From assembly GCF_023518235.1 (NCBI RefSeq), contig NZ_CP090423.1, positions 868,001 to 932,000 on the forward strand: a stretch of 64,000 nucleotides of DNA. Reading direction: 5' to 3'. Below, piece by piece: positions 1 through 64,000 of this stretch. Under the pieces are notes generated by a model. It had not been told where the DNA came from, did not search any database, and was given only the letters and a program-made list of their open reading frames with translations. The translations under genes were made by a program, and so were the position numbers. The stretch's first letter is position 1, and the number at the start of each line of letters is the position of its first letter. This DNA comes from Stenotrophomonas maltophilia. GTDB lineage: Bacteria > Pseudomonadota > Gammaproteobacteria > Xanthomonadales > Xanthomonadaceae.

Positions 1-340
1 CCTGGTTGATTGATGCGATGCCGCTGGCGCCCGCCAGTGCATCGCCGCCGATGTCGGCGCGTGCATGCAGCGGCGCCGACAGCACGCGGTTGCCGCCTTG
101 GACCTGCTGCGCGTTGATGGCCACGTCGGCGCGCGCGCCGCTGGCGATGCCGCGCAGATTGCCCTGCAGGTTGAGATCGCCGGCGGCCTGGTTCACCGCG
201 ATCGCGCCGTTGGCGCCGGCCAGGGCGCGGCCGTCGATGCGGGTCACGTCGAGGTAGGCCAGCATGCCGGTGTAGTCATCGGCGTGTGCCTGCAGCGGCG
301 CCAGGGCCACCATCAGCAGCGGCCAGCAGTGGCGCTTCAC
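1..340 (-). CDS. Exported repeat protein, C-terminus beyond window edge
   Basis: Reading frame begins at a GTG at 340 that overlaps the stop of the upstream gene (GTGA) and stays open to the window edge, giving 113 residues. The first ~20 residues form a signal peptide ending near QAHA. The mature part has a recurring motif of the form ALAGA(N/S)G-IA-(V/I)NQ, once near residue 40 and again about 57 residues later, with NQAAGDLNLQGN between. Asn/Gln-Ala/Gly repeats of this kind are seen in surface adhesins and functional amyloids, but I cannot name the family. It is co-transcribed with the gene at 337-867 and probably sigma-54 dependent (promoter at 901-915). An amyloid or adhesin role is inference only. 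Confidence 0.6.
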   Translation of the reverse strand, partial: MKRHCWPLLMVALAPLQAHADDYTGMLAYLDVTRIDGRALAGANGAIAVNQAAGDLNLQGNLRGIASGARADVAINAQQVQGGNRVLSAPLHARADIGGDALAGASGIASINQ

Positions 341-867
341 TTGCCACCTGCCGGGGCCGGGCCCTGCAGCGGGAACTGCGCAAGCGCACCGCGGACGGTA
401 TCGCCGATGCCGCGTGTGCTGTTGCCGACCGCGCCCAGTGGACCGCTCATGGCGCCACCGAGGCTGCTGCCGAGCATGCCCTCGCTGCTGCGGCCGAGCG
501 TGCCGCCCAGGGCCTGCTGGGTCACCCGCTCGACGGTGGTGCCGTGTGGCGCTGCAGGCCCGGCGCTGCGGCCGGCGCCCATGCCGGCGTAGTCTTCCTC
601 GCTGAGTTCATCCATTCCGCCGCCTGCGGCTCCGGTGCCCAGTGAGGTGGCAATTTCGCGCTGGGGCTTCGGGTCGGCGATCAGGGCCATGCCCGGCGGG
701 GCCATCCGGTATGCCGGCCGCGCCGCCACATCGCGCAGCAGGACAATTTCGCCCGGCTGCGCCTTCACCCCCTGGCGGGCACCGGAGGCGCCGACGGTGG
801 GGGCAGCCGACAACGAGGCCAGTGCCAGTGCGGCTGCCAGGCTGCGAATGAGGGTAGTGCCGTCCAT
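337..867 (-). CDS. Exported hypothetical protein, first gene of sigma-54 operon
   Basis: 176 residues with a clear signal peptide in the first ~27 residues (MDGTTLIRSLAAALALASL..). The remainder is low complexity and Gly/Ala rich, with no domain I recognise. The start is supported by GGGAGA six bases upstream. The stop overlaps the GTG start of the downstream repeat protein, so the two are translationally coupled and probably act together, for example as a secreted structural protein and its partner. A sigma-54 type promoter lies about 35-50 bases upstream of the ATG, and a sigma-54 activator gene is divergent. Function unknown. Confidence 0.6.
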   Translation of the reverse strand: MDGTTLIRSLAAALALASLSAAPTVGASGARQGVKAQPGEIVLLRDVAARPAYRMAPPGMALIADPKPQREIATSLGTGAAGGGMDELSEEDYAGMGAGRSAGPAAPHGTTVERVTQQALGGTLGRSSEGMLGSSLGGAMSGPLGAVGNSTRGIGDTVRGALAQFPLQGPAPAGGK

Positions 868-900
868 GCCGATCTCCCGCGGTGGGTGCGGCGGAGGGAC

Positions 901-915
901 GCATCAACCGTGCCA
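901..915 (-). promoter_or_regulatory. Sigma-54 (-24/-12) promoter
   Basis: On the minus strand the sequence reads TGGCACGGTTGATGC, against the RpoN consensus TGGCACG-N4-TTGC: 10 of 11 defined positions match and the invariant GG-N10-GC spacing is exact. It would start transcription near 890 and give a ~20-base leader before the ATG at 867. The divergent gene at 1264 encodes a sigma-54 activator. The rest of the 868-1263 intergenic stretch probably holds its enhancer sites; I could not identify a convincing repeated site there. Confidence 0.8.
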
Positions 916-1263
916 ACTTCAGGAGGCCCGCCCGGCAACAGATGGCCGGCGCGCGCGCGCCCGGGGTGGCGCCGGGGTGTTACAACGGCGTGGGAAAAGT
1001 GTTGGGATTGCGCAGCCCCATGTACCGCAGGGCAAGGCGGGCAGCGACCTGTCGCATTCCTGTTACAGGTGCCGCCGCCGACTGCAACGGTGCCGCTTCA
1101 GCCGGCGACTTCTTGACGCGGCGCTCATTGCGCAGCCGTTTAGCGCAGCGCTAGCATCCGCCCAACAAAGGCCGCCGTGGTGGCCGTTAGAGGTCCCGGC
1201 GGGGGGCGGCACGCCGGTGATTGCCCGACAGTCCGCCGACGGTGTCCGGTTGCTGGGGGAAGC

Positions 1264-2619
1264 ATGGCGGCGGTCCCGGAGGCTTCTACATCGCGTTGCG
1301 TACTCTGGTTTGGTGAACCGCTGGCGATTGAGCGCAGTGCGCTGGCGGCCGCAGGCTGGTACGTGCGCAGCATCCATCCTGATCCGGGCATGGCCATTGG
1401 GCTGCGCGGGCGTGACCGGCTGCTGGCCGTGCTCGACCTCCGCCACCTGGATGCAGCCGCGTTGCAGCTGCTGATGCCGTGGATCGAGCAGCACCAGCAT
1501 CTGCCATGGCTGGCGGTTCTGCCGCCCAGCGCAGGTGCGATGCCGGCAGCGTGGCTGCCGTTGCTGCAGCACTGCCTGGCACGCTTCACGCTGCCATTCG
1601 GCTTGCAGGATCTGGTCAGCGCGATGCGCCAGCAGTTCGATGCGGATCCGCTGCCCGCTGAGGCGGCGTGCAGCGGCCAGGGGCCGCGCGCACTGATCGG
1701 CGAGAGCCCTGCGCTGCATGCGGTGCGCACAGTGCTGCACAAGTTCGCTCCGGTGGAGCTGCCGGTGCTGGTGACCGGTGAGACCGGCACCGGCAAGGAA
1801 CTGGCCGCACACGCGCTGCACGCGCTGTCCGGGCGCGCGGGCAACCCGTTCATCGCGGTCAACTGCGGGGCGATTCCGGCCAATCTGGTGCAGTCGGAGC
1901 TGTTCGGTCACGAGCGCGGCTCGTTCACCGGCGCCGACAAGCGGCAGATCGGTGTCTTCGAATCCGCGCAGGGCGGCACGGTCTTCCTCGACGAAGTGGG
2001 GGACCTGCCTGCGGAGGCGCAGACCAGCCTGCTGCGGGTGCTGCAGGAAGGCACCTTCGAGCGGGTCGGCAGCAGCCAGCCGTTGCGCGCCGATGTGCGG
2101 GTGCTGGCCGCGACCCACGTCGAACTGGAGCACGCGGTGGCCCACGGCCGCTTCCGCAGTGATCTCTACTACCGCCTCAACGTGCTGCGCTTGCTGATGC
2201 CGCCCTTGCGCGAGCGTGGCGCCGATGTACAGCTGCTGGCCGAGCACTTCCTGCGTTGCTTCCGCCTGCGCCATGCCGTCCGCGCGCGTGGCTTCTCGCC
2301 GGCGGCGATCCAGGCGATGCGCCGCTTCGACTGGCCCGGCAATGTCCGAGAGCTGCTGAACCGGGTACAGCGGGCGGCGATCATGGCCGAGGGCGAGCTG
2401 ATCAACGAGCGTGATCTGGAGCTGGGCGCACCGGTGCAGGTGCTGCCCGGTGCGGTGCTGCACGATGCGCGCGGCCAGGCCGAGCGTGATGTGCTGCTGC
2501 AGACCCTGCGCCAGACCGGTTACAACGTGTCCGAATGCGCCCGGCAGATGCAGATTTCGCGGGTGACGGTGTACCGCCTGTGCCGCAAGCACCGGCTGGA
2601 GCTGCCTGCGCAGCGCTGA
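1264..2619 (+). CDS. Sigma-54-dependent Fis-family transcriptional activator
   Basis: Enhancer-binding protein of 451 residues. Residues 1-140 are a receiver-sized N-terminal domain without an obvious phospho-acceptor pattern. The AAA+ domain follows, with Walker A GETGTGKE at ~172, Walker B TVFLDEVGD at ~239, and the sigma-54 contact loop as GSFTGA (~219) instead of the usual GAFTGA. A Fis-type helix-turn-helix (ECARQMQISRVTVYRL) is at the C-terminus. The ATG at 1264 is chosen because GGGGGA lies just upstream; in-frame ATG/GTG codons upstream (from 1177) lack such a site. It is divergent from the operon carrying a sigma-54 promoter at 901-915, which is its likely target. Layout resembles VpsR-type regulators; the signal sensed is unknown. 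Confidence 0.85.
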   Translation: MAAVPEASTSRCVLWFGEPLAIERSALAAAGWYVRSIHPDPGMAIGLRGRDRLLAVLDLRHLDAAALQLLMPWIEQHQHLPWLAVLPPSAGAMPAAWLPLLQHCLARFTLPFGLQDLVSAMRQQFDADPLPAEAACSGQGPRALIGESPALHAVRTVLHKFAPVELPVLVTGETGTGKELAAHALHALSGRAGNPFIAVNCGAIPANLVQSELFGHERGSFTGADKRQIGVFESAQGGTVFLDEVGDLPAEAQTSLLRVLQEGTFERVGSSQPLRADVRVLAATHVELEHAVAHGRFRSDLYYRLNVLRLLMPPLRERGADVQLLAEHFLRCFRLRHAVRARGFSPAAIQAMRRFDWPGNVRELLNRVQRAAIMAEGELINERDLELGAPVQVLPGAVLHDARGQAERDVLLQTLRQTGYNVSECARQMQISRVTVYRLCRKHRLELPAQR

Positions 2620-2928
2620 TCAGTCCGCGGCCCTGTGCTTGAACAGTCGAAGCGGTTTGCCTGGGACACGTTCGATCACGCCCTTGGCTTCCAGGTCCAG
2701 CTGCACGGCCTTCAACCACCATCCGGCCGTTGCACCGGCCGGGAACAGCGATGCGGGCAGCCCCGGCAGCAGCGCCTGCTTGGCCTGCGCCACCGTCATC
2801 CCCGGCGGTTGCTTTGGCAGCGCGTCCAGCAGGGCATTGCGCATGGCCATGTACTTGGCGCGATCCACGCGCTGGGTGTGGCCGGGCGTGGTGATGCTCT
2901 CGATCTCGATCCGCCCGGACTCAGCCAT
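2620..2928 (-). CDS. Small conserved hypothetical protein (DUF6958-like)
   Basis: 102 residues, soluble, no signal peptide. The sequence has a short N-terminal strand region, a helical segment (RVDRAKYMAMRNALLDAL) and a winged-helix-like C-terminal half ending in an LEAKGVIERV segment. That resembles small DUF6958-type proteins, but I am unsure of the family. The start overlaps the end of the upstream GFA-like gene by 8 bases, so both are probably translated from one message. It is convergent with the sigma-54 activator gene, with no gap between the two stops. Confidence 0.6.
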   Translation of the reverse strand: MAESGRIEIESITTPGHTQRVDRAKYMAMRNALLDALPKQPPGMTVAQAKQALLPGLPASLFPAGATAGWWLKAVQLDLEAKGVIERVPGKPLRLFKHRAAD

Positions 2929-3463
2929 GAGGGTCTCCGGCGATCTCGATTCGCGGACTGCGCAGGCCCATGGCGATCCATGCTTTCATCAGGCGGGCGT
3001 AGAAGCACAGGGAGCGGGTCTTCAGGTTCGGCACATCGTTGGGAAGGGCCGAGGAATCGGGAAGGTCACCGACCATCGTGCGCATTTCCACGGCCGGTCT
3101 TGCCGATGCGGGCCAAAGCAGTCCGTACAGGCTCAGCCAGTGGCCGCCGCTGAACTCCAGGAACAGCGGTGTGTTGCAACAGCGTGCCAGCACGCGACGA
3201 CTGCCGCCCTGGGTCGATGGCCGGAGCGCGCTCAGCAGGGAGTGCCCTGCGTCAATGCTGACGCGATCCTTGCGATGCATGACGAACAGCGTCTCGCCAT
3301 GCGGCCCCAGCACCTCGGGGGCGCCGGGCCGCGACTGCAGCTGCACACCCGCCCTGCGGCAGCTGTCGCAGCAGCATTCGACGGTGGCGATGGGGCTGCC
3401 CGTGACGGTCAGGCGCACCTGGCCGCAGGCGCAGGCCAGCAACTGTTGAGACGGCATCTGCAT
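2921..3463 (-). CDS. GFA-like/DUF6151 zinc-binding protein
   Basis: 180 residues. The N-terminus has CACGQVRL (residues ~11-18) followed by CCCDSCRRAG (~30-39). This is the Cys pattern of glutathione-dependent formaldehyde-activating (GFA/CENP-V-like) zinc-binding proteins. A further CC pair (ARCCNTPLF) lies mid-protein, as in that fold. AGGAGA precedes two closely spaced ATGs (3463 and 3457); I use the first. Substrate unknown; many such proteins are annotated GFA without carrying out that reaction. It overlaps the small downstream gene at 2620-2928. Confidence 0.6.
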   Translation of the reverse strand: MQMPSQQLLACACGQVRLTVTGSPIATVECCCDSCRRAGVQLQSRPGAPEVLGPHGETLFVMHRKDRVSIDAGHSLLSALRPSTQGGSRRVLARCCNTPLFLEFSGGHWLSLYGLLWPASARPAVEMRTMVGDLPDSSALPNDVPNLKTRSLCFYARLMKAWIAMGLRSPRIEIAGDPHG

Positions 3464-3525
3464 CTTCTCCTGGGGTGTTCACCTTCTCGACGAACCGCCA
3501 TGCCGGACATCGACAACAGCCGCCT

Positions 3526-4407
3526 TCAAGGCGGCTCGATGCGGTAGCGGACCCGGTACAGGTCCAGCCCTTCGCCACCGGGACGTCGTGCTGAGTAGGT
3601 CAGCGTGCGGGGGTGCGAACCATCCAGCATGGCGCCGTAGCTGTCGCCAGTGGGTTCGTTCACCGGCGAGGGCAAGGGCTGGCCCGCGCCGTAGCGGCCG
3701 CTGTATGCGGAGGCGATGAACTGGCGGACCGGTGCCTTGCCGAAGTCCAGGGCGCGCGCGAACACCACCGTGTGGCCATCGTCGAGGAAGGTAGCATCGA
3801 ACTCCTGCGCGGCGGTGTTGATGTCTCCTGGCAGCCGCCGCGCAGGCGCAGCCTCCCCGTCCTGCATGCCGGCGCTGTAGAGATCATGTCCACCGGCGCC
3901 GCCCGCCCGATCGCTGGAGAACAACAGCGTACGACCGTCCGGCGAGAGCATCGGCGCGAACTCGTCTGCTGCGCTGTTCACTGCGGACCCCAGATTCTCG
4001 GGGTGGCCGAAGCGGCCGTCGCCATCCATGCTGACCCGGTACAGATCGTCACCGCCCTGGCCGCCTTCGCGGTCCGAACAGAAGTACACCACGCGCCCGT
4101 CTGCAGAGAATGCGGGATCGAAATCACGCCCAGGCGTGTTGAACGGCGCCGGCGTCGCCGGTCGCCAGCGCTCTCCACCGCGCCGCGAGATCCAGATGTC
4201 ATGGCCGCCGGGACCGCCGGGGCGGTTGCGGCTGAACCACAGCGCGGTGTTGCCGTCGGGGCTCAACGTCAGCCGCACCTCGTCATAGCGCGTGGATGCA
4301 ACGCCGGGCGCGAAACGTTCGACCGGATCGAGGAACTCCAGCACCCGGGAGGGTGAGGGCACGAGCACTGTCGATGCCAGCAGCACCGTGGCCAGCAGCG
4401 CCTTCAT
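3526..4407 (-). CDS. Exported PD40/TolB-like beta-propeller protein
   Basis: 293 residues from the ATG at 4407, chosen because it opens a signal peptide (MKALLATVLLASTVLVPS) and overlaps the upstream stop as ATGA. The mature protein repeats a WD40-like PD40 pattern of the kind LSPDG..LWFSRNRPGG-GGHDIW, FSADGRVVYFCSDR-GG and LSPDGRTLLFSSDRAGG-GGHDLY. This predicts a periplasmic beta-propeller of about five or six blades. Such propellers usually bind protein or glycan rather than catalyse. It is translationally coupled to the Tat-exported protein at 4404-5444, so a shared exported function is likely, but what they bind is not evident. Confidence 0.75.
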   Translation of the reverse strand: MKALLATVLLASTVLVPSPSRVLEFLDPVERFAPGVASTRYDEVRLTLSPDGNTALWFSRNRPGGPGGHDIWISRRGGERWRPATPAPFNTPGRDFDPAFSADGRVVYFCSDREGGQGGDDLYRVSMDGDGRFGHPENLGSAVNSAADEFAPMLSPDGRTLLFSSDRAGGAGGHDLYSAGMQDGEAAPARRLPGDINTAAQEFDATFLDDGHTVVFARALDFGKAPVRQFIASAYSGRYGAGQPLPSPVNEPTGDSYGAMLDGSHPRTLTYSARRPGGEGLDLYRVRYRIEPP

Positions 4408-5444
4408 GCCTGTCGCTCGAAATAGCTCACCCAGTTGGTTTCCCAACTGCGTCCACCGTCGATGGAGGCGGCCTGTTCCCAGCGCGCCGACCGTGGGGTG
4501 ATGCGCGACCAGACCACGCGTGTCTGCACCGCGTGACCGTTGTGCTGGTCTTCACCGAAGAACCTTCCGACACCGCGCTCGAAGGCGCCTCGCAGGGGGG
4601 CGCCGATCCGGGTGGGTGCGCGACCATCCAGCCACCAGCTCAGCCAGTGCCGCCTGCGCGCGTTCCAGGCGCGGATGCCCATTCCGCGCACTGGCGCGGC
4701 AGGCACGTCCATCAGGTTGTCGCCCACGTTGCCGTACCCGCCCAGTACCGGCCAGTTGTGCAGGGTTCCGTTGAAATGCTCCCAGGCATCGCTGCCTGCC
4801 AGGCGGGCACGCAGGCGGCGATGGTGGACGTTCCAGTGGCCCACCAGGAAGTCGAAATCAGCCGGGGCATCGGGTAGCGTCGAAAGGGGAGCTGGTGCCG
4901 CAGCGGTACGGCGGAACCAGTTGCGCCAGTTGATCTCCCAGTGCATGCCTCCATCGGCGGAGAAGGCCTGCTCCCACCAAGGTTCCTTGCCATGGATGTC
5001 GTGCCAGCGGAACCGCACGTCGATGGGCCTTCCGTCGAGCCGATCGGTGCCATGGAAGGTGCCGCCGTTTGCGTCGAAGCGTCCCCGCACGGGCGGCTCG
5101 ATGCGCTCAGGGTTGCGTCCATCGATCCACCAGATCGACCAGGTGGATGACGCCGGATCAAAGGCGCGCACGCCGAGGCCGCGATAGGCGCCTGAAGGCA
5201 GAGCCATCACGTTGTCATCGATGGTTCCCCGTCCGCCCAGGGTCAGCCAGACCGCACTGCTGCCAGCGAAGGACTCCCAGCGCGTATCGCCCACCAGGCG
5301 CTCCTTCAGCCGCTGGTGGCGCACCCGCCAGTTGCCCTGCAGCCAGCGCCAATCCTCGCCGGGGCCTGCGGGCGCGGTGCCGGAGGGCAGCGCACGGGCG
5401 GCCGCTGCGATGGCCAGGGAGGCCAGGAACTGCCGTCGATCCAT
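4404..5444 (-). CDS. Tat-exported protein with two DUF1579-like domains
   Basis: 346 residues. The N-terminus MDRRQFLASLAIAAAARALP carries an RRxFL twin-arginine motif. The protein is an internal duplication. Repeat one starts near WRWLQGNWRVRHQRLKERL and repeat two near FDFLVGHWNVHHRRLRARL; each has a matching G-G-(T/N)-(I/V)-DN, a W-WW-DGR (SIWWIDGR / LSWWLDGR) and a closing EINW / ETNW segment. This is the lipocalin-like barrel pattern of DUF1579-type proteins. The 4-base ATGA overlap couples it to the PD40 protein. The gene is divergent from a LysR gene at 5535, its possible regulator. Ligand unknown. Confidence 0.75.
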   Translation of the reverse strand: MDRRQFLASLAIAAAARALPSGTAPAGPGEDWRWLQGNWRVRHQRLKERLVGDTRWESFAGSSAVWLTLGGRGTIDDNVMALPSGAYRGLGVRAFDPASSTWSIWWIDGRNPERIEPPVRGRFDANGGTFHGTDRLDGRPIDVRFRWHDIHGKEPWWEQAFSADGGMHWEINWRNWFRRTAAAPAPLSTLPDAPADFDFLVGHWNVHHRRLRARLAGSDAWEHFNGTLHNWPVLGGYGNVGDNLMDVPAAPVRGMGIRAWNARRRHWLSWWLDGRAPTRIGAPLRGAFERGVGRFFGEDQHNGHAVQTRVVWSRITPRSARWEQAASIDGGRSWETNWVSYFERQA

Positions 5445-5534
5445 GTGCGTGATCCTGCGCCGAAGATGCCCCATGCTTGCGGTGGCAGGGGGGATTGACC
5501 ACACAGGTATCGGGGCCCAGGCTAAGCCACACTT

Positions 5535-6461
5535 ATGGTGAACCAACGCCAGCTGCCATCGCTTGTCGCCATCCGCGCCTTCGAGGCGGCGGCGCGGCTG
5601 GGCAGTTTCGCCCGTGCCGCCGAGGAACTGGACACCAGCGCGGCGTCGGTGAGCTACCACGTACGGCGGCTGGAGGCGCAGACGGGCACCTGCCTGTTCC
5701 TGCGACATGCGCAGCATGTGGAACTGACCGCAGCCGGTGCCAGCGCCGCGCAGGAGGCCACACGGGCCTTCGATGCGCTTCGTGCCGGCTTCATGCGTGC
5801 GGCGGGCATGGATGCGTCGCATCTGCGCCTCTCCGCGCTGCCGACACTTGGTACCAGCTGGTTGACGCCGCGCCTGGGCAGCTTCCGCACGCGCCATCGG
5901 CAGATCGTGCTGGAACTGGACCTGTCGGCCGAGCCGCAGGACCTGGCCGCCGGGCGCTTCGATGCGGCCATCCGCAACGGGCATGGCCAGTGGCCCGGGC
6001 TGCAGGCCACGCCGCTGTTTCCCAGCATTTTCACTCCGCTGTGCGCGCCCTCCCTGCTGCCTGCGGCTGCGGATCTTGGACGTCGGGTATTGGATGTTCC
6101 GCTGCTCGGGCGGCCCGACTGGTGGGCCCTGTGGTTTGCCGCGCACGGGCATATTCCCGCGCCAGCGCCGGAGAGCGTGGTCAGCCCGTTTGCCGCCGAG
6201 CATCTGGATATCGGGGCTGCGATTGCGGGGCAGGGCATCGCCCTGGGGTCGCCGATCCTGTTCCAGGCCGAGCTCGACAGTGGACGCCTGCTGCAGGCAC
6301 ATCCGGGCGTGGCCAGCGACGGGCGCAGCTTCTGGTTCGTGGCCCCGTCTGCACGTAGTCGCAGCGGAAAGGTCTGCGCATTCCGTGACTGGCTCGGCGA
6401 GCAGGCTGACCAGGCCCGGCGTGCGGCACGCCAGCACCTGGCCCGCGCGGTGATGCCATGA
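5535..6461 (+). CDS. LysR-family transcriptional regulator
   Basis: 308 residues. N-terminal winged helix with the typical LPSLVAIRAFEAAARLGSF and AAEELDTSAASVSYHVRRLE pattern (residues ~6-47), followed by a substrate-binding domain of normal LysR length; GcvA-like in character. The stop overlaps the start of an AraC-type gene (ATGA at 6458), so both regulators are in one unit. The gene is divergent from the Tat/PD40 pair, with only 90 bases between starts, the usual position for a LysR target. Effector unknown. Confidence 0.85.
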   Translation: MVNQRQLPSLVAIRAFEAAARLGSFARAAEELDTSAASVSYHVRRLEAQTGTCLFLRHAQHVELTAAGASAAQEATRAFDALRAGFMRAAGMDASHLRLSALPTLGTSWLTPRLGSFRTRHRQIVLELDLSAEPQDLAAGRFDAAIRNGHGQWPGLQATPLFPSIFTPLCAPSLLPAAADLGRRVLDVPLLGRPDWWALWFAAHGHIPAPAPESVVSPFAAEHLDIGAAIAGQGIALGSPILFQAELDSGRLLQAHPGVASDGRSFWFVAPSARSRSGKVCAFRDWLGEQADQARRAARQHLARAVMP

Positions 6462-6919
6462 GCCAGAGTCCGGAACTGCTGCGCCGCCTGCTGCGTGCCA
6501 AGGACCGCATGGACCGTGCCAGCCACGAAGACTGGCCGGTCTCGCGCCTGGCCGAGGTCAGTGCGGTGTCGACCGCGCATTTCGCGCGGGCCTTCAAACA
6601 GGCCTTCGGCCTGCCGCCGCATCGTTATCTGCTCAGCCGCCGCATCGAGCGGGCGGTGGCGCTGCTGCGCGAGACCGATCTGCCGGTCACCGAGATCGCG
6701 GCGCAGACCGGCTGGGCCAGCCTCGGCACCTTCGGCCGGATATTCCGTGACATCACCGGCGACAGCCCGGGCAATGTGCGCCTGCGCGAGCGGTCCGGCC
6801 ATGCAGGTGCCGATCACGTTCCCGAATGCCACGCCCGCGCCGCGCAGCGCCCGGACCTCAACATCGCAGTTTTGGAGAAGCGTCGCCGCCAGGCGGTTGC
6901 TAACGTGGACTCCACCTGA
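6458..6919 (+). CDS. AraC-family DNA-binding protein, regulator domain absent
   Basis: 153 residues, essentially only the two-helix-turn-helix AraC domain. The first HTH is at WPVSRLAEVSAVSTAHFARAF (~27-47) and the second at LPVTEIAAQTGWASLGTFGRIF (~78-99), followed by the family signature region. A ~50-residue tail has no recognisable domain, and the usual effector-binding domain is missing. It is coupled to the LysR gene by a 4-base overlap and followed 10 bases later by a glyoxalase-like gene. Probable autoregulator or regulator of that gene. Confidence 0.8.
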   Translation: MSQSPELLRRLLRAKDRMDRASHEDWPVSRLAEVSAVSTAHFARAFKQAFGLPPHRYLLSRRIERAVALLRETDLPVTEIAAQTGWASLGTFGRIFRDITGDSPGNVRLRERSGHAGADHVPECHARAAQRPDLNIAVLEKRRRQAVANVDST

Positions 6920-6929
6920 GGGAGGTCCC

Positions 6930-7355
6930 ATGACGAACACCGTGAACACGGTCGGCCTGTATGTACGCGACCAGGATGAAGCGCTCGAATTCTACGTTGG
7001 CAAACTGGGCTTCGAAGTCCATAGTGATGTCCGCAACGGCAGCTATCGCTGGCTGACTGTGCGCAGTCCCGGCCAGGACGGATTCCAGCTGGGCCTGTTC
7101 GTGCCCGGACCGCCGACCCGCGATGCGGCGACGGCACTGTCCTTGCAGCAGCTGGTGGCCAAGGGCGCGATGCCGCCGCTGGTGCTGGCCGTGGAGGATT
7201 GCCGGGCGCGCCATGCGCAATGGCAGGCGCAGGGCGTGGAGTTCACCCAGGAACCGATCGAGCGCTTCGGTGCGATCGATGCCGGATTCCGTGACCCCTC
7301 CGGCAACGGCTGGAAGATGATTGAAGCCCGTTCTGAAATGAGGCGGCGGCAATGA
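6930..7355 (+). CDS. VOC/glyoxalase superfamily protein
   Basis: 141 residues, a single vicinal-oxygen-chelate domain pair. The N-terminal half reads VNTVGLYVRDQDEALEFYVG and the C-terminal half ends with FRDPSGNGWKMIEA, the typical 'D-P-x-G-N' closing of glyoxalase/bleomycin-resistance proteins. The ATG at 6930 has GGGAGG seven bases upstream; longer reading frames run through the AraC gene and are rejected. Probably a lyase, dioxygenase or binding protein for a small molecule; substrate not determinable. The stop overlaps the next gene (ATGA). Confidence 0.8.
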   Translation: MTNTVNTVGLYVRDQDEALEFYVGKLGFEVHSDVRNGSYRWLTVRSPGQDGFQLGLFVPGPPTRDAATALSLQQLVAKGAMPPLVLAVEDCRARHAQWQAQGVEFTQEPIERFGAIDAGFRDPSGNGWKMIEARSEMRRRQ

Positions 7356-7582
7356 GCCGCGGCAGCTGGTCGCGACCGGTGCATCGCTGGACCTCGATCG
7401 TGTTCACTGTGACGGTGATCGCCAATTTCATCGCCCGAGGCCTGGGGCAGGGGGAGCCGGCGGCGTGGATCACCTATTCGCCGTTGCCGCCGTTGTTCCT
7501 GCAATTGTTCACCGGCCTGTACCTGTTCGCGTTGCATTACGCAGGCAGACGGCGCAGCACCGCGCCCGGTGCTGCGGGGTGA
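7352..7582 (+). CDS. Small membrane protein
   Basis: 76 residues with two hydrophobic helices (roughly residues 14-30 and 47-63), separated by a short loop, and a basic C-terminal tail (AGRRRS). It is coupled by a 4-base overlap to the glyoxalase-like gene and looks like the last gene of the LysR-AraC-VOC-membrane protein unit. The family is not recognised. It is convergent with the HAD phosphatase gene, seven bases away. Confidence 0.6.
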   Translation: MSRGSWSRPVHRWTSIVFTVTVIANFIARGLGQGEPAAWITYSPLPPLFLQLFTGLYLFALHYAGRRRSTAPGAAG

Positions 7583-7589
7583 TGCAGGC

Positions 7590-8285
7590 TCAGGCCGCAG
7601 CGTCGGCGGCGTAGGAAGCCAGCAGCGCCGGAAGATCCTCCATGCGTTGGAAGATCACCTGCGCACCGGCCGCACGCAGTGCCTCCGGCGTGCTGTGGTG
7701 GGGGCCGCCTTCGCTGAAGCCGAACACGGTGGCACCGGCCGCAACGCCGGCGGTCGCGCCGGTGACGGTGTCTTCGATGACCGCGCAGCGCTTCGGGTCC
7801 ACGCCCAGCGCGGCCGCGGCGGCCAGGTAGACGTCCGGGTGCGGCTTGGTGTTCGGCTGGTCCTGGCCGCTGTAGACGTGGCCGCCGAAGGCGTCGAGGA
7901 TGCCGACCTTGCCCAGCTGCAGCTGGACCTTGTGCAGGTCGGCACCGGAGGCGCAGGCAATACGCCCGCCGGTCGCTGCGGCGATCGCACGCACCGCCGC
8001 CGGCGCGCCCTGGATGGCTTGCAGGTCGCGTTCCAGTGCGATGTTGCGCTGCTGGCGGAATTGCTCCAGCCATGCCTCGGTGAACGGCTTGCCGGTGCGT
8101 TCTTCGATCAGCCCGGCCAGGTGGGCCACCGACTGGCCGAGGAAGACCTCGCCGGCCTGGGCCGGGGTCAATGGCCAGCCGCGCTCGGTCAGCATTTCCG
8201 AGAGCACGCGGGCCACCAGCGGCTCGGAATCGACCAGCACGCCGTCACAGTCGAACAACACGGCATCGAAGGGGTAGGGGGACAT
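7590..8285 (-). CDS. HAD-superfamily hydrolase (beta-phosphoglucomutase/YieH-like)
   Basis: 231 residues. Motif I FDCDGVLVDSE (residues ~8-18) supplies the nucleophile and acid aspartates. Motif II is the Ser of ACASG, motif III is TKPHPD with its Lys, and motif IV is CAVIEDT. A helical cap domain sits between motifs I and II, as in subfamily IA phosphatases. The ATG at 8285 is preferred over an upstream one because AGGAG lies seven bases before it and motif I then sits at the usual distance. Likely a sugar-phosphate or nucleotide phosphatase; the substrate cannot be read from sequence. Confidence 0.85.
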   Translation of the reverse strand: MSPYPFDAVLFDCDGVLVDSEPLVARVLSEMLTERGWPLTPAQAGEVFLGQSVAHLAGLIEERTGKPFTEAWLEQFRQQRNIALERDLQAIQGAPAAVRAIAAATGGRIACASGADLHKVQLQLGKVGILDAFGGHVYSGQDQPNTKPHPDVYLAAAAALGVDPKRCAVIEDTVTGATAGVAAGATVFGFSEGGPHHSTPEALRAAGAQVIFQRMEDLPALLASYAADAAA

Positions 8286-8346
8286 CTGAAGCTCCTGGAA
8301 CAAGGCTGCGCTGCCATGACCGGCCATTGTCCCACAGCGGCCGAAG

Positions 8347-8376
8347 CCGGGCATGCGCTCAGGGCCGCATGCCCGG
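8347..8376 (-). terminator. Strong hairpin after endonuclease gene
   Basis: CCGGGCATGCG and CGCATGCCCGG form a perfect 11-bp stem with an 8-base loop, 18 bases beyond the stop of the endonuclease gene. There is no U-tract, as is common for terminators in GC-rich genomes. Confidence 0.6.
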
Positions 8377-8394
8377 ATGCCGCCCTTGCGCCGT

Positions 8395-9135
8395 TCAGCC
8401 CAGGTCGCAGCCGGCCGGCTGCGGCCAGGTGGTGGCCGGCAGCATGTTCTTCAGCGAGGCCGGTGCGTTGATGGCCACGTAGCTGGCACCCAGCAGCTCC
8501 TCCAGATCGGCGATGGTCACCAGGTAGCTGTCCAGGCTGCCCAGGTTGGCTTCATTGGGGATGATCCAGCTGATCGCCTTGGCGGTACCGGTGTTCGGGT
8601 CGCGGGTGATGATCGTCTTCCAGAAGAACTCCGGCGTCGGAATGCCATGGCTGGCCAGGAAGTAGTCGTTGGCGGCATCGCCGTAGACCACACCACCGTA
8701 GACGTCCACCGGCGCGATGTCGCGGTAGCACTCGGCCACATTCTCGGCCTTCACCCAGATGCCCTGGTTGAAGCTGGACACCTGCGGAACGATGTTGGTC
8801 ATGTAGTTGGCGCGACGGATGTAGGTCGCGTTGTAGTCCATGTGGTTGGAGGTGACCAGATGGCCGCGGTCGTAGCCGGACTTGATGCTGGCGTAGGAGG
8901 CGGTACTGTTCTGGCCCAGGCAACCGGCCGGCAGGTCCGGGTCCTTGTAGAAGCTGGACGGCCGCGCCGCCGAACCGGTGTCAGCGGTGAGCGTGTATTC
9001 GTAGCGGGTGGCGCTGTGGATGCTGCAATCGTAGGTCAGCACGAAGCCGCCCTTGTTGAGGGTGACGACCTGGGCCTGGGCGGCGCCGGCGAAGGCGCTG
9101 AGGACGAACGCGAAGACGAAGCTTGCAAGGCGCAT
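8395..9135 (-). CDS. Secreted DNA/RNA non-specific endonuclease
   Basis: 246 residues with a signal peptide cleaved after about AGAAQA. The beta-beta-alpha-Me active site is present: YDRGHLV (residues ~88-94, His92 as general base) and NIVPQVSSFNQGIW, which provides the metal-binding Asn plus the conserved Gln and Trp of the Serratia nuclease (NucA) family. It should degrade extracellular or periplasmic nucleic acid with Mg2+. Cys residues in the mature part (about positions 37, 72, 155 and 243) could form disulfides. It stands alone, with its own terminator hairpin downstream. Confidence 0.9.
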   Translation of the reverse strand: MRLASFVFAFVLSAFAGAAQAQVVTLNKGGFVLTYDCSIHSATRYEYTLTADTGSAARPSSFYKDPDLPAGCLGQNSTASYASIKSGYDRGHLVTSNHMDYNATYIRRANYMTNIVPQVSSFNQGIWVKAENVAECYRDIAPVDVYGGVVYGDAANDYFLASHGIPTPEFFWKTIITRDPNTGTAKAISWIIPNEANLGSLDSYLVTIADLEELLGASYVAINAPASLKNMLPATTWPQPAGCDLG

Positions 9136-9433
9136 TGCGGTTCTCCAGCAGAAGATTCAGGGCGCAGCGGTCCACCTCGCCCTGGCCGTAGCCAGGTCGT
9201 TGGGGAGGCACTGCGGATGCGGAATGCGGGTGCTGCCGATTGCGGTGGAGCGTGACCGCGGCGAAGCGGCCAGACCGGCCGCGCGGTGCCACAAGCGTCA
9301 CAAGCTGTCGTCTTTCGGTCAACGAGGAAAAGGCGAACCTGTGACAGTGCGCAAGCACTGGCGACGTGTCAGATCAGGCGATGGGTGGGTGAAATGCGCG
9401 CGTGCTAAGGCCCGGCATTGCCTGCCGAACAGA
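9136..9433. other. Intergenic region, no gene seen
   Basis: 298 bases between the endonuclease start and the end of the HExxH protein gene. It should hold the endonuclease promoter. I see no convincing sigma-70 pair, RNA gene or strong hairpin. Confidence 0.4.
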
Positions 9434-10738
9434 TCAGGGCTGCGCCTTCAGCATGTAGTCGCCAGCGCGTGCACCGGCCACCACCGACCAGCCCGGCGCG
9501 AGCTGCAGCGACCACCCGTCACCCTGCAGAAGCGGCCCGCCCGTTGCCGGGGCCTGCACGAGCACGGCTTTCCAGTCGCTCTGCATCAGCGCACCGTCGG
9601 TCACCTGCAGCGTGCCCCAGTCATCGGTCAGGCGCAGCGTCGGATACACCGCGCCGCTGCCCGGCAACGGCTGCACGCTGTTGGGGTCGAACTGGATGCG
9701 CATGCGGCGCAGGTCCAGCCGCAGCACCGGCCCGGTCACGAAACGCGCGTGGTTGCGTTCAATCTGTGCCTGCCGATGCTGCGCGCGCAGCGTTTCAGCG
9801 CGGTGAAGCGCTGCACCGTCGTAGCGGTTGGCCGCCGCGCGCATCGCCGGTTCGTCCAGGGCTGGTTCGATGCGCGACGCCTGCGCAAGCAGCGTACCGA
9901 GATCGCGGGCGTGCTGGCCGAGCGCGCTGCGCCAGCGCGGTGCGGCCTGGTCCAGCAGCAGGCCGTAGGCCGGGCCGGTGGCATAGGCGAACGATCGGAC
10001 GAAGCTGCGGTCGTCGACGTGTGCGCGAAGATCGTGCAGCGCGGCCTCGATACGTGCGGCCGGTGTCGGATTGCCGACCCGCACGCCGGTGTATTCAGCC
10101 AGGCCCTCGTTCAATTCCAGCGCCGCCTCCTCCTTCGCGGCCGCGGGGAAACGTCGATGGCGCTCGGCCCGGAAGGCGAGAGCGTCGCTCAGCGCGACGC
10201 GTCGGGCGTCGCCGTCGTTGGCCGACAGTGCGGCGGCCAGTGCGCGCCATTCCAGTTGCAGCAGATAGCGCCCATCGAGGGTGTCGAGATGATCATTACC
10301 GCCTTCGGCCGGCCTGGCGATGGGTAGTGCCGGCTGCAGGCGATGGAACATCTCGTGCGCCAGCAACGTGCGGCGCCGCGCGTCATCCTGTGGCAGTGGC
10401 CACAGCAGTTGTGTCCAGCGTGTGCCGGACCAGTCGATGGCGGTGTTGGCCACCAGTGCATCGGGGGGCAGCTGGCCGACGAAGACCGCGCCACGCGCGC
10501 TCAGGGCGCCCTGTGCATCGTGCTGCGATGCCTTCAGCTCACGGCTGGCGGCATCGACCAGCATCATCGGTCCACAGAGCGATGCGCCCCACAGCGCGCC
10601 GTCGTCAGCGCGACACAGCGCATCGGCTTCCCTGAAAACAGCATGCGCCGCAGCATCGGCCATCGGTGCTTCAACCGCGCCCGCCCGCCCGATCACGCAA
10701 GGCAACAGGCACATCAGTGCGTAACGTCGCAACTCCAT
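9434..10738 (-). CDS. Exported HExxH protein, putative gluzincin peptidase
   Basis: 434 residues from the ATG at 10738, chosen because it starts a signal peptide (MELRRYALMCLLPCVIGRAG); the frame is open further upstream but without coding character. A zinc-protease-like motif HEMFH occurs at residues 128-132, and NEGLAEY at 210-216 offers the downstream glutamate expected of gluzincins (HExxH..E). The C-terminal ~90 residues look like a beta-rich accessory domain. I do not recognise a named family, and proteolytic activity is inferred from the motifs alone. Confidence 0.65.
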   Translation of the reverse strand: MELRRYALMCLLPCVIGRAGAVEAPMADAAAHAVFREADALCRADDGALWGASLCGPMMLVDAASRELKASQHDAQGALSARGAVFVGQLPPDALVANTAIDWSGTRWTQLLWPLPQDDARRRTLLAHEMFHRLQPALPIARPAEGGNDHLDTLDGRYLLQLEWRALAAALSANDGDARRVALSDALAFRAERHRRFPAAAKEEAALELNEGLAEYTGVRVGNPTPAARIEAALHDLRAHVDDRSFVRSFAYATGPAYGLLLDQAAPRWRSALGQHARDLGTLLAQASRIEPALDEPAMRAAANRYDGAALHRAETLRAQHRQAQIERNHARFVTGPVLRLDLRRMRIQFDPNSVQPLPGSGAVYPTLRLTDDWGTLQVTDGALMQSDWKAVLVQAPATGGPLLQGDGWSLQLAPGWSVVAGARAGDYMLKAQP

Positions 10739-10979
10739 GGCATCCCTGCATCGGTGTGTGGCGTGCGCGCATGGTAGCGGTTGCGGCCGATCGCCGTTGG
10801 CGGGGCGATGGCGCCGTCCATACCCGGGCGTACAGCGGGGCACCGCGCCGTCGTGCAACAAAAACTGTGCGACACGTCAAATTTTAGGGTAGTGTCGGGG
10901 TCGCTGCCGGGGACGCAGCGAGGTGTGCAGCGTTGGGGACGACGCGCGGCACCAGCAATTGAAGCACCAGACACCACAG

Positions 10980-10998
10980 CGCCGGCGCTGCGCCGGCG
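10980..10998. repeat. GC-rich perfect hairpin in subtilase leader
   Basis: CGCCGGCG-CTG-CGCCGGCG forms an 8-bp stem with a 3-base loop, ending 32 bases before the subtilase ATG. A second smaller hairpin, TCGCTGC-N7-GCAGCGA, lies at 10901-10921. Together they would structure the 5' leader of the message and could control its stability or translation. Confidence 0.5.
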
Positions 10999-11030
10999 TG
11001 CATCTCGGGCTTTCATTGAAGGGGTATTCG

Positions 11031-14000
11031 ATGCGCAATGCATGGATCAAACGAAGCAAATGGGTCGCGCTGACACTGGTGGCCGGTGCCGCTCTGGCGG
11101 CCGCCGCCGTCGGCGTGCGTAGTACCACCACCCAGTCGAAAACCGGCAATCCCTCGGTGGATGCGCGTGCCGGCAACCCTGCCGGTCCGGCCGCCACCGG
11201 CCCCGGCAGCAGCCTGGGCGAGCTGTCCAACCGCTACATCGTGGTCTACCGCGAGGAACCGCTGGCCACCTACAAGGGCGACATCCAGGGCCTGGCGGCG
11301 CCGGAACGCCTGCGGCCCTCGGCCAGTGCCGCACGCGCCGCGGCGGCCACCGGCAATACGCCCACCCCGCGCATCGCCGTGCAGGGCGCACGCTCGCGCG
11401 ACTACGTGCGCTTCCTGGCCGGTCGCCAGGCGCAGCACGAAGCGCGCATCAACGCCACGCTCGGCCGCAGCGTGCGCGTGGAGCGCCGGATGCAGCACGC
11501 GATCAACGCCTCGGTGCTGCAGATGAATCCGCAGGAAGCCGAGCAGGTGCGCCAGCTGCCCGAAGTGGAGCTGGTGGAGGAGTACAAGGAGTACGAACAG
11601 GACACCGATGTCGGTCCGGGGCTGATCGGTGCCACCGCGCTGTGGAATGCCACTCCGACGCCGTATCGCGGCGAGGGGATCGTGGTCGGCGTCATCGACT
11701 CGGGCATCAACTTCGGCAGTCCGGCTTTCACTGCCCGCGCCGAAGATGGCTACGAGCACATCAATCCGCTGGGCGCAGGCACCTATCTGGGCACCTGTGC
11801 CCCCGGTGGCGTCGATGAGGGACGCTGCAACAGCAAGCTGATCGGTGGCTACGATTTTGTCTGCACCGCACCGGGCAACCAGTGCGGCGTGGCCGATGTA
11901 CGCGAAGAGCCTGGATTCGGCGATACCAACGGCCACGGCAGCCACACCGCGTCGACTGCGGCAGGCAATCCGCACACCGCGTCCTACCGTGGCAACCAGA
12001 TCCACATTTCCGGTGTGGCCCCGCGCGCCAACCTGATCGCCTACGACGCCTGCTACACCGAGGTGTCCAGCGGCCGTGGCCTGTGCCCCAATACCTCGAC
12101 ACTGGCGGCCGTGAACCAGGCGTTGGCCGACGGTGTGGTCGATGTCATCAATTACTCCATTGCCGGCGGCACCGCACCCTGGGGTGAAGCGGTGTCGCTG
12201 GCCTTCCTCAATGCGTCCGATGCGGGCATCTATGTGGCGACCTCGGCCGGCAACTCCGGCCCGGGCCCCAATACCCTGGGGCATCTGGAACCCTGGACGG
12301 GCAGCACCGCCGCGGCTACCCACGGGCGCGGCGACATCGAGCTGTACGCCGCGGTAAGCGGGCCTGGCGTGGTGCCGCCGGAGCTGAGTGTGATCCTGCT
12401 GACCGAGGGCTCCGGTGGCGTGCCGTTCACCACGCCCATTGCCGCCAGCACGCCGCTGCGGGTCAGTGCCGGCATCGACACCGCCAATGATGGCTGCGCC
12501 GCATTCCCGGCCAACACCTTCCAGGGCGCGATCGCGGTGATCCGGCGTGGCTCGTGCAACTTCAGCGACAAGGTCAACAATGCGGCCGGTGCCGGTGCCA
12601 TCGCGGTGCTGATCGCCAACAACCAGCCCACGCCGATCCTGCCCAACGTGGCGGGCGCCACCATCCCGGCCTTCGCCATCGACCAGGCCGACGCCAATGC
12701 GCTGCGCACCTTTGCCAACAGCGTGGGCAATGCCGCTACCGGCGGCATTGCCTATCCGGCCACCAAGGTGAGCAACACACCGGATGTGCTCGGTGATTTC
12801 AGCTCGCGCGGCCCGGCCGGCGTGTTCGATCTGGTCAAGCCGGACGTGACCGCGCCGGGCGTGCGCGTGCTGGCGGTGGTGGCCGGTACCAGCGTGACCG
12901 GCTCGGAGAACGCGGTCGGTCTGATGGATGGCACCTCGATGGCCTCACCGCATCATGCCGGTGCGGCCGCCCTGCTGCGCCAGGCACGACCGGACTGGAC
13001 CGTGCAGGAAGCGCGTTCGGCGCTGATGATGACCGCGCGCCAGGAGGTGATGAAGGAAGACGGCGTCACCCCGGCCGATCCGTTCGCGATGGGCGCCGGT
13101 CGCATCCAGGTCGATCAGGCACTGCGCGCCGGTCTGGTGCTGAACGAGACCAAGGCCAACTTCCTGGCCGCCAACCCCGCCAACGGCGGTGATGTGGCCT
13201 CGCTCAACATCGCCAGCATGGGCAAGCGCAAGTGCCCGGACAGCTGCAGCTTCACCCGTGTGTTCCGCAACGTACTGCCGACCCGGCAGACCTGGACGGC
13301 GAAGGTGACCGGCCTGACGGCAGTGGTGTCGCCGTCGGTGTTTACCCTGGCGCCGGGCGAAAGCAAGGCGGTTCGGGTGATCGTCACCACCGGTGCGGTG
13401 CCCAACGATGGCAGCTGGCGGTTCGCACGCCTGACCGTGGCGCCGCAGGGCGGTGACACCAGCCAGCCGTTGCTGCGCCTGCCGATTGCAGTTTCGGTGC
13501 CGCCGCCGCAGATCGCCGCCACGCCGCCGAGCAGCTCGCTGACCCTGCCCACCGGTGGCAGTGGCTCGGTGAACCTGCAGATCACCAACACCGGCGGTTC
13601 GCCGCTGGAATGGCAGATCGACAACTCCGGGGTAGGCACCCGCACGCTGGTCGCGCAGGCGCCGAACAACGCCAACGGGCGCCGCTCCACGCGCTTCACC
13701 GATGCCGCTTCGGTCGGGGCGCGCGCACAGTTGTCCGCCGATGACTTCACCCTCGGCGAGACCACCGGCATTACCCGCATCGTGGCCGATGGCTTCGTCA
13801 ACGGCGGCTCGCTGGCCACCTCGACCAACCTCAACTGGTCGATATTCCGCGACGTCGGCGGCAACCCGGAAGGCAATCCGGAATCGAGCCCGCAACTGGC
13901 AGTGTGGTCGCATACCGCAACCGTTGGCAGCGCGGGCGTGAGCACGTCTGCCACCCTGGCCAGCATCAACCTGGACATGGCCGCCGCCGGGCAGAACGTC

Positions 14001-14387
14001 AGCCTGCCTGCCGGCCGCTACTGGCTGGTGGTATCGGTGCGCGCGCCGCTGGCCACCAGCTGGTTCTGGTTCAACGCCACCAGCGGCGACAGCGTGTACC
14101 GCGGCGCGATCATCAACCCGGACGGCAGCGGGGCCTGGTCGGCCACCACCGGTGCGCCGGGCCTGGCCTACGGGCTGGGCGGCAGCAACGCCTGCGGTGC
14201 CGGCTGGATCGGTACGCCCTCGCGTGCGCTTGGCCGCATCGTGGCCGGTGCCAACCAGACCACGCAGGTGCAGATCAACGCCGGTGGGCTGGCGCCAGGC
14301 AACTACTCCGGCTTCGTCTGCGTGGGCAGCAATGACCCCACCACGCCGAAGACCGCCGTGCGTGTTGCGTTGACGGTCACACCGTAA
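11031..14387 (+). CDS. Large secreted S8 subtilisin-like protease with PA domain
   Basis: 1118 residues. Order: signal peptide (1-~27); I9-type propeptide starting at NRYIVVYREEP (~65) and ending in VELVEEYKEYEQ (~190); S8 catalytic domain with Asp223 (GVIDSGIN), His302 (NGHGSHTA) and Ser636 (GTSMASPHH); a protease-associated insert between His and Ser, recognised by GAIAVIRRGSCNFSDKV; then a long C-terminal beta-rich extension with an Ig/FN3-like region and a Thr/Ser-rich part. The ATG at 11031 is preceded by AAGGGG and is the only start that opens a signal peptide. A secreted or surface protease, larger than typical subtilases because of the C-terminal extension. The final ~450 residues may anchor it or bind substrate. 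Confidence 0.9.
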   Translation: MRNAWIKRSKWVALTLVAGAALAAAAVGVRSTTTQSKTGNPSVDARAGNPAGPAATGPGSSLGELSNRYIVVYREEPLATYKGDIQGLAAPERLRPSASAARAAAATGNTPTPRIAVQGARSRDYVRFLAGRQAQHEARINATLGRSVRVERRMQHAINASVLQMNPQEAEQVRQLPEVELVEEYKEYEQDTDVGPGLIGATALWNATPTPYRGEGIVVGVIDSGINFGSPAFTARAEDGYEHINPLGAGTYLGTCAPGGVDEGRCNSKLIGGYDFVCTAPGNQCGVADVREEPGFGDTNGHGSHTASTAAGNPHTASYRGNQIHISGVAPRANLIAYDACYTEVSSGRGLCPNTSTLAAVNQALADGVVDVINYSIAGGTAPWGEAVSLAFLNASDAGIYVATSAGNSGPGPNTLGHLEPWTGSTAAATHGRGDIELYAAVSGPGVVPPELSVILLTEGSGGVPFTTPIAASTPLRVSAGIDTANDGCAAFPANTFQGAIAVIRRGSCNFSDKVNNAAGAGAIAVLIANNQPTPILPNVAGATIPAFAIDQADANALRTFANSVGNAATGGIAYPATKVSNTPDVLGDFSSRGPAGVFDLVKPDVTAPGVRVLAVVAGTSVTGSENAVGLMDGTSMASPHHAGAAALLRQARPDWTVQEARSALMMTARQEVMKEDGVTPADPFAMGAGRIQVDQALRAGLVLNETKANFLAANPANGGDVASLNIASMGKRKCPDSCSFTRVFRNVLPTRQTWTAKVTGLTAVVSPSVFTLAPGESKAVRVIVTTGAVPNDGSWRFARLTVAPQGGDTSQPLLRLPIAVSVPPPQIAATPPSSSLTLPTGGSGSVNLQITNTGGSPLEWQIDNSGVGTRTLVAQAPNNANGRRSTRFTDAASVGARAQLSADDFTLGETTGITRIVADGFVNGGSLATSTNLNWSIFRDVGGNPEGNPESSPQLAVWSHTATVGSAGVSTSATLASINLDMAAAGQNVSLPAGRYWLVVSVRAPLATSWFWFNATSGDSVYRGAIINPDGSGAWSATTGAPGLAYGLGGSNACGAGWIGTPSRALGRIVAGANQTTQVQINAGGLAPGNYSGFVCVGSNDPTTPKTAVRVALTVTP

Positions 14388-14405
14388 GGCGCGCGCAGCA
14401 TCCGG

Positions 14406-14426
14406 GCCGGTCCCGCAGGGGCCGGC
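14406..14426 (+). terminator. Hairpin between subtilase and adhesin genes
   Basis: GCCGGTCCC and GGGGCCGGC pair (one G-U) around a GCA loop, 18 bases after the subtilase stop, followed by a short pyrimidine stretch. Probable terminator. Confidence 0.5.
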
Positions 14427-14441
14427 TCGTTCTCCAGCGTT

Positions 14442-14457
14442 TCCGGCCGTGGCCGGA
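14442..14457. promoter_or_regulatory. 16-bp palindrome before adhesin gene
   Basis: TCCGGCCGTGGCCGGA has perfect 7-bp arms. It lies 30 bases upstream of the GTG start of the adhesin gene, a position suited to an operator or an RNA hairpin affecting translation. Confidence 0.35.
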
Positions 14458-14486
14458 GACCTTCCTTGATGGACCTTGGGGGTACC

Positions 14487-15722
14487 GTGAAGACGATGCA
14501 CAAGCACATCCTTGCCGTGGCGCTGGCCATGGCAACCGCGCCGGCGTGGGCCGGTGATACCTGCCAGCTGGACGATGGGTTCGGCGGCGTTTCCAGTGGT
14601 GGCGCGACCGCCGGCGGCGCCGCGTCGATGGCCTGTGGCAACGGAGCCGATGCCAGTGGCGATCTGTCCGCTGCCGTTGGTACCGGCGCCAGCGCCAGCG
14701 GCACCGGCAGCACCGCCATCGGTGCCGCCAGCAGTGCCTCGGGCGACCAGAGCGCGGCGGTCGGCGTGGGCGCCTCCGCGTCCGGCGCCAACAGCGCAGC
14801 AATCGGTGACAGCAGCACCGCCAGTGGTGATTTCAGCAGCGCCAGCGGCTCCGGCAGCTCCGCCACCGGTTCGTTCGCAACGGCGTCCGGTGCCGGCAGC
14901 ACGGCCAGCGGCGAGAACAGCACCGCGGTGGGCAGTCTGTCCGAAGCCAGTGGTACCAACAGCAGCGCACTGGGCAACGGTGCCGTGGCCTCGGCCAACG
15001 ACAGCGTTGCACTCGGCAACGGCTCGGTAGCCGATCGTGCCAACTCGGTGTCGGTCGGCAGTGCCGGCAACGAACGTCAATTGACCAATGTGGCCGCCGC
15101 CACCCAGGGCACCGATGCGGTCAATCTCAACCAGATGAACGCCGGCAACGCCGCCACGCTGTCGTCGGCGAACGGATATGCCGACACTCGGGCCGCCGCT
15201 GCCGTGACCACGGCCAATGCCTACACCGACGCCAGCAGTGCGGCAACGCTGTCCTCGGCCAACGGCTACACCGACACCCGCGCCGCGGCCGCCGTCACCA
15301 CCGCCAACGCCTATACCGATGCCAGCAGCGCAGCAACGCTGTCGTCGGCCAATGGCTACACCGACACCAAATCGGCGCAGGCGGTCACCACGGCCAACGC
15401 CTACACCGATCAGCGCCTGGCCCAGTTCGCCGTGGACAACAACGGCCTGCGCCAGGAGATGGAGCGCCGGCTGCGCCACCAGGATCAGCGCATCGATCGC
15501 ATGGGCGCCATGAGTTCGGCGATGTTGAACATGGCCATCAATGCGGCTGGCTCGCAAAGCCCGCGCGGTCGCATTGCGGTGGGTGCCGGCTTCCAGGGCG
15601 GTGAGCAGGCGCTGTCGATCGGCTACGGCAAGCGCATCGGCGAGCGCGCTTCGTTCTCGCTGGGTGGAGCCTTCAGCAATGGCGAGAAGTCCGCAGGCAT
15701 GGGCTTCGGCGTCGATCTGTAG
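14487..15722 (+). CDS. YadA-like trimeric autotransporter adhesin
   Basis: 411 residues. A signal peptide (to about WAGD) is followed by a head of ~14-residue Hep_Hag-type repeats (SAAVGVGASASGANSAAIG pattern, residues ~45-190). Then comes the neck TQGTDAVNLNQMN, a stalk of tandem 30-residue repeats, a coiled coil (DNNGLRQEMERRLRHQDQRI) and a C-terminal membrane anchor of four beta strands ending FGVDL. Three subunits would form one outer-membrane barrel displaying the stalk and head. GTG at 14487 is chosen because GGGGG lies four bases upstream; ATG at 14496 and ATG at 14469 are alternatives. It is short for the family, so a compact adhesin. Confidence 0.9.
   Translation: MKTMHKHILAVALAMATAPAWAGDTCQLDDGFGGVSSGGATAGGAASMACGNGADASGDLSAAVGTGASASGTGSTAIGAASSASGDQSAAVGVGASASGANSAAIGDSSTASGDFSSASGSGSSATGSFATASGAGSTASGENSTAVGSLSEASGTNSSALGNGAVASANDSVALGNGSVADRANSVSVGSAGNERQLTNVAAATQGTDAVNLNQMNAGNAATLSSANGYADTRAAAAVTTANAYTDASSAATLSSANGYTDTRAAAAVTTANAYTDASSAATLSSANGYTDTKSAQAVTTANAYTDQRLAQFAVDNNGLRQEMERRLRHQDQRIDRMGAMSSAMLNMAINAAGSQSPRGRIAVGAGFQGGEQALSIGYGKRIGERASFSLGGAFSNGEKSAGMGFGVDL
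15150..15413 (+). repeat. 90-bp tandem repeat in adhesin stalk
   Basis: Two full copies (15150-15239 and 15240-15329) and one partial copy (from 15330) of a 90-bp unit coding for AATLSSANGY..DTRAAAAVTTANAYTDASS. Near-identical codons between copies suggest recent duplication or ongoing recombination, which could vary stalk length. Confidence 0.85.
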
Positions 15723-15736
15723 TCGAGGGCCCCGGG

Positions 15737-15759
15737 CAGGGGGCGGGTAACGCCCCCTG
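15737..15759 (+). terminator. Terminator after adhesin gene
   Basis: CAGGGGGCG and CGCCCCCTG form a perfect 9-bp stem with a 5-base loop, 14 bases after the stop, followed by TTC. Confidence 0.75.
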
Positions 15760-15778
15760 TTCAGCATTGAATGCCTGA

Positions 15779-15802
15779 CAACATGCCTCCAACGGCATGT
15801 TG
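15779..15802. promoter_or_regulatory. Inverted repeat upstream of CocE-like hydrolase gene
   Basis: CAACATGCC-TCCAAC-GGCATGTTG has perfect 9-bp arms, about 75 bases upstream of the hydrolase ATG. It is unlike a terminator in base content and its position suits an operator or a leader hairpin. Confidence 0.45.
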
Positions 15803-15877
15803 CGTCGCAAGGTGCCAGCCACCATTCGCACTGGTACGGTCCAGCCCGTTGCATACCAACAACGGGGAGAGACGACG

Positions 15878-17452
15878 ATGCGCAAGCTGGTGCTGATGTT
15901 GATCCTGCTGACGGGCCTGGCACCCTCCGCCTGGGCGGCCACGGTCAAGACCACCCATACCACCATCAACAGCTGGGACGGAACGCCACTTGGCGCCTTC
16001 GTCATCGAGCCGCAGGACGCCGGCAGCGGACGGTTCCCGCTGCTGGTGATGCCCAGCAGCTGGGCTGTGCCCAGCGCCGAGTACGTGGGCGTGGCGCAAG
16101 CCCTGGCCCGCCGAGGCTACATCGTCATCAGCTACAGCTCACGCGGCTTCTGGGAGTCGGGCGGCAACATCGACATTGCCGGCCCGGCCACGGTCGAAGA
16201 TGTCAGTGCGCTGATCGATTGGGCCCTGGACAACACGCGCGCCGATCCGGCGCGGATCGGCGTTTCGGGTATCTCCTATGGCGCCGGCACCAGCTTGCTG
16301 GCGGCCGCGCGCGATCCACGCATCAAGGTCGTGGCCGCCTTGAGCGGCTGGGCCGACCTGGAGGCCTCGCTGTACAGCAACCGCACCCCCAGCGCGCAGG
16401 GCATTGCCTTGCTGGTGGCGGCCGGGCTGGCCACCGGACGCCCAGGCTCCGAGCTGGCCACCATCAACCGCAACGTGCTGCTGGGCAATTTCCAGGGTGC
16501 AGTCGATTCGCTGTTGCCGGTCGCGGCCCAGCGCAGCCCGGCCAGCAGCGTGGATGAGATCAACGCCAACCGGCCGGCGGTGTTCCTCGCCAACGCCTTC
16601 AATGACAGCCTGTTCCCGCCCGGCCAGCTGGTGGACTTCTTCAACCGCCTGCAAGGGCCCAAGCAGCTGCAGCTGCGCCACGGCGATCACGCACTCAACG
16701 AGCTGCTCGGTGCGCTGGGTATTCCCAATGAAGTCTATGAGCAGGCGGGCGACTGGTTCGATCACTACCTCAAGGGCGTGGACAACGGCATCGATCGCCA
16801 GGCCGCCGTGCAGCTGAAGTCGCAGAAGGGCCTGTGGAGCCGCTATCCCAGCTGGCAGGCCACCGGCAATGGCGCCGTCAGCTACGCGCTCACTGCACCC
16901 GGCGGCCTGCTGCTGCCCACCGGCGGCCTGGCCGAGAACGGCCGCAGCACCGGCTGGAACTATCGCATCGGCAGTGGCCTGTTGACCGCTGCCAACTCGG
17001 GCGTGGCGATGGCATCAGGCGCCCTGCAGATGATCAACCTGCCACCGGGCGCGTACATTCCGTTCGTGGGCCGCAATGCCGCCGGCGTCTGGCAGGGCCC
17101 AGTGCAGTGGAGCGCGCGCCGGCTCGATGGAATGCCCGAGCTGCGCGTCACGGTCACGCCCAGCCGCGCCAATACAACGCTGTATGCCTACCTTTACGCC
17201 GAAGACGTGCTTGGCAATGGACAGCTGATCAGCCACAAACCCTACACGCTGCGCGATGCGACGCCGGGCCAGGCACAGACCCTGGACCTGCGCCTGGAGG
17301 CCAGCAGCTGGAACCTGCCGGCCGGCAGCCGCTTGACGCTGGTGATCGACACGGTGGATCTGCGCTACGCCGGCATCAGCCAGCTGGGCGGAGCGGTGAC
17401 CTTCAGCTCGCCGGCCGCGTCGCCTTCGCTGCTGAAGGTGCCGCTGCACTGA
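15878..17452 (+). CDS. Exported CocE/NonD-type alpha/beta hydrolase (S15-like)
   Basis: 524 residues with signal peptide MRKLVLMLILLTGLAPSAWA. The alpha/beta hydrolase core carries the nucleophile motif GISYG at residues 131-135 (Ser133) and RRGYIVISYSSRGFWESGG, the typical Xaa-Pro dipeptidyl peptidase/CocE segment. The region after ~330 is a jelly-roll-like beta domain (RLDGMPELRVTVTPSRANTT..), as in the S15/CocE families. The ATG has GGGGAGA upstream. It acts in the periplasm or outside the cell as an esterase, acylase or dipeptidyl peptidase; the substrate is not determinable. Convergent with the NTase-like gene. Confidence 0.8.
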   Translation: MRKLVLMLILLTGLAPSAWAATVKTTHTTINSWDGTPLGAFVIEPQDAGSGRFPLLVMPSSWAVPSAEYVGVAQALARRGYIVISYSSRGFWESGGNIDIAGPATVEDVSALIDWALDNTRADPARIGVSGISYGAGTSLLAAARDPRIKVVAALSGWADLEASLYSNRTPSAQGIALLVAAGLATGRPGSELATINRNVLLGNFQGAVDSLLPVAAQRSPASSVDEINANRPAVFLANAFNDSLFPPGQLVDFFNRLQGPKQLQLRHGDHALNELLGALGIPNEVYEQAGDWFDHYLKGVDNGIDRQAAVQLKSQKGLWSRYPSWQATGNGAVSYALTAPGGLLLPTGGLAENGRSTGWNYRIGSGLLTAANSGVAMASGALQMINLPPGAYIPFVGRNAAGVWQGPVQWSARRLDGMPELRVTVTPSRANTTLYAYLYAEDVLGNGQLISHKPYTLRDATPGQAQTLDLRLEASSWNLPAGSRLTLVIDTVDLRYAGISQLGGAVTFSSPAASPSLLKVPLH

Positions 17453-17472
17453 GGCGCACCGGCAGCCTGCAT

Positions 17473-17496
17473 GCCACAGCTCAGAGCGGCTGTGGC
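17473..17496. terminator. Bidirectional terminator hairpin
   Basis: GCCACAGC and GCTGTGGC form a perfect 8-bp stem with an 8-base loop between two convergent genes, overlapping the last codons of the minus-strand gene. Confidence 0.55.
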
Positions 17497-19343
17497 AGCA
17501 GGGTCCGGATCGCCTCGTGCTGCTTGGACAGCGTGGCCCTTTGCACGAAGCCCTGGATGATCGACGCGGCAACCTTGCGCTGGTTGTCCATGTCCAGCAG
17601 CGGGGCGACCTGTCCGGACCCGGTGGGGGAGTCACGGAACGGGCAGCCCACCGCATCGGCAGTGGTCAGGGTGATGATCGCCTTGGCCAGGCGTGCCGAG
17701 GGCGCGCGCTTGGCGTGGAAGATCACCAGCGTGCGCTCGTAGCTGATGCCGGTGGGGCGCACCGTCGAGTGCAGGGTGTCTTCGATGGTCACGTGCCGGC
17801 CGTCAATCCAGTCCAGCGCCTGCATGCAGTTGGCGATCGTCGCACGGCACAGCGTGGCGTAGTCGGTGCGGATGACCATCGCGTAGTCCACGCCGGAGAC
17901 CGGCACCCGGTTGAGGTCCAGGTAGGGGTTCTGCGCCAGTGTTGCCACCAGCGCCAGGTCATCGCTGAAACCGCAGGCGGTACCGAGGGGGGCGCCCAGG
18001 CGCTGCAGCAATGTTTCCATCCATTGCATGCCCCACTGGCGCCCCGCCATCAGCTGATTCCGTTGCCGGACGGTCAGCGCACCCTGTTCGACGCCTGCCA
18101 TGGCGTCGCGCATGGCGTCCTTCACCGCCGTCATGCAGGCATCGACCTGCTTCATGCAGTCAGCGCCAGCGGTATGGACCGGCGTGGCGGAGATGCCGTC
18201 GATCACCCGCTGGAACACCGACAGATCACGCTGCTGATTCAGATACCAGTCGTGGATGCGCTGCACGTTGCGGCGGCGCTTGTCCAGCTTGTCGGCGCCG
18301 GGCCAGTTCGGATAGGCCGCGATCTCGCACAGCATCGTCAAGCCTTCCCAGAGGTGATACTCCATGCTGGGCAGCGGCAAGCGCCAGCGCTCATCGGCAC
18401 CGGCATCTTCGGTGATCACCAGATGGTTGCGCACGATGTCCGACCACACCGTGATGGCTTCAACCGTGTCGCGGCGCGGCGTGGTGACATCGATCAGTTC
18501 CATCAGGATCGGCCGTGGCGTCACTGGATCATCGCCGGTGGGTGCGCGCGGATCCTTCACCCAACGCGCATGCCAGGTATACCCCAGGCGATACAGCACG
18601 AACGGCTTGATGCCATCGTTGAGAATGATCCCAGGTGGAGGTGGGGGTGCTGGCGCGGGTTGCACCGGCGGCACCACCTGCGGCGCCGGCGCCGGCAGCA
18701 CCGGCGCATTGGATGGCGCGGTCGCTGCCTTGGTCGATCCGATACCCTTCAACGGCGTGCTGGTGAACAGATGCAGCCCGGCGCGGTCGCGCTCGTAGAC
18801 CTTGCGGAAGGTCTGCGGGTTGTCACAGGTCACCAGGCACGATTGGCCCGGCGGAACGTAGATGTCGACCGTGGTCAGATCCACCACCTGGCCGCACAAG
18901 GGGTTCTGCGCGGGCGGGGCGAGGCTGATCTCCAGCGCGATGTTCAGACCGGCCGGGCCCATCACCTCGATCACGATGTCCTCCACCCCTCCGTGCAGGG
19001 CGTCCTGGGCCGGAATCGGAATCCAGGGATTGATCACCACCTGGGTGTCCCAGTCGGACCTGCCGAAGTCGAACAGGGTCGGCGGCGGCTCTGCCGGGCG
19101 TTCGATCAACGCGTCGAGGGCGTTGCCACCTTTTACGTAGAAGAACAGCAGCGCCTGCTCAGGCCTCAGGTTGTAGTCGCGGCGGACCGTGCTGACCAGG
19201 CTGCGCAGGCGGTCCTTGATGTCCGACAGGGCCTTGACCACCACCGAGCGCACCTCCGGGTACGCCTGGGCGTTGTTGATCTGCGCGGTCAACTGCTTGC
19301 TGATGTGGCGACGCGCCTCGCGTTCCGGCGTGCTTTCTTTCAT
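17481..19343 (-). CDS. Unrecognised protein with nucleotidyltransferase-like N-terminus
   Basis: 620 residues from the ATG at 19343; upstream extension would run through the Nudix gene and is rejected. No named family is recognised. Residues 71-102 read KGGNALDAL..(18)..SDWDTQVVI: a GG followed ~25 residues later by D97-x-D99 in a hydrophobic strand. This is the hG(G/S)..DxD arrangement of polymerase-beta-type nucleotidyltransferases such as AbiEii; an acidic strand at 121-127 (EDIVIEV) could supply the third carboxylate. A proline-rich linker (206-238) separates this from a mostly helical C-terminal half rich in Trp, Cys and His. It follows the Nudix gene by 37 bases, so the two are probably co-transcribed. 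A nucleotide-based signalling or defence function is speculation. Confidence 0.6.
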   Translation of the reverse strand: MKESTPEREARRHISKQLTAQINNAQAYPEVRSVVVKALSDIKDRLRSLVSTVRRDYNLRPEQALLFFYVKGGNALDALIERPAEPPPTLFDFGRSDWDTQVVINPWIPIPAQDALHGGVEDIVIEVMGPAGLNIALEISLAPPAQNPLCGQVVDLTTVDIYVPPGQSCLVTCDNPQTFRKVYERDRAGLHLFTSTPLKGIGSTKAATAPSNAPVLPAPAPQVVPPVQPAPAPPPPPGIILNDGIKPFVLYRLGYTWHARWVKDPRAPTGDDPVTPRPILMELIDVTTPRRDTVEAITVWSDIVRNHLVITEDAGADERWRLPLPSMEYHLWEGLTMLCEIAAYPNWPGADKLDKRRRNVQRIHDWYLNQQRDLSVFQRVIDGISATPVHTAGADCMKQVDACMTAVKDAMRDAMAGVEQGALTVRQRNQLMAGRQWGMQWMETLLQRLGAPLGTACGFSDDLALVATLAQNPYLDLNRVPVSGVDYAMVIRTDYATLCRATIANCMQALDWIDGRHVTIEDTLHSTVRPTGISYERTLVIFHAKRAPSARLAKAIITLTTADAVGCPFRDSPTGSGQVAPLLDMDNQRKVAASIIQGFVQRATLSKQHEAIRTLLPQPL

Positions 19344-19380
19344 GGGGAGCCTCGCAGGGAGAGTGGGGCAGGGGGGCGAC

Positions 19381-20367
19381 TCAGCGCGGGGCCAGCAGTG
19401 CGGCGATCGCGCCGTACCAGTCGATGGCCTGGCTGCTGCGCCGGGCGCGCGCCAACGCGCGGGCCGCACCCGGTACCGATACCGGTATGCGCACACCGAG
19501 ATACCGGCGCAGATCGCGGGTGGCGACCAGCACGGCGGTGTCCACTTCCCAGTCCGAAACAGCCGTTGCCGCAGGGCGCGCACTGCCGAGCAGGCCGCGG
19601 GTGTTGCGCGCGGCCAGATCCGCAACCCGTTGCAGCTCGTGCGGTGTGGTGCGGAAGCGGACCAGCGAGAAACTGCCGCCGCCTTCCGGAAACACACGTG
19701 CACGCAGGTCACACGCAGCGTGTCCCTGCGACAGCCAGATGCCCAGCTCTTCGGCAAACTCGCGGCGTGCGGTGTGCTCGCGCCATTCGTCGTTCAGGCG
19801 CCCACCGCCGGGCAACGACCACTGGCCGGCTTGGTTGACCAGCACCGGCACGATCGCATCCGACCATTCGCGAACCTCCACCACCAGGCGCGCGGCCAGC
19901 ACCTGGGCGCCGGCCCAGTCCGGCGCGGTTCCCGCCTCGGGCTGCAACGCCGCCGACAACTCAGCCACGGTGGTGCGCGCCACACTTCCAGGCGGCGGTG
20001 TCTCCGGGCGCTCGGTGTACAGCAACTCAAGCGCGGCCAGGGTCTGCAATGCCACCTCGGCAATGGGGGCCCTGTGATCCGCGTTGTCGCGGGCCTGCGC
20101 CAGCGCGTCGCCGGTCTGCGGCAGCGAACGCTCGCCATCGCGCGCCACGGAATCAGCGGCGCGCAGGGCATCGGACAACAGGTCCGCCGCCTGGTTCCAC
20201 TGCTGTTCGGTGGCCGCGGTACCGGAGGTGCAGATGGCCAGCACCGCGACCATCGCCTCGGCAGAGAGCACGACGACGGCGTTGCTGCCCCACCAGCTGT
20301 TGAACACCCGCTTGCGGGTGATCAGGTAGTGGTCGCCATCCCATAAAGCGACATAGACCTGGTTCAT
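19381..20367 (-). CDS. Nudix-domain protein with N-terminal extension
   Basis: 328 residues. The Nudix box is intact: GGRLNDE-x7-REFAEELGI at residues ~188-210 matches G-x5-E-x7-REUxEExGU, so hydrolysis of a nucleoside diphosphate linkage is plausible. The first ~35 residues (VYVALWDGDHYLITRKR..SWWGSN) look like the start of a second, incomplete Nudix-type fold. A ~110-residue helical region follows before the Nudix domain. GGAGGG stands before the ATG at 20367. It is first gene of a probable two-gene unit with the NTase-like gene, an unusual pairing that suggests one makes and the other removes a nucleotide product or modification. Confidence 0.75.
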   Translation of the reverse strand: MNQVYVALWDGDHYLITRKRVFNSWWGSNAVVVLSAEAMVAVLAICTSGTAATEQQWNQAADLLSDALRAADSVARDGERSLPQTGDALAQARDNADHRAPIAEVALQTLAALELLYTERPETPPPGSVARTTVAELSAALQPEAGTAPDWAGAQVLAARLVVEVREWSDAIVPVLVNQAGQWSLPGGGRLNDEWREHTARREFAEELGIWLSQGHAACDLRARVFPEGGGSFSLVRFRTTPHELQRVADLAARNTRGLLGSARPAATAVSDWEVDTAVLVATRDLRRYLGVRIPVSVPGAARALARARRSSQAIDWYGAIAALLAPR

Positions 20368-20735
20368 GGCATCACCCTCCTACGCGCAGAAGACGATGAG
20401 GGACGGTGGCTGCGCACCACGCTGCTGTCGGGTTCCACGAAGGGGTTGCCATGTCTCGCTCCTGCGGGCTTGAGGGGTGGAGGCGGCAACACAGCGCGAT
20501 GGACCACGGCACGTTGCATTGACGTGCGATCACTCTAGGGGCCGGTCGGAAGCGACGATTGGCGCCAGCCACGGAAAATGCGGTGCGATTCGACGTAACC
20601 CGGTCGATTCGATGCATTGATTTCGCCGCAGGCCAAGTACGGGCAAAGCACGCGCGCCGCACGGGCCTGGACAGGCCGGGCGTTGCCTCAGGGCTCAAAA
20701 GGTGATTACCGCGGCGGCATTGCGCCGCCTGGCGG
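20368..20735. other. Intergenic region upstream of Nudix/NTase pair
   Basis: 368 bases with no gene. It contains a direct repeat, CGATTCGA at 20586-20593 and again at 20605-20612 (19-base period, so on one DNA face), which could be an operator for the Nudix-NTase unit. The hairpin at 20713-20729 belongs to the end of the lipid operon. Confidence 0.45.
20713..20729 (-). terminator. Terminator of lipid operon
   Basis: GGCGGC-ATTGC-GCCGCC hairpin starting six bases after the lipocalin stop. On the minus strand a TTTT run follows about ten bases later. Confidence 0.5.
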
Positions 20736-21269
20736 CTATCGAATCGATTGCGGCACGCGCCGCAGCCTGCCCACGTCGTAGCCCATCTGCGCGATCCGCT
20801 GCACGGCCTGCTGGTAATCCTGCTCGGACACCTTCGGCGTGCGCGCCATGTACCAGACGTAGTCGCGCTTGCTGCGCGCGACGATGGTCTGGCCATAGTC
20901 ATCGTCCAGCCAGGCAATGATGTACTCGGCCTGGATGGGCCAGACGAACTGCATGCCCCAGACCGCGCCCTGGCCTTCCTTCTCCACGCGTCCGATCGGG
21001 TGCATCGACCGCTGCGGGGCGGCAAAGCTGCCCTTGCGATAGGTGAAGGTGGTCTGGATGCGCCCGTCCGGCCGCAACGCGTAGCTTTCAATCGCGTCGT
21101 AGGCCTCGCGCTCCGGCCACGAGGGAATGTGCGCGATCACGTACCAGTCGCCCATGAAGCGTGGCACATCCACCGAGGGTGGGCGTGGCAGCGCACGGGT
21201 GTCCTGGGCACTGCAGCCGGAACCGAACAGGCCCACGGCCAGCAACGGAAGCAAGGAGAACAGGCGCAT
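20736..21269 (-). CDS. blc: Bacterial lipocalin (Blc-type lipoprotein)
   Basis: 177 residues. A signal peptide ends in the lipobox-like LFGSGC (Cys19), predicting an outer-membrane lipoprotein. FMGDWYVIAHIPSWPE (~38-53) is the lipocalin GxW signature, and the length equals that of E. coli Blc. The barrel would bind lysophospholipid or fatty acid. It is the last gene of the eight-gene ChrR-associated lipid operon, eight bases after the second methyltransferase; in this context it probably carries or salvages modified or damaged membrane lipids. Confidence 0.85.
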   Translation of the reverse strand: MRLFSLLPLLAVGLFGSGCSAQDTRALPRPPSVDVPRFMGDWYVIAHIPSWPEREAYDAIESYALRPDGRIQTTFTYRKGSFAAPQRSMHPIGRVEKEGQGAVWGMQFVWPIQAEYIIAWLDDDYGQTIVARSKRDYVWYMARTPKVSEQDYQQAVQRIAQMGYDVGRLRRVPQSIR

Positions 21270-21277
21270 GGATCACC

Positions 21278-22351
21278 TCAGCGAGGGCGGAACAGGTAGT
21301 GGGCCACCAGCCATTGCTGGCCGCCGTCATAGCCGAACAACTCGGCACAGGCCATCCAGAACATCCGCCAGCGCTGCCACCAGATCCGGGCGGCGGCCTC
21401 GCCGTAGGTGGCGGTCAGCACCGGCATCACCCGCTCGCGTGCCGCGTCCTGGTTGGCCAGCCAATGCTCGGCGGTGCGCTGGTAATGGGTGCCATCGAGC
21501 AGCCAGCGCTGCTCCAGCCGCAGGTCGCGCTGGAAATGCAGCAGGGTATCGGCCGCCGGCATCAGGCCGCCGGTGAAGAAGTGACGGCCCATCCAGTTGT
21601 CGCCGCCATCGGTCTCGAACGGGTACATCAGGGTGCGGTGCGCGAAGATGTGCACGAACAGGGCGCCATCGGCCTTCAGCCAGCGGCCGATGCGCTGCAG
21701 CAGCTGCGGGTAGTTGCGTACGTGCTCGAACATCTCCACCGAAACGCAGCGGTCGAACCGTGCGTCGGGCAGCGCCAGCTGGTTGACGTCACAGGTGAGC
21801 ACCTCGACGTTGCCCAGCCCACGTGCAGCGCACTGCGCCAGGATGTGCTCGCGCTGGCTGTGCGAGTTGGAAACGGCGGTGATCCGCGCATCTGGATAAC
21901 GCTCGGCCATCCACAGCGTCAGCGAGCCCCAGCCACAGCCCAGCTCCAGGATCTGTTGGCCATCGGCCAGTGCAGCGCGCTCGCCATACAGCGCCAGCAT
22001 CGCTTCCTCGGCCTGGTCCAGGCTCTCCTGCCCGCTGGCGTAATAGCAGCTGCTGTACTTCAGGCGTTTACCCAGGCAGGCCTGGAAGAAGGCAGCAGGC
22101 ACCTCGTAGTGCTGGCGATTGGCCGCGTCGGTATGCAGTGCCACCGCGCTGCCGGCCAGCTCGGCAATGCGCTGCCGGAAGCGCGCGGACTGCGCCTCGA
22201 TGCCGCCGCGTGTTTCTTCATGCAGTCGCTGCGCGCACAGGCGGCGGATGCCCGCGCGCAGCGCCGCATCGGGCACCAGGCCGCGCTCGGCCCAGCCGAT
22301 CAGGCCGGTCTCTTTCGTGTCGTTGGCGGGCAATGCAACGGTGGCGGTCAT
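21278..22351 (-). CDS. Cyclopropane-synthase-family SAM methyltransferase (second copy)
   Basis: 357 residues. The Rossmann SAM site is ILELGCGWGSLTLWMAE (~130-146) and the family motif VSVEMFEHVRNY follows. It lacks the long N-terminal domain of true cyclopropane fatty acid synthase and is divergent from the copy at 23674-24933. In photo-oxidative stress clusters of this type such methylases act on unsaturated acyl chains, for example in the methylation that leads to furan or methylated fatty acids. That specific role is inference. The start overlaps the DUF1295 stop by ATGA; AGGAGC serves as RBS. Confidence 0.8.
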   Translation of the reverse strand: MTATVALPANDTKETGLIGWAERGLVPDAALRAGIRRLCAQRLHEETRGGIEAQSARFRQRIAELAGSAVALHTDAANRQHYEVPAAFFQACLGKRLKYSSCYYASGQESLDQAEEAMLALYGERAALADGQQILELGCGWGSLTLWMAERYPDARITAVSNSHSQREHILAQCAARGLGNVEVLTCDVNQLALPDARFDRCVSVEMFEHVRNYPQLLQRIGRWLKADGALFVHIFAHRTLMYPFETDGGDNWMGRHFFTGGLMPAADTLLHFQRDLRLEQRWLLDGTHYQRTAEHWLANQDAARERVMPVLTATYGEAAARIWWQRWRMFWMACAELFGYDGGQQWLVAHYLFRPR

Positions 22352-23133
22352 TCTGGCTGCTCCTGGGTACGACGGGGAAACCACGGGAAGAACATCGGCG
22401 TGCTGCGCTGGTAATCGCGATAGTCGTCGCCGCGGCTGCGCAGGGCCTGTTTCTCGGTAAACGGGATGCCGCTCAGGTAGCGCAGGAACACGTACATCAA
22501 CAGGGGCCCGGTCCAGGCCAGCCACCACAGCGGTGAACCCACCGCCAACAGCACGTAGGTGAACCAGTGCAGCCATTCGAAGAAGTAGTTGGGATGCCGC
22601 GAGTACCGCCACAGGCCGGTACGGCAGGTCCGGCCCTGGTTGGCCGGATCGGCGCGGAAGCGTGCCAGCTGGCGGTCGGCCAGTGCTTCACCGCCCACAC
22701 TCAGCAGCCATACGGCCACGGCCGCCAGCAGCCAGGGCGACAGGCCCGGGCGCGGATGGGCGGCAGCGGCCACAAAGGGCAGGGCGAACATGGCCACCAG
22801 AAGCGCCTGCGCCATGAAGAAGCCGAAGATCCGCCGTTGATCACCCTGCCAGTGCTCGCGCAGGTAGCGGTAGCGCCCGTCCTCGCTTTCATGGCGCACG
22901 CGATGCCACAGGTGCAGCGCGAGCCGGCTGCCCCACAGGCCGCCAAGCACACCCAGAGTTACCCGTGGCGCCAGCGCGCCGTCACCCAGCACCGCCAGCA
23001 GCAGGGCCGATGCGCCTACGCCTTTGGCCCACAGCACATCGACCACGCCGATGTTGCGGTGGCGACGTTGCCAGGCCCAGCCCCAGCACATGATCAGCAC
23101 CGCATACAGCAGCACCCACAGCAGCGCGCTCAT
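22348..23133 (-). CDS. DUF1295 membrane protein (steroid-reductase-like)
   Basis: 261 residues with about six hydrophobic helices. The C-terminal signature LWRYSRHPNYFFEWLHW (~175-191) is typical of DUF1295 and the isoprenylcysteine methyltransferase/steroid 5-alpha-reductase superfamily, which bind NADPH or SAM. It is coupled on both sides by 4-base overlaps with DUF2878 and the second methyltransferase. Probably an inner-membrane reductase or methyltransferase acting on acyl chains or lipids; the reaction is not established. Confidence 0.8.
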   Translation of the reverse strand: MSALLWVLLYAVLIMCWGWAWQRRHRNIGVVDVLWAKGVGASALLLAVLGDGALAPRVTLGVLGGLWGSRLALHLWHRVRHESEDGRYRYLREHWQGDQRRIFGFFMAQALLVAMFALPFVAAAAHPRPGLSPWLLAAVAVWLLSVGGEALADRQLARFRADPANQGRTCRTGLWRYSRHPNYFFEWLHWFTYVLLAVGSPLWWLAWTGPLLMYVFLRYLSGIPFTEKQALRSRGDDYRDYQRSTPMFFPWFPRRTQEQPE

Positions 23134-23672
23134 GGTGACACTCCTGCCAGCGGTGGCGTCGCCGCTGCCCAGCGCCGGGCGGCAAGGCACAGCACAGACA
23201 GCGCGATGCTCCAGCCTGCGCCGAGCAGCAGCACCCCACGCCAGGCTGGTGCGATGAACTGCACCGCACCGAAGCCGCGCGCGGCGGAAAGATAGGCCAG
23301 TGGTGCCAGCAGCAGGCCGAACAGGAACGGCAGCGCGGCATGGCGCTGCAGGAAGCGCATCGACGAGGTGAGCGTCATCGCGAACGCCGCCCACAGCGCC
23401 AGGATCCACGGTGGTGGCGCCCAGCCCAGCGGCGCTGCGGCATAGCGCACGGTGCCACTGGCGGCGGCGCTGGCATCCACCAGCCAGGCGCACGCCAAGG
23501 CAAGCAGGATCAACCGCAGGTCCAGGCGGACGTGCGGAGAGCTCGACAGCTGGCTGCCGATGTACAACGCCGCACCCAGCAGCGCAGGCCACTGCAAGCC
23601 GCGGCCCGCGCCGGCCACGGCGCACAGCCAGACCAGCTGGTTGCCCACCAGGTTGACCCAGGGCCGGCGCAT
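23130..23672 (-). CDS. DUF2878 integral membrane protein
   Basis: 180 residues, about five or six membrane helices, starting MRRPWVNLVGNQLVWLCAV, which is the usual DUF2878 N-terminus. It begins one base after the cyclopropane synthase stop and overlaps DUF1295 by four bases. DUF2878 is repeatedly found in clusters with DUF1365, amine-oxidase-type proteins and cyclopropane synthases; its biochemical role is unknown to me. Confidence 0.75.
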   Translation of the reverse strand: MRRPWVNLVGNQLVWLCAVAGAGRGLQWPALLGAALYIGSQLSSSPHVRLDLRLILLALACAWLVDASAAASGTVRYAAAPLGWAPPPWILALWAAFAMTLTSSMRFLQRHAALPFLFGLLLAPLAYLSAARGFGAVQFIAPAWRGVLLLGAGWSIALSVLCLAARRWAAATPPLAGVSP

Positions 23673-23673
23673 C

Positions 23674-24933
23674 TCAGCCTTCCCGCCCTGGCGCCAGGCT
23701 GGGCCGGTGACCCGGCCGCGCCATCAGCAGGTGCGAGACCCCGATCGAGCGCTCCAGGAAGCCCCCCTCGCAGTACGCCAGGTAGAACTCCCACAGGCGG
23801 CAGAACCGCTCATCGAACCCCTGCGCGTGCACCGCCGCCCGCTGGGCCAGGAAGCGCCGGCGCCAGGCGCGCAGGGTCAGCGCATAGGAATGGCCGAAGT
23901 CCTGCTGGGCGATCAGCTGCAGATCGCTGGAGCGGGTCTTGGCGGCCATGATCGCGTTGATCGAAGGAATGAAGCTGCCTGGAAACACGTAGCGCTTGAT
24001 GTAGTCCACGCTGCGCCGCGCCTGTTCGTAGCGGTGGTCTTCGATGGTGATCGCCTGCAGCAGCGCAAGGCCATCGGGCTTCAGCAGCCGCTGCAGGGTG
24101 GCCATGTAGGTGTCCAGATACTCCGCGCCAATGGCCTCGATCATCTCAATGGACACCAGCTTGTCGAATTGTCCCTCCAGGTCACGGTAGTCCTGCATCA
24201 ACAGCGTGATGCGGTCCTGCAGGCCAGCGGCGTGCACGCGCTCGGTGGCCAACGCGTGCTGCTCGGCCGAAAGCGTGGTGGTGGTGACATGGCAGCCATG
24301 ATGGCGGGCGGCATGTAGGGCGAAACCGCCCCAGCCGGTGCCGATCTCGATCACCCGGTCCCCGGGCCCCAGCTGCAACTGCCGGCAGACCTGTTCCAGT
24401 TTGCGCTGCGAGGCCGCCTCCAGCGATTCGGATTCACTGGCGAACAGGGCCGAGGAGTACATCAGGTCCGGCGACAGGAACAGACTGAAGAAGTCATTGC
24501 CCAGGTCGTAGTGTGCGGCGATGTTGCGGCGGCTTCCTTCGCGGCTGTTGCGGCGCAACCGGCCCCATCCGCGAAGCAGCCAGCCGCCGATACGGGCCGG
24601 GCCGTGCTCCATGCCGTCCAGCAGGTCGCGGTTGCGCACCAGCAGCTGCACCAGCCCGACCAGGTCATCGCACTGCCATTCGCCCAGGATGTAGCTCTCG
24701 CCGGCGCCGACGCTGCCCTGCGCGGCCACCCTGCGGAAGAAGGTCGGATCGTCGATGTGCAGCGTGACCCGCAGCGCGGCGTCCGTTTCCCCCAGCCAGA
24801 CCTCGCCCAGCGCATCGCGTACACACAGGCATCCACCACGCATCGGTGCCAGTTGTGCCAGCAGTCGCCGGCGCAGGAAGCTATCCAGGGCGCCAGGCCG
24901 GGGCAGGGCCACGGCGGGGGTTACGTCGTTCAT
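23674..24933 (-). CDS. cfa: Cyclopropane-fatty-acyl-phospholipid synthase
   Basis: 419 residues, full length for the family. It has the N-terminal lipid-binding domain, then NIAAHYDLGNDFFSLFL (~142), the SAM site VIEIGTGWGGFALHAA (~196), VSIEMIEAIGAEYL (~263), and the conserved SVDYIKRYVFPGSFIPS (~310). It would add a methylene from SAM across the cis double bond of phospholipid acyl chains, the usual protection of unsaturated lipids. It overlaps DUF1365 by ATGA. Position in an ECF/ChrR-controlled operon fits membrane defence against singlet oxygen. Confidence 0.9.
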   Translation of the reverse strand: MNDVTPAVALPRPGALDSFLRRRLLAQLAPMRGGCLCVRDALGEVWLGETDAALRVTLHIDDPTFFRRVAAQGSVGAGESYILGEWQCDDLVGLVQLLVRNRDLLDGMEHGPARIGGWLLRGWGRLRRNSREGSRRNIAAHYDLGNDFFSLFLSPDLMYSSALFASESESLEAASQRKLEQVCRQLQLGPGDRVIEIGTGWGGFALHAARHHGCHVTTTTLSAEQHALATERVHAAGLQDRITLLMQDYRDLEGQFDKLVSIEMIEAIGAEYLDTYMATLQRLLKPDGLALLQAITIEDHRYEQARRSVDYIKRYVFPGSFIPSINAIMAAKTRSSDLQLIAQQDFGHSYALTLRAWRRRFLAQRAAVHAQGFDERFCRLWEFYLAYCEGGFLERSIGVSHLLMARPGHRPSLAPGREG

Positions 24934-25697
24934 CGTGGCTTCTCGGCAAGGGAAGGGTGGTCGTGTACCGGGTTGCGCTTGAACCACAGGCGCAGGGCCT
25001 GCCAATGGATGGCCGCCACCACCTGCACGGTCATCAACGGATAGCAGGCCAGTACGCGCGCCAGGCCGCGCCCGTCCAGTGGGCGCCGCCGCAGGGTCTG
25101 GGTCGCGTCGAACTGGCGCACGCCGTGTTGCAGCACCTGCATGTGCACGCGCAGATCCTGCCCGGGCATGCTGAAGCGCCAGTCGTAACGGCAGTCCATG
25201 GCCATGAACGGCGAGACATGGAAGCCCTTGTCGAACTGCCAGCGCAGCGAAGCGCCTTCGCGGCTGGCGGTCGCCGCCGGCAGGACGTAGGCGTGGCGCT
25301 CCTTCCATGGGGTGTTGGTGATCTCGGCAACGATGCACTCCAGCGTGCTGCCGTCGGCGGCATAGCAGTAGTAGAAGCTGACCGGATTGAAGACGTGCCC
25401 GCCATAACGCAGATGGGTCAGCAGGCGCACCGGCCCAGCCGGGCGATGGCCGAGGGTGGCTGCGGCATGATCACGAATCGCATCGGCCAACGGCCTGGCC
25501 GCATCGCCGAAGTAGTCGCTGCGGCGGAACTCGGCCAGGTTGCGGCGGTTCACCGACCACAACCAGCGGCCGGCGAACACCGACTCCAGCTCGTCCAGGT
25601 CGAGCAGCAGCTGCGCGATCGGGTAACGGAACTGATGGGGGTGCGGCTGGTGCCGGCGATGCACCACCTGGCCGAAGTAGAGGGCACTGGCGCTCAC
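24930..25697 (-). CDS. DUF1365 protein
   Basis: 255 residues starting from a GTG at 25697 that overlaps the oxidoreductase stop as GTGA. It carries the DUF1365 signature HLRYGGHVFNPVSFYYCY (~96-113) and the N-terminal G-V-H-R-R-x-P-H-x-F-x-Y pattern (GQVVHRRHQPHPHQFRYP). DUF1365 is a regular member of singlet-oxygen-response operons with cyclopropane synthase and FAD oxidoreductases; the reaction is not known. Confidence 0.85.
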   Translation of the reverse strand: MSASALYFGQVVHRRHQPHPHQFRYPIAQLLLDLDELESVFAGRWLWSVNRRNLAEFRRSDYFGDAARPLADAIRDHAAATLGHRPAGPVRLLTHLRYGGHVFNPVSFYYCYAADGSTLECIVAEITNTPWKERHAYVLPAATASREGASLRWQFDKGFHVSPFMAMDCRYDWRFSMPGQDLRVHMQVLQHGVRQFDATQTLRRRPLDGRGLARVLACYPLMTVQVVAAIHWQALRLWFKRNPVHDHPSLAEKPR

Positions 25698-26971
25698 GCA
25701 GCCACCTCTCCCGGTACCGGCACCGGACGTTGCTGCATCTGACCGCGCAACGCATCCACCACCTGGCGCGCACTGCGGATGCCATCCTCGTGGAAGCCCC
25801 AGCCCCAGTAGGCCCCGGCGAACCACGTATGGCGCCGTCCCTGCAGCTCGACCCAGCGCTGCTGCGCGCGCACCGCAGCGTGGTCGTGTACCGGGTGGGC
25901 GTAGTGCAGAGTGCGCAGCACCTTGTCCGGGTCGATGGCCTGGCTGCGGTTGAGCGTGACCACCAGCGGCGTGCGCCCCGGCAGGCCCTGTAGCAGGTTC
26001 ATGCAATAGCTGACGGTACAGGCCCCAGCGGCGTCGCGCGGCACATGGGCGTTCCAGGCGGCCCAGGCCTTGCGGTTGCGCGGCAGCAACGAGGCGTCGG
26101 TATGCAGCACCACCTCGTTGGCCTGGTAGCGGATGGCGCCCAGTACCTCGCGCTCGGCGGTGTCGGCATCGGTCAACAGCGCCAGCGCCTGGTCGCTGTG
26201 GCAGGCCAGGATCACCTCGTCGAAGTCCTCCAGGCCGGCAGCGCTGCGCACCCGCACCCCGTGCGCCATGCGCTCGATGGAATGGACCGGGCAATTCAGC
26301 CGTTCATGCACCCGCCAGCGCTGGCGCAACGCATCGACATACCGCGCGGAGCCGCCACTGACCACCCGCCACGGCGAGCGGCCGCGAATCTGCAGCATCT
26401 GGTGATTGGCCATGAACTGGGCCAGGTAGCGGGCGGGAAACGCCTCCACGGTCGCGCTGGGCGAGGACCACAGGGCCGATGCCATCGGCAGCAGGTGCTC
26501 TTCGACGAAGGCGTTGCCGTAACGCTGGCTGCGCAGGTACTGCCCCAGCGTCGGCCCTTCGGCCTCGGTCAGCAATCGTGGCGCATCACGATAGAACCGG
26601 CGCAGATCCGAGAGCATGCCCCAGAAGCGCGGCGAGACCAGGTTGCGGCGTTGGCAGAACAGACCGTCGAGCGAGGTGGCGTTGTACTCCACGCCACTGC
26701 GCTCGCTGTGCATCGAGAAGCTCATCGTGGTCGGCTGCGAGGCTACCCCCAGTTCGTCGAACAGTGCCGTCAGCAGCGGGTAATGCAGCGGGTTGAAGAC
26801 GATGAAGCCGGTATCCACGGCCAGTTGGAGGCCATCGACTTCCACCTCGTGGGTATGGGTGTGGCCGCCCAGATGGTCGCCCGCCTCGAAAAGCGTGACC
26901 TCATGTTCTCCGTGCAGCCACCAGGCGCTGGCCAACCCTGCAATGCCCGATCCGACAATGGCAATGCGCAT
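25694..26971 (-). CDS. FAD-dependent oxidoreductase (amine-oxidase-like)
   Basis: 425 residues. N-terminal FAD-binding motif IVGSGIAGLASAWWL with the second signature GDHLGGHTHTHEV; C-terminal FAD-closing motif WFAGAYWGWGFHEDG (~387-401). The architecture is that of the NAD(P)/FAD flavin amine oxidase family, often misnamed phytoene desaturase or dehydrosqualene desaturase-like. With a methylase, desaturase and DUF1365 in one operon it is a candidate for the oxidative step on a methylated fatty acid, as proposed for UfaO-type enzymes; this is inference. It starts one base after the desaturase stop. Confidence 0.8.
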   Translation of the reverse strand: MRIAIVGSGIAGLASAWWLHGEHEVTLFEAGDHLGGHTHTHEVEVDGLQLAVDTGFIVFNPLHYPLLTALFDELGVASQPTTMSFSMHSERSGVEYNATSLDGLFCQRRNLVSPRFWGMLSDLRRFYRDAPRLLTEAEGPTLGQYLRSQRYGNAFVEEHLLPMASALWSSPSATVEAFPARYLAQFMANHQMLQIRGRSPWRVVSGGSARYVDALRQRWRVHERLNCPVHSIERMAHGVRVRSAAGLEDFDEVILACHSDQALALLTDADTAEREVLGAIRYQANEVVLHTDASLLPRNRKAWAAWNAHVPRDAAGACTVSYCMNLLQGLPGRTPLVVTLNRSQAIDPDKVLRTLHYAHPVHDHAAVRAQQRWVELQGRRHTWFAGAYWGWGFHEDGIRSARQVVDALRGQMQQRPVPVPGEVAA

Positions 26972-26972
26972 G

Positions 26973-27926
26973 TCAGTACCTCGCTTTGGCCAGCACCCAG
27001 GCCGGAATCGGCTTGAGTCCTTTCACAAGGCCCAGCAGCGCCATCACGCGCAGACCGTACCAGGTCAGGTCCACCTCCCACCAGCGGAACCCCTGGCGCA
27101 CGGTGCCGGGGAAGAAGTGATGATTGTTGTGCCAGCCTTCGCCAAAGGTCAGCAACGCCAGCCAGAGATTGTTGCGGCTGTCGTCACGGGTTTCGAAACG
27201 GCGGCGACCGAAGCGATGTGCCAGTGAATTGATGGTGACGGTGGCATGGAACAGCACCACCGTTGAGATGAAGAAGCCCCACACCAGCAGTTGCGGTCCA
27301 TCGGTGTGCAATGCCGGCGCCCAGCGCTGCAATGCTTCACCGGCGGCATAGAGGCTGGCCGCGAGCAGCACAGGTACCGCCGTATCGAAGCGGTCCAGCC
27401 AACGCAGCTCGGGAAAGACCGCCAGATCCGGTATCCGTGACAGATCGGTCGCGAAGGCGTCACGGGTCAGGAACCACCCCATGTGGCTGCGCCAGAAGCC
27501 TCCCTCGCGCGGCGAGTGCGGATCCAACGGCTGGTCGGCATGGCGGTGGTGGTGGCGATGGTGCGCGGCCCACCATAGCGGCCCGCGCTGCACGCTGGCG
27601 GCACCGATGGCCGCGAACAGGAACTGCACTCCACGCGAGGTCTGGAAGGTACGGTGGGAGAAGTAGCGGTGATAGAACGCGGTGATGGCAAACATGCGGA
27701 CCGCGTAGAGTGCCGCGGCGACCATGACCGCCGTCCACGAAATGCCGACCCAGATCACCGCCAGGCAAGCCAGGTGCATCAGCGCGAACGGCACCGCACG
27801 CAGCCAGTCGATGCGCCCGCCGCACTCGACTGCAGCGTCGAGCGCACTGCCGGTGTCAAACCACCGTTGCAGTGTGCGCAACAGGCGATGGCGACGACGG
27901 GGTAGGGACTCGACAGCGGCCATCAT
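26973..27926 (-). CDS. Acyl-CoA/acyl-lipid delta-9-type desaturase
   Basis: 317 residues, integral membrane. The three histidine boxes of di-iron desaturases are present: HRYFSH (residues 86-91), HHRHH (122-126) and HNNHH near residue 258. Hydrophobic segments precede box one and separate box two from box three. Two adjacent ATGs (27926, 27923) are possible starts. First gene of the eight-gene lipid operon; its promoter (27952-27981) matches the ECF promoter shared with the sigma factor gene. It should introduce a double bond into saturated acyl chains, supplying substrate for the methyltransferases downstream. Confidence 0.9.
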   Translation of the reverse strand: MMAAVESLPRRRHRLLRTLQRWFDTGSALDAAVECGGRIDWLRAVPFALMHLACLAVIWVGISWTAVMVAAALYAVRMFAITAFYHRYFSHRTFQTSRGVQFLFAAIGAASVQRGPLWWAAHHRHHHRHADQPLDPHSPREGGFWRSHMGWFLTRDAFATDLSRIPDLAVFPELRWLDRFDTAVPVLLAASLYAAGEALQRWAPALHTDGPQLLVWGFFISTVVLFHATVTINSLAHRFGRRRFETRDDSRNNLWLALLTFGEGWHNNHHFFPGTVRQGFRWWEVDLTWYGLRVMALLGLVKGLKPIPAWVLAKARY

Positions 27927-27951
27927 GCGATCCGGGTTGGCGTATGCATCC

Positions 27952-27981
27952 TCTACGCAGCATCGGCGCGTTTGGATGCAG
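27952..27981 (-). promoter_or_regulatory. ECF-type promoter of lipid operon
   Basis: Minus strand: CTGCATCCA (27981-27973), 15-base spacer, CGTAGA (27957-27952). Predicted start near 27945, about 19 bases before the desaturase ATG. Same element and spacing as four other promoters in the window. Confidence 0.85.
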
Positions 27982-27993
27982 AACGTGTGGAAT

Positions 27994-28761
27994 TCACCTC
28001 TCCGTAACAGCGCAGGTGGCGACCAGCGGCTGTGCCCATGCGCGCCGCCACTGCGCTTCGTCGCGTGGCTCCGGGGCGGTGGCAAAGCGCACCGCAACCT
28101 GCGGGTAGCGGCCCTGGCCGTCGCGCAGATTGCTGGTGCCGCGGAATTCCAGCAGGCGTCGATCGGCATCGGCATAGGTCAGTGCCAGCCGCGGTGCGAC
28201 GCTTCCATACCACGCGTCCAGGCCCACCTCGAAGGACTGCGCGGCGATGTTCTTCCAGCGCACCGCGCCGCGGTGGACAACCTTGACCGGAAAGAAGCGC
28301 TGCCGACCCGGCACGAGGAAGGGCATGCGCAGCACCTCACCGCGCATCAACGCCTGCCAATGCAGGCGGATCGCGGCGTCGAACCCGGCATCGACCACCG
28401 CGCCCTCGGGCAGCGCGAGCTCGCCCGAGCGCGGCGTGGCGGACTGCGATTCCTTCCATGACACCTGCACCTTGGGGCCATCCACACGCACGCTCGCCTC
28501 CTGGCCGCTGCGCCGGTCCTGCAGCTGATAGCCGCGGGCCTGCACCACGTGGCTGGAGGGCAGCCGCTTGCGGGCGAAGGGGGCGCCCTCCGGACACAGA
28601 TACTGTACCCAGCGTTCGGCACCTTCCTCGGTGCTTTGCATCCAGTGCACCTCACGATAGGCCGGCGTGCCATCGGCGAGGCTGGCCACCCCCTCGGTTC
28701 GCAGCATCGGGGCGGACCAGGCCATCTGGGGCAGGCACAGCAGGAGCCAGACAGTACGCAT
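27994..28761 (-). CDS. Exported hypothetical protein of the ECF regulon
   Basis: 255 residues with signal peptide MRTVWLLLCLPQMAWSAP; GGAAGC lies six bases before the ATG at 28761. The mature protein is beta-rich with no obvious catalytic motif, and its last part contains FEVGLDAWYGSVAPRLALTY. It may be a periplasmic lipid-binding or lipid-associated protein. It lies between the sigma factor gene and the lipid operon and has its own promoter, back to back with that of the sigma factor. Family not recognised. Confidence 0.7.
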   Translation of the reverse strand: MRTVWLLLCLPQMAWSAPMLRTEGVASLADGTPAYREVHWMQSTEEGAERWVQYLCPEGAPFARKRLPSSHVVQARGYQLQDRRSGQEASVRVDGPKVQVSWKESQSATPRSGELALPEGAVVDAGFDAAIRLHWQALMRGEVLRMPFLVPGRQRFFPVKVVHRGAVRWKNIAAQSFEVGLDAWYGSVAPRLALTYADADRRLLEFRGTSNLRDGQGRYPQVAVRFATAPEPRDEAQWRRAWAQPLVATCAVTER

Positions 28762-28789
28762 GCGCTTGCTTCCGGCGGGGATTGCAGAG

Positions 28790-28819
28790 CCTACGGCTGG
28801 TCCAGGCAGATGGATGCAG
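28790..28819 (-). promoter_or_regulatory. ECF-type promoter of exported protein gene
   Basis: Minus strand: CTGCATCCA (28819-28811), 15-base spacer, CGTAGG (28795-28790). Predicted start ~22 bases before the ATG at 28761. Its -35 box faces that of the divergent ECF promoter, seven bases away. Confidence 0.8.
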
Positions 28820-28826
28820 CGGCGGC

Positions 28827-28856
28827 CTGCATCCAGTTGCGCCCTTCTGCCGTAGA
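28827..28856 (+). promoter_or_regulatory. ECF-type autoregulatory promoter of sigma factor operon
   Basis: CTGCATCCA (28827-28835), 15-base spacer, CGTAGA (28851-28856). Predicted start near 28863. Identical in both boxes to the lipid operon promoter, as expected for autoregulation. Confidence 0.85.
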
Positions 28857-28891
28857 GGAAGCAAACCTTCACCCGCCCGCTGCGAACGCAG

Positions 28892-29515
28892 ATGTACCCT
28901 GACGCCGCCCCCACCTCCCTTGACTTCGACACCGCCCGCATCGTGTCCAGTTCCCAGCAGCCGAATAACGAGCCGATGAACTGGACAGGCGACATGGAGG
29001 GTGTCGCGCGCCTGCGCGACCGCGACTGTTTCATGCGCATCTACGACCACTTCATGCCGCGGCTGTGCGTCTACCTGCGTGGCCTGGGCGCACCCGCTGC
29101 GGTGGCCGAGGAACTGGCCCAGGAATGCCTGCTGCGGCTGTGGCTGCGTGCGGCCGATTTCGACCCGGCGCAGGGCGCACTGAGTACCTGGCTGTACCGC
29201 ATCGCGCGCAACCTGCACATCGATCGGGTGCGCCGTGAGCGCGGCTGGATGCAGGTGCAGGCGGCGGTGGATGAGGCCGCCAGCGCCGATCTGGTGGAGC
29301 GCAGCAGTGCAGAACAGTTCGCCGACCAGATGCGGCTTCGCCAGCGCATCAATGAACTGCCTGCCGTACAGGCGCGGCTGGTGCGCATGTCGTACTTCGA
29401 AGCCAAGAGCCATGCCGAGATCGTGCAGGCGCTGGGGATGCCGCTGGGCACGGTGAAATCGCACCTGCGGCGCGCATTCCTGCAGCTGCAGGCGAGGGTA
29501 GGGGGGGGCGCATGA
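28892..29515 (+). CDS. rpoE: ECF sigma factor of the RpoE-ChrR (singlet oxygen) type
   Basis: 207 residues from 28892, or 179 from the ATG at 28976. Region 2 is around CFMRIYDHFMPRLCVYLRGL and LSTWLYRIARNLHIDRVRRE; region 4 is around EAKSHAEIVQALGMPLGTVKSHLRRAF. It belongs with ECF factors partnered by ChrR, since the next gene is a complete ChrR. The upstream start is used because it lies ~29 bases after the predicted transcription start and the first 28 codons show normal third-position bias. However, neither start has a strong RBS, and the later one suffices for a full region 2. It recognises, by inference, the CTGCATCCA-N15-CGTA promoter found five times here. Confidence 0.85.
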   Translation: MYPDAAPTSLDFDTARIVSSSQQPNNEPMNWTGDMEGVARLRDRDCFMRIYDHFMPRLCVYLRGLGAPAAVAEELAQECLLRLWLRAADFDPAQGALSTWLYRIARNLHIDRVRRERGWMQVQAAVDEAASADLVERSSAEQFADQMRLRQRINELPAVQARLVRMSYFEAKSHAEIVQALGMPLGTVKSHLRRAFLQLQARVGGGA

Positions 29516-30186
29516 GCCCGCGCCATCACCTGCACGAATCCACCCTGATGAGCTACGCCGCCGGCGCCTTGCCTGCGCCCTTGAGTGTGGTGGCAGGCGT
29601 CCATCTTGAGCAATGCCCACACTGCCGGCAGCGACTGCGTGAGGCCGAAGCCATCGGCGCGGCCCTGCTGGAACAGACCCAGCCGGTGACGCAGGAATCG
29701 CGGCATGCGCAGTTGCGCGGCGCCATGCTCGCGCAGCTGGACCTGGCCGGCGAGGCCGCCCCAGGCCGCGCGCCCTCCCCCCGTGGCCGCGTCGAGCCCG
29801 GCGCTGATCCCGATGCCTTGCCGGTATCGCTGCATCCGTATTTCGGCCGCTCGCTGCGCAGCCTGCCGTGGCGCTGGATGGCGCCGGGCGTACATTGCAT
29901 CCGCGCCGAGCAGATGCCGTCGCTGATCATGCTGAAGATCGCCCCCGGCAAGTGCCTGCCGATGCACAGCCACGGCCGCTCGGAACTGACCCAGATTCTG
30001 CAGGGCTCCTACAACGATGCGCTGGGCCTGTTCACCCCGGGCGACATGGCCGATCTGGATGAGGACATCGAGCATCAACCGGTGACGGCTCCTGGTGTGC
30101 CCTGCATCTGCGTCTCTGCGCTGGATGCCCCGCTGGTGTTCAGTGGCTGGCTGGCGCGGAGAATCCAGCGCTTTGTGAAGCTGTAG
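29512..30186 (+). CDS. chrR: ChrR-family zinc anti-sigma factor with cupin domain
   Basis: 224 residues, overlapping the sigma gene as ATGA. The N-terminal zinc anti-sigma domain has His6, His31, Cys35 and Cys38 (HLEQCPHC), the same residue numbers I recall for the characterised Rhodobacter sphaeroides ChrR. The C-terminal cupin-like domain has His152, His154, Glu158 and His188 (MHSHGRSE..EHQP), again with the spacing of the ChrR metal site. A Pro/Arg-rich linker (~82-103) joins them. It should hold the sigma factor inactive until singlet oxygen or organic peroxide leads to its loss. All metal ligands are intact, so it is predicted functional. Confidence 0.93.
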   Translation: MSPRHHLHESTLMSYAAGALPAPLSVVAGVHLEQCPHCRQRLREAEAIGAALLEQTQPVTQESRHAQLRGAMLAQLDLAGEAAPGRAPSPRGRVEPGADPDALPVSLHPYFGRSLRSLPWRWMAPGVHCIRAEQMPSLIMLKIAPGKCLPMHSHGRSELTQILQGSYNDALGLFTPGDMADLDEDIEHQPVTAPGVPCICVSALDAPLVFSGWLARRIQRFVKL

Positions 30187-30197
30187 GCGGGCGGGTG

Positions 30198-30890
30198 ATG
30201 GGCGACGCAGGGCGAGTGCGGGTTCTGCTGGTCGGCGCAACAGGCCTGGTCGGGCAGGGCGTGGCGCTTGCGTGCCAGCGCTCTGCCGAGGTCGCTGCGC
30301 TGACGGCGCTGGTCAGGCGGCCGGGCGGTCTCAAGGGGGTCGGCAGTGAGCGGGTCGTGGCGGATTTCCTGCGCATCGATGCGCGGGTCGATGATCTGGC
30401 GGGGTTCGATGCCTGCTTCTATTGCGCCGGCGCCACGCCGATCGGGACGGGCGAAGATGAGTATCGGAGGGTGACCTTGGACACCACCGTTGCTGTTGCC
30501 CGCACTTGGGCCGATGCAAATCCCCAGGGCACTTTCCTGTACGTATCCGGTGCCGGTGCCAATCCGCGAAGCCGCTTGATGCCGTTGCGGGTCAAGGGCC
30601 AGGCCGAGGAGGCGCTACGCGCACTGCCGGTACGTACCGTCATGCTGCGTCCCGGAGGCGTGCGGCCCGTGCCAGGAACCGGCACCCGTCATGCTCTGCT
30701 GAAGCCCCTGTACTGGGGCGGTGCACCGTTGATGAAGCTGGCCGGGGCGCTCTCGCCATCGCTGGTCACCAGCAACCTCGCGCTGGGACGGGCGATGATC
30801 GCGCTGGCCGGCATGCAACGCCCACCGCAGGCGGTGGAATGCGATGAGATCAACCGGATCGCCGCCGGAAGGGGCGATCCGGCCGGCTGA
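30198..30890 (+). CDS. NAD(P)-binding Rossmann protein (NmrA/SDR-like)
   Basis: 230 residues. N-terminal nucleotide-binding motif VLLVGATGLVGQGVAL (~8-23). FLYVSGAGAN (~113) and RVKGQAEEAL (~131) match the atypical short-chain dehydrogenase pattern in which a Ser and a Lys remain, as in the HTATIP2/YbjT group. It follows chrR by 11 bases and is probably the third gene of the ECF operon. A quinone or lipid-aldehyde-related reductase is plausible; the substrate is unknown. GTG at 30195 is an alternative start. Confidence 0.75.
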   Translation: MGDAGRVRVLLVGATGLVGQGVALACQRSAEVAALTALVRRPGGLKGVGSERVVADFLRIDARVDDLAGFDACFYCAGATPIGTGEDEYRRVTLDTTVAVARTWADANPQGTFLYVSGAGANPRSRLMPLRVKGQAEEALRALPVRTVMLRPGGVRPVPGTGTRHALLKPLYWGGAPLMKLAGALSPSLVTSNLALGRAMIALAGMQRPPQAVECDEINRIAAGRGDPAG

Positions 30891-30892
30891 AC

Positions 30893-33292
30893 TCAGTGCG
30901 CCGCGCCGTCCAGTGCCCCCCTGACGGCCTGTGCGAGGTCGCTGCGGGTGAACGGCTTGGGCAGCAGGGCGGCCACGCGCCCCTGGCTGCCAACCGCATC
31001 ATGGTCGCGCGGGTAGCCTGAAGTGAACAGGACGGCCACCTCCGGCCAGCGCTCACGCACTTCGCGCACAAGCTCCCAGCCTGACATGCCGGGCATGACC
31101 ACGTCCGAGAACAGCAGGTCCACCCGGGTGTCCGGCCGTTCCAGCAGACGCAGTGCAGACGGCCCGTCATGCGCCTCCAGTACGCGGTAGCCCAGCAGCC
31201 GGAGCGCATCCACGGTGTGCGCGCGCACATCGTCGTTGTCCTCTGCCACCAGGATCGTTTCCTCGCGTGGCTCGTAGCCGGCCAGCCCGGGCAGCGCCGG
31301 CGTCGGCTCACTGGGAAGCGCCAGCGCCGAGCGCGGGAACATCATGGTGATGCTGGTGCCACCGCCTTCAACCGAGTCGATGAGGACGTGGCCGCCGGAC
31401 TGCTTGACGAAGCCATGCACCATCGACAGGCCCAGCCCGGTGCCGCGGCCGACCTGCTTGGTGGTGAAGAACGGCTCGAACACGCGGGCCAGCGTATCGG
31501 CGTCCATGCCGTGGCCGTTGTCGCGCACCCGCAGCATCACGTACTCGCCGGGCAGTGCATCGGGGAACAGGGCGGCGTAATCGTGGTCGAGGTGGCTGTT
31601 GTCGACCTCGATCGTCAGTCGCCCGCCGTGCGGCATCGCGTCGCGGGCGTTGACCGCCAGGTTGAGCACGGAGGCTTCCAGCTGGCTGACATCGATCTCC
31701 ACGCACCAGATATCGGCCGCTGCGCGGATCTCCAGCTGCACCAGCTCGCCGAGTGCACGTTGCAGCATGTCCTGCATGTCCATCAGGCGATCATTGAGGT
31801 TGGTGGCCTGGCTGTGCAGGGGCTGGCGCCGCGCGAATGCAAGCAGCCGCTGGGTGAGGCTGGCGGCGCGGCCAACCCCCTTCAGCGCGTTGTCCAGGGC
31901 GCGGCTGACCATGAGGCCGGGCTCGCCGGCGCGCTCGCTCAGCAGCATGGCGTGCTCGACGTTGCCGGAGATGACGGTCAGGATGTTGTTGAAATCGTGG
32001 GCGATGCCGCCGGTCAGCTGGCCCACAGCCTCGATCTTCTGTGACTGGCGCAGCGCGTGCTCGGCCTGCAGCCGGGCGGTGGTTTCCACCGCCTCGGATA
32101 CCACGGCGGTGACCGCACCGTCGCCATCGAGCAGCGGGCGCAACGAAAAGTCGAAACTGCGCCGGCCGGTGGGCAGCTCCAGGTCGAGCGAATGCAACGA
32201 GCTGCGGCCCTGCGCGGCCTCGGCAACTGCACGGTCGAGCCTGGCGCCGACGTCGTCGGTGGTGGCGAACCACGGCGATTGCCCGAAACGCTGGCCAACC
32301 ACTTCGTGCTTCTCGGCCAGGACGGAGGCCAGCGAAGCCACGTTGGCATCGACCACATGGCCGTCCAGGTCCAGCAGCACCTGGTGCTGGAAGCTGGATT
32401 CGAAGATCGCCTGCAGGCGCCGCTTGCTGCCGCGCAGCTCGGCCGTGCGCGCCTGTACCTGGCGCTCAAGCAGCTGGTTGTCCTCACGCAGTGCCAGTTC
32501 GGCCTGTTTCAGGCCCGAGACATCGCTGCCCAGGCAGATGTAGCCGACCACGTTGCCATCGGTGCCGCGCTGCGGCACGCAGTCCATCTGCACGAAGCGC
32601 GACTGGCCACTGCGATGCACCAGCTCAACCTGGAAGCGGGTGCGCTCACCCAGCAGCACGCGTTCCAGGCTGGGCAGGGCGTGTTCGAACGCGGAAATGC
32701 CGCTGACCTCGCGCGCCGTGCGGCCGAGCAGTTCAGCCAGGCTGATGCCGTGCCAGTCCAGGAAACTCTTGTTGGCGAACCGGTAGCGGTGTTCGTTGTC
32801 GAGCTGGGCGATCAGTGCCGGCACCGCGTCGGTGACCTGCTGCAGCTGAGCCTGGCTGTCATCCAGGGCCGCCTGCGCCTGCGCGAGCTGGTTGCGCTCA
32901 CGGGCTTCCTGCTGGGTACGACGGATCGCATCGGGCAGGCGCTGCAGGCGCTGCTTGACCACGTAATCGCGCGCGCCTCGGGTCAGCGCCTGCACTGCCA
33001 GCTCTTCGGTCAGGGTGCCGGAGACAAAGATGAAAGGGGTCTGCGGCACCCGCTCACGAGCCAGTGCCAGGGCGGCATCGCCATCGAAGCCGGGCAACAC
33101 GTGATCGGCCAGAATCACGTCGAAGGACCGGCTGTCGATTGCCTCGATGAAGGCGTTGCGCGTCCACAGCCGCTCGGCCTCGAACTCCAGGCCGGCACGC
33201 TGCAGCTGCGCGGAGATCAACTCCGCGTCAAGCGCACTGTCCTCCAGCATGAGGATACGCAGGCGCTCGCTGCGGCGTGATCCATCATGCAT
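30893..33292 (-). CDS. Hybrid histidine kinase with N- and C-terminal receivers
   Basis: 799 residues. Receiver 1 (~10-125; acidic pair MLEDS, phospho-acceptor in VILADHVLPG), two PAS domains (~150-270 and ~300-420), HisKA with the autophosphorylated His in GGIAHDFNNIL (~460), HATPase (GRGTGLGLSMVHGF), and receiver 2 (~680-795; LFSDVVMPGMSG). The ATG at 33292 overlaps the response regulator stop by eight bases. No membrane segments, so it is cytoplasmic. Last gene of the heme oxygenase-bacteriophytochrome operon; it could form a phosphorelay with the bacteriophytochrome and its response regulator. Convergent with the SDR-like gene, two bases apart. Confidence 0.88.
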   Translation of the reverse strand: MHDGSRRSERLRILMLEDSALDAELISAQLQRAGLEFEAERLWTRNAFIEAIDSRSFDVILADHVLPGFDGDAALALARERVPQTPFIFVSGTLTEELAVQALTRGARDYVVKQRLQRLPDAIRRTQQEARERNQLAQAQAALDDSQAQLQQVTDAVPALIAQLDNEHRYRFANKSFLDWHGISLAELLGRTAREVSGISAFEHALPSLERVLLGERTRFQVELVHRSGQSRFVQMDCVPQRGTDGNVVGYICLGSDVSGLKQAELALREDNQLLERQVQARTAELRGSKRRLQAIFESSFQHQVLLDLDGHVVDANVASLASVLAEKHEVVGQRFGQSPWFATTDDVGARLDRAVAEAAQGRSSLHSLDLELPTGRRSFDFSLRPLLDGDGAVTAVVSEAVETTARLQAEHALRQSQKIEAVGQLTGGIAHDFNNILTVISGNVEHAMLLSERAGEPGLMVSRALDNALKGVGRAASLTQRLLAFARRQPLHSQATNLNDRLMDMQDMLQRALGELVQLEIRAAADIWCVEIDVSQLEASVLNLAVNARDAMPHGGRLTIEVDNSHLDHDYAALFPDALPGEYVMLRVRDNGHGMDADTLARVFEPFFTTKQVGRGTGLGLSMVHGFVKQSGGHVLIDSVEGGGTSITMMFPRSALALPSEPTPALPGLAGYEPREETILVAEDNDDVRAHTVDALRLLGYRVLEAHDGPSALRLLERPDTRVDLLFSDVVMPGMSGWELVREVRERWPEVAVLFTSGYPRDHDAVGSQGRVAALLPKPFTRSDLAQAVRGALDGAAH

Positions 33293-33752
33293 TGTGCTGC
33301 CCCGAGCCATTGGGACGATGCGGCGGTGGCTGGTTGGTGATGCCCCAGAACATGCCCAGGCCCTGGATGGCATCGAAGAATTCCTTGAAATCCACCGGCT
33401 TGACCACGAAGGCGTTCACGCCCAGTTCGTAACTGCGCACGAGATCCTGCTCTTCGCGGGAAGAAGTCAGCATGACGATGGGCGTGCTGCTCAGTTGCGG
33501 ATCACCGCGGACCTGTTCCAGCACTTCCAGCCCGTTGATCTTGGGCAGTTTCAGATCCAGCAGGACCACCACCGGCCCGCCGTGGTTGGCACCGGCAAAC
33601 TTGCCTTCGCAGCGCAGGTAGTCCAGCGCTTCGGCGCCGTCGCGTACATGGATGACATCGTTCAGCAGCTGACAGCGCGACAGCGCGGCCAGGGTCAGCT
33701 CGGCATCCTTGGGGCTGTCCTCGACCAGGAGGATCGGCCGCAGGTCCCTCAT
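33285..33752 (-). CDS. bphR: Single-domain response regulator of bacteriophytochrome
   Basis: 155 residues, only a receiver domain. Acidic pocket VEDSPKD, phospho-acceptor Asp in VVLLDLKLPKINGLEVL, Thr/Ser in VMLTSS, Lys in FVVKPVDF. Receivers of this Rcp1-like type commonly follow bacteriophytochromes. It overlaps the phytochrome stop (ATGA) and the hybrid kinase start. It may pass phosphate between the two kinases. Confidence 0.88.
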   Translation of the reverse strand: MRDLRPILLVEDSPKDAELTLAALSRCQLLNDVIHVRDGAEALDYLRCEGKFAGANHGGPVVVLLDLKLPKINGLEVLEQVRGDPQLSSTPIVMLTSSREEQDLVRSYELGVNAFVVKPVDFKEFFDAIQGLGMFWGITNQPPPHRPNGSGQHNA

Positions 33753-35988
33753 GGGTTATCTCCTGTGGAACGGGGTAGGGTGAAGTGGAGGGTGGCGCCC
33801 TTGCCGGGCTCGCCTTCGGCCCAGGTGCGGCCGCCATGGCGGCCGATGATGCGGCGCACGTTGGCCAGGCCGATGCCGGTGCCTTCGAATTCCTCGACGT
33901 GATGCAGGCGCTGGAATACCCCGAACAACTTGTCGACGTAGCGCATGTCGAAGCCGCAACCGTTGTCGCGCACGAAGAAGTGGTCTTCCTCGGCGTCACG
34001 CGCATGGCCGATCTCGATCAGCGTCGCGTCACGCTCGCGGGTGAACTTGATGGCATTGGCCAGCAGGTTCTGCCAGACCAGGCGGATCATCGTCGGGTCG
34101 GCCTCGACCTCGGGAAGCGGCGCGATCTGCCATTGCATCGCGCGGCCGGCATAGTCCAAGGCCAGGCTCTGGCGTACATCCTCGACCACCGCGGCCATGT
34201 CCAGGCGGACCCGGCCCAACGTCGAGCGGCCCATCTGCGAGAAGCTCAGCAGGTCATCCACCAGCGTGCCGGCCGACTTGGCCGATTCCACGATGGTGTC
34301 CAGGAAGCGGCGCTCGGTATCGTTGAGGCGCTCACCGGCCGAGCTGCCCAGCAGCTCCGAATAGCCCACGATGTGACGGAACGGGGCGCGCAGGTCGTGG
34401 CTGACCGAATAGGAGAAGGCTTCCAGCTCCTTGTTGCTGCGCAACAGCTGCTCGTTGAGCTCAGCCATTTCCTCGGCCTTGCGCAGCACGATGTCGACGA
34501 TCGCAGTTCGCATCTCGTGCGCGGCGTCGCAGTCGGCATCGCTCCAGGGCAGGCTGCGCTGGTGCACGGTTTCCTTCCACGCATCGAACGAGTTGCGCGG
34601 TGACAGCGGCGTGCCAGGTGCAGCGGTCTTGCGCGGGTCTCCGCCCCAACGCACCGTGCGCACCACTTCGGGCCGGAACCACATCAGATAGCTGTCGTGC
34701 AGCTGCGAAATGGACACGGCCAGCACGCCACTGGCCACGTCGCTGAGTTCAGCTGCCGGGGCCCAGTCAGCGGCCAGGTGCTCGGTGCAGTAGGTTTCCT
34801 GGCCGGCCTGCTGGCTGGCCAGCCATGCGGCCAGCGCCAGCACATCGTTGGCAGCCGGGCACTGTCCCACGCGCAGGCACTGGCCCTTGTGCACGATGGC
34901 GGCACCGGCCGCACCGGTCAGCGACAGGAGGCTGGCCTCATCGTGACGCAGCGCCGCCATGAAGTCCTCATCGCCGGCCATGCGTGCGAGCAGCTTGACC
35001 AGCACCGAACGGCGCGCCACGCGCTCTTCGATCGCGCGCGCGCGCTCCTTCAGGGCGATCTGCAGTGACAGGATCTGGCCCATGAACTCGCAGGCGGTGC
35101 GCACGTGGTACGGCAGGCGCCGCGGCAGCACGGTGTGGCAGGACACCAGCCCCCACAGCTGGCCTTATGCACCAGCGAGACCGACATCGACGCGCCGGTG
35201 CCCATGTTGCGCATGTAGTGCAGATGTACCGGCGAAACGCTGCGCAGCACGGCCAGGCTCAGGTCGGTGGCGGGCGCGTCGCGATGGTGCTCGGCACGCA
35301 TCAGGGGGGCGGGCGTGTAATTGTTGTCAGCAATCAGGCGTACGCGGTTGCGGCGATACAGCTCGCGGGCCTGGGCCGGGATGTCCGACTCGGGGAAGCG
35401 CAGGTCCAGATAGGACGGCAGCAGCCCGTTGCCATCCTCAGCCACCACCACGCCGTTCCAGCCGGGATCGAACTGATAGACCAGGGTGCGGTCGAAGCCG
35501 GTGAGCCGACGCATGTGCGCTGCGGCCAGCTGGCAGAGATCCTCCACCGTAGCGGCGGATTCAATGTCGGTCATCAGCTGGCGGATGGCGGGGTAGAGCT
35601 CCTCCAGCGAACCGGGCTGGCCGGCAACAGGCGCCTCCAGCTCCACCAGCAGGTCGGTGGCCGAGCGGTGGACCAGCAGTTGATGCCGGCCATGTCCATC
35701 CAGATGCACGGCACCGACATGCGCGCTGCTGCCGATGGCCGCTTGCTGGAACAACGCCGTGAAGGGGGCGAGCACGCCGCCCAGCACTTCATCGATGCGT
35801 TGTGTCAGCGGCTCACCATGCTGCTGCAGCAGTGAGGGCTGGCTGATCGCGCGCTCGTGCACGCGCAATGATTCCGGATCCACGACCAGCAGTACGCCGT
35901 AAGGCTGGATGGCGCCGGGCGTATGGATTGGTTCGCGCGCACAGCTGGTGAGCGGGGAATCGTGCGCGGGCTCGACAGATGACATCAA
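33749..35988 (-). pseudogene. bphP: Bacteriophytochrome histidine kinase with one-base frameshift
   Basis: Biliverdin-binding photoreceptor kinase. The N-terminal part (35988 inward) has PAS with the chromophore Cys16 (SCAREPIHTPGAIQPYG) and GAF with FPESDIP. The frame is lost near 35163 within the conserved HKGQLWGLVSCH segment: the sequence GGCC there should be GGCCC. Restoring one base on the minus strand gives HKGQLWGL-VSCHTVLPRRL and joins the C-terminal part: PHY with the tongue motif PRNSF, HisKA with SYSVSHDLRAPF, and HATPase. Repaired length would be 746 residues, normal for the family. Without repair the product stops at 35050 after 312 residues. This is either a true inactivating mutation or a sequencing error. 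Confidence 0.9.
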
Positions 35989-36101
35989 AGGCGGGGCTCT
36001 CGATTGAAAGGTCGCGCGCGGTGGATCTCAAGCGCAGCGTTGTTTGATGGTGAAGCAAAAGTCTCCATTGGCCTACTACTTCCTGCAGGTGGAAGGGCAT
36101 T

Positions 36102-36689
36102 TCATTCGAAACTGAACTCTTCATCCACGCAGCGGCGTACGAACTGGAAGGCATCCGAGGCGCCGGCACAGGCCTGCGATTGCCCGGTACTGTCCAGTGC
36201 GACCGCATCGAGCCGCTCGCGTGCGCGCCTCCAGTATTCGGCGACGCCCAGTGGTGACGGCGCCAGGTGGCGCGCACCGTAGCGGCCGTGCAGGCCCAGC
36301 GCCGCTGCCGCCTTCAGCAGAACGGCGGCACCCAGCGTCGAGCCTTCAGCCACGTAATGCCAACCGAGCGCTGCGGCGGGGCTGGCAACGTGCAGCGATG
36401 GTCGCCAGCCATGCGCGGTGGGCGGTCGCGCGCCCAGATCAGCGAGGTCGTGCACTATCAACTGCAGGCGTCCCGCTGCGGCATCTGCGCTTCGGTCGAG
36501 GGAGGCAACCGCCTCGTGGAAGTGCCATTGGACACGCAGAAAGCAAAGATAGCGTTCGCGGGAGGCAAAGATACGCTGCTTCAGCAGGTGCTGGTCCAGG
36601 CGATCATGCACGTCGCGGGTATGCGTCTTGAGCACAACACTGAGAAGGGCCGCCAAGGGCGGTTGCGGGGGCGGGGTGGGAGTAGGCAT
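36102..36689 (-). CDS. bphO: Heme oxygenase-like biliverdin synthase
   Basis: 195 residues, all helical. The proximal His segment is LKTHTRDVHDRLDQHLL (~19-35), and the distal helix appears around ALGWHYVAEGSTLGAAVL, where the usual GS/LGG-type bend is GSTLGA. It would open heme to biliverdin, the chromophore of the bacteriophytochrome encoded next in the operon. The start at 36689 lacks a clear RBS; the proline-rich first 13 residues may be non-native and a later start is possible. The gap to bphP is 113 bases. Confidence 0.85.
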   Translation of the reverse strand: MPTPTPPPQPPLAALLSVVLKTHTRDVHDRLDQHLLKQRIFASRERYLCFLRVQWHFHEAVASLDRSADAAAGRLQLIVHDLADLGARPPTAHGWRPSLHVASPAAALGWHYVAEGSTLGAAVLLKAAAALGLHGRYGARHLAPSPLGVAEYWRRARERLDAVALDSTGQSQACAGASDAFQFVRRCVDEEFSFE

Positions 36690-36816
36690 TGCGGGGTACG
36701 GTAGCAGAGTCGGCCGTAGAGGCAGGTGCAGATTTCGCGGCCAGTGCATGTGCGCTGCACGCCGGCTCGACACCCGCTTTCCTACGCTGAACGCACACCC
36801 ACCCGCCCTTACGCCC

Positions 36817-37110
36817 GTGAACCTGCACACCCTGCCATCTAGGCCGTACCGCCTGCTGCCCGACAGCTGCCAGTTTGAACTGCTGGACGTGGATGCGCTG
36901 CAGGACCCTGCCGGTGGCCGACTCCTGCATCTGTACTCCGTGGTTGCGCGCTGCCTGAGCTGCGAGACCGTGTTCAAGGCAGAAGAAGGGCAGGGTCTGG
37001 TCAGCCATTCCAGCGCACGCGTGGTGCGATGCCCGGGTGGTTGCGGCCAGCAGGCATTCAAGCCGGCGCTGCTGCGTGCCTGGTGCCCGCAGGTCCCGGT
37101 ACTGGCATGA
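36817..37110 (+). CDS. Small hypothetical protein with CxxC-type zinc ribbon
   Basis: 97 residues from a GTG at 36817; an upstream in-frame ATG exists at 36628 but that part overlaps the bphO 5' end. CLSC (~49-52) and CPGGC (~73-77) are about 25 residues apart, the layout of a small zinc ribbon. No family recognised. Divergent from bphO and convergent with tspO. Confidence 0.45.
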   Translation: MNLHTLPSRPYRLLPDSCQFELLDVDALQDPAGGRLLHLYSVVARCLSCETVFKAEEGQGLVSHSSARVVRCPGGCGQQAFKPALLRAWCPQVPVLA

Positions 37111-37126
37111 CCCGCCTGCGAGGCGC

Positions 37127-37612
37127 TCACAGCACTCCGGGGTTGGCGCGCCACACCGCGAGGTTGAGTGTCGAGGCAAACGTGATCCAGCCCAGATAGG
37201 GCAGCAGCATTACCGCAGCAAGGGCGCGTATGCGCGCGAAGGCGATGAGGGTTGCGACCACCAGCATCACAAGCAGCAGAATGTCGACCAAGGCGAGCGC
37301 CCCCAGCCTCCAGCCGAAGAACAGCCAGCTCCAGAGCGCATTGACGCCGAGCTGCAGAAGATAGAGCGTCAGCGCAGGCCGGGTTGCTGCTGTGCCACGT
37401 TCGCGCCAGACCAGCCAGGCGGCAACCGCCATCATGGCGTAGAGCAGGGTCCAGACCGGGCCAAACAGGCTTGCAGGTGGTGCCCAGGCCGGCAGTGCGA
37501 GGGTGGCGTAGAAGCTGGCCGCCGAAGTGGACGCCCACGCCCCGAGCGCAGCGGCGGCAAAGGTGATCGTGAACCATCCGAGGGCGCCCAGCGCCTGCGT
37601 GCTCCACTTCAT
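37127..37612 (-). CDS. tspO: TspO/MBR (tryptophan-rich sensory) protein
   Basis: 161 residues with five membrane helices. Characteristic segments are WAPPASLFGPVWTLLYAMMAVAAW, Trp-rich LGVNALWSWLFFGW, and the C-terminal PYLGWITFASTLNLAVWR. In proteobacteria TspO binds porphyrins and has been linked to oxygen- and light-dependent control. Its promoter (37646-37675) carries the ECF element of this window, which places it in the ChrR-linked regulon and ties tetrapyrrole handling to singlet oxygen stress. Confidence 0.92.
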   Translation of the reverse strand: MKWSTQALGALGWFTITFAAAALGAWASTSAASFYATLALPAWAPPASLFGPVWTLLYAMMAVAAWLVWRERGTAATRPALTLYLLQLGVNALWSWLFFGWRLGALALVDILLLVMLVVATLIAFARIRALAAVMLLPYLGWITFASTLNLAVWRANPGVL

Positions 37613-37645
37613 TCCGGCCCAGCTCCCCGTTGCACATGCCCCCCG

Positions 37646-37675
37646 TATACGTACTACGGGGGCAAATGGATGCAG
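37646..37675 (-). promoter_or_regulatory. ECF-type promoter of tspO
   Basis: Minus strand: CTGCATCCA (37675-37667), 15-base spacer, CGTATA (37651-37646). Predicted start ~27 bases before the ATG at 37612. The spacer and -10 lie within a GC-rich inverted repeat around CCCCCGTAGTACG/CGTATACGGGGG. Confidence 0.82.
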
Positions 37676-37686
37676 TGCCCGTTTGA

Positions 37687-39867
37687 TCAGTCTGAGGTGC
37701 CTGCGGCACCGGACTCCTCACTGGCAGGCAGCAGGCCGGGCTGTTGCTCGAACCACTCCCGAGCCTTGGCCAGATGCCAATGGCGCTGGCCGCCGTCCAG
37801 TTCAATGCCTGCGCCCAGCAGCCCCCAGCGCAGGTAGAGGTCGCCGCGCTTGCGTTGTTCCAGCAGGTCCAGTCTCGCGCGCACCGACAGCCGATCGTTC
37901 TCCGCCTGCAGGTTGTCGACCACCAGGTGGCCTGCACGCCAGCGCAGCCTGGCCTGTGCGTCGATCTGGCCGGAATCCAGCAGCGACAAGGTCCAGCGCG
38001 GATAATCGGTGCGCTGGGCAAACAGTGCCAGCAGGGGGCGTGCATCACTCAGGGTCAGATCGGTGGTGGCATCCACCTGGAATGGCGACTGTGCATCGAT
38101 GCGACCGCGCTTGAAGGCAACGCGCCCCTGCCAGGCCGTGTCACGCGGCGTGCCGCTCACCTGCACATTGCGCAGCGCAACGGTGGTGCCGGACAGGTCG
38201 AAATGACGCTGGTTGAAGTCGCCGCGGCGAAGTGTTGCATTGACCTCAACGTCGCCGCCCATATCCAGCCCGGCAACCTTGGCCTGTGCCTTTTGCCCCA
38301 GAAGACGTGCGCTGCCATGGCCAACGCGGCCGTCGGTATCGAGGGTGGCATCGCCGCTGAGCACGCCGATACCGCTCAGCAGGCGCACCTGGGGCGAGCG
38401 AAGATAGCGGTTATAGGCGGCCAGATCGGGAATGTCGGCCTCGCTGAAGCGCAGACGTGCGCGTACACCCTTGCGCAGTTCCTGCAGGCGTCCATCGCCA
38501 CTCAGGTCCAGCGCCAGGTCGCGGCCATCGAACAGTCGCACGTCCTTGGCGTCGCTCGGGCGTGCGCTGAAGCGTGGCAGGCGCACCGCGAGCAGCGCCT
38601 GGCTGGGTGTGCCGGCCTTCAATTCGCCATGTGCACTGGCCGTGCCGGCAAGACGAACGCCGGCGACCTCGGCCACCGCCTCAGCGGCAGGAATGTCCAC
38701 CGTACTGCCTTCGATCAGCTCGCCATTGCGCAGGCGCAGATCGGCTTTCAGCGTGCCGCCGCCGTCCAGTTGCAGCCAGGGCTTGCGCACGAACAGGGCA
38801 GGGATCCAGTTGAGCGAAGTGAAGGCCCATTCGCCACGCACCGTGCCTGAGCTGCGCTCCAGCAGCTGGGAGGGCTGCTGGAACGGGATCTCGCGGCTGC
38901 GGATGTGCAGGTCCGCGTCGACTTCGGCGCCCGAGCCCGGTCGTGGCGGCAAGCGCGCCTGCAGGCGCAGATCGTCGGCCACATTCAGCTGGAGCGCGAG
39001 CACGCCGCGATCGGGCGCACCGTCACCCATCTGCAAGGGCACATGCCAGAGCGCATGGTCACCGGGCTGGAGTTGCCCGTTCGCAAGATGCAACTCGGCG
39101 CGCAGCCGGCCGGCCACTGGCGAGCTGGCAATCTTCGGCCGCAGCGCCTCGGTATCCATGCGCAGGCCCTGGCTGCGGGCATCGACGCTCAGCGCGGCGC
39201 GCAGCAGCTTCAGTTTGGCCAGGCCCGGCGCCTGGTCCCGATAGTGGCGCGGATAGCTGAAGCGCGCGGTCAGGTTCATGTCGCCCAGCAGTTGCACGCC
39301 ATCGAAGCTGGTGTCGGCTTCCTTGAAGGTGACGGTGGAGTCGAGCAGTTCCGACGGGCCACCGCGCAGCTGCTTGACGAAACCGACCGTGCCCTGGCCC
39401 CGGCCGATGATCAGCAGTTTGCCAAAGCGGGCGCTGCGGATGCTGTCGCTGTGGATCGCGTCGAAGCGCAGCGTCCAGCCCTGGTCGCTGCGGGGAGGGG
39501 GAGGGATGGCGTCCTCGACCCGGCTGATCTCGGCTGAAACGCCGGTGGCCTGCAGCCGTGGTACCCGCACCTGGCGTTGGAACAGCGGCAGCACGGCCAG
39601 CCGGGCGCTGGCGCGCTCGGCGTGCAGCACGTACACCGTATGGTTCACATGCCCGCGCATATGCACGTTCCAGGCAATGACATGCCCGGGCAGCACAGTC
39701 ATGGCCGGGCCCGTGGTCATCACGAACTTGTGGGGCTTGCGGTTGGTGACCTGATCGAACAGCGGTGTATTGAGAAACAGGTTGCCGGCCAGCAGATAGA
39801 CGGCATAGACCACCAGCAGTGCGCGCAGCGCCACGCGTATCGGTCGGGGCCAGTGCCGGTAGCGCAT
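37687..39867 (-). CDS. AsmA/TamB-like large envelope protein
   Basis: 726 residues. One N-terminal membrane helix (IRVALRALLVVYAVYLLAGN, ~10-29) is followed by a long periplasmic region of repeating beta strands. Segments such as LQLDGGGTLKADLRLRNGEL, LDTDGRVGHGSARLLG and VDATTDLTL are typical of AsmA-like/DUF748-type bridge proteins. Such proteins form grooves for phospholipid transport between membranes or affect outer-membrane assembly. Located between two ECF-regulon genes, but with no copy of the element in front of it. Confidence 0.65.
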   Translation of the reverse strand: MRYRHWPRPIRVALRALLVVYAVYLLAGNLFLNTPLFDQVTNRKPHKFVMTTGPAMTVLPGHVIAWNVHMRGHVNHTVYVLHAERASARLAVLPLFQRQVRVPRLQATGVSAEISRVEDAIPPPPRSDQGWTLRFDAIHSDSIRSARFGKLLIIGRGQGTVGFVKQLRGGPSELLDSTVTFKEADTSFDGVQLLGDMNLTARFSYPRHYRDQAPGLAKLKLLRAALSVDARSQGLRMDTEALRPKIASSPVAGRLRAELHLANGQLQPGDHALWHVPLQMGDGAPDRGVLALQLNVADDLRLQARLPPRPGSGAEVDADLHIRSREIPFQQPSQLLERSSGTVRGEWAFTSLNWIPALFVRKPWLQLDGGGTLKADLRLRNGELIEGSTVDIPAAEAVAEVAGVRLAGTASAHGELKAGTPSQALLAVRLPRFSARPSDAKDVRLFDGRDLALDLSGDGRLQELRKGVRARLRFSEADIPDLAAYNRYLRSPQVRLLSGIGVLSGDATLDTDGRVGHGSARLLGQKAQAKVAGLDMGGDVEVNATLRRGDFNQRHFDLSGTTVALRNVQVSGTPRDTAWQGRVAFKRGRIDAQSPFQVDATTDLTLSDARPLLALFAQRTDYPRWTLSLLDSGQIDAQARLRWRAGHLVVDNLQAENDRLSVRARLDLLEQRKRGDLYLRWGLLGAGIELDGGQRHWHLAKAREWFEQQPGLLPASEESGAAGTSD

Positions 39868-40010
39868 CAGGATCAGGGTTTCACCTTCCAGGGCGGGAGA
39901 ACGCCACTATTGCCGAGCCCGTGGCGGCGGGGCGTGAACGTTGGCGTGACCCGTCACGCAGACAGACGGCCACGGCGGACACGGCGAGCGTATCCGCCGC
40001 GGTGGCGCCG

Positions 40011-40571
40011 CTACTTCGGCATCAGCACCGAATCAATCACGTGGATCACGCCGTTGGACTGGGCGACGTCGGCAATGCTGACCGCGGCCTTTCCGCCCTT
40101 GGCATCGACAAGCCACAGCTTTCCGTCGTGCAGCGCAACGGTCAGCGGCTCGCCTTCGACGGTTTTCAGGGTGGCCTTGCCGCCATGCTTCCGGGCATCG
40201 GCCATCAACTGCATGGCGCTGTAATTGCCGGGCACCACGTGGTAAGTGAGGATCCGGGTGAGCTGGGCCTTGTTCTCAGGCTTCACCAGCGCATCCACCG
40301 TACCGGGCGGCAGCTTGTCGAAGGCCGCATTGGTGGGTGCGAAAACGGTGAAGGGGCCTGCACCATTCAGGGTGTCGACCAGGCCGGCGGCCTTCACGGC
40401 GGCCACCAGGGTGGTGTGGTCCTTGGAGTTGACCGCATTGGCGACGATGGTGCGGGTCGGATACATCTCCGCACCACCGACCATGACCGGGCCGGCCGCA
40501 AAGCTGACCGTCGCGGCGGAAGCAAATACGGCGAAACCTGCAGCAGTGGCAATACGCTGGAGAACGTTCAC
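40011..40571 (-). CDS. Exported fasciclin-domain protein
   Basis: 186 residues from a GTG at 40571 with GAGGGAC upstream; an ATG at 40610 would lie at the predicted transcription start and is rejected. Signal peptide to about VSFAAG, then one complete fasciclin (FAS1) domain with GPFTVFAPTNAAFDKLP (~85-101) and LTYHVVPG (~121-128), ending GVIHVIDSVLMPK. FAS1 proteins mediate adhesion or protein binding, and fasciclin genes recur in ECF regulons. The matching promoter at 40615-40644 places it in the ChrR-linked regulon. Confidence 0.9.
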   Translation of the reverse strand: MNVLQRIATAAGFAVFASAATVSFAAGPVMVGGAEMYPTRTIVANAVNSKDHTTLVAAVKAAGLVDTLNGAGPFTVFAPTNAAFDKLPPGTVDALVKPENKAQLTRILTYHVVPGNYSAMQLMADARKHGGKATLKTVEGEPLTVALHDGKLWLVDAKGGKAAVSIADVAQSNGVIHVIDSVLMPK

Positions 40572-40614
40572 GGTACGTCCCTCGATTGGGCGCCCGCCAG
40601 GTGCGGGCACCTAA

Positions 40615-40644
40615 GCTACGTTGCCGGGCCGCAGATGGATGCAG
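40615..40644 (-). promoter_or_regulatory. ECF-type promoter of fasciclin gene
   Basis: Minus strand: CTGCATCCA (40644-40636), 15-base spacer, CGTAGC (40620-40615). Predicted start near 40608, about 37 bases before the GTG at 40571. Confidence 0.82.
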
Positions 40645-40716
40645 CGCTTTGGGTGAGGGCTCAAGAATGTCGGTCTGCGGCCGCTAGCGGGAACGACCAC
40701 AGGCGATGGAGTATCA

Positions 40717-41157
40717 ATGGAATCGGCACATGCTCACGGAGACGTGCATGGGAAGGCGCAGGGGGCCGCGACGAAGGACTATCCCCATTACCTGAATACA
40801 ACAACGCAATCCGAAGAGCGCGTCTACCTGCGCGTCAACCTGACCCTGTTGCGCAACGCACTGCGCGGTAACTCGCTTTGGGCGGACACGGCCTTCCAGC
40901 GCGATGACGAAACCTTCAAGGCGTGGAAGTACGACGGCGCCATGGCGACGATCCTTGAGGGCGCGCCGATCTACACCCCATGGTTGGGCAGCGAACACGG
41001 ACGGGTGCGCATCGTCGATGGACGGCACCGGTTGTATGCGCTCATCGATCTGGGCTACTCGCACGTGCGGATCGTAACCGACCCCTGGCATGCCCCAGTC
41101 CTGGGCGCACTGGTCGATCCGGTCGACAGTGCAAAGGACCACAACGCGCAACCGTAG
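40717..41157 (+). CDS. ParB/Srx-like nuclease-fold protein
   Basis: 146 residues. The C-terminal half contains VRIVDGRHRLYALIDLGY (~92-109), the DGxHR motif of the ParB N-terminal/sulfiredoxin-like fold, which binds nucleotides. The N-terminal ~60 residues show no recognised domain and begin with a His-rich stretch. GGAG lies seven bases before the ATG. Stand-alone proteins of this fold can be nucleotide hydrolases or DNA-binding proteins; the role is unknown. Divergent from the fasciclin gene. Confidence 0.65.
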   Translation: MESAHAHGDVHGKAQGAATKDYPHYLNTTTQSEERVYLRVNLTLLRNALRGNSLWADTAFQRDDETFKAWKYDGAMATILEGAPIYTPWLGSEHGRVRIVDGRHRLYALIDLGYSHVRIVTDPWHAPVLGALVDPVDSAKDHNAQP

Positions 41158-41255
41158 CGTCCGGCAGGTCATCGCTGCGCGAGGCTGCTCCCGACCGTCG
41201 GCTGACGCTACAATCGGCCGATTCATCAATGCGAACGGATTCCCAGGGGGAAGCA

Positions 41256-42476
41256 ATGAAGAACGGAATTCTCGGTGGATCGCTGCTGCTGGTTACAGCG
41301 CTGGCCACGCCTTTTACCAGTTTCGCGCAGAGCGGCTCGCTCAAGAGCCAGGCCAAGGCGGCAGCCAAGGAGCTGCGCAGGGTGGGAGAGCCGATGGATC
41401 GCTGCAATCTGGCGGCCACCACCAATGACACGGCGGTAGTCACCAGTGTTTCCGGCGGCAACGTACTGCAGCCGGGCGACCGCCTGCTTGCCCTCAACGG
41501 CCAGGATTTGGCCGGCAAATCCAAGGATGCAGTGGGTGTCGTGCTCAGGGGCATCGGGCCCGACCTGACCGTACCGGTGGTGGTGGAACGCGCAGGCACC
41601 CGCACGGAGCTGTCGCTACCGTGTGGCAATGCCCGGTCGCGCATGGAGGCGGTGCTGAACGGCCTGGACGCCGCCGCGAGCGGTAATTACCAGGCGTGCG
41701 CCGATACGCTCAGTGCGCGCAAGGATCTGGGTGGCAGCATGGCCGTGCTGGCAGCGCAGTGTGGAGAGGCCGCCAAGGGCATCGGCCCGTCGCGGCAGGC
41801 CGAACTGATCCACGAAGCGCTGAAGCAGCGAATCGCCGAGGCCCAGTGGGAGCCGGACGCGCGCAGCAACATGATCGACGTCATGCGCAAGCAGCGGGTG
41901 CAGATCGAAAAGTACCTTGGCCAGGACCGTTACGCGGAGCTGGTGGCAGCAACCGCGCGTTGGCCGGGGGCGGAAACGCTCTACAAGCGCACCGAAATCG
42001 ACCAGAGCCAGTTCCGCCGCATTGCCCAGGAAGCGGTGCGTGGCCGCCTGTTCGACCCGGAATCGGCCCGCATCGACATGCCCTATGGTTTCCTGCGCGG
42101 GAGCTGGAGGCCGCTGCTGCAGAAGGCCGTGGATGGTTACTGGACCTGCGGGACGGTGAACGCCAAGAACCGCATGGGCGGCTACGTCGGAACCAATGCG
42201 TTTGTCGTGGTTCTGGGTGAAGACGGCCAGGTGAAATATCTGGAGATGGGCAACAGCCGCGAACTGGACCTGGTGGGTACGGCGTGCGCCAAGGCCGTGG
42301 CCTCACTGCCGCCGGCACCGGCGGAAACCGCGACGCGCGCAGGCGGCGCCGGCAGCGCAGGCTCGCTTGCCGATGAACTGAAGCAGCTGGCCGAGTTGAA
42401 GGCCAGCGGCGCGCTCACCGAGGCCGAGTTCGAAGCCGCCAAGCAGCGCGTACTGTCCAACGGCAAGACCCCATGA
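41256..42476 (+). CDS. Exported PDZ/SHOCT-domain hypothetical protein
   Basis: 406 residues from the ATG at 41256 (CAGGGGGA upstream) with signal peptide MKNGILGGSLLLVTALATPF. A PDZ-like region is visible (VVTSVSGGNVLQPGDRLLALNGQ, ~60-82). A middle helical region follows, and the last ~30 residues form a SHOCT motif (LKQLAELKASGALTEAEFE). SHOCT segments are small oligomerisation elements at protein ends. Its job is not evident; perhaps a periplasmic scaffold. Confidence 0.65.
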   Translation: MKNGILGGSLLLVTALATPFTSFAQSGSLKSQAKAAAKELRRVGEPMDRCNLAATTNDTAVVTSVSGGNVLQPGDRLLALNGQDLAGKSKDAVGVVLRGIGPDLTVPVVVERAGTRTELSLPCGNARSRMEAVLNGLDAAASGNYQACADTLSARKDLGGSMAVLAAQCGEAAKGIGPSRQAELIHEALKQRIAEAQWEPDARSNMIDVMRKQRVQIEKYLGQDRYAELVAATARWPGAETLYKRTEIDQSQFRRIAQEAVRGRLFDPESARIDMPYGFLRGSWRPLLQKAVDGYWTCGTVNAKNRMGGYVGTNAFVVVLGEDGQVKYLEMGNSRELDLVGTACAKAVASLPPAPAETATRAGGAGSAGSLADELKQLAELKASGALTEAEFEAAKQRVLSNGKTP

Positions 42477-42503
42477 ATGGCCGCCGGTTCGCGCAGGAGA
42501 CGC

Positions 42504-42524
42504 CGCCCGGCTGAACGCCGGGCG
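42504..42524 (+). terminator. Hairpin after SHOCT-protein gene
   Basis: CGCCCGGC and GCCGGGCG form a perfect 8-bp stem with a TGAAC loop, 28 bases after the stop. A second hairpin, CGGGCC-TTT-GGCCCG, is at 42572-42586, ahead of the next small gene. Confidence 0.6.
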
Positions 42525-42625
42525 CATCCTGCCGGACTGGCGATGCAGTTTCGGAATAGTTCGATGTTCATCGGGCCTTTGGCCCGTTAGCGTTGCGGTG
42601 GATCACCCCCTTGCAGGATTCCGCC

Positions 42626-42895
42626 ATGCGCTATCTGGTCGTACTCGACCCGCAATCCACCACCAGCAAGTGCTACGCCAGCAAGGGGCCGGACGGCACC
42701 TGGTTTGGCCAGCCCTGCGTGGTGTGCTCCGAGCTTGATGCCTCGCACCCCACCTACCTGTTCGCGGCGCGCTCGTTCATGCATGGTGCCCGCGCCATCA
42801 AACAGCGGATCCACTTTCCGCATGAAGCGGTGGCATTCGTCATCGAGGACGAGCACGAAACCGGCAGCCACATGGGATTCCGTCAGCTGGCCTGA
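42626..42895 (+). CDS. Small conserved hypothetical protein
   Basis: 89 residues, soluble. The start at 42626 is chosen because AGGA lies eight bases upstream and MRYLVVLDP begins a plausible first strand. No motif is recognised; two Cys (VVCSELD and KCYASK) are not arranged as a metal site. It is convergent with the acyl-CoA ligase gene. Confidence 0.5.
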   Translation: MRYLVVLDPQSTTSKCYASKGPDGTWFGQPCVVCSELDASHPTYLFAARSFMHGARAIKQRIHFPHEAVAFVIEDEHETGSHMGFRQLA

Positions 42896-42931
42896 CGCAC
42901 CGCCCCCCCACCCGCCGGCGCGCAACCGCCC

Positions 42932-44575
42932 TCAGTCAGGGCTTCTCACCGCCGGATCGTGCAGGCAACGCAGCTTCTTCTTGTTGATCTTGCCGACGCT
43001 GGTGCGCTCGAGTGAGGCCACGAACTGCACGCGTTCGGGAATCGCGAAGCGGGAGATGTCGCCGGCGCGACTGCGCGTCGCCACCTGCTCGATGATCTCG
43101 GCCTCGCTCACCTCGCTGTCGGCGTGGGTGACCACCAGCGGCAGCGGGCGTTCGCCCCATTTCGTATCGGCGATGCCGATCACCGCCACCTCACTCACCG
43201 CCGGATGCAGCGCGATGATGTCCTCCAGCGCGAGCGAGGAGATCCATTCGCCGCCGGTCTTGATCACATCCTTGATACGGTCGGTGACCCGCAGGTAGCC
43301 GCCGCCATCGATGTTGCCGATGTCTCCGGTATGCAGATAGCCGCCGTCCCACAGCGCGGCCGAGGCGTCCGGGTTGTGCAGATAGCCCTGGGTCAGCCAG
43401 GGCGCACGCACCACTACCTCGCCGGTGGCGATGCCGTCGTGGTCAACATCACGCAGGTCGCCATCGACGATGCGCAGGTCGACCAGCGGCACCGGAATGC
43501 CCGCCTTGGTGCGCAGCGACAGCGCTTGCTCCGGCCCGTCAGCGGCGTCGATGTCGATCTGGGCCAGGGTCAGCAGCGGGCAGGTCTCGGACATGCCATA
43601 GCCGCCGAAGATGTCGATGCCGCGCGCCAACGCCCGTTGTGCCAGCGAACGCGGCAGTGCGGCGCCGCCGATGATCACCTTCCAGCGGCTCAGGTCGGTA
43701 TCCGCTGCGGCGGGATGCTCCAGCAGCATATGCAGGATGGTCGGAACGCAGTGCGAGAAGGTCACTTTTTCGCGCGCGATCAGCGCCAGCAGCGTGCCCG
43801 GCAGGTAGCGCCCCGGGTAGACCTGCTTGATGCCCAGCAGCGTGGCCACATAGGGCACCCCCCAGGCGTGAACATGGAACATCGGTGTGATCGGCATGTA
43901 GACATCATCCCGGTGCAGCCGGCCCTGGCTGGCGGCACTGCCCAGCGCGGCCATCGCCGCCAGCGAATGCAGCACCAGCTGCCGATGGCTGAAATAGACC
44001 CCTTTGGGCAGGCCGGTGGTTCCGGTCGTATAGAACGTGGTCGCACGGGTGTTCTCGTCGAACTCCGGAAAATCCGTAACGGGGGTAGCCTGGCGCAGGC
44101 CCGCCTCGTACTCGGCAGCGAAACCGGCCGGCACCGGGCCTTCGTCATCCTGCAGCAGCACGCGCGTGCGGATGTCCGGCAGCTGCCCGTCAAGGCTTTC
44201 CAGCAAGGGCAGGAACTCGCGATGGACCAGCAGCACCCGCGCGCCGCTGTGGTTGAGCGTATAGGCAATCTGTTCCGGGGCCAGGCGGATGTTCACCATC
44301 ATCAGCACCGCGCCGAGCATGGGCACGGCGAAGTAGCTTTCCAGATAGCGGTTGCTGTCCCAGTCCATCACGGCCACGGTATCGCCCTGTCGCACGCCCA
44401 GCGCGGTCAGCAAGCCCGCCAGCCGGCCGATGCGCTCCTGCAACGTGCGGTAGTCGAAGCGGACATGGTCGCCGCACACGATCTCCTGCTGGGGACTCAC
44501 CGCCAGTGGCGTCAGCAGCAGCTGCTTGATCAGCAGCGGATAGGCATTTGTAGTGTGATCAGAGGTGGATGGCAT
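42932..44575 (-). CDS. Fatty acyl-CoA synthetase (AMP-forming ligase)
   Basis: 547 residues. The ANL superfamily P-loop TTFYTTGTTGLPKGV (~190-204), A5 motif GYGMSETCPLL, A7 YLHTGDIGNIDGGGY, A8 DRIKDVIKTGGEWIS and the catalytic Lys region SVGKINKKKLR at the end are all present, so it should be active. It activates a medium- or long-chain acid to its CoA ester through acyl-AMP. Divergent from the LuxR-type response regulator gene, with a CTAG palindrome between them. By context it activates acids released by the esterases of the same system. Confidence 0.88.
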   Translation of the reverse strand: MPSTSDHTTNAYPLLIKQLLLTPLAVSPQQEIVCGDHVRFDYRTLQERIGRLAGLLTALGVRQGDTVAVMDWDSNRYLESYFAVPMLGAVLMMVNIRLAPEQIAYTLNHSGARVLLVHREFLPLLESLDGQLPDIRTRVLLQDDEGPVPAGFAAEYEAGLRQATPVTDFPEFDENTRATTFYTTGTTGLPKGVYFSHRQLVLHSLAAMAALGSAASQGRLHRDDVYMPITPMFHVHAWGVPYVATLLGIKQVYPGRYLPGTLLALIAREKVTFSHCVPTILHMLLEHPAAADTDLSRWKVIIGGAALPRSLAQRALARGIDIFGGYGMSETCPLLTLAQIDIDAADGPEQALSLRTKAGIPVPLVDLRIVDGDLRDVDHDGIATGEVVVRAPWLTQGYLHNPDASAALWDGGYLHTGDIGNIDGGGYLRVTDRIKDVIKTGGEWISSLALEDIIALHPAVSEVAVIGIADTKWGERPLPLVVTHADSEVSEAEIIEQVATRSRAGDISRFAIPERVQFVASLERTSVGKINKKKLRCLHDPAVRSPD

Positions 44576-44654
44576 GGCGCTTCCTTGTGGGAACCCGGCC
44601 TGGGGCCGGCGTGTGTCAGCCCACACTAGTCCTGCCAGCGGTGCGCGCCAGCGT

Positions 44655-44664
44655 ACCTAGGTCC
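44655..44664. promoter_or_regulatory. CTAG palindrome shared with TonB-receptor control region
   Basis: ACCTAGGTCC lies 80 bases upstream of the acyl-CoA ligase ATG and 41 bases upstream of the response regulator ATG. The same ten bases occur inside the 14-bp perfect palindrome at 52393-52406. CTAG is generally rare in genomes of this kind, so sharing is unlikely by chance; probable binding site of the LuxR-type response regulator. Confidence 0.6.
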
Positions 44665-44705
44665 CCGTGCCTGCCGGCCAACCTTTTTGCTACGCTCGCC
44701 AGGAC

Positions 44706-45380
44706 ATGCCCACCCTGCTCATCGCCGATGACCACCCGCTGTTCCGCGCGGCCCTGCACCGCGCGGCTGAGGAGGCCGTCGCCGACCTGCAGATCAGCGA
44801 AGCCGCATCACTCGATGGCGTGCTGGAGATCCTCGAACACCAGTCGGTCGATCTGCTCCTGCTCGACCTGCACATGCCCGGCAATCACGGCTTGGCCGGA
44901 TTGGCCACGCTGCGCGCCCTGCAACCCGGCCTGGCCGTCATCATCGTCTCGGCCAATGAAGAGCCGCAGGTCATCCGACGCGCCCTCGATCTCGGCGCGG
45001 CGGCGTATCTGCCCAAGAGCTCGGGCCTGACCGAACTCCACTCCGCACTGTGCTCGGTGCTGGAAGGCGAACGCTGGGTTCCGGCGTTGCTGCGCGAGCC
45101 GGTGGCACGCGTGGCGCCCTTCAGCAAGGACGCCGACCTGGCCGCGCGCCTGGCCAGCCTGTCCGCGCATCAGTACCGGGTACTGGGCCTGGTCGCCGAA
45201 GGCCTGCTCAACAAGCAGATCGCCGATCGGCTGGGCGTGCAGCTGCGCACGGTCAAGGCGCACATGACCCGCATCATGGAGCGGTTGGGCGTGCGCAACC
45301 GCGCACAGGCCATTCGCGTGCTGCATGAAATGGGCCTCGCCGATCCGTCGCGGCAGATCGAAGCAGCGCCGGACCGTTGA
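44706..45380 (+). CDS. LuxR/NarL-family response regulator
   Basis: 224 residues. Receiver with acidic pair ADDHP and phospho-acceptor Asp54 (LLLLDLHMPGNHG), Lys in AYLPKSS. The C-terminal LuxR helix-turn-helix is LVAEGLLNKQIADRLGVQL..RTVKAHMTRIMERLGV (~160-200). It is convergent with the SSS-type sensor kinase gene (3 bases between stops) and is its likely partner, as in CrbS-CrbR/MxtR-ErdR systems that control acetate and acid use. Predicted to regulate the acyl-CoA ligase and the TonB-receptor operon through the shared CTAG palindrome. Confidence 0.88.
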   Translation: MPTLLIADDHPLFRAALHRAAEEAVADLQISEAASLDGVLEILEHQSVDLLLLDLHMPGNHGLAGLATLRALQPGLAVIIVSANEEPQVIRRALDLGAAAYLPKSSGLTELHSALCSVLEGERWVPALLREPVARVAPFSKDADLAARLASLSAHQYRVLGLVAEGLLNKQIADRLGVQLRTVKAHMTRIMERLGVRNRAQAIRVLHEMGLADPSRQIEAAPDR

Positions 45381-45383
45381 CGG

Positions 45384-48300
45384 TCAGGTGGTGCTGGCCG
45401 TTGCCAGCAGATGGTTGATCGCCCAGCGCAAGGCCAGGGGCTTGAACGGTTTGCTCAACAGCGACAGGCCCGCCGCCCGCACCGCGTCGCGGGTGGCGCT
45501 GCCGGTATCGGCGCTCAGGATCACGGTGGGGCGGGGCCCGTACAGGGCCGCCTGGCGCTTCCACAGCGCCACGCCGGTATCGCCATCATCCAGGTGGTAG
45601 TCGAACAGCCACAGCACAGCCTGCTGCGCCGAGGACCCGATGGCTGCTACGTCCGTCACTGCAGTGACCTCGCATCCCCACGACAGCAGCAGCTGCCGCA
45701 GCGCCTGCAGCGCCTCTTCGTCGTTGTCCACCATCAGCACGTGAACGCCCTTGAGGGTGCTGTTGCCGATGGCCGCCGGCACGGCGCTTGGCATGGCCGG
45801 TGGCGTGGCGCGTGCCACGCTGATCGAGAAGGCTGAGCCGCGCCCCGGCGCACTGCGCACCTGTAGCGGTGCGTCCAGCAGGTCGGCGATGCCGCGGGCG
45901 ATGGTCAGGCCCAGGCCCAGTCCCTGGCCGTTGCTGCGGTCGACCCGATGGAACTCCTCGAAAACAACCGCCTGCTGCTCCGCTGCGATTCCGGCGCCAC
46001 TGTCGTGCACGCCGATCGACAACCGCTCCCTCTGCCGGCGGACGCCCAGCAGCACGCCGCCGTGGCGGGTATAGCGGATCGCATTGGCCAGGAAATTCTG
46101 CAGCACCCGGCGCAGCAGCAAAGGATCGCTGTGGACCCAGGCACCGGTGCGCACATAGCCGAAATGCAGTCCGCGGGCTGCGGCAAGCACGGCAAACTCC
46201 TGGGCCAGCGGGTCCAGTACGCTCGACAAGGCGAACGGTCGCGGATCGGCGACCAGTCCGCCGGCCTGCAGGCGCGAGATGTCCAGCAGCCCCGACAGCA
46301 GGTCATCGGTGGAATCCAGCGCGCTGCGGATCTGGCGCAGGAAGCTGTCGAGGAACTCCGATTCGATGTGCTGCGACATGGCATCGGTCAGCAACTGCGC
46401 CGCGTGCAGCGGCTGGATCAGGTCGTGACCGACGGCGGTGAGGAAGCGGGTCTTGGCCACATTGGCGCGCTCGGCCTCCTGCACGGCATGCTGCAACTGC
46501 GCGGTGCGCTCCTGCACGCGGCGCTCGAGGGTTTCATTGCTGCGCTTGAGCGCATCTTCGGCACGGCGGAAGGCGGTGACATCGGTGAACGTGGCGACGT
46601 AGCCGCCGCCCGGCATCGGATTGCCGCGGATCTCCACGATCGTGTCATCCGGGAACACACGCTCGGACAGGTGCGGCGTGCCGCGGCGCATGTGCGCCAC
46701 GCGACGCTGCAATGCCCTGGCGGGCGAATCACCGGCCGCGTTGCCGATGTCCAGTTGCCCCAGCGCCCACGCAGTGAGGTTCACCACCGGCTGCCCCACC
46801 TGCAACAGCTCCGGCGGGAACTTGAACAGCGCGGCATAGCGGCTGTTCCAGGCCACCAGCTGCAACTGCGCATCGACCACGCTGATGCCCTGGCTCATGT
46901 TCTCCAACGCCGCCTCAAGCAGGCGCTGGTTGAAGCGCAGTACCTGGGTGGCTTCACCCACCGCGCGGGTGACCGCTTCCAGCGGGGCGGCACCGCCGTC
47001 ACGTGCCGCTTCGACCAGCAACCGGGCCATGCCAGCGCCGACCACCGCCGTCAGCTCGCGTTCGATGGCCGTGACCCGATCGTCATCCAGCAGCTGTCCG
47101 GCGTGCCCTCCCATCAACTGGCGCGCACGTTCCTGCCCCAGGAAACGACCTGCGGTCCTGCGCAACGAGGCTGCCGCCACCGCGTCCTGGCGGGGCGGCA
47201 ATGCCGGCCGCACCGCGCGTGCCACCAGGGCCACGGTCAGCAGATTGACCGCCAGGCTGGCGCCCATGCTGAGCGCGATATGCCCCGGCTGCAGGCGCAG
47301 CGAGACCACGCTCAGCCAGTGCAGCGCGTCAGTGTCGGCCGACGGCGATGCGGCGGGGATCACCATCGGCAGCAGCACCAGCCACAGCCAGGCCAGCGAG
47401 CCCAGCACGATACCGGCGATGATCGCCGGGGAGGGCGTGCGCGAGCGATAGACCGCCAGCAGTACCGCCGGTGCCAGCTGCGAGAGCGCGGTGAACGACA
47501 TCAGGCCGAAGTCGCTGAGCGCCTCGGTGCCGCTCATCGCGCGGCTGTACAGCCACGCCATCAGGAACACAACAACGATGCCGGCGCGGCGGAACGCCAG
47601 CACGCGCGGCCGCAGGTCGGCGCTGGCCACACCGTGTTCGATCCCGCCCAGCAGGCGCGAACCGAAGCCATGGTTGCCGAGCATGATCGACAGCGTCAGG
47701 CCGGACAGGATCATCATGCCGGTGGCCGCGCTCAGGCTGCCCAGATAGGCCAGCAGGGCCAGCAGGTGGTGCCCGTCGGCCTGCGGCAGGGCCAGCACAT
47801 ACAGATCCGGCGATACCGACGCCGGCAACGCCGCGCTGCCGGCCAGCGCCATCGGTACCGACGGCAGTCCGATCAGCAGCAGGTAGACCGGGAACATCCA
47901 GCGCGCCGTCTTCAGGTCCGACGGCTGGCGCAGCTCCACCACGCCCACATGGAACTGGTGGGGCAGGGTGAAGGCAGAGATCGCACCGAGCGCGACCATG
48001 GTGAGGTAGTCCGGCAACACCACCGGCGCTGGCAGCTGCGCCATCTTCTGCATCAGCGGCGTTCCAGCCTGCTGCACCGAATGCGCGGCGTACAGGCCGA
48101 TGGCCAGCAACGCCACCAGCTTCAGGATCGATTCCAGCCCCAGCGCCACCACGATGCCATGATTGTGCTCGGTGGCCGAGGCCTTGCGCGCGCCGAACAG
48201 CAGGGTGAACGCAGCCATCGTCAGCGCGAACCAGAACGACATGTCCAGCTGCCAGCCCGCAGGCGCGAAGCGATCGCCCAGCAGCGCGCCCAGGCCCTGG

Positions 48301-48713
48301 CTGACCGCTTTCAGCTGCAGCGCGATGTAGGGAATGATGCCCAACAGTGCCACCAGGGTGATGGTCATGCCCAGCCCCTGGTCGGCGCGCAGGCGTGCCA
48401 CCACCAGGTCGGCGATGGTGGCGCTGTTGTGCTGCCTGGCCAGCCGCCCCAGGCGCACCAGGAAGGGCAGGCCGAAGGCAAAGATCAGCGCCATGCCGAC
48501 CAGCGTCGGCGGAATCGGGACGCCCCATTGCACGCCCTGCGAGGCTGCCCCGTAGTAGGTCCACGCCGTGCAGTGCACGGCCAGCGACAGCGCATAGATC
48601 ACCGGCCAGACCCGGGCCAGCCGATGCCCGCGGCGCTCGCCCCACAGCGCCACGCCGAACAGCAGTACGGTCCACGCAATGCAGGCGAACAGGACGACAG
48701 AGGGCGTCAACAT
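45384..48713 (-). CDS. SSS-transporter-type hybrid sensor histidine kinase
   Basis: 1109 residues. The first ~500 residues form a sodium-solute-symporter domain of about 13 helices (PutP-like, e.g. GVPIPPTLVGMALIFAFGLP). Then come a PAS domain (ENMSQGISVVDAQLQLVAW), a coiled coil, HisKA with His in TAVGHDLIQPLHAAQ, HATPase (GQGLGLGLTIARGI) and a C-terminal receiver with its Asp in LWLFDYHLDDGD. This is the architecture of CrbS/MxtR. The transporter part is thought to sense or carry a small carboxylate. GTG at 48716 is an alternative start. Last gene of the operon TonB receptor, hydrolase, MaoC, kinase. Confidence 0.9.
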   Translation of the reverse strand: MLTPSVVLFACIAWTVLLFGVALWGERRGHRLARVWPVIYALSLAVHCTAWTYYGAASQGVQWGVPIPPTLVGMALIFAFGLPFLVRLGRLARQHNSATIADLVVARLRADQGLGMTITLVALLGIIPYIALQLKAVSQGLGALLGDRFAPAGWQLDMSFWFALTMAAFTLLFGARKASATEHNHGIVVALGLESILKLVALLAIGLYAAHSVQQAGTPLMQKMAQLPAPVVLPDYLTMVALGAISAFTLPHQFHVGVVELRQPSDLKTARWMFPVYLLLIGLPSVPMALAGSAALPASVSPDLYVLALPQADGHHLLALLAYLGSLSAATGMMILSGLTLSIMLGNHGFGSRLLGGIEHGVASADLRPRVLAFRRAGIVVVFLMAWLYSRAMSGTEALSDFGLMSFTALSQLAPAVLLAVYRSRTPSPAIIAGIVLGSLAWLWLVLLPMVIPAASPSADTDALHWLSVVSLRLQPGHIALSMGASLAVNLLTVALVARAVRPALPPRQDAVAAASLRRTAGRFLGQERARQLMGGHAGQLLDDDRVTAIERELTAVVGAGMARLLVEAARDGGAAPLEAVTRAVGEATQVLRFNQRLLEAALENMSQGISVVDAQLQLVAWNSRYAALFKFPPELLQVGQPVVNLTAWALGQLDIGNAAGDSPARALQRRVAHMRRGTPHLSERVFPDDTIVEIRGNPMPGGGYVATFTDVTAFRRAEDALKRSNETLERRVQERTAQLQHAVQEAERANVAKTRFLTAVGHDLIQPLHAAQLLTDAMSQHIESEFLDSFLRQIRSALDSTDDLLSGLLDISRLQAGGLVADPRPFALSSVLDPLAQEFAVLAAARGLHFGYVRTGAWVHSDPLLLRRVLQNFLANAIRYTRHGGVLLGVRRQRERLSIGVHDSGAGIAAEQQAVVFEEFHRVDRSNGQGLGLGLTIARGIADLLDAPLQVRSAPGRGSAFSISVARATPPAMPSAVPAAIGNSTLKGVHVLMVDNDEEALQALRQLLLSWGCEVTAVTDVAAIGSSAQQAVLWLFDYHLDDGDTGVALWKRQAALYGPRPTVILSADTGSATRDAVRAAGLSLLSKPFKPLALRWAINHLLATASTT

Positions 48714-48748
48714 CACTCCAGTGTAGAGAGAACCCGGACCGGGCGGCG

Positions 48749-49222
48749 CTAGCCGGCCAGCACGATCAGTGACAGCTGCTCAGCCACCACTGCCAGCGCG
48801 CCATCGGCAACCCGCTCGACCGCCTTGTGCTGGGTCAGCAGCCATTGTCCGGGCTGGCGCGGTTGCAGCGACAGCAGCCGCGAGCGCACCTGCACTTCAG
48901 CCCCACTGGCTACCGGTGCCAGGAAGCGCACCTTGTTCAACCCGTAATTCAGCACATGCGCAATGCCAGGGAAGCCGGCCAGGGCCGCCACGTCGTCCTC
49001 CACCGTCAGCGACAGCAGCAGGAAGCCGTGCGCGATGGTCTGCCCGCCGGGCAGGTGGCTGCGCGCCCGCGCCGGGTCGACATGGATCCAGTTATGGTCG
49101 CCAGTTGCATCGGCGAAGGCATCAATGCGCGACTGCGCCAGCTGCGTGGCGCGTCCCAGCCGCTCACGTGTGGCCCATTGCTGCAGGGGCGCAAGCGCGG
49201 CGGGCAGCGCGCCGTCGCTCAT
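48749..49222 (-). CDS. MaoC-family (R)-specific enoyl-CoA hydratase
   Basis: 157 residues, a single hot-dog domain. The hydratase-2 motif is FADATGDHNWIHVDPARA (~35-52) with the catalytic Asp and His, followed by IAHGFLLLSL. These enzymes interconvert trans-2-enoyl-CoA and (R)-3-hydroxyacyl-CoA, the stereoisomer found in polyhydroxyalkanoates. It overlaps the hydrolase stop by ATGA, which supports a shared pathway with the hydrolase and, through the regulator, the acyl-CoA ligase. Confidence 0.88.
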   Translation of the reverse strand: MSDGALPAALAPLQQWATRERLGRATQLAQSRIDAFADATGDHNWIHVDPARARSHLPGGQTIAHGFLLLSLTVEDDVAALAGFPGIAHVLNYGLNKVRFLAPVASGAEVQVRSRLLSLQPRQPGQWLLTQHKAVERVADGALAVVAEQLSLIVLAG

Positions 49223-50097
49223 CGCACCCGATCCAGCAGGGCCAGGATCGCCTCGCGCGCTTCGGGCTCGTTCAACATCGGCGCGTGGCCTACGTCGGGC
49301 ACTTCCACCAGCCGTGCAGTGTCCGAGCTGCTGGCCATCTGCCGTGCAACATCGGCCGGCAGAATGTCCGACAATGCGCCGCGTACCACCAGTACCGGCA
49401 CCCGCGCGGTGAGGCCGCGCACCGCCCGCCACAGCACCGGCCGCAGCAGCCACAGCAGCCAGGGCCGGGTGGTGCGGATCACCGCCAGGTCGTAGTCCAG
49501 CTCCAGCAATCCATCGCCGCGCAGCCGGAACGTGCGCACCGCCATCGCACGCCAGTCGTCCGGCCCGAAACGCGGGAAGGACGCTTTGCCGATCGATTCG
49601 ACGTAGGCGGTGGCCTGCGGCAGATCCATCGGTGGCACAGGCTTGCCGGCATATTTGCCGATCCGCACCAGTGCCTCGCGCGGCACCTTGGGGCCGGCAT
49701 CGTTGAGCACCGCCGCAGCGATCAGCCCCGGTGCGCGCGAGGCGAGGGTGATGGTGACCAGCACGCCCAGCGAGGTGCCGACGAACACCGCCTTGCCGAT
49801 GTTCTGCGAGTGCAGCAGCGCCACCATGTCATCGGCATAGGTGCGCGGGTTGTAGCTGGCCGGGTCCTTCGCACGTTCCGAGCCGGCGCGCCCGCGCAGG
49901 TCAACGGCGATCACCCGCCATCCTGCCGCAGTGAGTGAATCGGCCAGCGCATCGAAGTCGGCACCGTTGCGGGTCAGGCCCGGGATGCAGACCACCGTGC
50001 CGCGCGGAGCCTGCCCAGCCGCCGGCGCATGATCGCGCGCATGCAGGCGCAGGCCATCGTTGCTGTTCCAGTACAGATCTACACAGGACTGCATCAT
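49219..50097 (-). CDS. Cytoplasmic alpha/beta hydrolase
   Basis: 292 residues without a signal peptide. Canonical fold: oxyanion segment CIPGLTRNGADF (~37-48), DLRGRAGSE, nucleophile FVGTSLGVLV (Ser ~109), Asp in VLVVRGALSDIL and His in VPDVGHAPML. Likely cleaves a short ester, for example a hydroxyacid oligomer brought in after outer-membrane transport. It begins 11 bases after the TonB receptor stop and overlaps MaoC, so it sits in the middle of the operon. Confidence 0.85.
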   Translation of the reverse strand: MMQSCVDLYWNSNDGLRLHARDHAPAAGQAPRGTVVCIPGLTRNGADFDALADSLTAAGWRVIAVDLRGRAGSERAKDPASYNPRTYADDMVALLHSQNIGKAVFVGTSLGVLVTITLASRAPGLIAAAVLNDAGPKVPREALVRIGKYAGKPVPPMDLPQATAYVESIGKASFPRFGPDDWRAMAVRTFRLRGDGLLELDYDLAVIRTTRPWLLWLLRPVLWRAVRGLTARVPVLVVRGALSDILPADVARQMASSSDTARLVEVPDVGHAPMLNEPEAREAILALLDRVR

Positions 50098-50108
50098 GCA
50101 GAGGGTTC

Positions 50109-52307
50109 CTAGAAATCGTAGCGGACGCTCAGGCTATACTGGCGCGGCGGTCCGTAGAAGCCAATCAGGGTGCCGACCGCCGGGATGTTGTAACCGGTGG
50201 TGCGGTACGCCTTGTCGGTCAGGTTGGTGCCCTGCAACGAGAAGGTCCAGGCATCGTCACGGCGCCAGATCACACCGGCATTGACCAGTCCATAGCCGTC
50301 CTGGCGGATCACCGGGCTCAGGTCGGTGGTCGGCCACACCTCGCTCTGGTAGCTGTAGCTCACCCGCGCCGAGAGATTGCCGCCGTTGGCCAGGTCGGTG
50401 CGGTATTCCACGTTCAACGCGCCGGAAAAATCCGGAGCATTGGTGAACTTCATCTGGTCGGCCACATTGACGCCGCGGTCGATGTACTCATCGTACCGGG
50501 TGTCCAGCCAGGCCAGATTGCCCGAGATCAGCCAGTGCCGGCTCGGCAGGTACTGGTACTCCAGCTCCAGGCCCTTGACGGTACCGGCGCCGGCATTGGT
50601 GAAGTCGCCGAAGAACGAATCGTCGATGCCATCGCCATTGGTGTCCAGGCCGGTGAACACCGACAGCTGGATATCCTTGTACTTGTTGTAGAAAGCCGAC
50701 AGGTTCAGGAACAGGCGCTGGTCGAGGAAGGCCATCTTGCTGCCCACCTCATAGCTGTCCACGGTCTCGTCATCGAACGGTTCGGCCGAGCGCGGCACCG
50801 CCACGGCATTGGCGCGGATGTTGTAGCCGCCGGATTTGAAGCCGCGCGTGGCCAGCCCGTAGACCATGATGTCCGGGGTGATCTGGTAATCCAGCGAGAC
50901 CTTGGGCGAGACATTCTTGAAGTTGGTTTTCTTGTCGAAGTCCGCGGTCACCGCCACCGGCCGGCTGAAGCCCGGGTCGGCGTAGAGGCGGTTGAGCACG
51001 ATCGCGCGCTTGTCCTCGTCGGTGTAGCGCGCGCCCAGGTCAAGCTTCAGCGCGCTGGTCAGGTCGAAGATCCAGTCTGCGTACAGCGCGATGCTGTCGG
51101 TCAGCACCTTGCCCTGGTTGTCGGCGAACTGCGCGCTGAAGTAGTTGTTCTGGATCTGTCCACCGGCCTCGCCGCTGAACTGGTAGACCCCCACCACGCC
51201 ACGCACGCGGCCGCCGGCATCGTAGTTCAGCTGCACTTCGTTGCTGACCTGGTTGTCGTTGTAGGTGCCACTGACGTCGGCCAGCTTCACCGGCGTGGTG
51301 TCGAAATCGATGTTGGCCGCGCTGTCCGATTCACGCTTGGCCACCACGTACTTCACCGCAACGTCTTCATTGGGCCGCCAGTTCAGCGTGGCCGATGCAC
51401 CCTTGGATTCCACGTTGTTGAGGTTGCGCATGCCCGAACGGATGTCGTAACGGCTGTCCATCGGCGGGTAGGCGCGCAGGAACGGGTTGGGCGCCAGCAT
51501 CTTCGAGCCGCGCATGCCGGACTGGTCATCGATCCAGTCCAGTGCGAACTGCACGTCGAAGTCATCGCCGGCGTAGGCGCCCAGGTTCAGGCGCGCCGCG
51601 TTGATCTGCTTGTCGCTGACCGGCTGGCCAGTGAAAGGGTTCTCGCCGAAGCCATCGTGGTTCATGCTGGCCACCGCCACGCGGGCGCGCAGGCCGCTGT
51701 CGGCGCCGCCGATGGGGCCACCGATGGCCGCTTTGGCATCGAGCTGGCTGTAGTTGCCCACCGTGATCTGGGCGAACCCCTCGGTCTGGGTGGGCAGGCC
51801 GCGCGAGATGTACTTGATCGCACCGCCAATGGTGTTCTTGCCGTACAGCGTGCCCTGTGGCCCGCGCAGCACTTCGATGCGCGACACATCGAACACATCC
51901 AGCAGCGCGCCCTGCGGCCGGGCGATATACACATCATCCAGGTAGATGCCCACGCCGGGGTCGGCGCCCCAGGTGGGATCGGACTGGCCGATGCCGCGGA
52001 TATAGGCAGTGACCGTGCTGCTGGCGCCGCGCGCCGCATAGATGGTCAGATTGGGCACCTGCGCATCGAGGTCGCTGATGTCCTGCACGTTCATCCTGTC
52101 CAACGCCTCGGAGGTGAACGCGGTGACCGCCACCGGCACTTCCTGCAGGGTTTCCTCGCGCTTGCGCGCGGTCACCTTGATGCTGTCCAGGTTGGTCGGG
52201 GTGGCAGAGCGGGCCGTGGCCGGTCCGGTCGCCGGCGCCTCCTGCGCCAGCGCCGGCGCGGAGGCCAGCAGCATGCCGATCATCAGGCTCAAGCCATTCC
52301 GTTTCAT
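50109..52307 (-). CDS. TonB-dependent outer-membrane receptor
   Basis: 732 residues from the ATG at 52307 (GGAGGA upstream) with a signal peptide to ALAQ. The plug domain contains the TonB-box region (LDSIKVTARKREETLQEVPV, ~29-48), NLTIYAARGASSTVTAYIRG and the classic RIEVLRGPQGTLYGKNTIGG. The 22-strand barrel ends with the outer-membrane signature LSVRYDF, with aromatic Phe at the C-terminus. The substrate is not iron-specific by context: the same operon holds a hydrolase, MaoC and a sensor kinase, and a secreted PHB-depolymerase-like enzyme is divergent. Uptake of ester oligomers or hydroxy fatty acids is therefore proposed. Confidence 0.9.
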   Translation of the reverse strand: MKRNGLSLMIGMLLASAPALAQEAPATGPATARSATPTNLDSIKVTARKREETLQEVPVAVTAFTSEALDRMNVQDISDLDAQVPNLTIYAARGASSTVTAYIRGIGQSDPTWGADPGVGIYLDDVYIARPQGALLDVFDVSRIEVLRGPQGTLYGKNTIGGAIKYISRGLPTQTEGFAQITVGNYSQLDAKAAIGGPIGGADSGLRARVAVASMNHDGFGENPFTGQPVSDKQINAARLNLGAYAGDDFDVQFALDWIDDQSGMRGSKMLAPNPFLRAYPPMDSRYDIRSGMRNLNNVESKGASATLNWRPNEDVAVKYVVAKRESDSAANIDFDTTPVKLADVSGTYNDNQVSNEVQLNYDAGGRVRGVVGVYQFSGEAGGQIQNNYFSAQFADNQGKVLTDSIALYADWIFDLTSALKLDLGARYTDEDKRAIVLNRLYADPGFSRPVAVTADFDKKTNFKNVSPKVSLDYQITPDIMVYGLATRGFKSGGYNIRANAVAVPRSAEPFDDETVDSYEVGSKMAFLDQRLFLNLSAFYNKYKDIQLSVFTGLDTNGDGIDDSFFGDFTNAGAGTVKGLELEYQYLPSRHWLISGNLAWLDTRYDEYIDRGVNVADQMKFTNAPDFSGALNVEYRTDLANGGNLSARVSYSYQSEVWPTTDLSPVIRQDGYGLVNAGVIWRRDDAWTFSLQGTNLTDKAYRTTGYNIPAVGTLIGFYGPPRQYSLSVRYDF

Positions 52308-52392
52308 TCCATCCTCCCCAGGCAGGTCCATTGCAGATGGCCCGATGCCACCCCTGCTGCCAAGGCTAGCGGTGTCATCCGGCGCTCACGAG

Positions 52393-52406
52393 TGGACCTA
52401 GGTCCA
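52393..52406. promoter_or_regulatory. 14-bp perfect CTAG palindrome
   Basis: TGGACCTAGGTCCA, fully symmetric, in the divergent region between the TonB receptor (86 bases upstream of its ATG) and the secreted esterase (101 bases upstream). Shares ACCTAGGTCC with the site at 44655-44664. Probable operator of the LuxR-type response regulator. Confidence 0.65.
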
Positions 52407-52506
52407 GTCGGCAGCCGCGCCCGGATGCGGATACTGGCCACGCGCCCCCCGCCGCACGTGCTGCCCGGTACCCCGTCACCCACGACTCATGCAGGAGGAT
52501 CTGGCC

Positions 52507-53511
52507 ATGAAATCCGCATTCGATTCAATCAAGGCGATGTTGCTGGTGCTGTGCACCGGGTTGGCTACGGTCGGCAGTGCCTTCGCTGCCGCGCCGGCCG
52601 GGCACTGGGACATCGCCCTGTACGGCAATCTGTTCGGTGCCCGCGAATATCAGGTCTGGGTACCGGCCGGCTATGACGGCGCCCAGCCATTACCGCTGCT
52701 GCTGGTCCTGCACGGCTGCGTCAACGGCCCGAACCTGATGGGCGAGGCCTCTGGGTTCAACGATGTGGCCGACACCGAGGGCTTCCTCGTGGTCTATCCA
52801 CGGCAGAACGTCGCCTCCAACCCGGCGCGCTGCTGGAACTGGCAGCTGCCGATCAACCAGGCCCGCGACAGCGGCGAGCCGTCGATCCTGGCCGGCATCG
52901 TCGACAAGGTGAAGGCCGACTACAGCGTGGATCCGCATCGGGTCTATGTGACCGGCATTTCGGCCGGCGGTGCGATGACCTCGATCATGCTCGCCTGCTA
53001 CTCGGATGTGTTCGCCGCCGGCGCCATCCATTCCGGCGGCATGTTCAAGGGCGCCACCACCATTTCCGGCAGCGCGTATGCGTTGCTGGCCGGCAGCATC
53101 CATTCGCCGGACAGCAACGGGCGCCTGGCCTGGCAGTGCTCGGGCTCGCCCTCGCCACGGCCGCTGCCGGTTCTGGTCTTCCATGGCAGCGCCGATCTCA
53201 CCGTCAACCCGGTGAACGGGCAGCAGGCCGTGCGCCAGTTCCTGCAGACCAACGACCTGGCTGATGATGGCCTGGACAACGATTCGGTGAAGTACCGGCC
53301 GACCAGTACCTACCAGGGCCAAGTACCGGATGGGCGCGCCTACACCGTGGATACCTACCGCTACGGCGGCCGCACGCTGGCCCAGCATTATGTGGTGCAG
53401 GGCATGGGCCATGCCTGGAGTGGCAGCCAGTCGGGCCTGCCCTTCACCGACCCGAAGGGGCCCGATGCCACGCTGATCACCTGGTTGTTCCTGAAGGATT
53501 ACCAGCGCTGA
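52507..53511 (+). CDS. Secreted PHB-depolymerase-family esterase
   Basis: 334 residues with a signal peptide to about SAFAAAP. Catalytic triad: Ser152 in GISAGG, Asp230 in VFHGSADLTVNP, His302 in QGMGHAWSG; oxyanion LHGCVNGP. This is the catalytic domain of extracellular poly(3-hydroxybutyrate) depolymerase-like esterases (feruloyl and acetylxylan esterases are relatives). No substrate-binding domain is attached, so soluble oligomers are more likely substrates than granules. AGGAGG precedes the ATG. Divergent from the TonB receptor, sharing its control region. Confidence 0.88.
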   Translation: MKSAFDSIKAMLLVLCTGLATVGSAFAAAPAGHWDIALYGNLFGAREYQVWVPAGYDGAQPLPLLLVLHGCVNGPNLMGEASGFNDVADTEGFLVVYPRQNVASNPARCWNWQLPINQARDSGEPSILAGIVDKVKADYSVDPHRVYVTGISAGGAMTSIMLACYSDVFAAGAIHSGGMFKGATTISGSAYALLAGSIHSPDSNGRLAWQCSGSPSPRPLPVLVFHGSADLTVNPVNGQQAVRQFLQTNDLADDGLDNDSVKYRPTSTYQGQVPDGRAYTVDTYRYGGRTLAQHYVVQGMGHAWSGSQSGLPFTDPKGPDATLITWLFLKDYQR

Positions 53512-53636
53512 GCGAGCGGGCAGGCTTGAGCGCCGGGTTGAGGCGGTCGGCCGCGGGTGGCGGATGGCACCTGCGGCCGTCGCCGCCGATCCGATATCGT
53601 GAGCGCCCGTTTCCACGCCTTCGCAAGTGCACACGC

Positions 53637-54803
53637 ATGGACGCCACACCGAACACGGCCCGAAACCGATGGAGGCTTCACGCCGTCGTCCTGTCCGCCG
53701 CACTGCTGGCCGCCGGCTGCGCCGATACAGCGGTGCCGGCCCAGGATCCGGGTGCGGATATCGAAGCGGTGGCCCAGACCCTGATCGAGCAGCCATTGCT
53801 GCACTCGACCTCGATCGGCGTTGTCCACCGTGGCCAGACGTTCATCCGTCATCGCGGCGCCATGCAGTCCGGAAAACCCGGTGCGCCGACCGATGCCACC
53901 CTCTATGAGATCGGCTCGTTGAGCAAGACCCTGGCCGGCACGCTGGTGGCCAATGCGGTGCTGGAAGGCAAGCTGGGGCTGGATGACGACGTTCGCACCT
54001 ACCTGCAGGGCGACTATCCGAACCTGCAGTACCAGGGCGCGCCGATCCGCATCCGCCACCTGCTGACGCACACCAGTGGCCTGCCGAACATGCTGCCGGA
54101 GCGCGCGAACACGATACTGGCCGACTTCACCGATCACCGCACACCGGCTGAGCTCAATGCCCTCTACGCCGGTTACGGCAAGGCCGATTTCCTCAGCGAT
54201 CTGCACGCCGTGCGGATTCCCCGGGCGCCGGGCAAGGAGTACGCGTACTCCAGCGCCGGATCCCAGTTGACCGCGCACATCCTGGAACGGGTCTATGGGC
54301 GTGACTATGAGGCGCTGCAACGTGCGTTCTTCAACACTGCCGCTGGAATGACCGGCGTTACGATCACCCTCGGTGACGCCGACGCATCACGACTTGCGGT
54401 CGGCTACCACAGCGACAATCCGGTGCCGACCACACCCATGCCGGAGTTGCCATGGGGCGCATCCGGCAACGTGAAGGCCACCGTGCCCGACATGGTGAAG
54501 TACCTGCAGTTCCAACTGGCCAACGGGCCGGTGGTGAAGGAGTCGCACCGCGCCCTGGCCCGGTTCGACGACGAATCCAGCATCGGCTACTTCTGGAACA
54601 TCGTTGCCGGCGATCCGCTGACGGGCACCTACTATGCCCATCATGGCGGCGTGCCCCGCTCGCAGTGCTACATCTACATCATGCCCAAGCACGACCTGGG
54701 CATCTTCGTCATCACCAACCAGAGTGGCGAGCAGACCGCGCACGCCATGGAAGCGGCGATTGACACCCTGGTCGAGCGGATCGGCGCGCGCAACCGGCGA
54801 TAG
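53637..54803 (+). CDS. Lipoprotein serine hydrolase, beta-lactamase class C-like
   Basis: 388 residues. The signal peptide ends in a lipobox (LLAAGC, Cys28), so it is predicted to be lipid-anchored. SxxK motif at Ser94-Lys97 (SLSK), and HTSGLP is typical of the family. The second motif is YSS at 204-206 instead of YxN; the KTG-like position appears as HHGG (YYAHHGGVPRS). This pattern fits esterases and peptidases of the family better than true beta-lactamases. It stands alone between the esterase and the ArsB-like gene. Confidence 0.82.
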   Translation: MDATPNTARNRWRLHAVVLSAALLAAGCADTAVPAQDPGADIEAVAQTLIEQPLLHSTSIGVVHRGQTFIRHRGAMQSGKPGAPTDATLYEIGSLSKTLAGTLVANAVLEGKLGLDDDVRTYLQGDYPNLQYQGAPIRIRHLLTHTSGLPNMLPERANTILADFTDHRTPAELNALYAGYGKADFLSDLHAVRIPRAPGKEYAYSSAGSQLTAHILERVYGRDYEALQRAFFNTAAGMTGVTITLGDADASRLAVGYHSDNPVPTTPMPELPWGASGNVKATVPDMVKYLQFQLANGPVVKESHRALARFDDESSIGYFWNIVAGDPLTGTYYAHHGGVPRSQCYIYIMPKHDLGIFVITNQSGEQTAHAMEAAIDTLVERIGARNRR

Positions 54804-54816
54804 AAGCGGCGCGCGG

Positions 54817-56064
54817 CTACAGCAACAGCAGCGCGCCGATCAATGCCGGCGGCATCACCAACACACCTACGCGCAGGAAGTCGAGCGCGCTGACATGCTC
54901 GCCTTCGCGGCGTAGCGCCACCAGCCACAGCATCGTGGCCAGCGAGCCGGTCACCGACAGGTTCGGGCCCAGGTCCACCCCGACCAACAGCGCTGCGCGC
55001 GTCTGTGCGGGCAGGTCAGCCATCTGGCCCAGCGAGCCGGCCGCCAGTCCGACCGGCAGGTTATTTGCCACGTTGCTGAGCAAGGCAGCTGCGCCACCGG
55101 CCAACCAGCCGGCCTGGCGCGGCGACGTCTGTGCCACCGCTTGCAACGCATCGGCCGCAGCCTGGATGACGCCGGTCTGCGCAACCGCTTCCACCAGCAC
55201 GAACAGGCCAGCCACCAGCGGCAACACGCCCCAGGACACATGCCGCAGCAGCGGTACAGGGCTGCGGCGCTGGCGGATGGCCACCACCGCCACGCTCAGC
55301 GCGCCCGCACAGAATGTGGCCAGACCGAGCGGGCCGTTCAGAGCCGAGGTCAGCAACAGTACGCTGCCGGTGAACAGCACGCCCCACGCGCTCAACCGGC
55401 CCCCCTCGGACAGCGGCCGGTGCTCGGGCGCCGCCACCAGCGGCTGGGCAATCTCGCGCCGATGCACCCAGCGCAGCACCAGGTAGGTGGCACCGATCGC
55501 GGCCAGCGAAGGCAACGCGAACTGCCCCAGCCACTGCAGCAGGGGCGGCATATGCGCGCCGTACACCACCAGGTTGGCCGGGTTGGAGATCGGCAGCACG
55601 AAGCTGGCCGCATTGGCGATGAACGCGCAGACGAACAGGTAGGGCAGGGGATTGGCGCGCGCCGTCTTGCAGGCGGCGTAGACGGCCGGCGTCAGCACCA
55701 CCGCCGTCGCATCGTTGGACAGGAACACGGTCACCACCGTGCCGACCAGGAACACCAGGTCGAACAAGCGCCGCCCCGAACCGCCGGCATGCCGGACCGC
55801 ATACAGCGCCAGCCAGTCGAACAGCCCTTCGCGCCGGGCCAGTTCGGCCAGCGTCATCATGCCGACCAGGAACAGGTAGACGTCGCGACCTTCGGCTGCT
55901 GCGCCCCAAGCCGTGGCGGCCGACACCGCTCCACTGAGCGTCAGGAGTGCGACAGCCGCCAGCGCCCACACATACTCCGGAATGCGCAACGGCCGGAACA
56001 GCAGTCCGACGGTGGCAATGGCTACGGCGGCCCAGATGATGAGGGAAGAAGAGGAGGTGAGCAT
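54817..56064 (-). CDS. ArsB/SLC13-type anion transporter
   Basis: 415 residues, about 11-12 membrane helices. ArsB/CitM-like (ion transporter superfamily) segments are FLSNDATAVVLTPAVYAAC (~118) and the matching second-half LLSNVANNLPVGLAA (~325), plus VDLGPNLSVTGSLATMLW. This twofold pattern is that of ArsB arsenite carriers. No arsR or arsC is nearby, so arsenite export is not assured. It follows the MFS gene by 13 bases and is probably co-transcribed. Confidence 0.8.
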   Translation of the reverse strand: MLTSSSSLIIWAAVAIATVGLLFRPLRIPEYVWALAAVALLTLSGAVSAATAWGAAAEGRDVYLFLVGMMTLAELARREGLFDWLALYAVRHAGGSGRRLFDLVFLVGTVVTVFLSNDATAVVLTPAVYAACKTARANPLPYLFVCAFIANAASFVLPISNPANLVVYGAHMPPLLQWLGQFALPSLAAIGATYLVLRWVHRREIAQPLVAAPEHRPLSEGGRLSAWGVLFTGSVLLLTSALNGPLGLATFCAGALSVAVVAIRQRRSPVPLLRHVSWGVLPLVAGLFVLVEAVAQTGVIQAAADALQAVAQTSPRQAGWLAGGAAALLSNVANNLPVGLAAGSLGQMADLPAQTRAALLVGVDLGPNLSVTGSLATMLWLVALRREGEHVSALDFLRVGVLVMPPALIGALLLL

Positions 56065-56077
56065 GCAGTGGGAGGTC

Positions 56078-57325
56078 TCAGCTGCGCTGCGGTGCGGATG
56101 CGCGGCCCGTCTCCGGTACGCGCATCGCCAGCAGGAACGCTCCCGCTGCAATCACGGCAAGTGCAAGGAAGGCGGCATCATACCCTGCGAACTGCACCAC
56201 CAGGCCTGCCAGGCCCGGACTGAATGCCGCGCCCACGCCGAACACCGTGGACACGGCGCCGAGCGTGACATTGAAGCGGCCGGTACCTTCGGTCAGGTCG
56301 CTGACGATCACCGGCAGCAGCGCGCCGAACAGGCCCGCGCCGATACCATCCAGCAACTGCACGCCCAGCAGCCATGTGGGTGCATCGGACAGGGGGTACA
56401 GCGCCGCGCGGATCGGCAGGATCAGGAAGCCTGCCAGCAGCAGCGGGCGCCGTCCCCATGTGTCTGCACGCGCCCCGACCAACCATGCCATCGGGATCAT
56501 CACCAGTTGCGCGGCCACGATGCACCCGGCCGTCATCGTGGTGGCCAGGGCGGGAGCGCTCAGCGCCAGTTTCTGGCCCACCAGCGGCAGCATCGCGGCA
56601 TTGGCCAGATGGAACAATGCGCAGCATGCGGCCAGCACCAGCAGGTTGCGGTCATGCAGCAGCAGTCGTGCCGACGCGGGCGCGTGATCGGTGTCGGTGG
56701 CAGCGTCCATGCCGCGTGCGCGCTGGTTGTCGATCGCCTGCCCGGGAATCGAACGCAGCGCCGCGAGGCTGGCCACGGTCAGCACTGCCATCAGCGGGAA
56801 GACCACCACCGGGCCCCACAGATAGGCCAGGGCACCGGCCAGCACGGCGGCCACTGCATTGCCGGCGTGGTTGAAGGTTTCATTGCGCCCCATCCGGCGG
56901 GCGAAGGCGCGGGGACCGCCTACACCCAGCGAGATGGCCGCGATCGCCGGCGCGATGACCGTAGCGGCCACTGCACTGAGCGCTTGGGTCAACGCGATCA
57001 GCGTGAACGAATGCATCCACGGCAACAGCAGGCAGGTGCCGGTGACCAGTATCGCGGCCAGCGCAAGCGCCGCCCGCTTTGCCGCGATGCGGTCCATCAA
57101 CGCACCGGCCGGGGTCTGGGTCAGCAGGGCGACCACCGCCGAGACCGTCATCACCGCACCGATGCTGGCCGGCTGCCAATGGTGCACAGCCAGCAGATAG
57201 ACCGCCAGATAGGGCCCCAGTCCGTCTCGGACGTCGGCGAGGAAGAAGTTCAGGCCATCCAGACCGCGCTCCGCGCGCGCGGCGATGGCAGGGGCAACTG
57301 GCAGTTCGGTCACGGGGCGATTCAC
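56078..57325 (-). CDS. MFS transporter
   Basis: 415 residues with 12 predicted helices and the central loop near residue 215. MFS motif A-like segments occur after helix 2 (GALMDRIAAKRAAL) and in the second half (GARADTWGRRPLLL). Such MFS proteins have been noted alongside ArsB-like genes. Substrate unknown. First gene of a two-gene unit with the ArsB-like transporter and divergent from the serine hydrolase at 57481, with the BlaI-type operator in the space between. Confidence 0.8.
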   Translation of the reverse strand: MNRPVTELPVAPAIAARAERGLDGLNFFLADVRDGLGPYLAVYLLAVHHWQPASIGAVMTVSAVVALLTQTPAGALMDRIAAKRAALALAAILVTGTCLLLPWMHSFTLIALTQALSAVAATVIAPAIAAISLGVGGPRAFARRMGRNETFNHAGNAVAAVLAGALAYLWGPVVVFPLMAVLTVASLAALRSIPGQAIDNQRARGMDAATDTDHAPASARLLLHDRNLLVLAACCALFHLANAAMLPLVGQKLALSAPALATTMTAGCIVAAQLVMIPMAWLVGARADTWGRRPLLLAGFLILPIRAALYPLSDAPTWLLGVQLLDGIGAGLFGALLPVIVSDLTEGTGRFNVTLGAVSTVFGVGAAFSPGLAGLVVQFAGYDAAFLALAVIAAGAFLLAMRVPETGRASAPQRS

Positions 57326-57432
57326 GGCTGCAACGGGTCGCCGGAGCGGGGGCGGGGCTGCGAAGTTATGCGGGTCAGGCTGTGATGATCGTGTCGCGCA
57401 TCCCGCGGCGTGACTTCAGGCACTGCAGATTA

Positions 57433-57446
57433 ACTACAGATGTAGT
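57433..57446. promoter_or_regulatory. BlaI/MecI-type operator
   Basis: ACTACAGATGTAGT has perfect 6-base arms and contains TACA-N2-TGTA, the BlaI/MecI/CopY-family core. It lies 34 bases upstream of the serine hydrolase ATG and 107 bases from the MFS start. No blaI or blaR gene is in the window, so the repressor would act in trans. Confidence 0.65.
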
Positions 57447-57480
57447 CATTCTGCTCCGGCACTCACCGAATGAGGCCATC

Positions 57481-58680
57481 ATGAAATCCGCACACAGGTT
57501 CTGCCACATACTCGCCTTGGCGCTGCTGATGCCGCTGTCGGCGCGGGCGGCCACGGCCGATGATGCGCTTGCCACGATCGACCGCAACGCCCGTGCAGCG
57601 CACTCCGATGCCGTGCTCGTCAGGCACGACGGGAAAACCCTGCTGGAACTGAAGCCTGCGTCTGGACAGGACAGCGTTCATCTGATGTCAGCCACCAAGT
57701 CGGTGATGGCGCTGGCCATCGGGCTGCTGCTGGACGACGGCAAGCTGGCCTCGATCGATGAACCGGTCAGCCGCATCTACCCCGAATGGAAACAGGGCCA
57801 GAAGCAGCACATCACCGTGCGCATGCTGCTGGACCACACCTCAGGCCTGCAGAACGTGGCCAATGCCGGCCAGGAGCTGGAAGGCGCGCCAGACCTGGTC
57901 AAGCTGGCCCTGGCTGCGGAGTTGAGCCATGCCCCCGGCACCACCTTCTCGTACAACAACAAGGCTACCAATCTGCTGCCAGGCATCGTGCAGCATCTGG
58001 CTGGTCAGCCGCTGGATGCGTATCTGCACGCACGTCTGTTCAAGCCGCTGGGCATCACCCACTACGCGTGGATGAAGGACGAGGCCGGCACCCCGTTGGG
58101 CATGGCCGGCCTGTCACTGCGAGCGACCGATCTGGCGGCCATCGGGCAACTGCTGCTGGATGACGGTGTGGCACCGGGTGGAACACGTTTGCTGAGCGCG
58201 CGATCAGTAGCACTTTTGACCGCTGAGAGTGCACGCTCGCCCGACGTGGGCCTGCTGTGGTGGCGGATTCCGGCTTGGGAGCGCTATCAGCTGAAGCCGC
58301 AGCTGGCCGATCTGTTGTCCGAACGCGGGGTGGAGGCCGGCGTGCAGGCGGCCCTGCAGTCCACCGCCGGGCGTACCTTCGACAGCAAGAACGCGCTGGT
58401 CGCTGCCTTGGCCGAACCACTGGGTCCTGAGTGGCCGCAACGCTATGGCACCGAAATCACCGGGCGCGGGCTCAAGCTCTCCGATCTCTACGACATCGCG
58501 CGTGGCCCGGTCGTTGGCTATGCCGCCAACGGCTATATGGGCCAGTACCTGCTGGTCATCCCCGAGCAGCGCGTAGTGGCGGTGCGGCTGATCCACAGGC
58601 GTGATACCCACGTTGCGCCACGCGACGACTACGGCGGCTTCTTCGCGGACGTCCTCCAGCTGGCGCAGGCCCTGCGCTGA
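57481..58680 (+). CDS. Exported serine beta-lactamase-like hydrolase
   Basis: 399 residues with a signal peptide to SARA. Ser70-x-x-Lys73 (SATK) and Tyr158-x-Asn160 (YNN) are intact, the two core motifs of class C beta-lactamases and penicillin-binding esterases; HTSGLQN is also present. The C-terminal motif equivalent to KTG is not obvious. A BlaI/MecI-type operator lies directly upstream, suggesting response to beta-lactams or cell-wall damage. Could be an esterase, a peptidase or a weak beta-lactamase; the sequence does not resemble known Stenotrophomonas L1 or L2 enzymes. Confidence 0.85.
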   Translation: MKSAHRFCHILALALLMPLSARAATADDALATIDRNARAAHSDAVLVRHDGKTLLELKPASGQDSVHLMSATKSVMALAIGLLLDDGKLASIDEPVSRIYPEWKQGQKQHITVRMLLDHTSGLQNVANAGQELEGAPDLVKLALAAELSHAPGTTFSYNNKATNLLPGIVQHLAGQPLDAYLHARLFKPLGITHYAWMKDEAGTPLGMAGLSLRATDLAAIGQLLLDDGVAPGGTRLLSARSVALLTAESARSPDVGLLWWRIPAWERYQLKPQLADLLSERGVEAGVQAALQSTAGRTFDSKNALVAALAEPLGPEWPQRYGTEITGRGLKLSDLYDIARGPVVGYAANGYMGQYLLVIPEQRVVAVRLIHRRDTHVAPRDDYGGFFADVLQLAQALR

Positions 58681-58807
58681 GGATCGGCACCCGCGGCACG
58701 CCAACGCATCCCACCGGGCGCCGTACCCCCTGTGCGATCCGGCAGGCGCCGGCTCCCAAGGCGCCCGGCCGCACCACTTCAACCAGGCGCGCAGACGCGC
58801 AATGCAC

Positions 58808-59842
58808 TCAGGCCGACAGCTCCTCACGCACGATCTTCGCCCCCGCGCTGAGTGAACGCAGCTTGCCGCGTGCCACCGCGCGCGGCAGCGGGGCCATGCC
58901 ACAGTTGGTGCTCGGGTAGAGCTTGTCGGCATCAACGAACTGCAGCGCCTTGCGCAGGGTGTTGGCTACGTCCTCTGGTGTTTCAACCGCGTGCGAGGCC
59001 ACATCGATGGCGCCCACCATCACCTTCTTGCCGCGCACCAGCTCGATCAGGTCGATCGGCACATGCGAGTTCTGGCATTCCAGCGAGATGATGTCGATGC
59101 TGGAGCGCTGCAGCTTCGGGAACGACTCTTCGTACTGGCGCCATTCCGAACCCAGCGTCTGCTTCCAGTCGGTGTTGGCCTTGATGCCGTAGCCGTAGCA
59201 GATGTGCACGGCGGTCTCGCACTTCAGCCCTTCAACCGCCCGTTCCAGCGCCGCCACGCCCCAGTCGTTCACTTCATCGAAGAACACGTTGAAGGCGGGC
59301 TCATCGAACTGGATGATGTCCACGCCGGCCGCCTCCAGTTCCTTCGCTTCCTCGTTGAGGATCTTCGCGAACTCCCAGGCCAGCTTCTCGCGGCTCTTGT
59401 AGTGGGCGTCGTACAGCGTGTCGATCATGGTCATCGGGCCGGGCAGCGCCCACTTGATCGGCTGCGCGGTCTGCCGGCGCAGGAACGTCGCGTCCTCCAC
59501 GAACACCGGCCTGGGGCGGCTGACCGCGCCGACCACGGTCGGCACGCTGGCGTCGTAGCGGTTGCGGATGCGCACGGTTTCGCGCTTCTGGAAGTCGACA
59601 CCACTGAGGTGCTCGATGAAGGTGGTCACGAAATGCTGCCGGGTCTGCTCGCCATCGCTGACGATATCGATGCCGGCGTGCTGCTGTTCCTGCAGCGAAA
59701 GGCGCAAGGCGTCCTGCTTGCCTTCGACCAGGCCGTCATCCTGCAGCTTCCAGGGTGACCACAGCGTTTCCGGCTCGGCCAGCCAGGAGGGCTTGGGCAG
59801 GCTGCCCGCGGTGGAGGTGGGGAGCAGTATCTTCGTCGGCAT
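58808..59842 (-). CDS. mesD: MesD-type core methionine synthase
   Basis: 344 residues, only the catalytic C-terminal half of MetE. Zinc ligands are visible: His213 and Cys215 (VHICYG), Glu255 (SLECQN) and Cys314 (STNCGM). Substrate residues FDEPAF (~179) and SDGEQTR (~62) are retained. Lack of the N-terminal MetE domain together with a neighbouring DUF1852 gene identifies it as MesD, which makes methionine from homocysteine without the folate-binding domain and needs MesX and oxygen. The methyl donor of this family is not settled. It follows mesX by 41 bases. Confidence 0.9.
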   Translation of the reverse strand: MPTKILLPTSTAGSLPKPSWLAEPETLWSPWKLQDDGLVEGKQDALRLSLQEQQHAGIDIVSDGEQTRQHFVTTFIEHLSGVDFQKRETVRIRNRYDASVPTVVGAVSRPRPVFVEDATFLRRQTAQPIKWALPGPMTMIDTLYDAHYKSREKLAWEFAKILNEEAKELEAAGVDIIQFDEPAFNVFFDEVNDWGVAALERAVEGLKCETAVHICYGYGIKANTDWKQTLGSEWRQYEESFPKLQRSSIDIISLECQNSHVPIDLIELVRGKKVMVGAIDVASHAVETPEDVANTLRKALQFVDADKLYPSTNCGMAPLPRAVARGKLRSLSAGAKIVREELSA

Positions 59843-59883
59843 TGCGGGGTGTGTCCTCGGGGGGGCGAATGAGAAGCGATGGA

Positions 59884-60861
59884 TCAGCGGGCGGCCCACT
59901 GCTCAAGCACGGCGCGGTACGGCTTGATGAAGTGTTCTTCGGTGAAGCGCCCCTGCTTGACCGCCAACTGGCTGCGCTCCTCGCGGTCGTAGACGATGCG
60001 GGTGGAGGAATAGTCCTGGTGCTTCAGGCTGGGCTGGTAGACCTTGCCGGCCACCGAATTGGCGTTGTAGATCTCCGGGCGGTAGATCTTCTGGAAGGCT
60101 TCCATGGTGCTGATGGTGCCGATCAGTTCCAGGTTGGAGTAATCGCCCAGCAGGTCGCCCTGGAAGTAGAAGGCCAGCGGCGCGACGCTGCCCGGCGGCA
60201 TGAAGTAGCGCACCTGCAGCCCCATCTTGTCGAAGTACTGGTCGGTGGCGGAGAACTCGCCCTGGCGGTATTCCACGCCCAGGATAGGGTGGTGGTTGCC
60301 GGTGCGGTGGTAGGTCTGGCTGCTGGACACGCTGATGCAGATCACCGGCGCCTTGCTGAAGTTGGCGCGGTAGGCCTCAGACTGCAGGAAGTGCTTGAAC
60401 AGCTTGCCGTGCAGGTCGCCGAAGCCTTCCGGAATGCCAAACGTCGCCTTGCCTTCATTGCTGGCTGGCAGCACCACGCTGAAGTCGTAGTCGCGCACAT
60501 AGGACGAGAAGTTGTTGCCGACGATGCCTTCGATGCGCGCGCCGGTGCAGGTATCGACGATGGTCGGCCGCAGCACCTCAATCAGCGGGAAAGGGTCTGC
60601 ATCGCTGGCGTCATCGATGTGCATCTCCACCGATATGATGTCCAGCTCAACGCTGTAGCGATCAGCGCCCGGGTTGTCCCAGTGCGCCAGATCGTTGAAG
60701 CGGTTGTTGATCATGCCCAGCGTGTTGCGCAGGTTCTGCTGGCGCGCGTCGCCTCGGGCCAGGTTGGCGAAATTGGTGGTGATGCGCGTGCCGTCAGCGG
60801 GTTGGTAATCCTCGTCGAAGGGAATGCGCGAGATGCGGAAGGTAAAGGTGTCGGTGGTCAT
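59884..60861 (-). CDS. mesX: MesX (DUF1852) methionine synthase partner
   Basis: 325 residues of the DUF1852 family, starting MTTDTFTFRISRIPFDEDY and containing PFPLIEVLRPTIVDTCTGAR (~112-131) and QTYHRTGNHHPILGVEYR (~190-207). DUF1852 is found next to core-MetE (MesD) genes and is required for their activity. It may supply or transfer the methyl group, or carry out an oxygen-dependent step. Followed by mesD, preceded by an FMN reductase that could provide reduced flavin. Confidence 0.9.
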   Translation of the reverse strand: MTTDTFTFRISRIPFDEDYQPADGTRITTNFANLARGDARQQNLRNTLGMINNRFNDLAHWDNPGADRYSVELDIISVEMHIDDASDADPFPLIEVLRPTIVDTCTGARIEGIVGNNFSSYVRDYDFSVVLPASNEGKATFGIPEGFGDLHGKLFKHFLQSEAYRANFSKAPVICISVSSSQTYHRTGNHHPILGVEYRQGEFSATDQYFDKMGLQVRYFMPPGSVAPLAFYFQGDLLGDYSNLELIGTISTMEAFQKIYRPEIYNANSVAGKVYQPSLKHQDYSSTRIVYDREERSQLAVKQGRFTEEHFIKPYRAVLEQWAAR

Positions 60862-60920
60862 GGGCGGCGTTCCGTGGTGCGGGGTTGCATCCGAAGGCAA
60901 AGGGGGAGGGCATTCGGCAT

Positions 60921-61511
60921 TCAGAGCGTGGCAACGGTCTCGGCCACGGCTGGCGCGCGACGGCGTGGCAGCGCCAGCAGCGGGAGCGCCCGCTGCACGG
61001 CCAGCCGCGCCCGCTCGATCAGGGCGTGGCTGTGCAGCCGGCCGTCGGCGAAATCGCGGTCGGTGGCGTACACGCCCAGCGGCAGAGTGCGGGCCTGGAA
61101 GAAGCTGAAGAGCGGCCGCAGCTGGTGGTCGATCATCAGCGCGTGGCGCTCGCTGCCGCCGGTGGCGGCCAGCAGGATCGGGGTATCGACCAGCGCGTCC
61201 TGGTCGATGAAGTCGAAGAAGTGCTTGAACAGGCCGGTGTATGAGCCGCGATAGACAGGCGTGGCCACCACCAACACATCGGCCTGTTCGACGCTGGCCA
61301 GCGCGTGCTGCACGGCGTCCGGCAGCTGCGAGCGCCACAGTGCACCGGCCAGCTGCGGGGCCAGCTGGCCCAGCTCGATCAGCTGCGGGTCGCTGGGCGT
61401 GTGCTCGCCGATCACATCGAGCAGGTGCTCGCACAGGGTGGCGGCCCGGGAGGGGCGCTGCAGTCCGCCGGAAACGGCGACGATACGAAGGGGGCGGGTA
61501 GGCGAAAGCAT
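60921..61511 (-). CDS. NAD(P)H-dependent FMN reductase (MsuE-like)
   Basis: 196 residues, flavodoxin-like. N-terminal FMN-phosphate motif VAVSGGLQRPSRAATL (~11-26) and VATPVYRGSYTGLFKHFFDF (~82-101) are characteristic of the MsuE/SsuE group. These reductases give free FMNH2 to two-component monooxygenases. In front of mesX-mesD (59-base gap) it suggests that the MesD/MesX reaction uses reduced flavin and oxygen. First gene of the unit, divergent from the LysR-type regulator. Confidence 0.85.
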   Translation of the reverse strand: MLSPTRPLRIVAVSGGLQRPSRAATLCEHLLDVIGEHTPSDPQLIELGQLAPQLAGALWRSQLPDAVQHALASVEQADVLVVATPVYRGSYTGLFKHFFDFIDQDALVDTPILLAATGGSERHALMIDHQLRPLFSFFQARTLPLGVYATDRDFADGRLHSHALIERARLAVQRALPLLALPRRRAPAVAETVATL

Positions 61512-61552
61512 GAGCCGATGCTAGCCACGCCCTTCCATGACGTAAAATGGTA

Positions 61553-61584
61553 TTACTTCACCAATCCATGAGCAGGATTCATCG
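61553..61584. promoter_or_regulatory. LysR-type binding region between methionine gene units
   Basis: The 75-base gap between divergent starts (61511 and 61587) is AT-rich for this genome and contains ATGA-N7-TCAT (61568-61582), a partial dyad similar to MetR boxes (TGAA-N5-TTCA). A second candidate dyad, GTAA-N7-TTAC, is at 61541-61555. Suggestive only. Confidence 0.35.
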
Positions 61585-61586
61585 TC

Positions 61587-62501
61587 ATGCTGGAACGGAT
61601 CCACCTGAGCATCGTGCAGCAGGTCGAGCAGCAGGGCTCGCTCACCGCCGCCGCCGGCGTGCTCAACCTGACCCAATCGGCGCTGAGCCACAGCATGAAG
61701 AAGCTGGAGCAGCAGCTGGGCACCGATATCTGGCTGCGCGAGGGCCGCAGCCTGCGGCTGACCCAGGCCGGGCAATACCTGCTGGCCGTGGCCAACCGGG
61801 TACTGCCGCAGCTGGACCTGGCCGAAGAGCGGCTGGGCCAGTTCGCCCAGGGCGAACGCGGCACGCTGCGCATCGGCATGGAATGCCACCCCTGCTACCA
61901 GTGGTTGCTGAAGATCGTCTCGCCGTACCTGGCCGCGTGGCCGGATGTGGATGTGGACGTGAAGCAGAAGTTCCAGTTCGGCGGCATCGGCGCTCTGTTC
62001 GGCTATGAGATCGACCTGCTGGTCACGCCGGATCCATTGATGAAGCCCGGCCTGAAGTTCGTCCCGGTGTTCGATTACGAACAGGTGCTGGTGGTGGCCA
62101 AGGACCACGCCCTGGCCAGGGTGGACCATGTAAAGCCGCGCCAGCTGGCCCAGGAAGTGCTGATCAGCTACCCGGTGCCGTTCGAGCGGCTGGACATCTA
62201 CAACCAGTTCCTGCTGCCGGCCGGCATCACCCCACGGCGCCACAAGGCCATCGAGACCACCGACATCATGATGCAGATGGTAGCCAGTGGCCGCGGCGTG
62301 GCGGCCATGCCGCGCTGGCTGGTGGAGGAGTACGCCGAGCGCATGGACGTGGTGCCGGTACGGCTGGGCGCCAAAGGCATCCCCAAGCAGATCTATCTGG
62401 GGGCGCGCCAGAGCGACACCGGCATCGACTACCTGGAGGCCTTCATCGAGCTGGCCCGCCATAGCACGCCCATCGCCCGCGCCGCACACGGGGTTGCTTG
62501 A
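61587..62501 (+). CDS. metR: MetR-like LysR-family regulator
   Basis: 304 residues. The N-terminal HTH (AAAGVLNLTQSALSHSMKKLE, ~21-41) and opening HLSIVQQVEQQGSLTAAAG match MetR, including its characteristic AL(S)H in the recognition helix. GMECHPCYQWLLKIV (~93-107) corresponds to the MetR effector domain, which senses homocysteine. Divergent from the FMN reductase-mesX-mesD unit and overlapping the MTHFR-like gene by one base (TGATG), so it is placed to control both. Confidence 0.85.
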   Translation: MLERIHLSIVQQVEQQGSLTAAAGVLNLTQSALSHSMKKLEQQLGTDIWLREGRSLRLTQAGQYLLAVANRVLPQLDLAEERLGQFAQGERGTLRIGMECHPCYQWLLKIVSPYLAAWPDVDVDVKQKFQFGGIGALFGYEIDLLVTPDPLMKPGLKFVPVFDYEQVLVVAKDHALARVDHVKPRQLAQEVLISYPVPFERLDIYNQFLLPAGITPRRHKAIETTDIMMQMVASGRGVAAMPRWLVEEYAERMDVVPVRLGAKGIPKQIYLGARQSDTGIDYLEAFIELARHSTPIARAAHGVA

Positions 62502-63370
62502 TGTCCGCATTGCTTGCCGCGCGGGCGCGCGCCTTCATCAACGCCTTTTCATTGGAAGTCAGCGCCAAGGCGCTGCCGGCGCTGCGTGAACAGGCTGCCC
62601 GCATCGCACCCGGCACGCTGGTCTCCATCCCCTATCTGGCCAGCGAAGACGACGAGGCACGGCTGGCCGCGGCGCGCACGGTGCGCGAACTGGGCTTTGC
62701 GCCGATGCCGCATGTTTCCGCACGCCGCGTGCCGTCGCGCGCGGCACTTGAGCGCTTCATCGTCCGCGCCGTCAGCGAGGCCGGTGCCGAGCGCTGCCTG
62801 CTGATTGCCGGCGATCTGTCCACGCCCGCTGGACCCTTCGCAGACAGTGCCTCGATCATCGCTACCGGCATCCTCGAGCGCGCCGGCATCAAGTCGGTCG
62901 GCATCGCCGGGCACCCTGAGGGCCACCCGGCGATGGGCGATGCGCAGCGCTGGCGGGTGCTGGCGCACAAATGCCAGGCCATCGAAGCACGCGGTATGGC
63001 GCCGATGATCGTCACCCAGTTCGCGTTCGATGCCGACCTGGTGCTGGCCTGGCTGCACGCGCTGCGTGGCCATGGCATCAGCCATCCGGTGCTGCTGGGC
63101 GTGCCGGGCCCCGCCAGCATTGCGCGGCTGGTGCGCTACGCCACGATGTGCGGCGTGGGTGCCAGCACCTCGATGCTGGCCCGCTACGGCATTTCAATTG
63201 GCCGGTTGCTGGGAACCGCAGGCCCGGAGGTGTTCGTGGATCGCCTTATGCAGGGCTTGCGCGACGACGATGGCCCGGTCAGCCCACACATCTTCCCGTT
63301 CGGCGGTGTCGCCCCCTCGCTGGACTGGATCGACATGTATCGGCAGCGTGGCACCCCAGGCAACCGCTGA
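62501..63370 (+). CDS. metF: Methylenetetrahydrofolate reductase-like protein
   Basis: 289 residues, a TIM-barrel of MetF length. The family-type motif GIAGHPEGHPAMG (~134-146) and FDADLVLAWLHAL (~175-187) agree with FAD-dependent 5,10-methylene-THF reductases, but the N-terminus is weaker than in standard MetF (FSLEVSAKALP replaces the usual FEFFPPK). It overlaps metR. In E. coli it would make methyl-THF for MetE or MetH; next to the folate-independent MesD it may instead be a divergent member that acts on another methyl carrier. Confidence 0.75.
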   Translation: MSALLAARARAFINAFSLEVSAKALPALREQAARIAPGTLVSIPYLASEDDEARLAAARTVRELGFAPMPHVSARRVPSRAALERFIVRAVSEAGAERCLLIAGDLSTPAGPFADSASIIATGILERAGIKSVGIAGHPEGHPAMGDAQRWRVLAHKCQAIEARGMAPMIVTQFAFDADLVLAWLHALRGHGISHPVLLGVPGPASIARLVRYATMCGVGASTSMLARYGISIGRLLGTAGPEVFVDRLMQGLRDDDGPVSPHIFPFGGVAPSLDWIDMYRQRGTPGNR

Positions 63371-63395
63371 AGGACCTGGCCCATGCACAATCGAG

Positions 63396-63411
63396 GCCCG
63401 CTTCTGCGGGC
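63396..63411 (+). terminator. Terminator after metF-like gene
   Basis: GCCCGC-TTCT-GCGGGC hairpin 25 bases after the stop, followed by TTCGTC. Confidence 0.65.
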
Positions 63412-63506
63412 TTCGTCGAGCCCCACAGGCGTTTCGTCGCAGATCTTCTTCCGCAGCGGCGTGTTCGGCTAGGCTGCGCGCACTGACTGCCAGATTGAAG
63501 GGACTC

Positions 63507-64000
63507 ATGAACCGATGGTTGTTGCTGGCCCTTGCCGCATTGCCCTGCGCCGCCGGTGCCGTGGTGGTCCGTCACGACGTTGACGATGCCCGCTACCGCA
63601 TCGAGGCCGCCGCGTTCCCGGCACTGGCCGACATGCCGGGCGAAGGGCATGGCGTTCTCATTGCGCCGCGCTGGGTACTTACCGCAGCGCATGCGGCACC
63701 GATGGAAGGCATGGGCGCAACCGTCGCCATCAACGGGGCGAACTACGGCGTCGAACGGGTCGTTCTGCATCCCGGCTTCAAGCGCATGCCGGAAGCCCTG
63801 GGGAAAGAGGCCATGGCCACCGGCAGCGCGTCGAGGATCCATGCGTTCCTGGCCACCTCCGATGACATCGCGCTGGTCAGGTTGGCAACGCCGGTCAACG
63901 ATGTGCAGCCGGTCGCACTCTATCGCGGCTCCGGTGAGGCCGGGCAGGTTGCCGCGCTGATCGGCAAGGGCGCTACCGGCACCGGCGCCATTGGGCTGGT
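63507..64000 (+). CDS. Trypsin-like serine protease, truncated by window end
   Basis: 164 residues visible; the frame is still open at the window end. Signal peptide MNRWLLLALAALPCAAGA. Chymotrypsin-fold motifs: WVLTAAHA with the catalytic His (~56-63) and SDDIALVRL with the catalytic Asp (~117-125). The Ser region lies beyond the window. Secreted S1 peptidase by these two motifs. The ATG at 63507 has GAAGGG upstream. Confidence 0.85.
   Translation, partial: MNRWLLLALAALPCAAGAVVVRHDVDDARYRIEAAAFPALADMPGEGHGVLIAPRWVLTAAHAAPMEGMGATVAINGANYGVERVVLHPGFKRMPEALGKEAMATGSASRIHAFLATSDDIALVRLATPVNDVQPVALYRGSGEAGQVAALIGKGATGTGAIGL

Follow-up and report, generated by a model that had tools for sequence, protein, structure and literature searches.

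The DNA analysed here, referred to as the window, is a stretch of 64,000 bases from the genome of Stenotrophomonas maltophilia GCF_023518235.1. It carries genes for an extracytoplasmic function (ECF) sigma factor, a ChrR anti-sigma factor and ChrA, flanked by an exported-protein gene and a lipid operon on one side and by bacteriophytochrome, tspO and fasciclin genes on the other. The promoters in the list are candidates, and coordinates are those of the window.

20736..21269, minus strand, lipocalin, last gene of the lipid operon (Pfam PF08212)
21278..22351, minus strand, CFA-synthase-like methyltransferase (Pfam PF02353; scanned 21278-22612)
22348..23160, minus strand, DUF1295 protein, query stretch (Pfam PF06966; scanned 22348-23295)
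23130..23672, minus strand, small protein of the lipid operon (open reading frame call)
23674..24645, minus strand, cyclopropane fatty acid (CFA) synthase, scanned part, true start further upstream (Pfam PF02353)
24930..25742, minus strand, DUF1365 protein (Pfam PF07103)
25694..26971, minus strand, flavin amine oxidase (Pfam PF01593)
26973..27926, minus strand, fatty acid desaturase, first gene of the lipid operon (Pfam PF00487)
27954..27981, minus strand, putative ECF promoter of the eight-gene lipid operon, GCATCC-N16-CGTA (exact pattern)
27994..28761, minus strand, exported protein at the Smlt2375 position (export judged by eye from the protein start)
28792..28819, minus strand, putative ECF promoter of the divergent exported protein (exact pattern)
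28827..28854, plus strand, putative ECF promoter of sigma-chrR-chrA (exact pattern); its place upstream of the sigma gene suggests autoregulation
28892..29515, plus strand, ECF sigma factor (Pfam sigma r2/r4), region 4.2 PLGTVKSHLRRAF
29512..30186, plus strand, ChrR anti-sigma factor, zinc domain and cupin (TIGR02451; 2z2s_B)
30195..30890, plus strand, chrA, NAD(P)-binding protein (Pfam PF13460)
30893..33301, minus strand, hybrid histidine kinase, positional counterpart of Smlt2380 (Pfam)
33285..33752, minus strand, response regulator (Pfam PF00072)
33749..35988, minus strand, bacteriophytochrome gene, two frames in this assembly (PAS_2/GAF and PHY/HisKA/HATPase pieces)
36102..36689, minus strand, heme oxygenase, BphO type (Pfam PF01126)
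37127..37612, minus strand, tspO (Pfam PF03073)
37648..37675, minus strand, putative ECF promoter of tspO (exact pattern)
40011..40571, minus strand, fasciclin-domain protein, export judged by eye (Pfam PF02469)
40617..40644, minus strand, putative ECF promoter of the fasciclin gene (exact pattern)

The series desaturase, amine oxidase, DUF1365 protein, CFA synthase, small protein, DUF1295 protein, CFA-type methyltransferase and lipocalin fits the eight-gene lipid operon described in a first-pass annotation of this DNA. No Pfam or NCBIfam family matched the exported protein (27994..28761). For the fasciclin gene the start was taken as the GTG at 40571, with GAGGGA ahead of it (by eye), over the start of the longer reading frame at 40610.

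The sigma factor has R. sphaeroides RpoE as its best PDB match (2q1z, E 2.4e-25). ChrR scores 155.5 bits against TIGR02451 (cut-off 124.5), with an E-value of 5.3e-34 against 2z2s_B, and 141.9 against the equivalog model NF051881, below the cut-off of 300. Aligned with R. sphaeroides ChrR, it keeps the ligand positions (RHH and HLEQCPHC; PMHSHGRSELT and DIEHQPV), which we take to be H, H, C and C for zinc and H, H, E and H for the cupin. In a sigma tree, 34 ChrR-linked sigmas, hand-picked from 150, are split from 13 RskA-linked sigmas by a 100/100 branch. The ChrR-family anti-sigma factor, its ligands, the grouping of the sigma factor and a -10 element CGTA with 16 bases after ATCC all agree with membership of ECF11, but the -35 element is GCATCC at all five sites instead of TGATCC. 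ChrR family, sigma family and a core regulon of lipid genes are shared with the ECF11 system sigmaE-ChrR of R. sphaeroides (2q1z/2z2s; PMC6852236, available text), whose -35 element is TGATCC.

The pattern CTGCATCCA-N15-CGTA has five exact matches in the window, compared with a mean of 0.01 and a maximum of 1 in 100 dinucleotide shuffles. The first-pass annotation had reported five identically spaced copies and proposed a genome-wide search; the whole genome (4,918,013 bases, 4.92 Mb) has no exact match besides these five, the reversed pattern has 0 and base composition predicts 0.09. All five are confined to 13 kb. The intervals given earlier mark the same sites but include two bases past CGTA. 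Likewise, the earlier distance of 19-37 bases to the start codon is correct when transcription is taken to begin 7-8 bases past CGTA, but from CGTA itself the gaps are 27 (desaturase), 30 (exported protein), 37 (sigma), 35 (tspO) and 45 bases (fasciclin). Four further matches to the core pattern and five with one mismatch, one of which doubles as a core match, all lie within reading frames. In a profile search with 150 of 4381 candidates scored and the best 20 given, the five sites rank 1, 2, 3, 4 and 6; rank 5 is inside a TonB-dependent receptor gene, the other extra match inspected lies within long frames on both strands, and the remaining 13 listed matches are weaker (E 1.28-4.82). A two-mismatch search (182 matches vs 55 for the reversed control) was too noisy for use. 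At the sensitivity used, the regulon would be a small one, with five promoters at one locus, and its cis and trans parts could be tested together.

Relatives conserve GCATCC[A/G]-N15-CGTA as the core, with variation in the CT ahead of GCATCC and the A behind. It is found upstream of the sigma gene in 45/47 loci, the exported protein in 31/32, the desaturase in 34/35 and tspO in 18/19; L108 was left out of the 48 ChrR loci (a weak, partial match outside the order), L076 out of the tspO count (partial alignment, though the site is present), and cfa1 query matches out of the survey. The fasciclin gene has the site 70-115 bases ahead of its match in 15 of 24 genus loci. The strict motif by itself is not diagnostic in other genera, where 9 of 30 family loci that contain it adjoin the queried sigma, desaturase or fasciclin gene, 4 adjoin weak matches and 17 adjoin none.

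It is highly likely, in our view, that the ECF11-type sigma factor of 28892-29515, kept inactive by ChrR, uses the five sites as its promoters, and that these direct the sigma operon itself, the exported-protein gene, the lipid operon, tspO and the fasciclin gene. The ChrR-linked regulon proposed at first pass gains support from cross-species conservation before all five genes, from the ECF11 geometry and from RNA-seq in S. maltophilia (PMC11832516). According to the available text of that study, in which the RNA-seq was done once and gave 24 ChrR-dependent genes, the sigma operon and the exported-protein/lipid cluster rise 19- to 697-fold in a chrR mutant, and these increases revert in a chrR rpoEc double mutant. 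The data support control of the sigma and lipid genes by sigma and ChrR; for tspO and the fasciclin gene we infer it. The locus described there, sigmaEc-ChrR-ChrA (Smlt2377-2379), has the same gene order rpoEc-chrR-chrA, and likewise a divergent exported protein, lipid genes and downstream kinase/regulator genes; Smlt2380 is also up in the chrR mutant. The authors count the gene of the exported protein together with the lipid genes as a single operon of nine genes, whereas here a second conserved promoter parts the first gene from the other eight. Its available text gives the motif as a figure only and mentions neither tspO nor fasciclin, nor the identity of the phytochrome, nor a recoding of the -35 element, nor the RskA alternative described below. 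For the homologue, the study reports a role in tolerance of superoxide and not of singlet oxygen. The genes yceA-cybB-yceB are also ChrR-dependent in that work; in the present genome none of the exact, mismatch, core or profile patterns found a site there, and ChrR control of these genes in S. maltophilia may be indirect.

Mechanistically, ChrR (29512-30186) would keep the sigma factor inactive, and sigma released by ChrR would allow RNA polymerase to start at GCATCC-N16-CGTA before the five units. The desaturase, amine oxidase, DUF1365 protein, two CFA-type methyltransferases and lipocalin would probably alter membrane fatty acids; TspO probably handles porphyrin photosensitisers, and the fasciclin protein probably alters the cell surface. 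The system would then be of a known kind, ECF11/ChrR, with a variant promoter and an apparent exchange of regulators.

The departure of the -35 element from TGATCC, correctly noted at first pass, holds across the Arg-type sigmas of the order, which have GC, GA or GG before ATCC. The DNA-contacting helix reads KSHLRRA here and KSRIRLA in the R. sphaeroides sigma (usual form KSRxRLA), and we propose that -35 and helix changed together. Where the residue aligned with E. coli sigmaE R176 is Arg, the first -35 base is G (67/67 rows); where it is Leu or Met, the base is T (44/47 rows). In mutual information with the first base, the R176-equivalent column is top of the scored columns (1.06 bits; next 0.95), although for the second base and the dinucleotide other columns exceed it in raw values. 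This covariation comes mainly from one large clade, to which two single lineages are added. The 167 ChrR loci sampled include some duplicate genomes under two names (e.g. L095 and L191); 17 were dropped, their sigma unrecognised by pattern, and the tree, without L205 and L246 (match >300 bases from the searched end), has identical-sequence rows merged from 114 to 104. The general principle that residues of region 4.2 set the -35 element is reportedly the basis of the ECF residue-base code of Todor et al. 2020, as cited in PMC8103513.

It is rather unlikely, in our view, that the -35 shift and the helix change are mere clade markers and that the sigma factor still reads TGATCC. Consistent with that alternative, the changes fall mostly on one branch, an independent-pair sign test has 2-3 pairs, too few to reach significance, one locus (L242) pairs GCATCC with the KSRxRLA helix, contrary to the code, and the P. 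syringae ECF11 target tctD, with gcATCC, responds 7.15-fold (PMC5507510, available text). However, the R176-equivalent residue contacts base -35 in two solved complexes (PMC6713349, available text), and the two single lineages, with K or A at this position, have likewise lost the T. The combination of a lineage-specific -35 change and a change at a base-contacting residue offers a natural experiment on the evolution of sigma specificity.

An improbable variant accepts the sigma, exported-protein and lipid-operon sites and takes those of tspO and fasciclin to be unused or to belong to another factor. Neither gene is among the 19 of 24 ChrR-dependent genes named in the available text of the S. 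maltophilia study (PMC11832516), and the motif is missing in 5 of the 20 fasciclin-bearing genus genomes that carry one of the two sigmas. However, the tspO site persists where the neighbours are gone and tspO directly follows chrA (L075, L077 and L078, which lack the phytochrome genes). The fasciclin motif is retained where the gene lies at the far end of the lipid operon in L065 and L071, though not in L074, and occurs in 0/3 fasciclin genomes having neither sigma. The available reports also link fasciclin to RpoE-ChrR in Azospirillum and describe a rise of Rhodobacter fasciclin RSP_1409 under photo-oxidative stress (PMC7074977). ChrR is present in 12/15 genomes with the fasciclin motif vs 4/8 without, and this weak association led the search to an RskA-type sigma; all 15 genomes with the motif have a ChrR-linked or an RskA-linked sigma.

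Eight of the 31 genomes of the genus have, next to this lipid operon and its promoter motif, an RskA-linked sigma with 32% identity to the ChrR-linked one. The motif precedes exp-sigma-rskA in 8/8 and the desaturase in 7/7 of these loci, and the small protein is in order in 6/7 complete ones. The anti-sigma factor was identified next to the sigma at L283:1995-2765 (PF10099, 73 bits, cut-off 29.4), and the other RskA-type loci were assigned by similarity to it; the sigma scores 140.1 bits against the SigK model NF007228, below the cut-off of 226. Because this sigma accompanies the same promoter in sister species, the motif is not enough to indicate ChrR control, and the label 'ChrR-linked' applies to the present genome, which lacks the RskA-type sigma, without extending to all genomes that carry the motif. 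It is nevertheless very unlikely that another ECF sigma of the genome, for example one akin to the RskA type, reads the five promoters: none of 25 candidates scored matches the RskA type at E <= 1e-25, which leaves the ChrR-linked sigma as the best candidate, and the extra matches examined (core, one-mismatch and two profile matches) include no sixth intergenic site marking another autoregulated sigma. The chrR-mutant RNA-seq (PMC11832516, available text) also argues against it.

In the sister species, promoters and cargo would thus persist with a different sigma and sensor. We tentatively suggest, at somewhat less than an even chance, that the regulon (exported protein, furan/cyclopropane-type lipid operon and fasciclin) kept its promoters as the sigma/anti-sigma pair was exchanged between unrelated kinds, ChrR (a cytoplasmic zinc-cupin protein) and RskA. 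RskA-type proteins have Arg at the R176 position in 121/121 cases, and convergence of the ChrR-linked sigma on their -35 code would have allowed it to take over the promoters. A desaturase tree has 4 regulator changes on the best tree and 3-4 in bootstraps, of which the starred branches force only 1. The mycobacterial SigK-RskA system has an operon with amine oxidase, DUF1365, CFA synthase and DUF1295 genes, and the fasciclin-domain antigens MPT70/MPT83; the RskA-type anti-sigma is shared with the sister-species loci, a possible bridge between this regulon and the proteobacterial RpoE-ChrR regulon. R. capsulatus RpoE/ChrR is described as closer to SigK/RskA than to R. sphaeroides RpoE/ChrR (PMC7074977, available text), a comparison of distant genomes, whereas the two regulator types described here are found in a single genus, next to one and the same operon and promoter sequence, which makes regulator replacement directly testable. 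If the exchange took place, two sensors should feed one promoter set where both pairs coexist, as in genomes such as G208, G214, G217 and G221. The same kind of promoter before the same lipid genes, next to a different sigma and sensor, hints that bacteria can alter the trigger of a response with the response itself unchanged.

Published ECF11 promoters, some with mapped starts, have the geometry found here, as TGATCC-N16-CGTA in P. syringae and S. oneidensis, and the P. syringae and Shewanella studies, in their available text, call their own TGATCC motif similar to that of Rhodobacter. An activator-binding site or a dispersed repeat is a scarcely credible alternative to a promoter: the left block common to the sites is long and conserved, and two sites lie back to back with 7 bases between, but each is built of two blocks a constant distance apart, between which the sequence is freer, has an ECF-type -10 CGTA and is directed at its own gene, with the start codon 27-45 bases on.

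The tspO gene lies upstream of the bacteriophytochrome genes, and the heme oxygenase is possibly read from the predicted tspO promoter. In simple scans, the tspO-bphO interval has no terminator and no sigma-70-type promoter. By comparison, the P. syringae system PSPTO_1043/1042 (PMC5507510, available text), whose motif shares the ATCC-N16-CGTA core and has TGATCC as -35, drives bphO-bphP behind a first gene that is called a hypothetical protein, not tspO; bphO rises 12.85-fold on sigma overexpression, reporter assays with singlet oxygen and tBOOH rated the promoter of that unit as uninduced, and the lipid genes follow phrB. R. sphaeroides tspO is described as RpoHII-dependent (PMC8307010, available text), whereas here an ECF11-type promoter appears to lie ahead of tspO. 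With this arrangement, a non-photosynthetic genus would have TspO, and possibly the bacteriophytochrome too, controlled by an ECF11-type sigma. A separate ECF site before bphO or bphP was considered and rejected, as there are weak 8-of-10 matches only, which are unconserved. The bacteriophytochrome of relatives is a single open frame of about 750 codons in 8 of 9 loci examined and of 688 in the ninth. The tspO-bphO interval also holds a conserved small reading frame on the plus strand.

The first-pass annotation described five copies of one ECF promoter, CTGCATCCA-N15-CGTA, and an exact pattern search recovered these five, with no further match in the window:

27954-27981, minus strand, before the lipid operon
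28792-28819, minus strand, before the exported-protein gene
28827-28854, plus strand, before sigma-chrR-chrA
37648-37675, minus strand, before tspO
40617-40644, minus strand, before the fasciclin gene

The genome-wide search proposed with that annotation returned the same five as the only exact matches in 4,918,013 bases, versus 0.09 expected from base composition; the reversed pattern gave no exact match in this genome. With up to two mismatches there are 182 genome matches (5 exact, 5 with one mismatch and 172 with two; reversed control, 55), and the core pattern, GCATCC[A/G]-N15-CGTA, has nine, the five sites and four extra ones. All five one-mismatch and all four extra core matches lie within reading frames and were rejected as further promoters. 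When a profile built from the sites of 50 relatives was applied (150 of 4381 candidates scored), the five sites ranked 1, 2, 3, 4 and 6 among the best 20 listed. Two further profile hits were discarded: rank 5 sits within the gene of a TonB-dependent receptor, and rank 7 within long frames on both strands.

At the sensitivity used, the direct regulon is one locus. The regulon as proposed is real and well founded; its kind is known, and its promoter is a variant. The sigma factor contains regions 2 and 4, with R. sphaeroides RpoE as its closest solved relative. The following gene encodes ChrR (above the TIGR02451 cut-off), which in an alignment with 2z2s retains the zinc and cupin ligand positions. 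The third gene agrees in place and type with ChrA of S. maltophilia, TspO and fasciclin have clear Pfam matches, and ORF and Pfam reading bears out a lipid operon of eight genes ending with a lipocalin. Published data on a chrR mutant of S. maltophilia KJ report a rise of 165- to 697-fold for the exported-protein/lipid cluster and of 19- to 45-fold for sigma-chrR-chrA, both undone in a double mutant of chrR and rpoEc, with RNA-seq from a single run (PMC11832516). Because a conserved promoter (27954-27981) separates the exported-protein gene from the desaturase gene, the S. maltophilia ‘nine-gene operon’ is probably also transcribed from a second start within it.

ChrR searches across the order supplied 47 named loci for assessing conservation (a 48th, L108, was excluded). 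The core lies upstream of sigma in 45/47 loci (exceptions L090 and L107), of the exported protein in 31/32 (L090), of the desaturase in 34/35 (L096), of tspO in 18/19 (L106) and of fasciclin in two of three (L074). Across 938,370 bases of ChrR loci, these five genes explain 130 of the 140 core sites. The other ten are in L076, L095, L106, L107 and six loci of the S. rhizophila group; the L076 site precedes tspO, in a row dropped for partial alignment. All six S. rhizophila-group sites are upstream of one gene, whose L089 copy encodes a GAF-GGDEF-EAL protein; P. syringae ECF11 likewise drives GAF and diguanylate cyclase genes (PMC5507510). Sites before this gene, near sigma-chrR, are located as follows:

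L086-L089, L092 and L105, near 12.5 kb
L317, 8639
L319, 4498

In L318 the gene is present, with no site found before it.

The tspO site is kept where tspO comes directly after chrA (L075, L077 and L078), and the fasciclin site where fasciclin lies at the opposite end of the lipid operon (L065 and L071). Among 31 genomes of the genus, 23 have a fasciclin gene (24 loci), and 15 of the 24 loci have a site 70-115 bases upstream of the fasciclin match. In the wider family, 53 of 198 genomes contain the strict motif. Of 30 loci picked by it there, 9 adjoin one of the queried genes (sigma, desaturase or fasciclin), 4 have weak matches next to them and 17 have none, so beyond the genus the motif by itself is weak evidence. 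By eye, L131 and L133 have a core promoter (about 480 bases in, reverse-strand reading) before a gene whose product looks exported, located about 1 kb upstream of fasciclin. In L091 tspO follows chrR, and chrA and the phytochrome genes were not found there; in L065 none of tspO, chrA and the phytochrome genes was found. This part of the locus is thus variable between strains.

Published ECF11 promoters of P. syringae (PMC5507510) and S. oneidensis read TGATCC-N16-CGTA, whereas those of the window read GCATCC-N16-CGTA in the same frame, a -35 difference from TGATCC already pointed out from the sequence. Upstream of ChrR-linked sigmas we searched for NNATCC-N16-CGTA, leaving the first two bases free to avoid circularity; in 167 ChrR loci, the sigma was recognised in 150 and a site in 116. 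With Arg at the position aligned to E. coli sigmaE R176, the first base is G in all 67 rows with a site (GC 63, GA 3, GG 1), many of them close relatives. With Leu or Met it is T in 44 of 47, the exceptions being L205 (AG), L242 (GC) and L246 (AC), of which L205 and L246 have sites unusually far upstream; the single Lys row has A first and the single Ala row C. Two Arg rows lack a strict site; in one of them, L090, GCATCC is present and the spacer is longer by one base. The strict search also left 32 Leu-type rows with no site, and 22 of these gain one when TGAT is named in a looser search.

Two solved complexes show the R176-type arginine in contact with a -35 guanine and the R173-type residue in contact with its backbone (PMC6713349). 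TGATCC can be aligned with the sigmaE GGAAC in two registers, one base apart, and in our own reading these two residues face both changed bases in either register. Among the columns scored, the R176 column shares the most mutual information with the first base (1.06 bits, against 0.95 for the runner-up). Its raw mutual information with the second base, and with the dinucleotide, is exceeded by a gappy linker column and others; after division by column entropy the R176 column leads the eight listed columns for each base comparison. A tree built from the sigmas minus region 4.2 places the Arg-type sigmas in a single clade, 57 of the 104 rows (SH-aLRT 100). As the tree offers only two or three independent contrasts, the R176-position residue is tied to the first -35 base by strong association and structural fit, not by statistical proof. 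Only one row clearly breaks the residue-base rule: L242, from a gammaproteobacterium, whose ChrR-linked sigma combines a GCATCC promoter with the usual KSRxRLA helix.

The result that we consider most interesting is that promoter and cargo seem to stay while the regulator changes. Three genomes of the genus have the fasciclin site and no ChrR, and all three carry another ECF sigma; in L283 the next gene encodes an RskA_C-domain anti-sigma. This RskA-linked sigma is 32% identical to that of the window; among the 31 genomes it occurs in 8, ChrR in 18, both in 4 and neither in 9. GCATCC-N16-CGTA lies upstream of the exported protein-sigma-rskA operon in 8/8 RskA-type loci, and upstream of the desaturase of the same lipid operon in all seven with enough sequence; the exported protein of these loci is 41-47% identical to that of the window. 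The order rskA, motif, desaturase recurs in two other family members (L032 and L057, loci picked by motif). Four genomes have both pairs, and in three of them the ChrR locus was covered, mostly to one side (L317-L319); the 13-16 kb covered there showed no lipid operon. All 15 genus genomes with a fasciclin site have a ChrR-linked or RskA-linked sigma; the three fasciclin genomes with neither sigma have no such site, and five with a sigma also have none. The best desaturase tree needs four regulator changes, while its starred branches force one.

A branch with 100/100 support parts 34 ChrR-linked sigmas (picked from 150) from 13 RskA-linked ones (five from motif-picked loci). Trp and Arg occupy the two helix positions in all 121 RskA-type proteins examined (the query and 120 listed of 3380), from which the Arg looks old in that group and derived among ChrR-linked sigmas. 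This suggests, and does not prove, that the ChrR-linked sigma shifted to the RskA-type code. R. capsulatus RpoE/ChrR are reported to resemble SigK/RskA more than R. sphaeroides RpoE/ChrR, and the same paper raises the question of remodelling versus acquisition of the locus (PMC7074977). M. kansasii genes of the MPT70/MPT83 type with putative SigK sites are light-regulated (PMC9861118), fasciclin has been reported under RpoE-ChrR in Azospirillum (Dubey 2021, as cited in PMC10949492), and the fasciclin gene RSP_1409 is up in R. sphaeroides under photo-oxidative stress (PMC7074977). The titles and abstract openings of the open-licence literature searched contain no description of the GCATCC form or the two-regulator arrangement.

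R. sphaeroides TspO is RpoHII-dependent (PMC8307010), whereas the tspO of the window carries GCATCC-N16-CGTA. It is followed on the same strand by bphO, a split bphP, a response regulator and a hybrid kinase. The 437-base gap between tspO and bphO contains a conserved opposite-strand frame, for which there was no Pfam match:

36820-37110, plus strand, small conserved reading frame for a CxxC-rich protein

No clear ECF site was found before bphO or bphP in the window, and read-through from the tspO promoter into the phytochrome genes is plausible, with a chance close to even. The bphO-bphP genes are also a target of ECF11 in P. syringae (12.85-fold on sigma overexpression), where singlet oxygen and tBOOH were scored as failing to induce their promoter (PMC5507510). 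In the S. maltophilia loci read, which did not include KJ, the position of the KJ sensor kinase holds relatives of the bacteriophytochrome, response regulator and hybrid kinase of the window, so that the sensor kinase downstream of sigma-chrR-chrA in the KJ study is very likely a phytochrome.

In this assembly bphP is split at 35050-35146 between two overlapping frames; it is one open frame of about 750 codons in eight of nine relatives' loci and of 688 in the ninth, and either a genuine frameshift or a mistake in the assembly could explain the break. Code for the heme oxygenase C-terminus (EEFSF) is left just upstream of bphP in five of ten loci in which no bphO was found (L062, L066, L073, L076 and L079), with the remnant placed in two of them at:

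L062, 16597-16611, minus strand
L079, 16608-16622, minus strand

The remnant beside bphP suggests that a deletion removed bphO in these loci and left the phytochrome in place.
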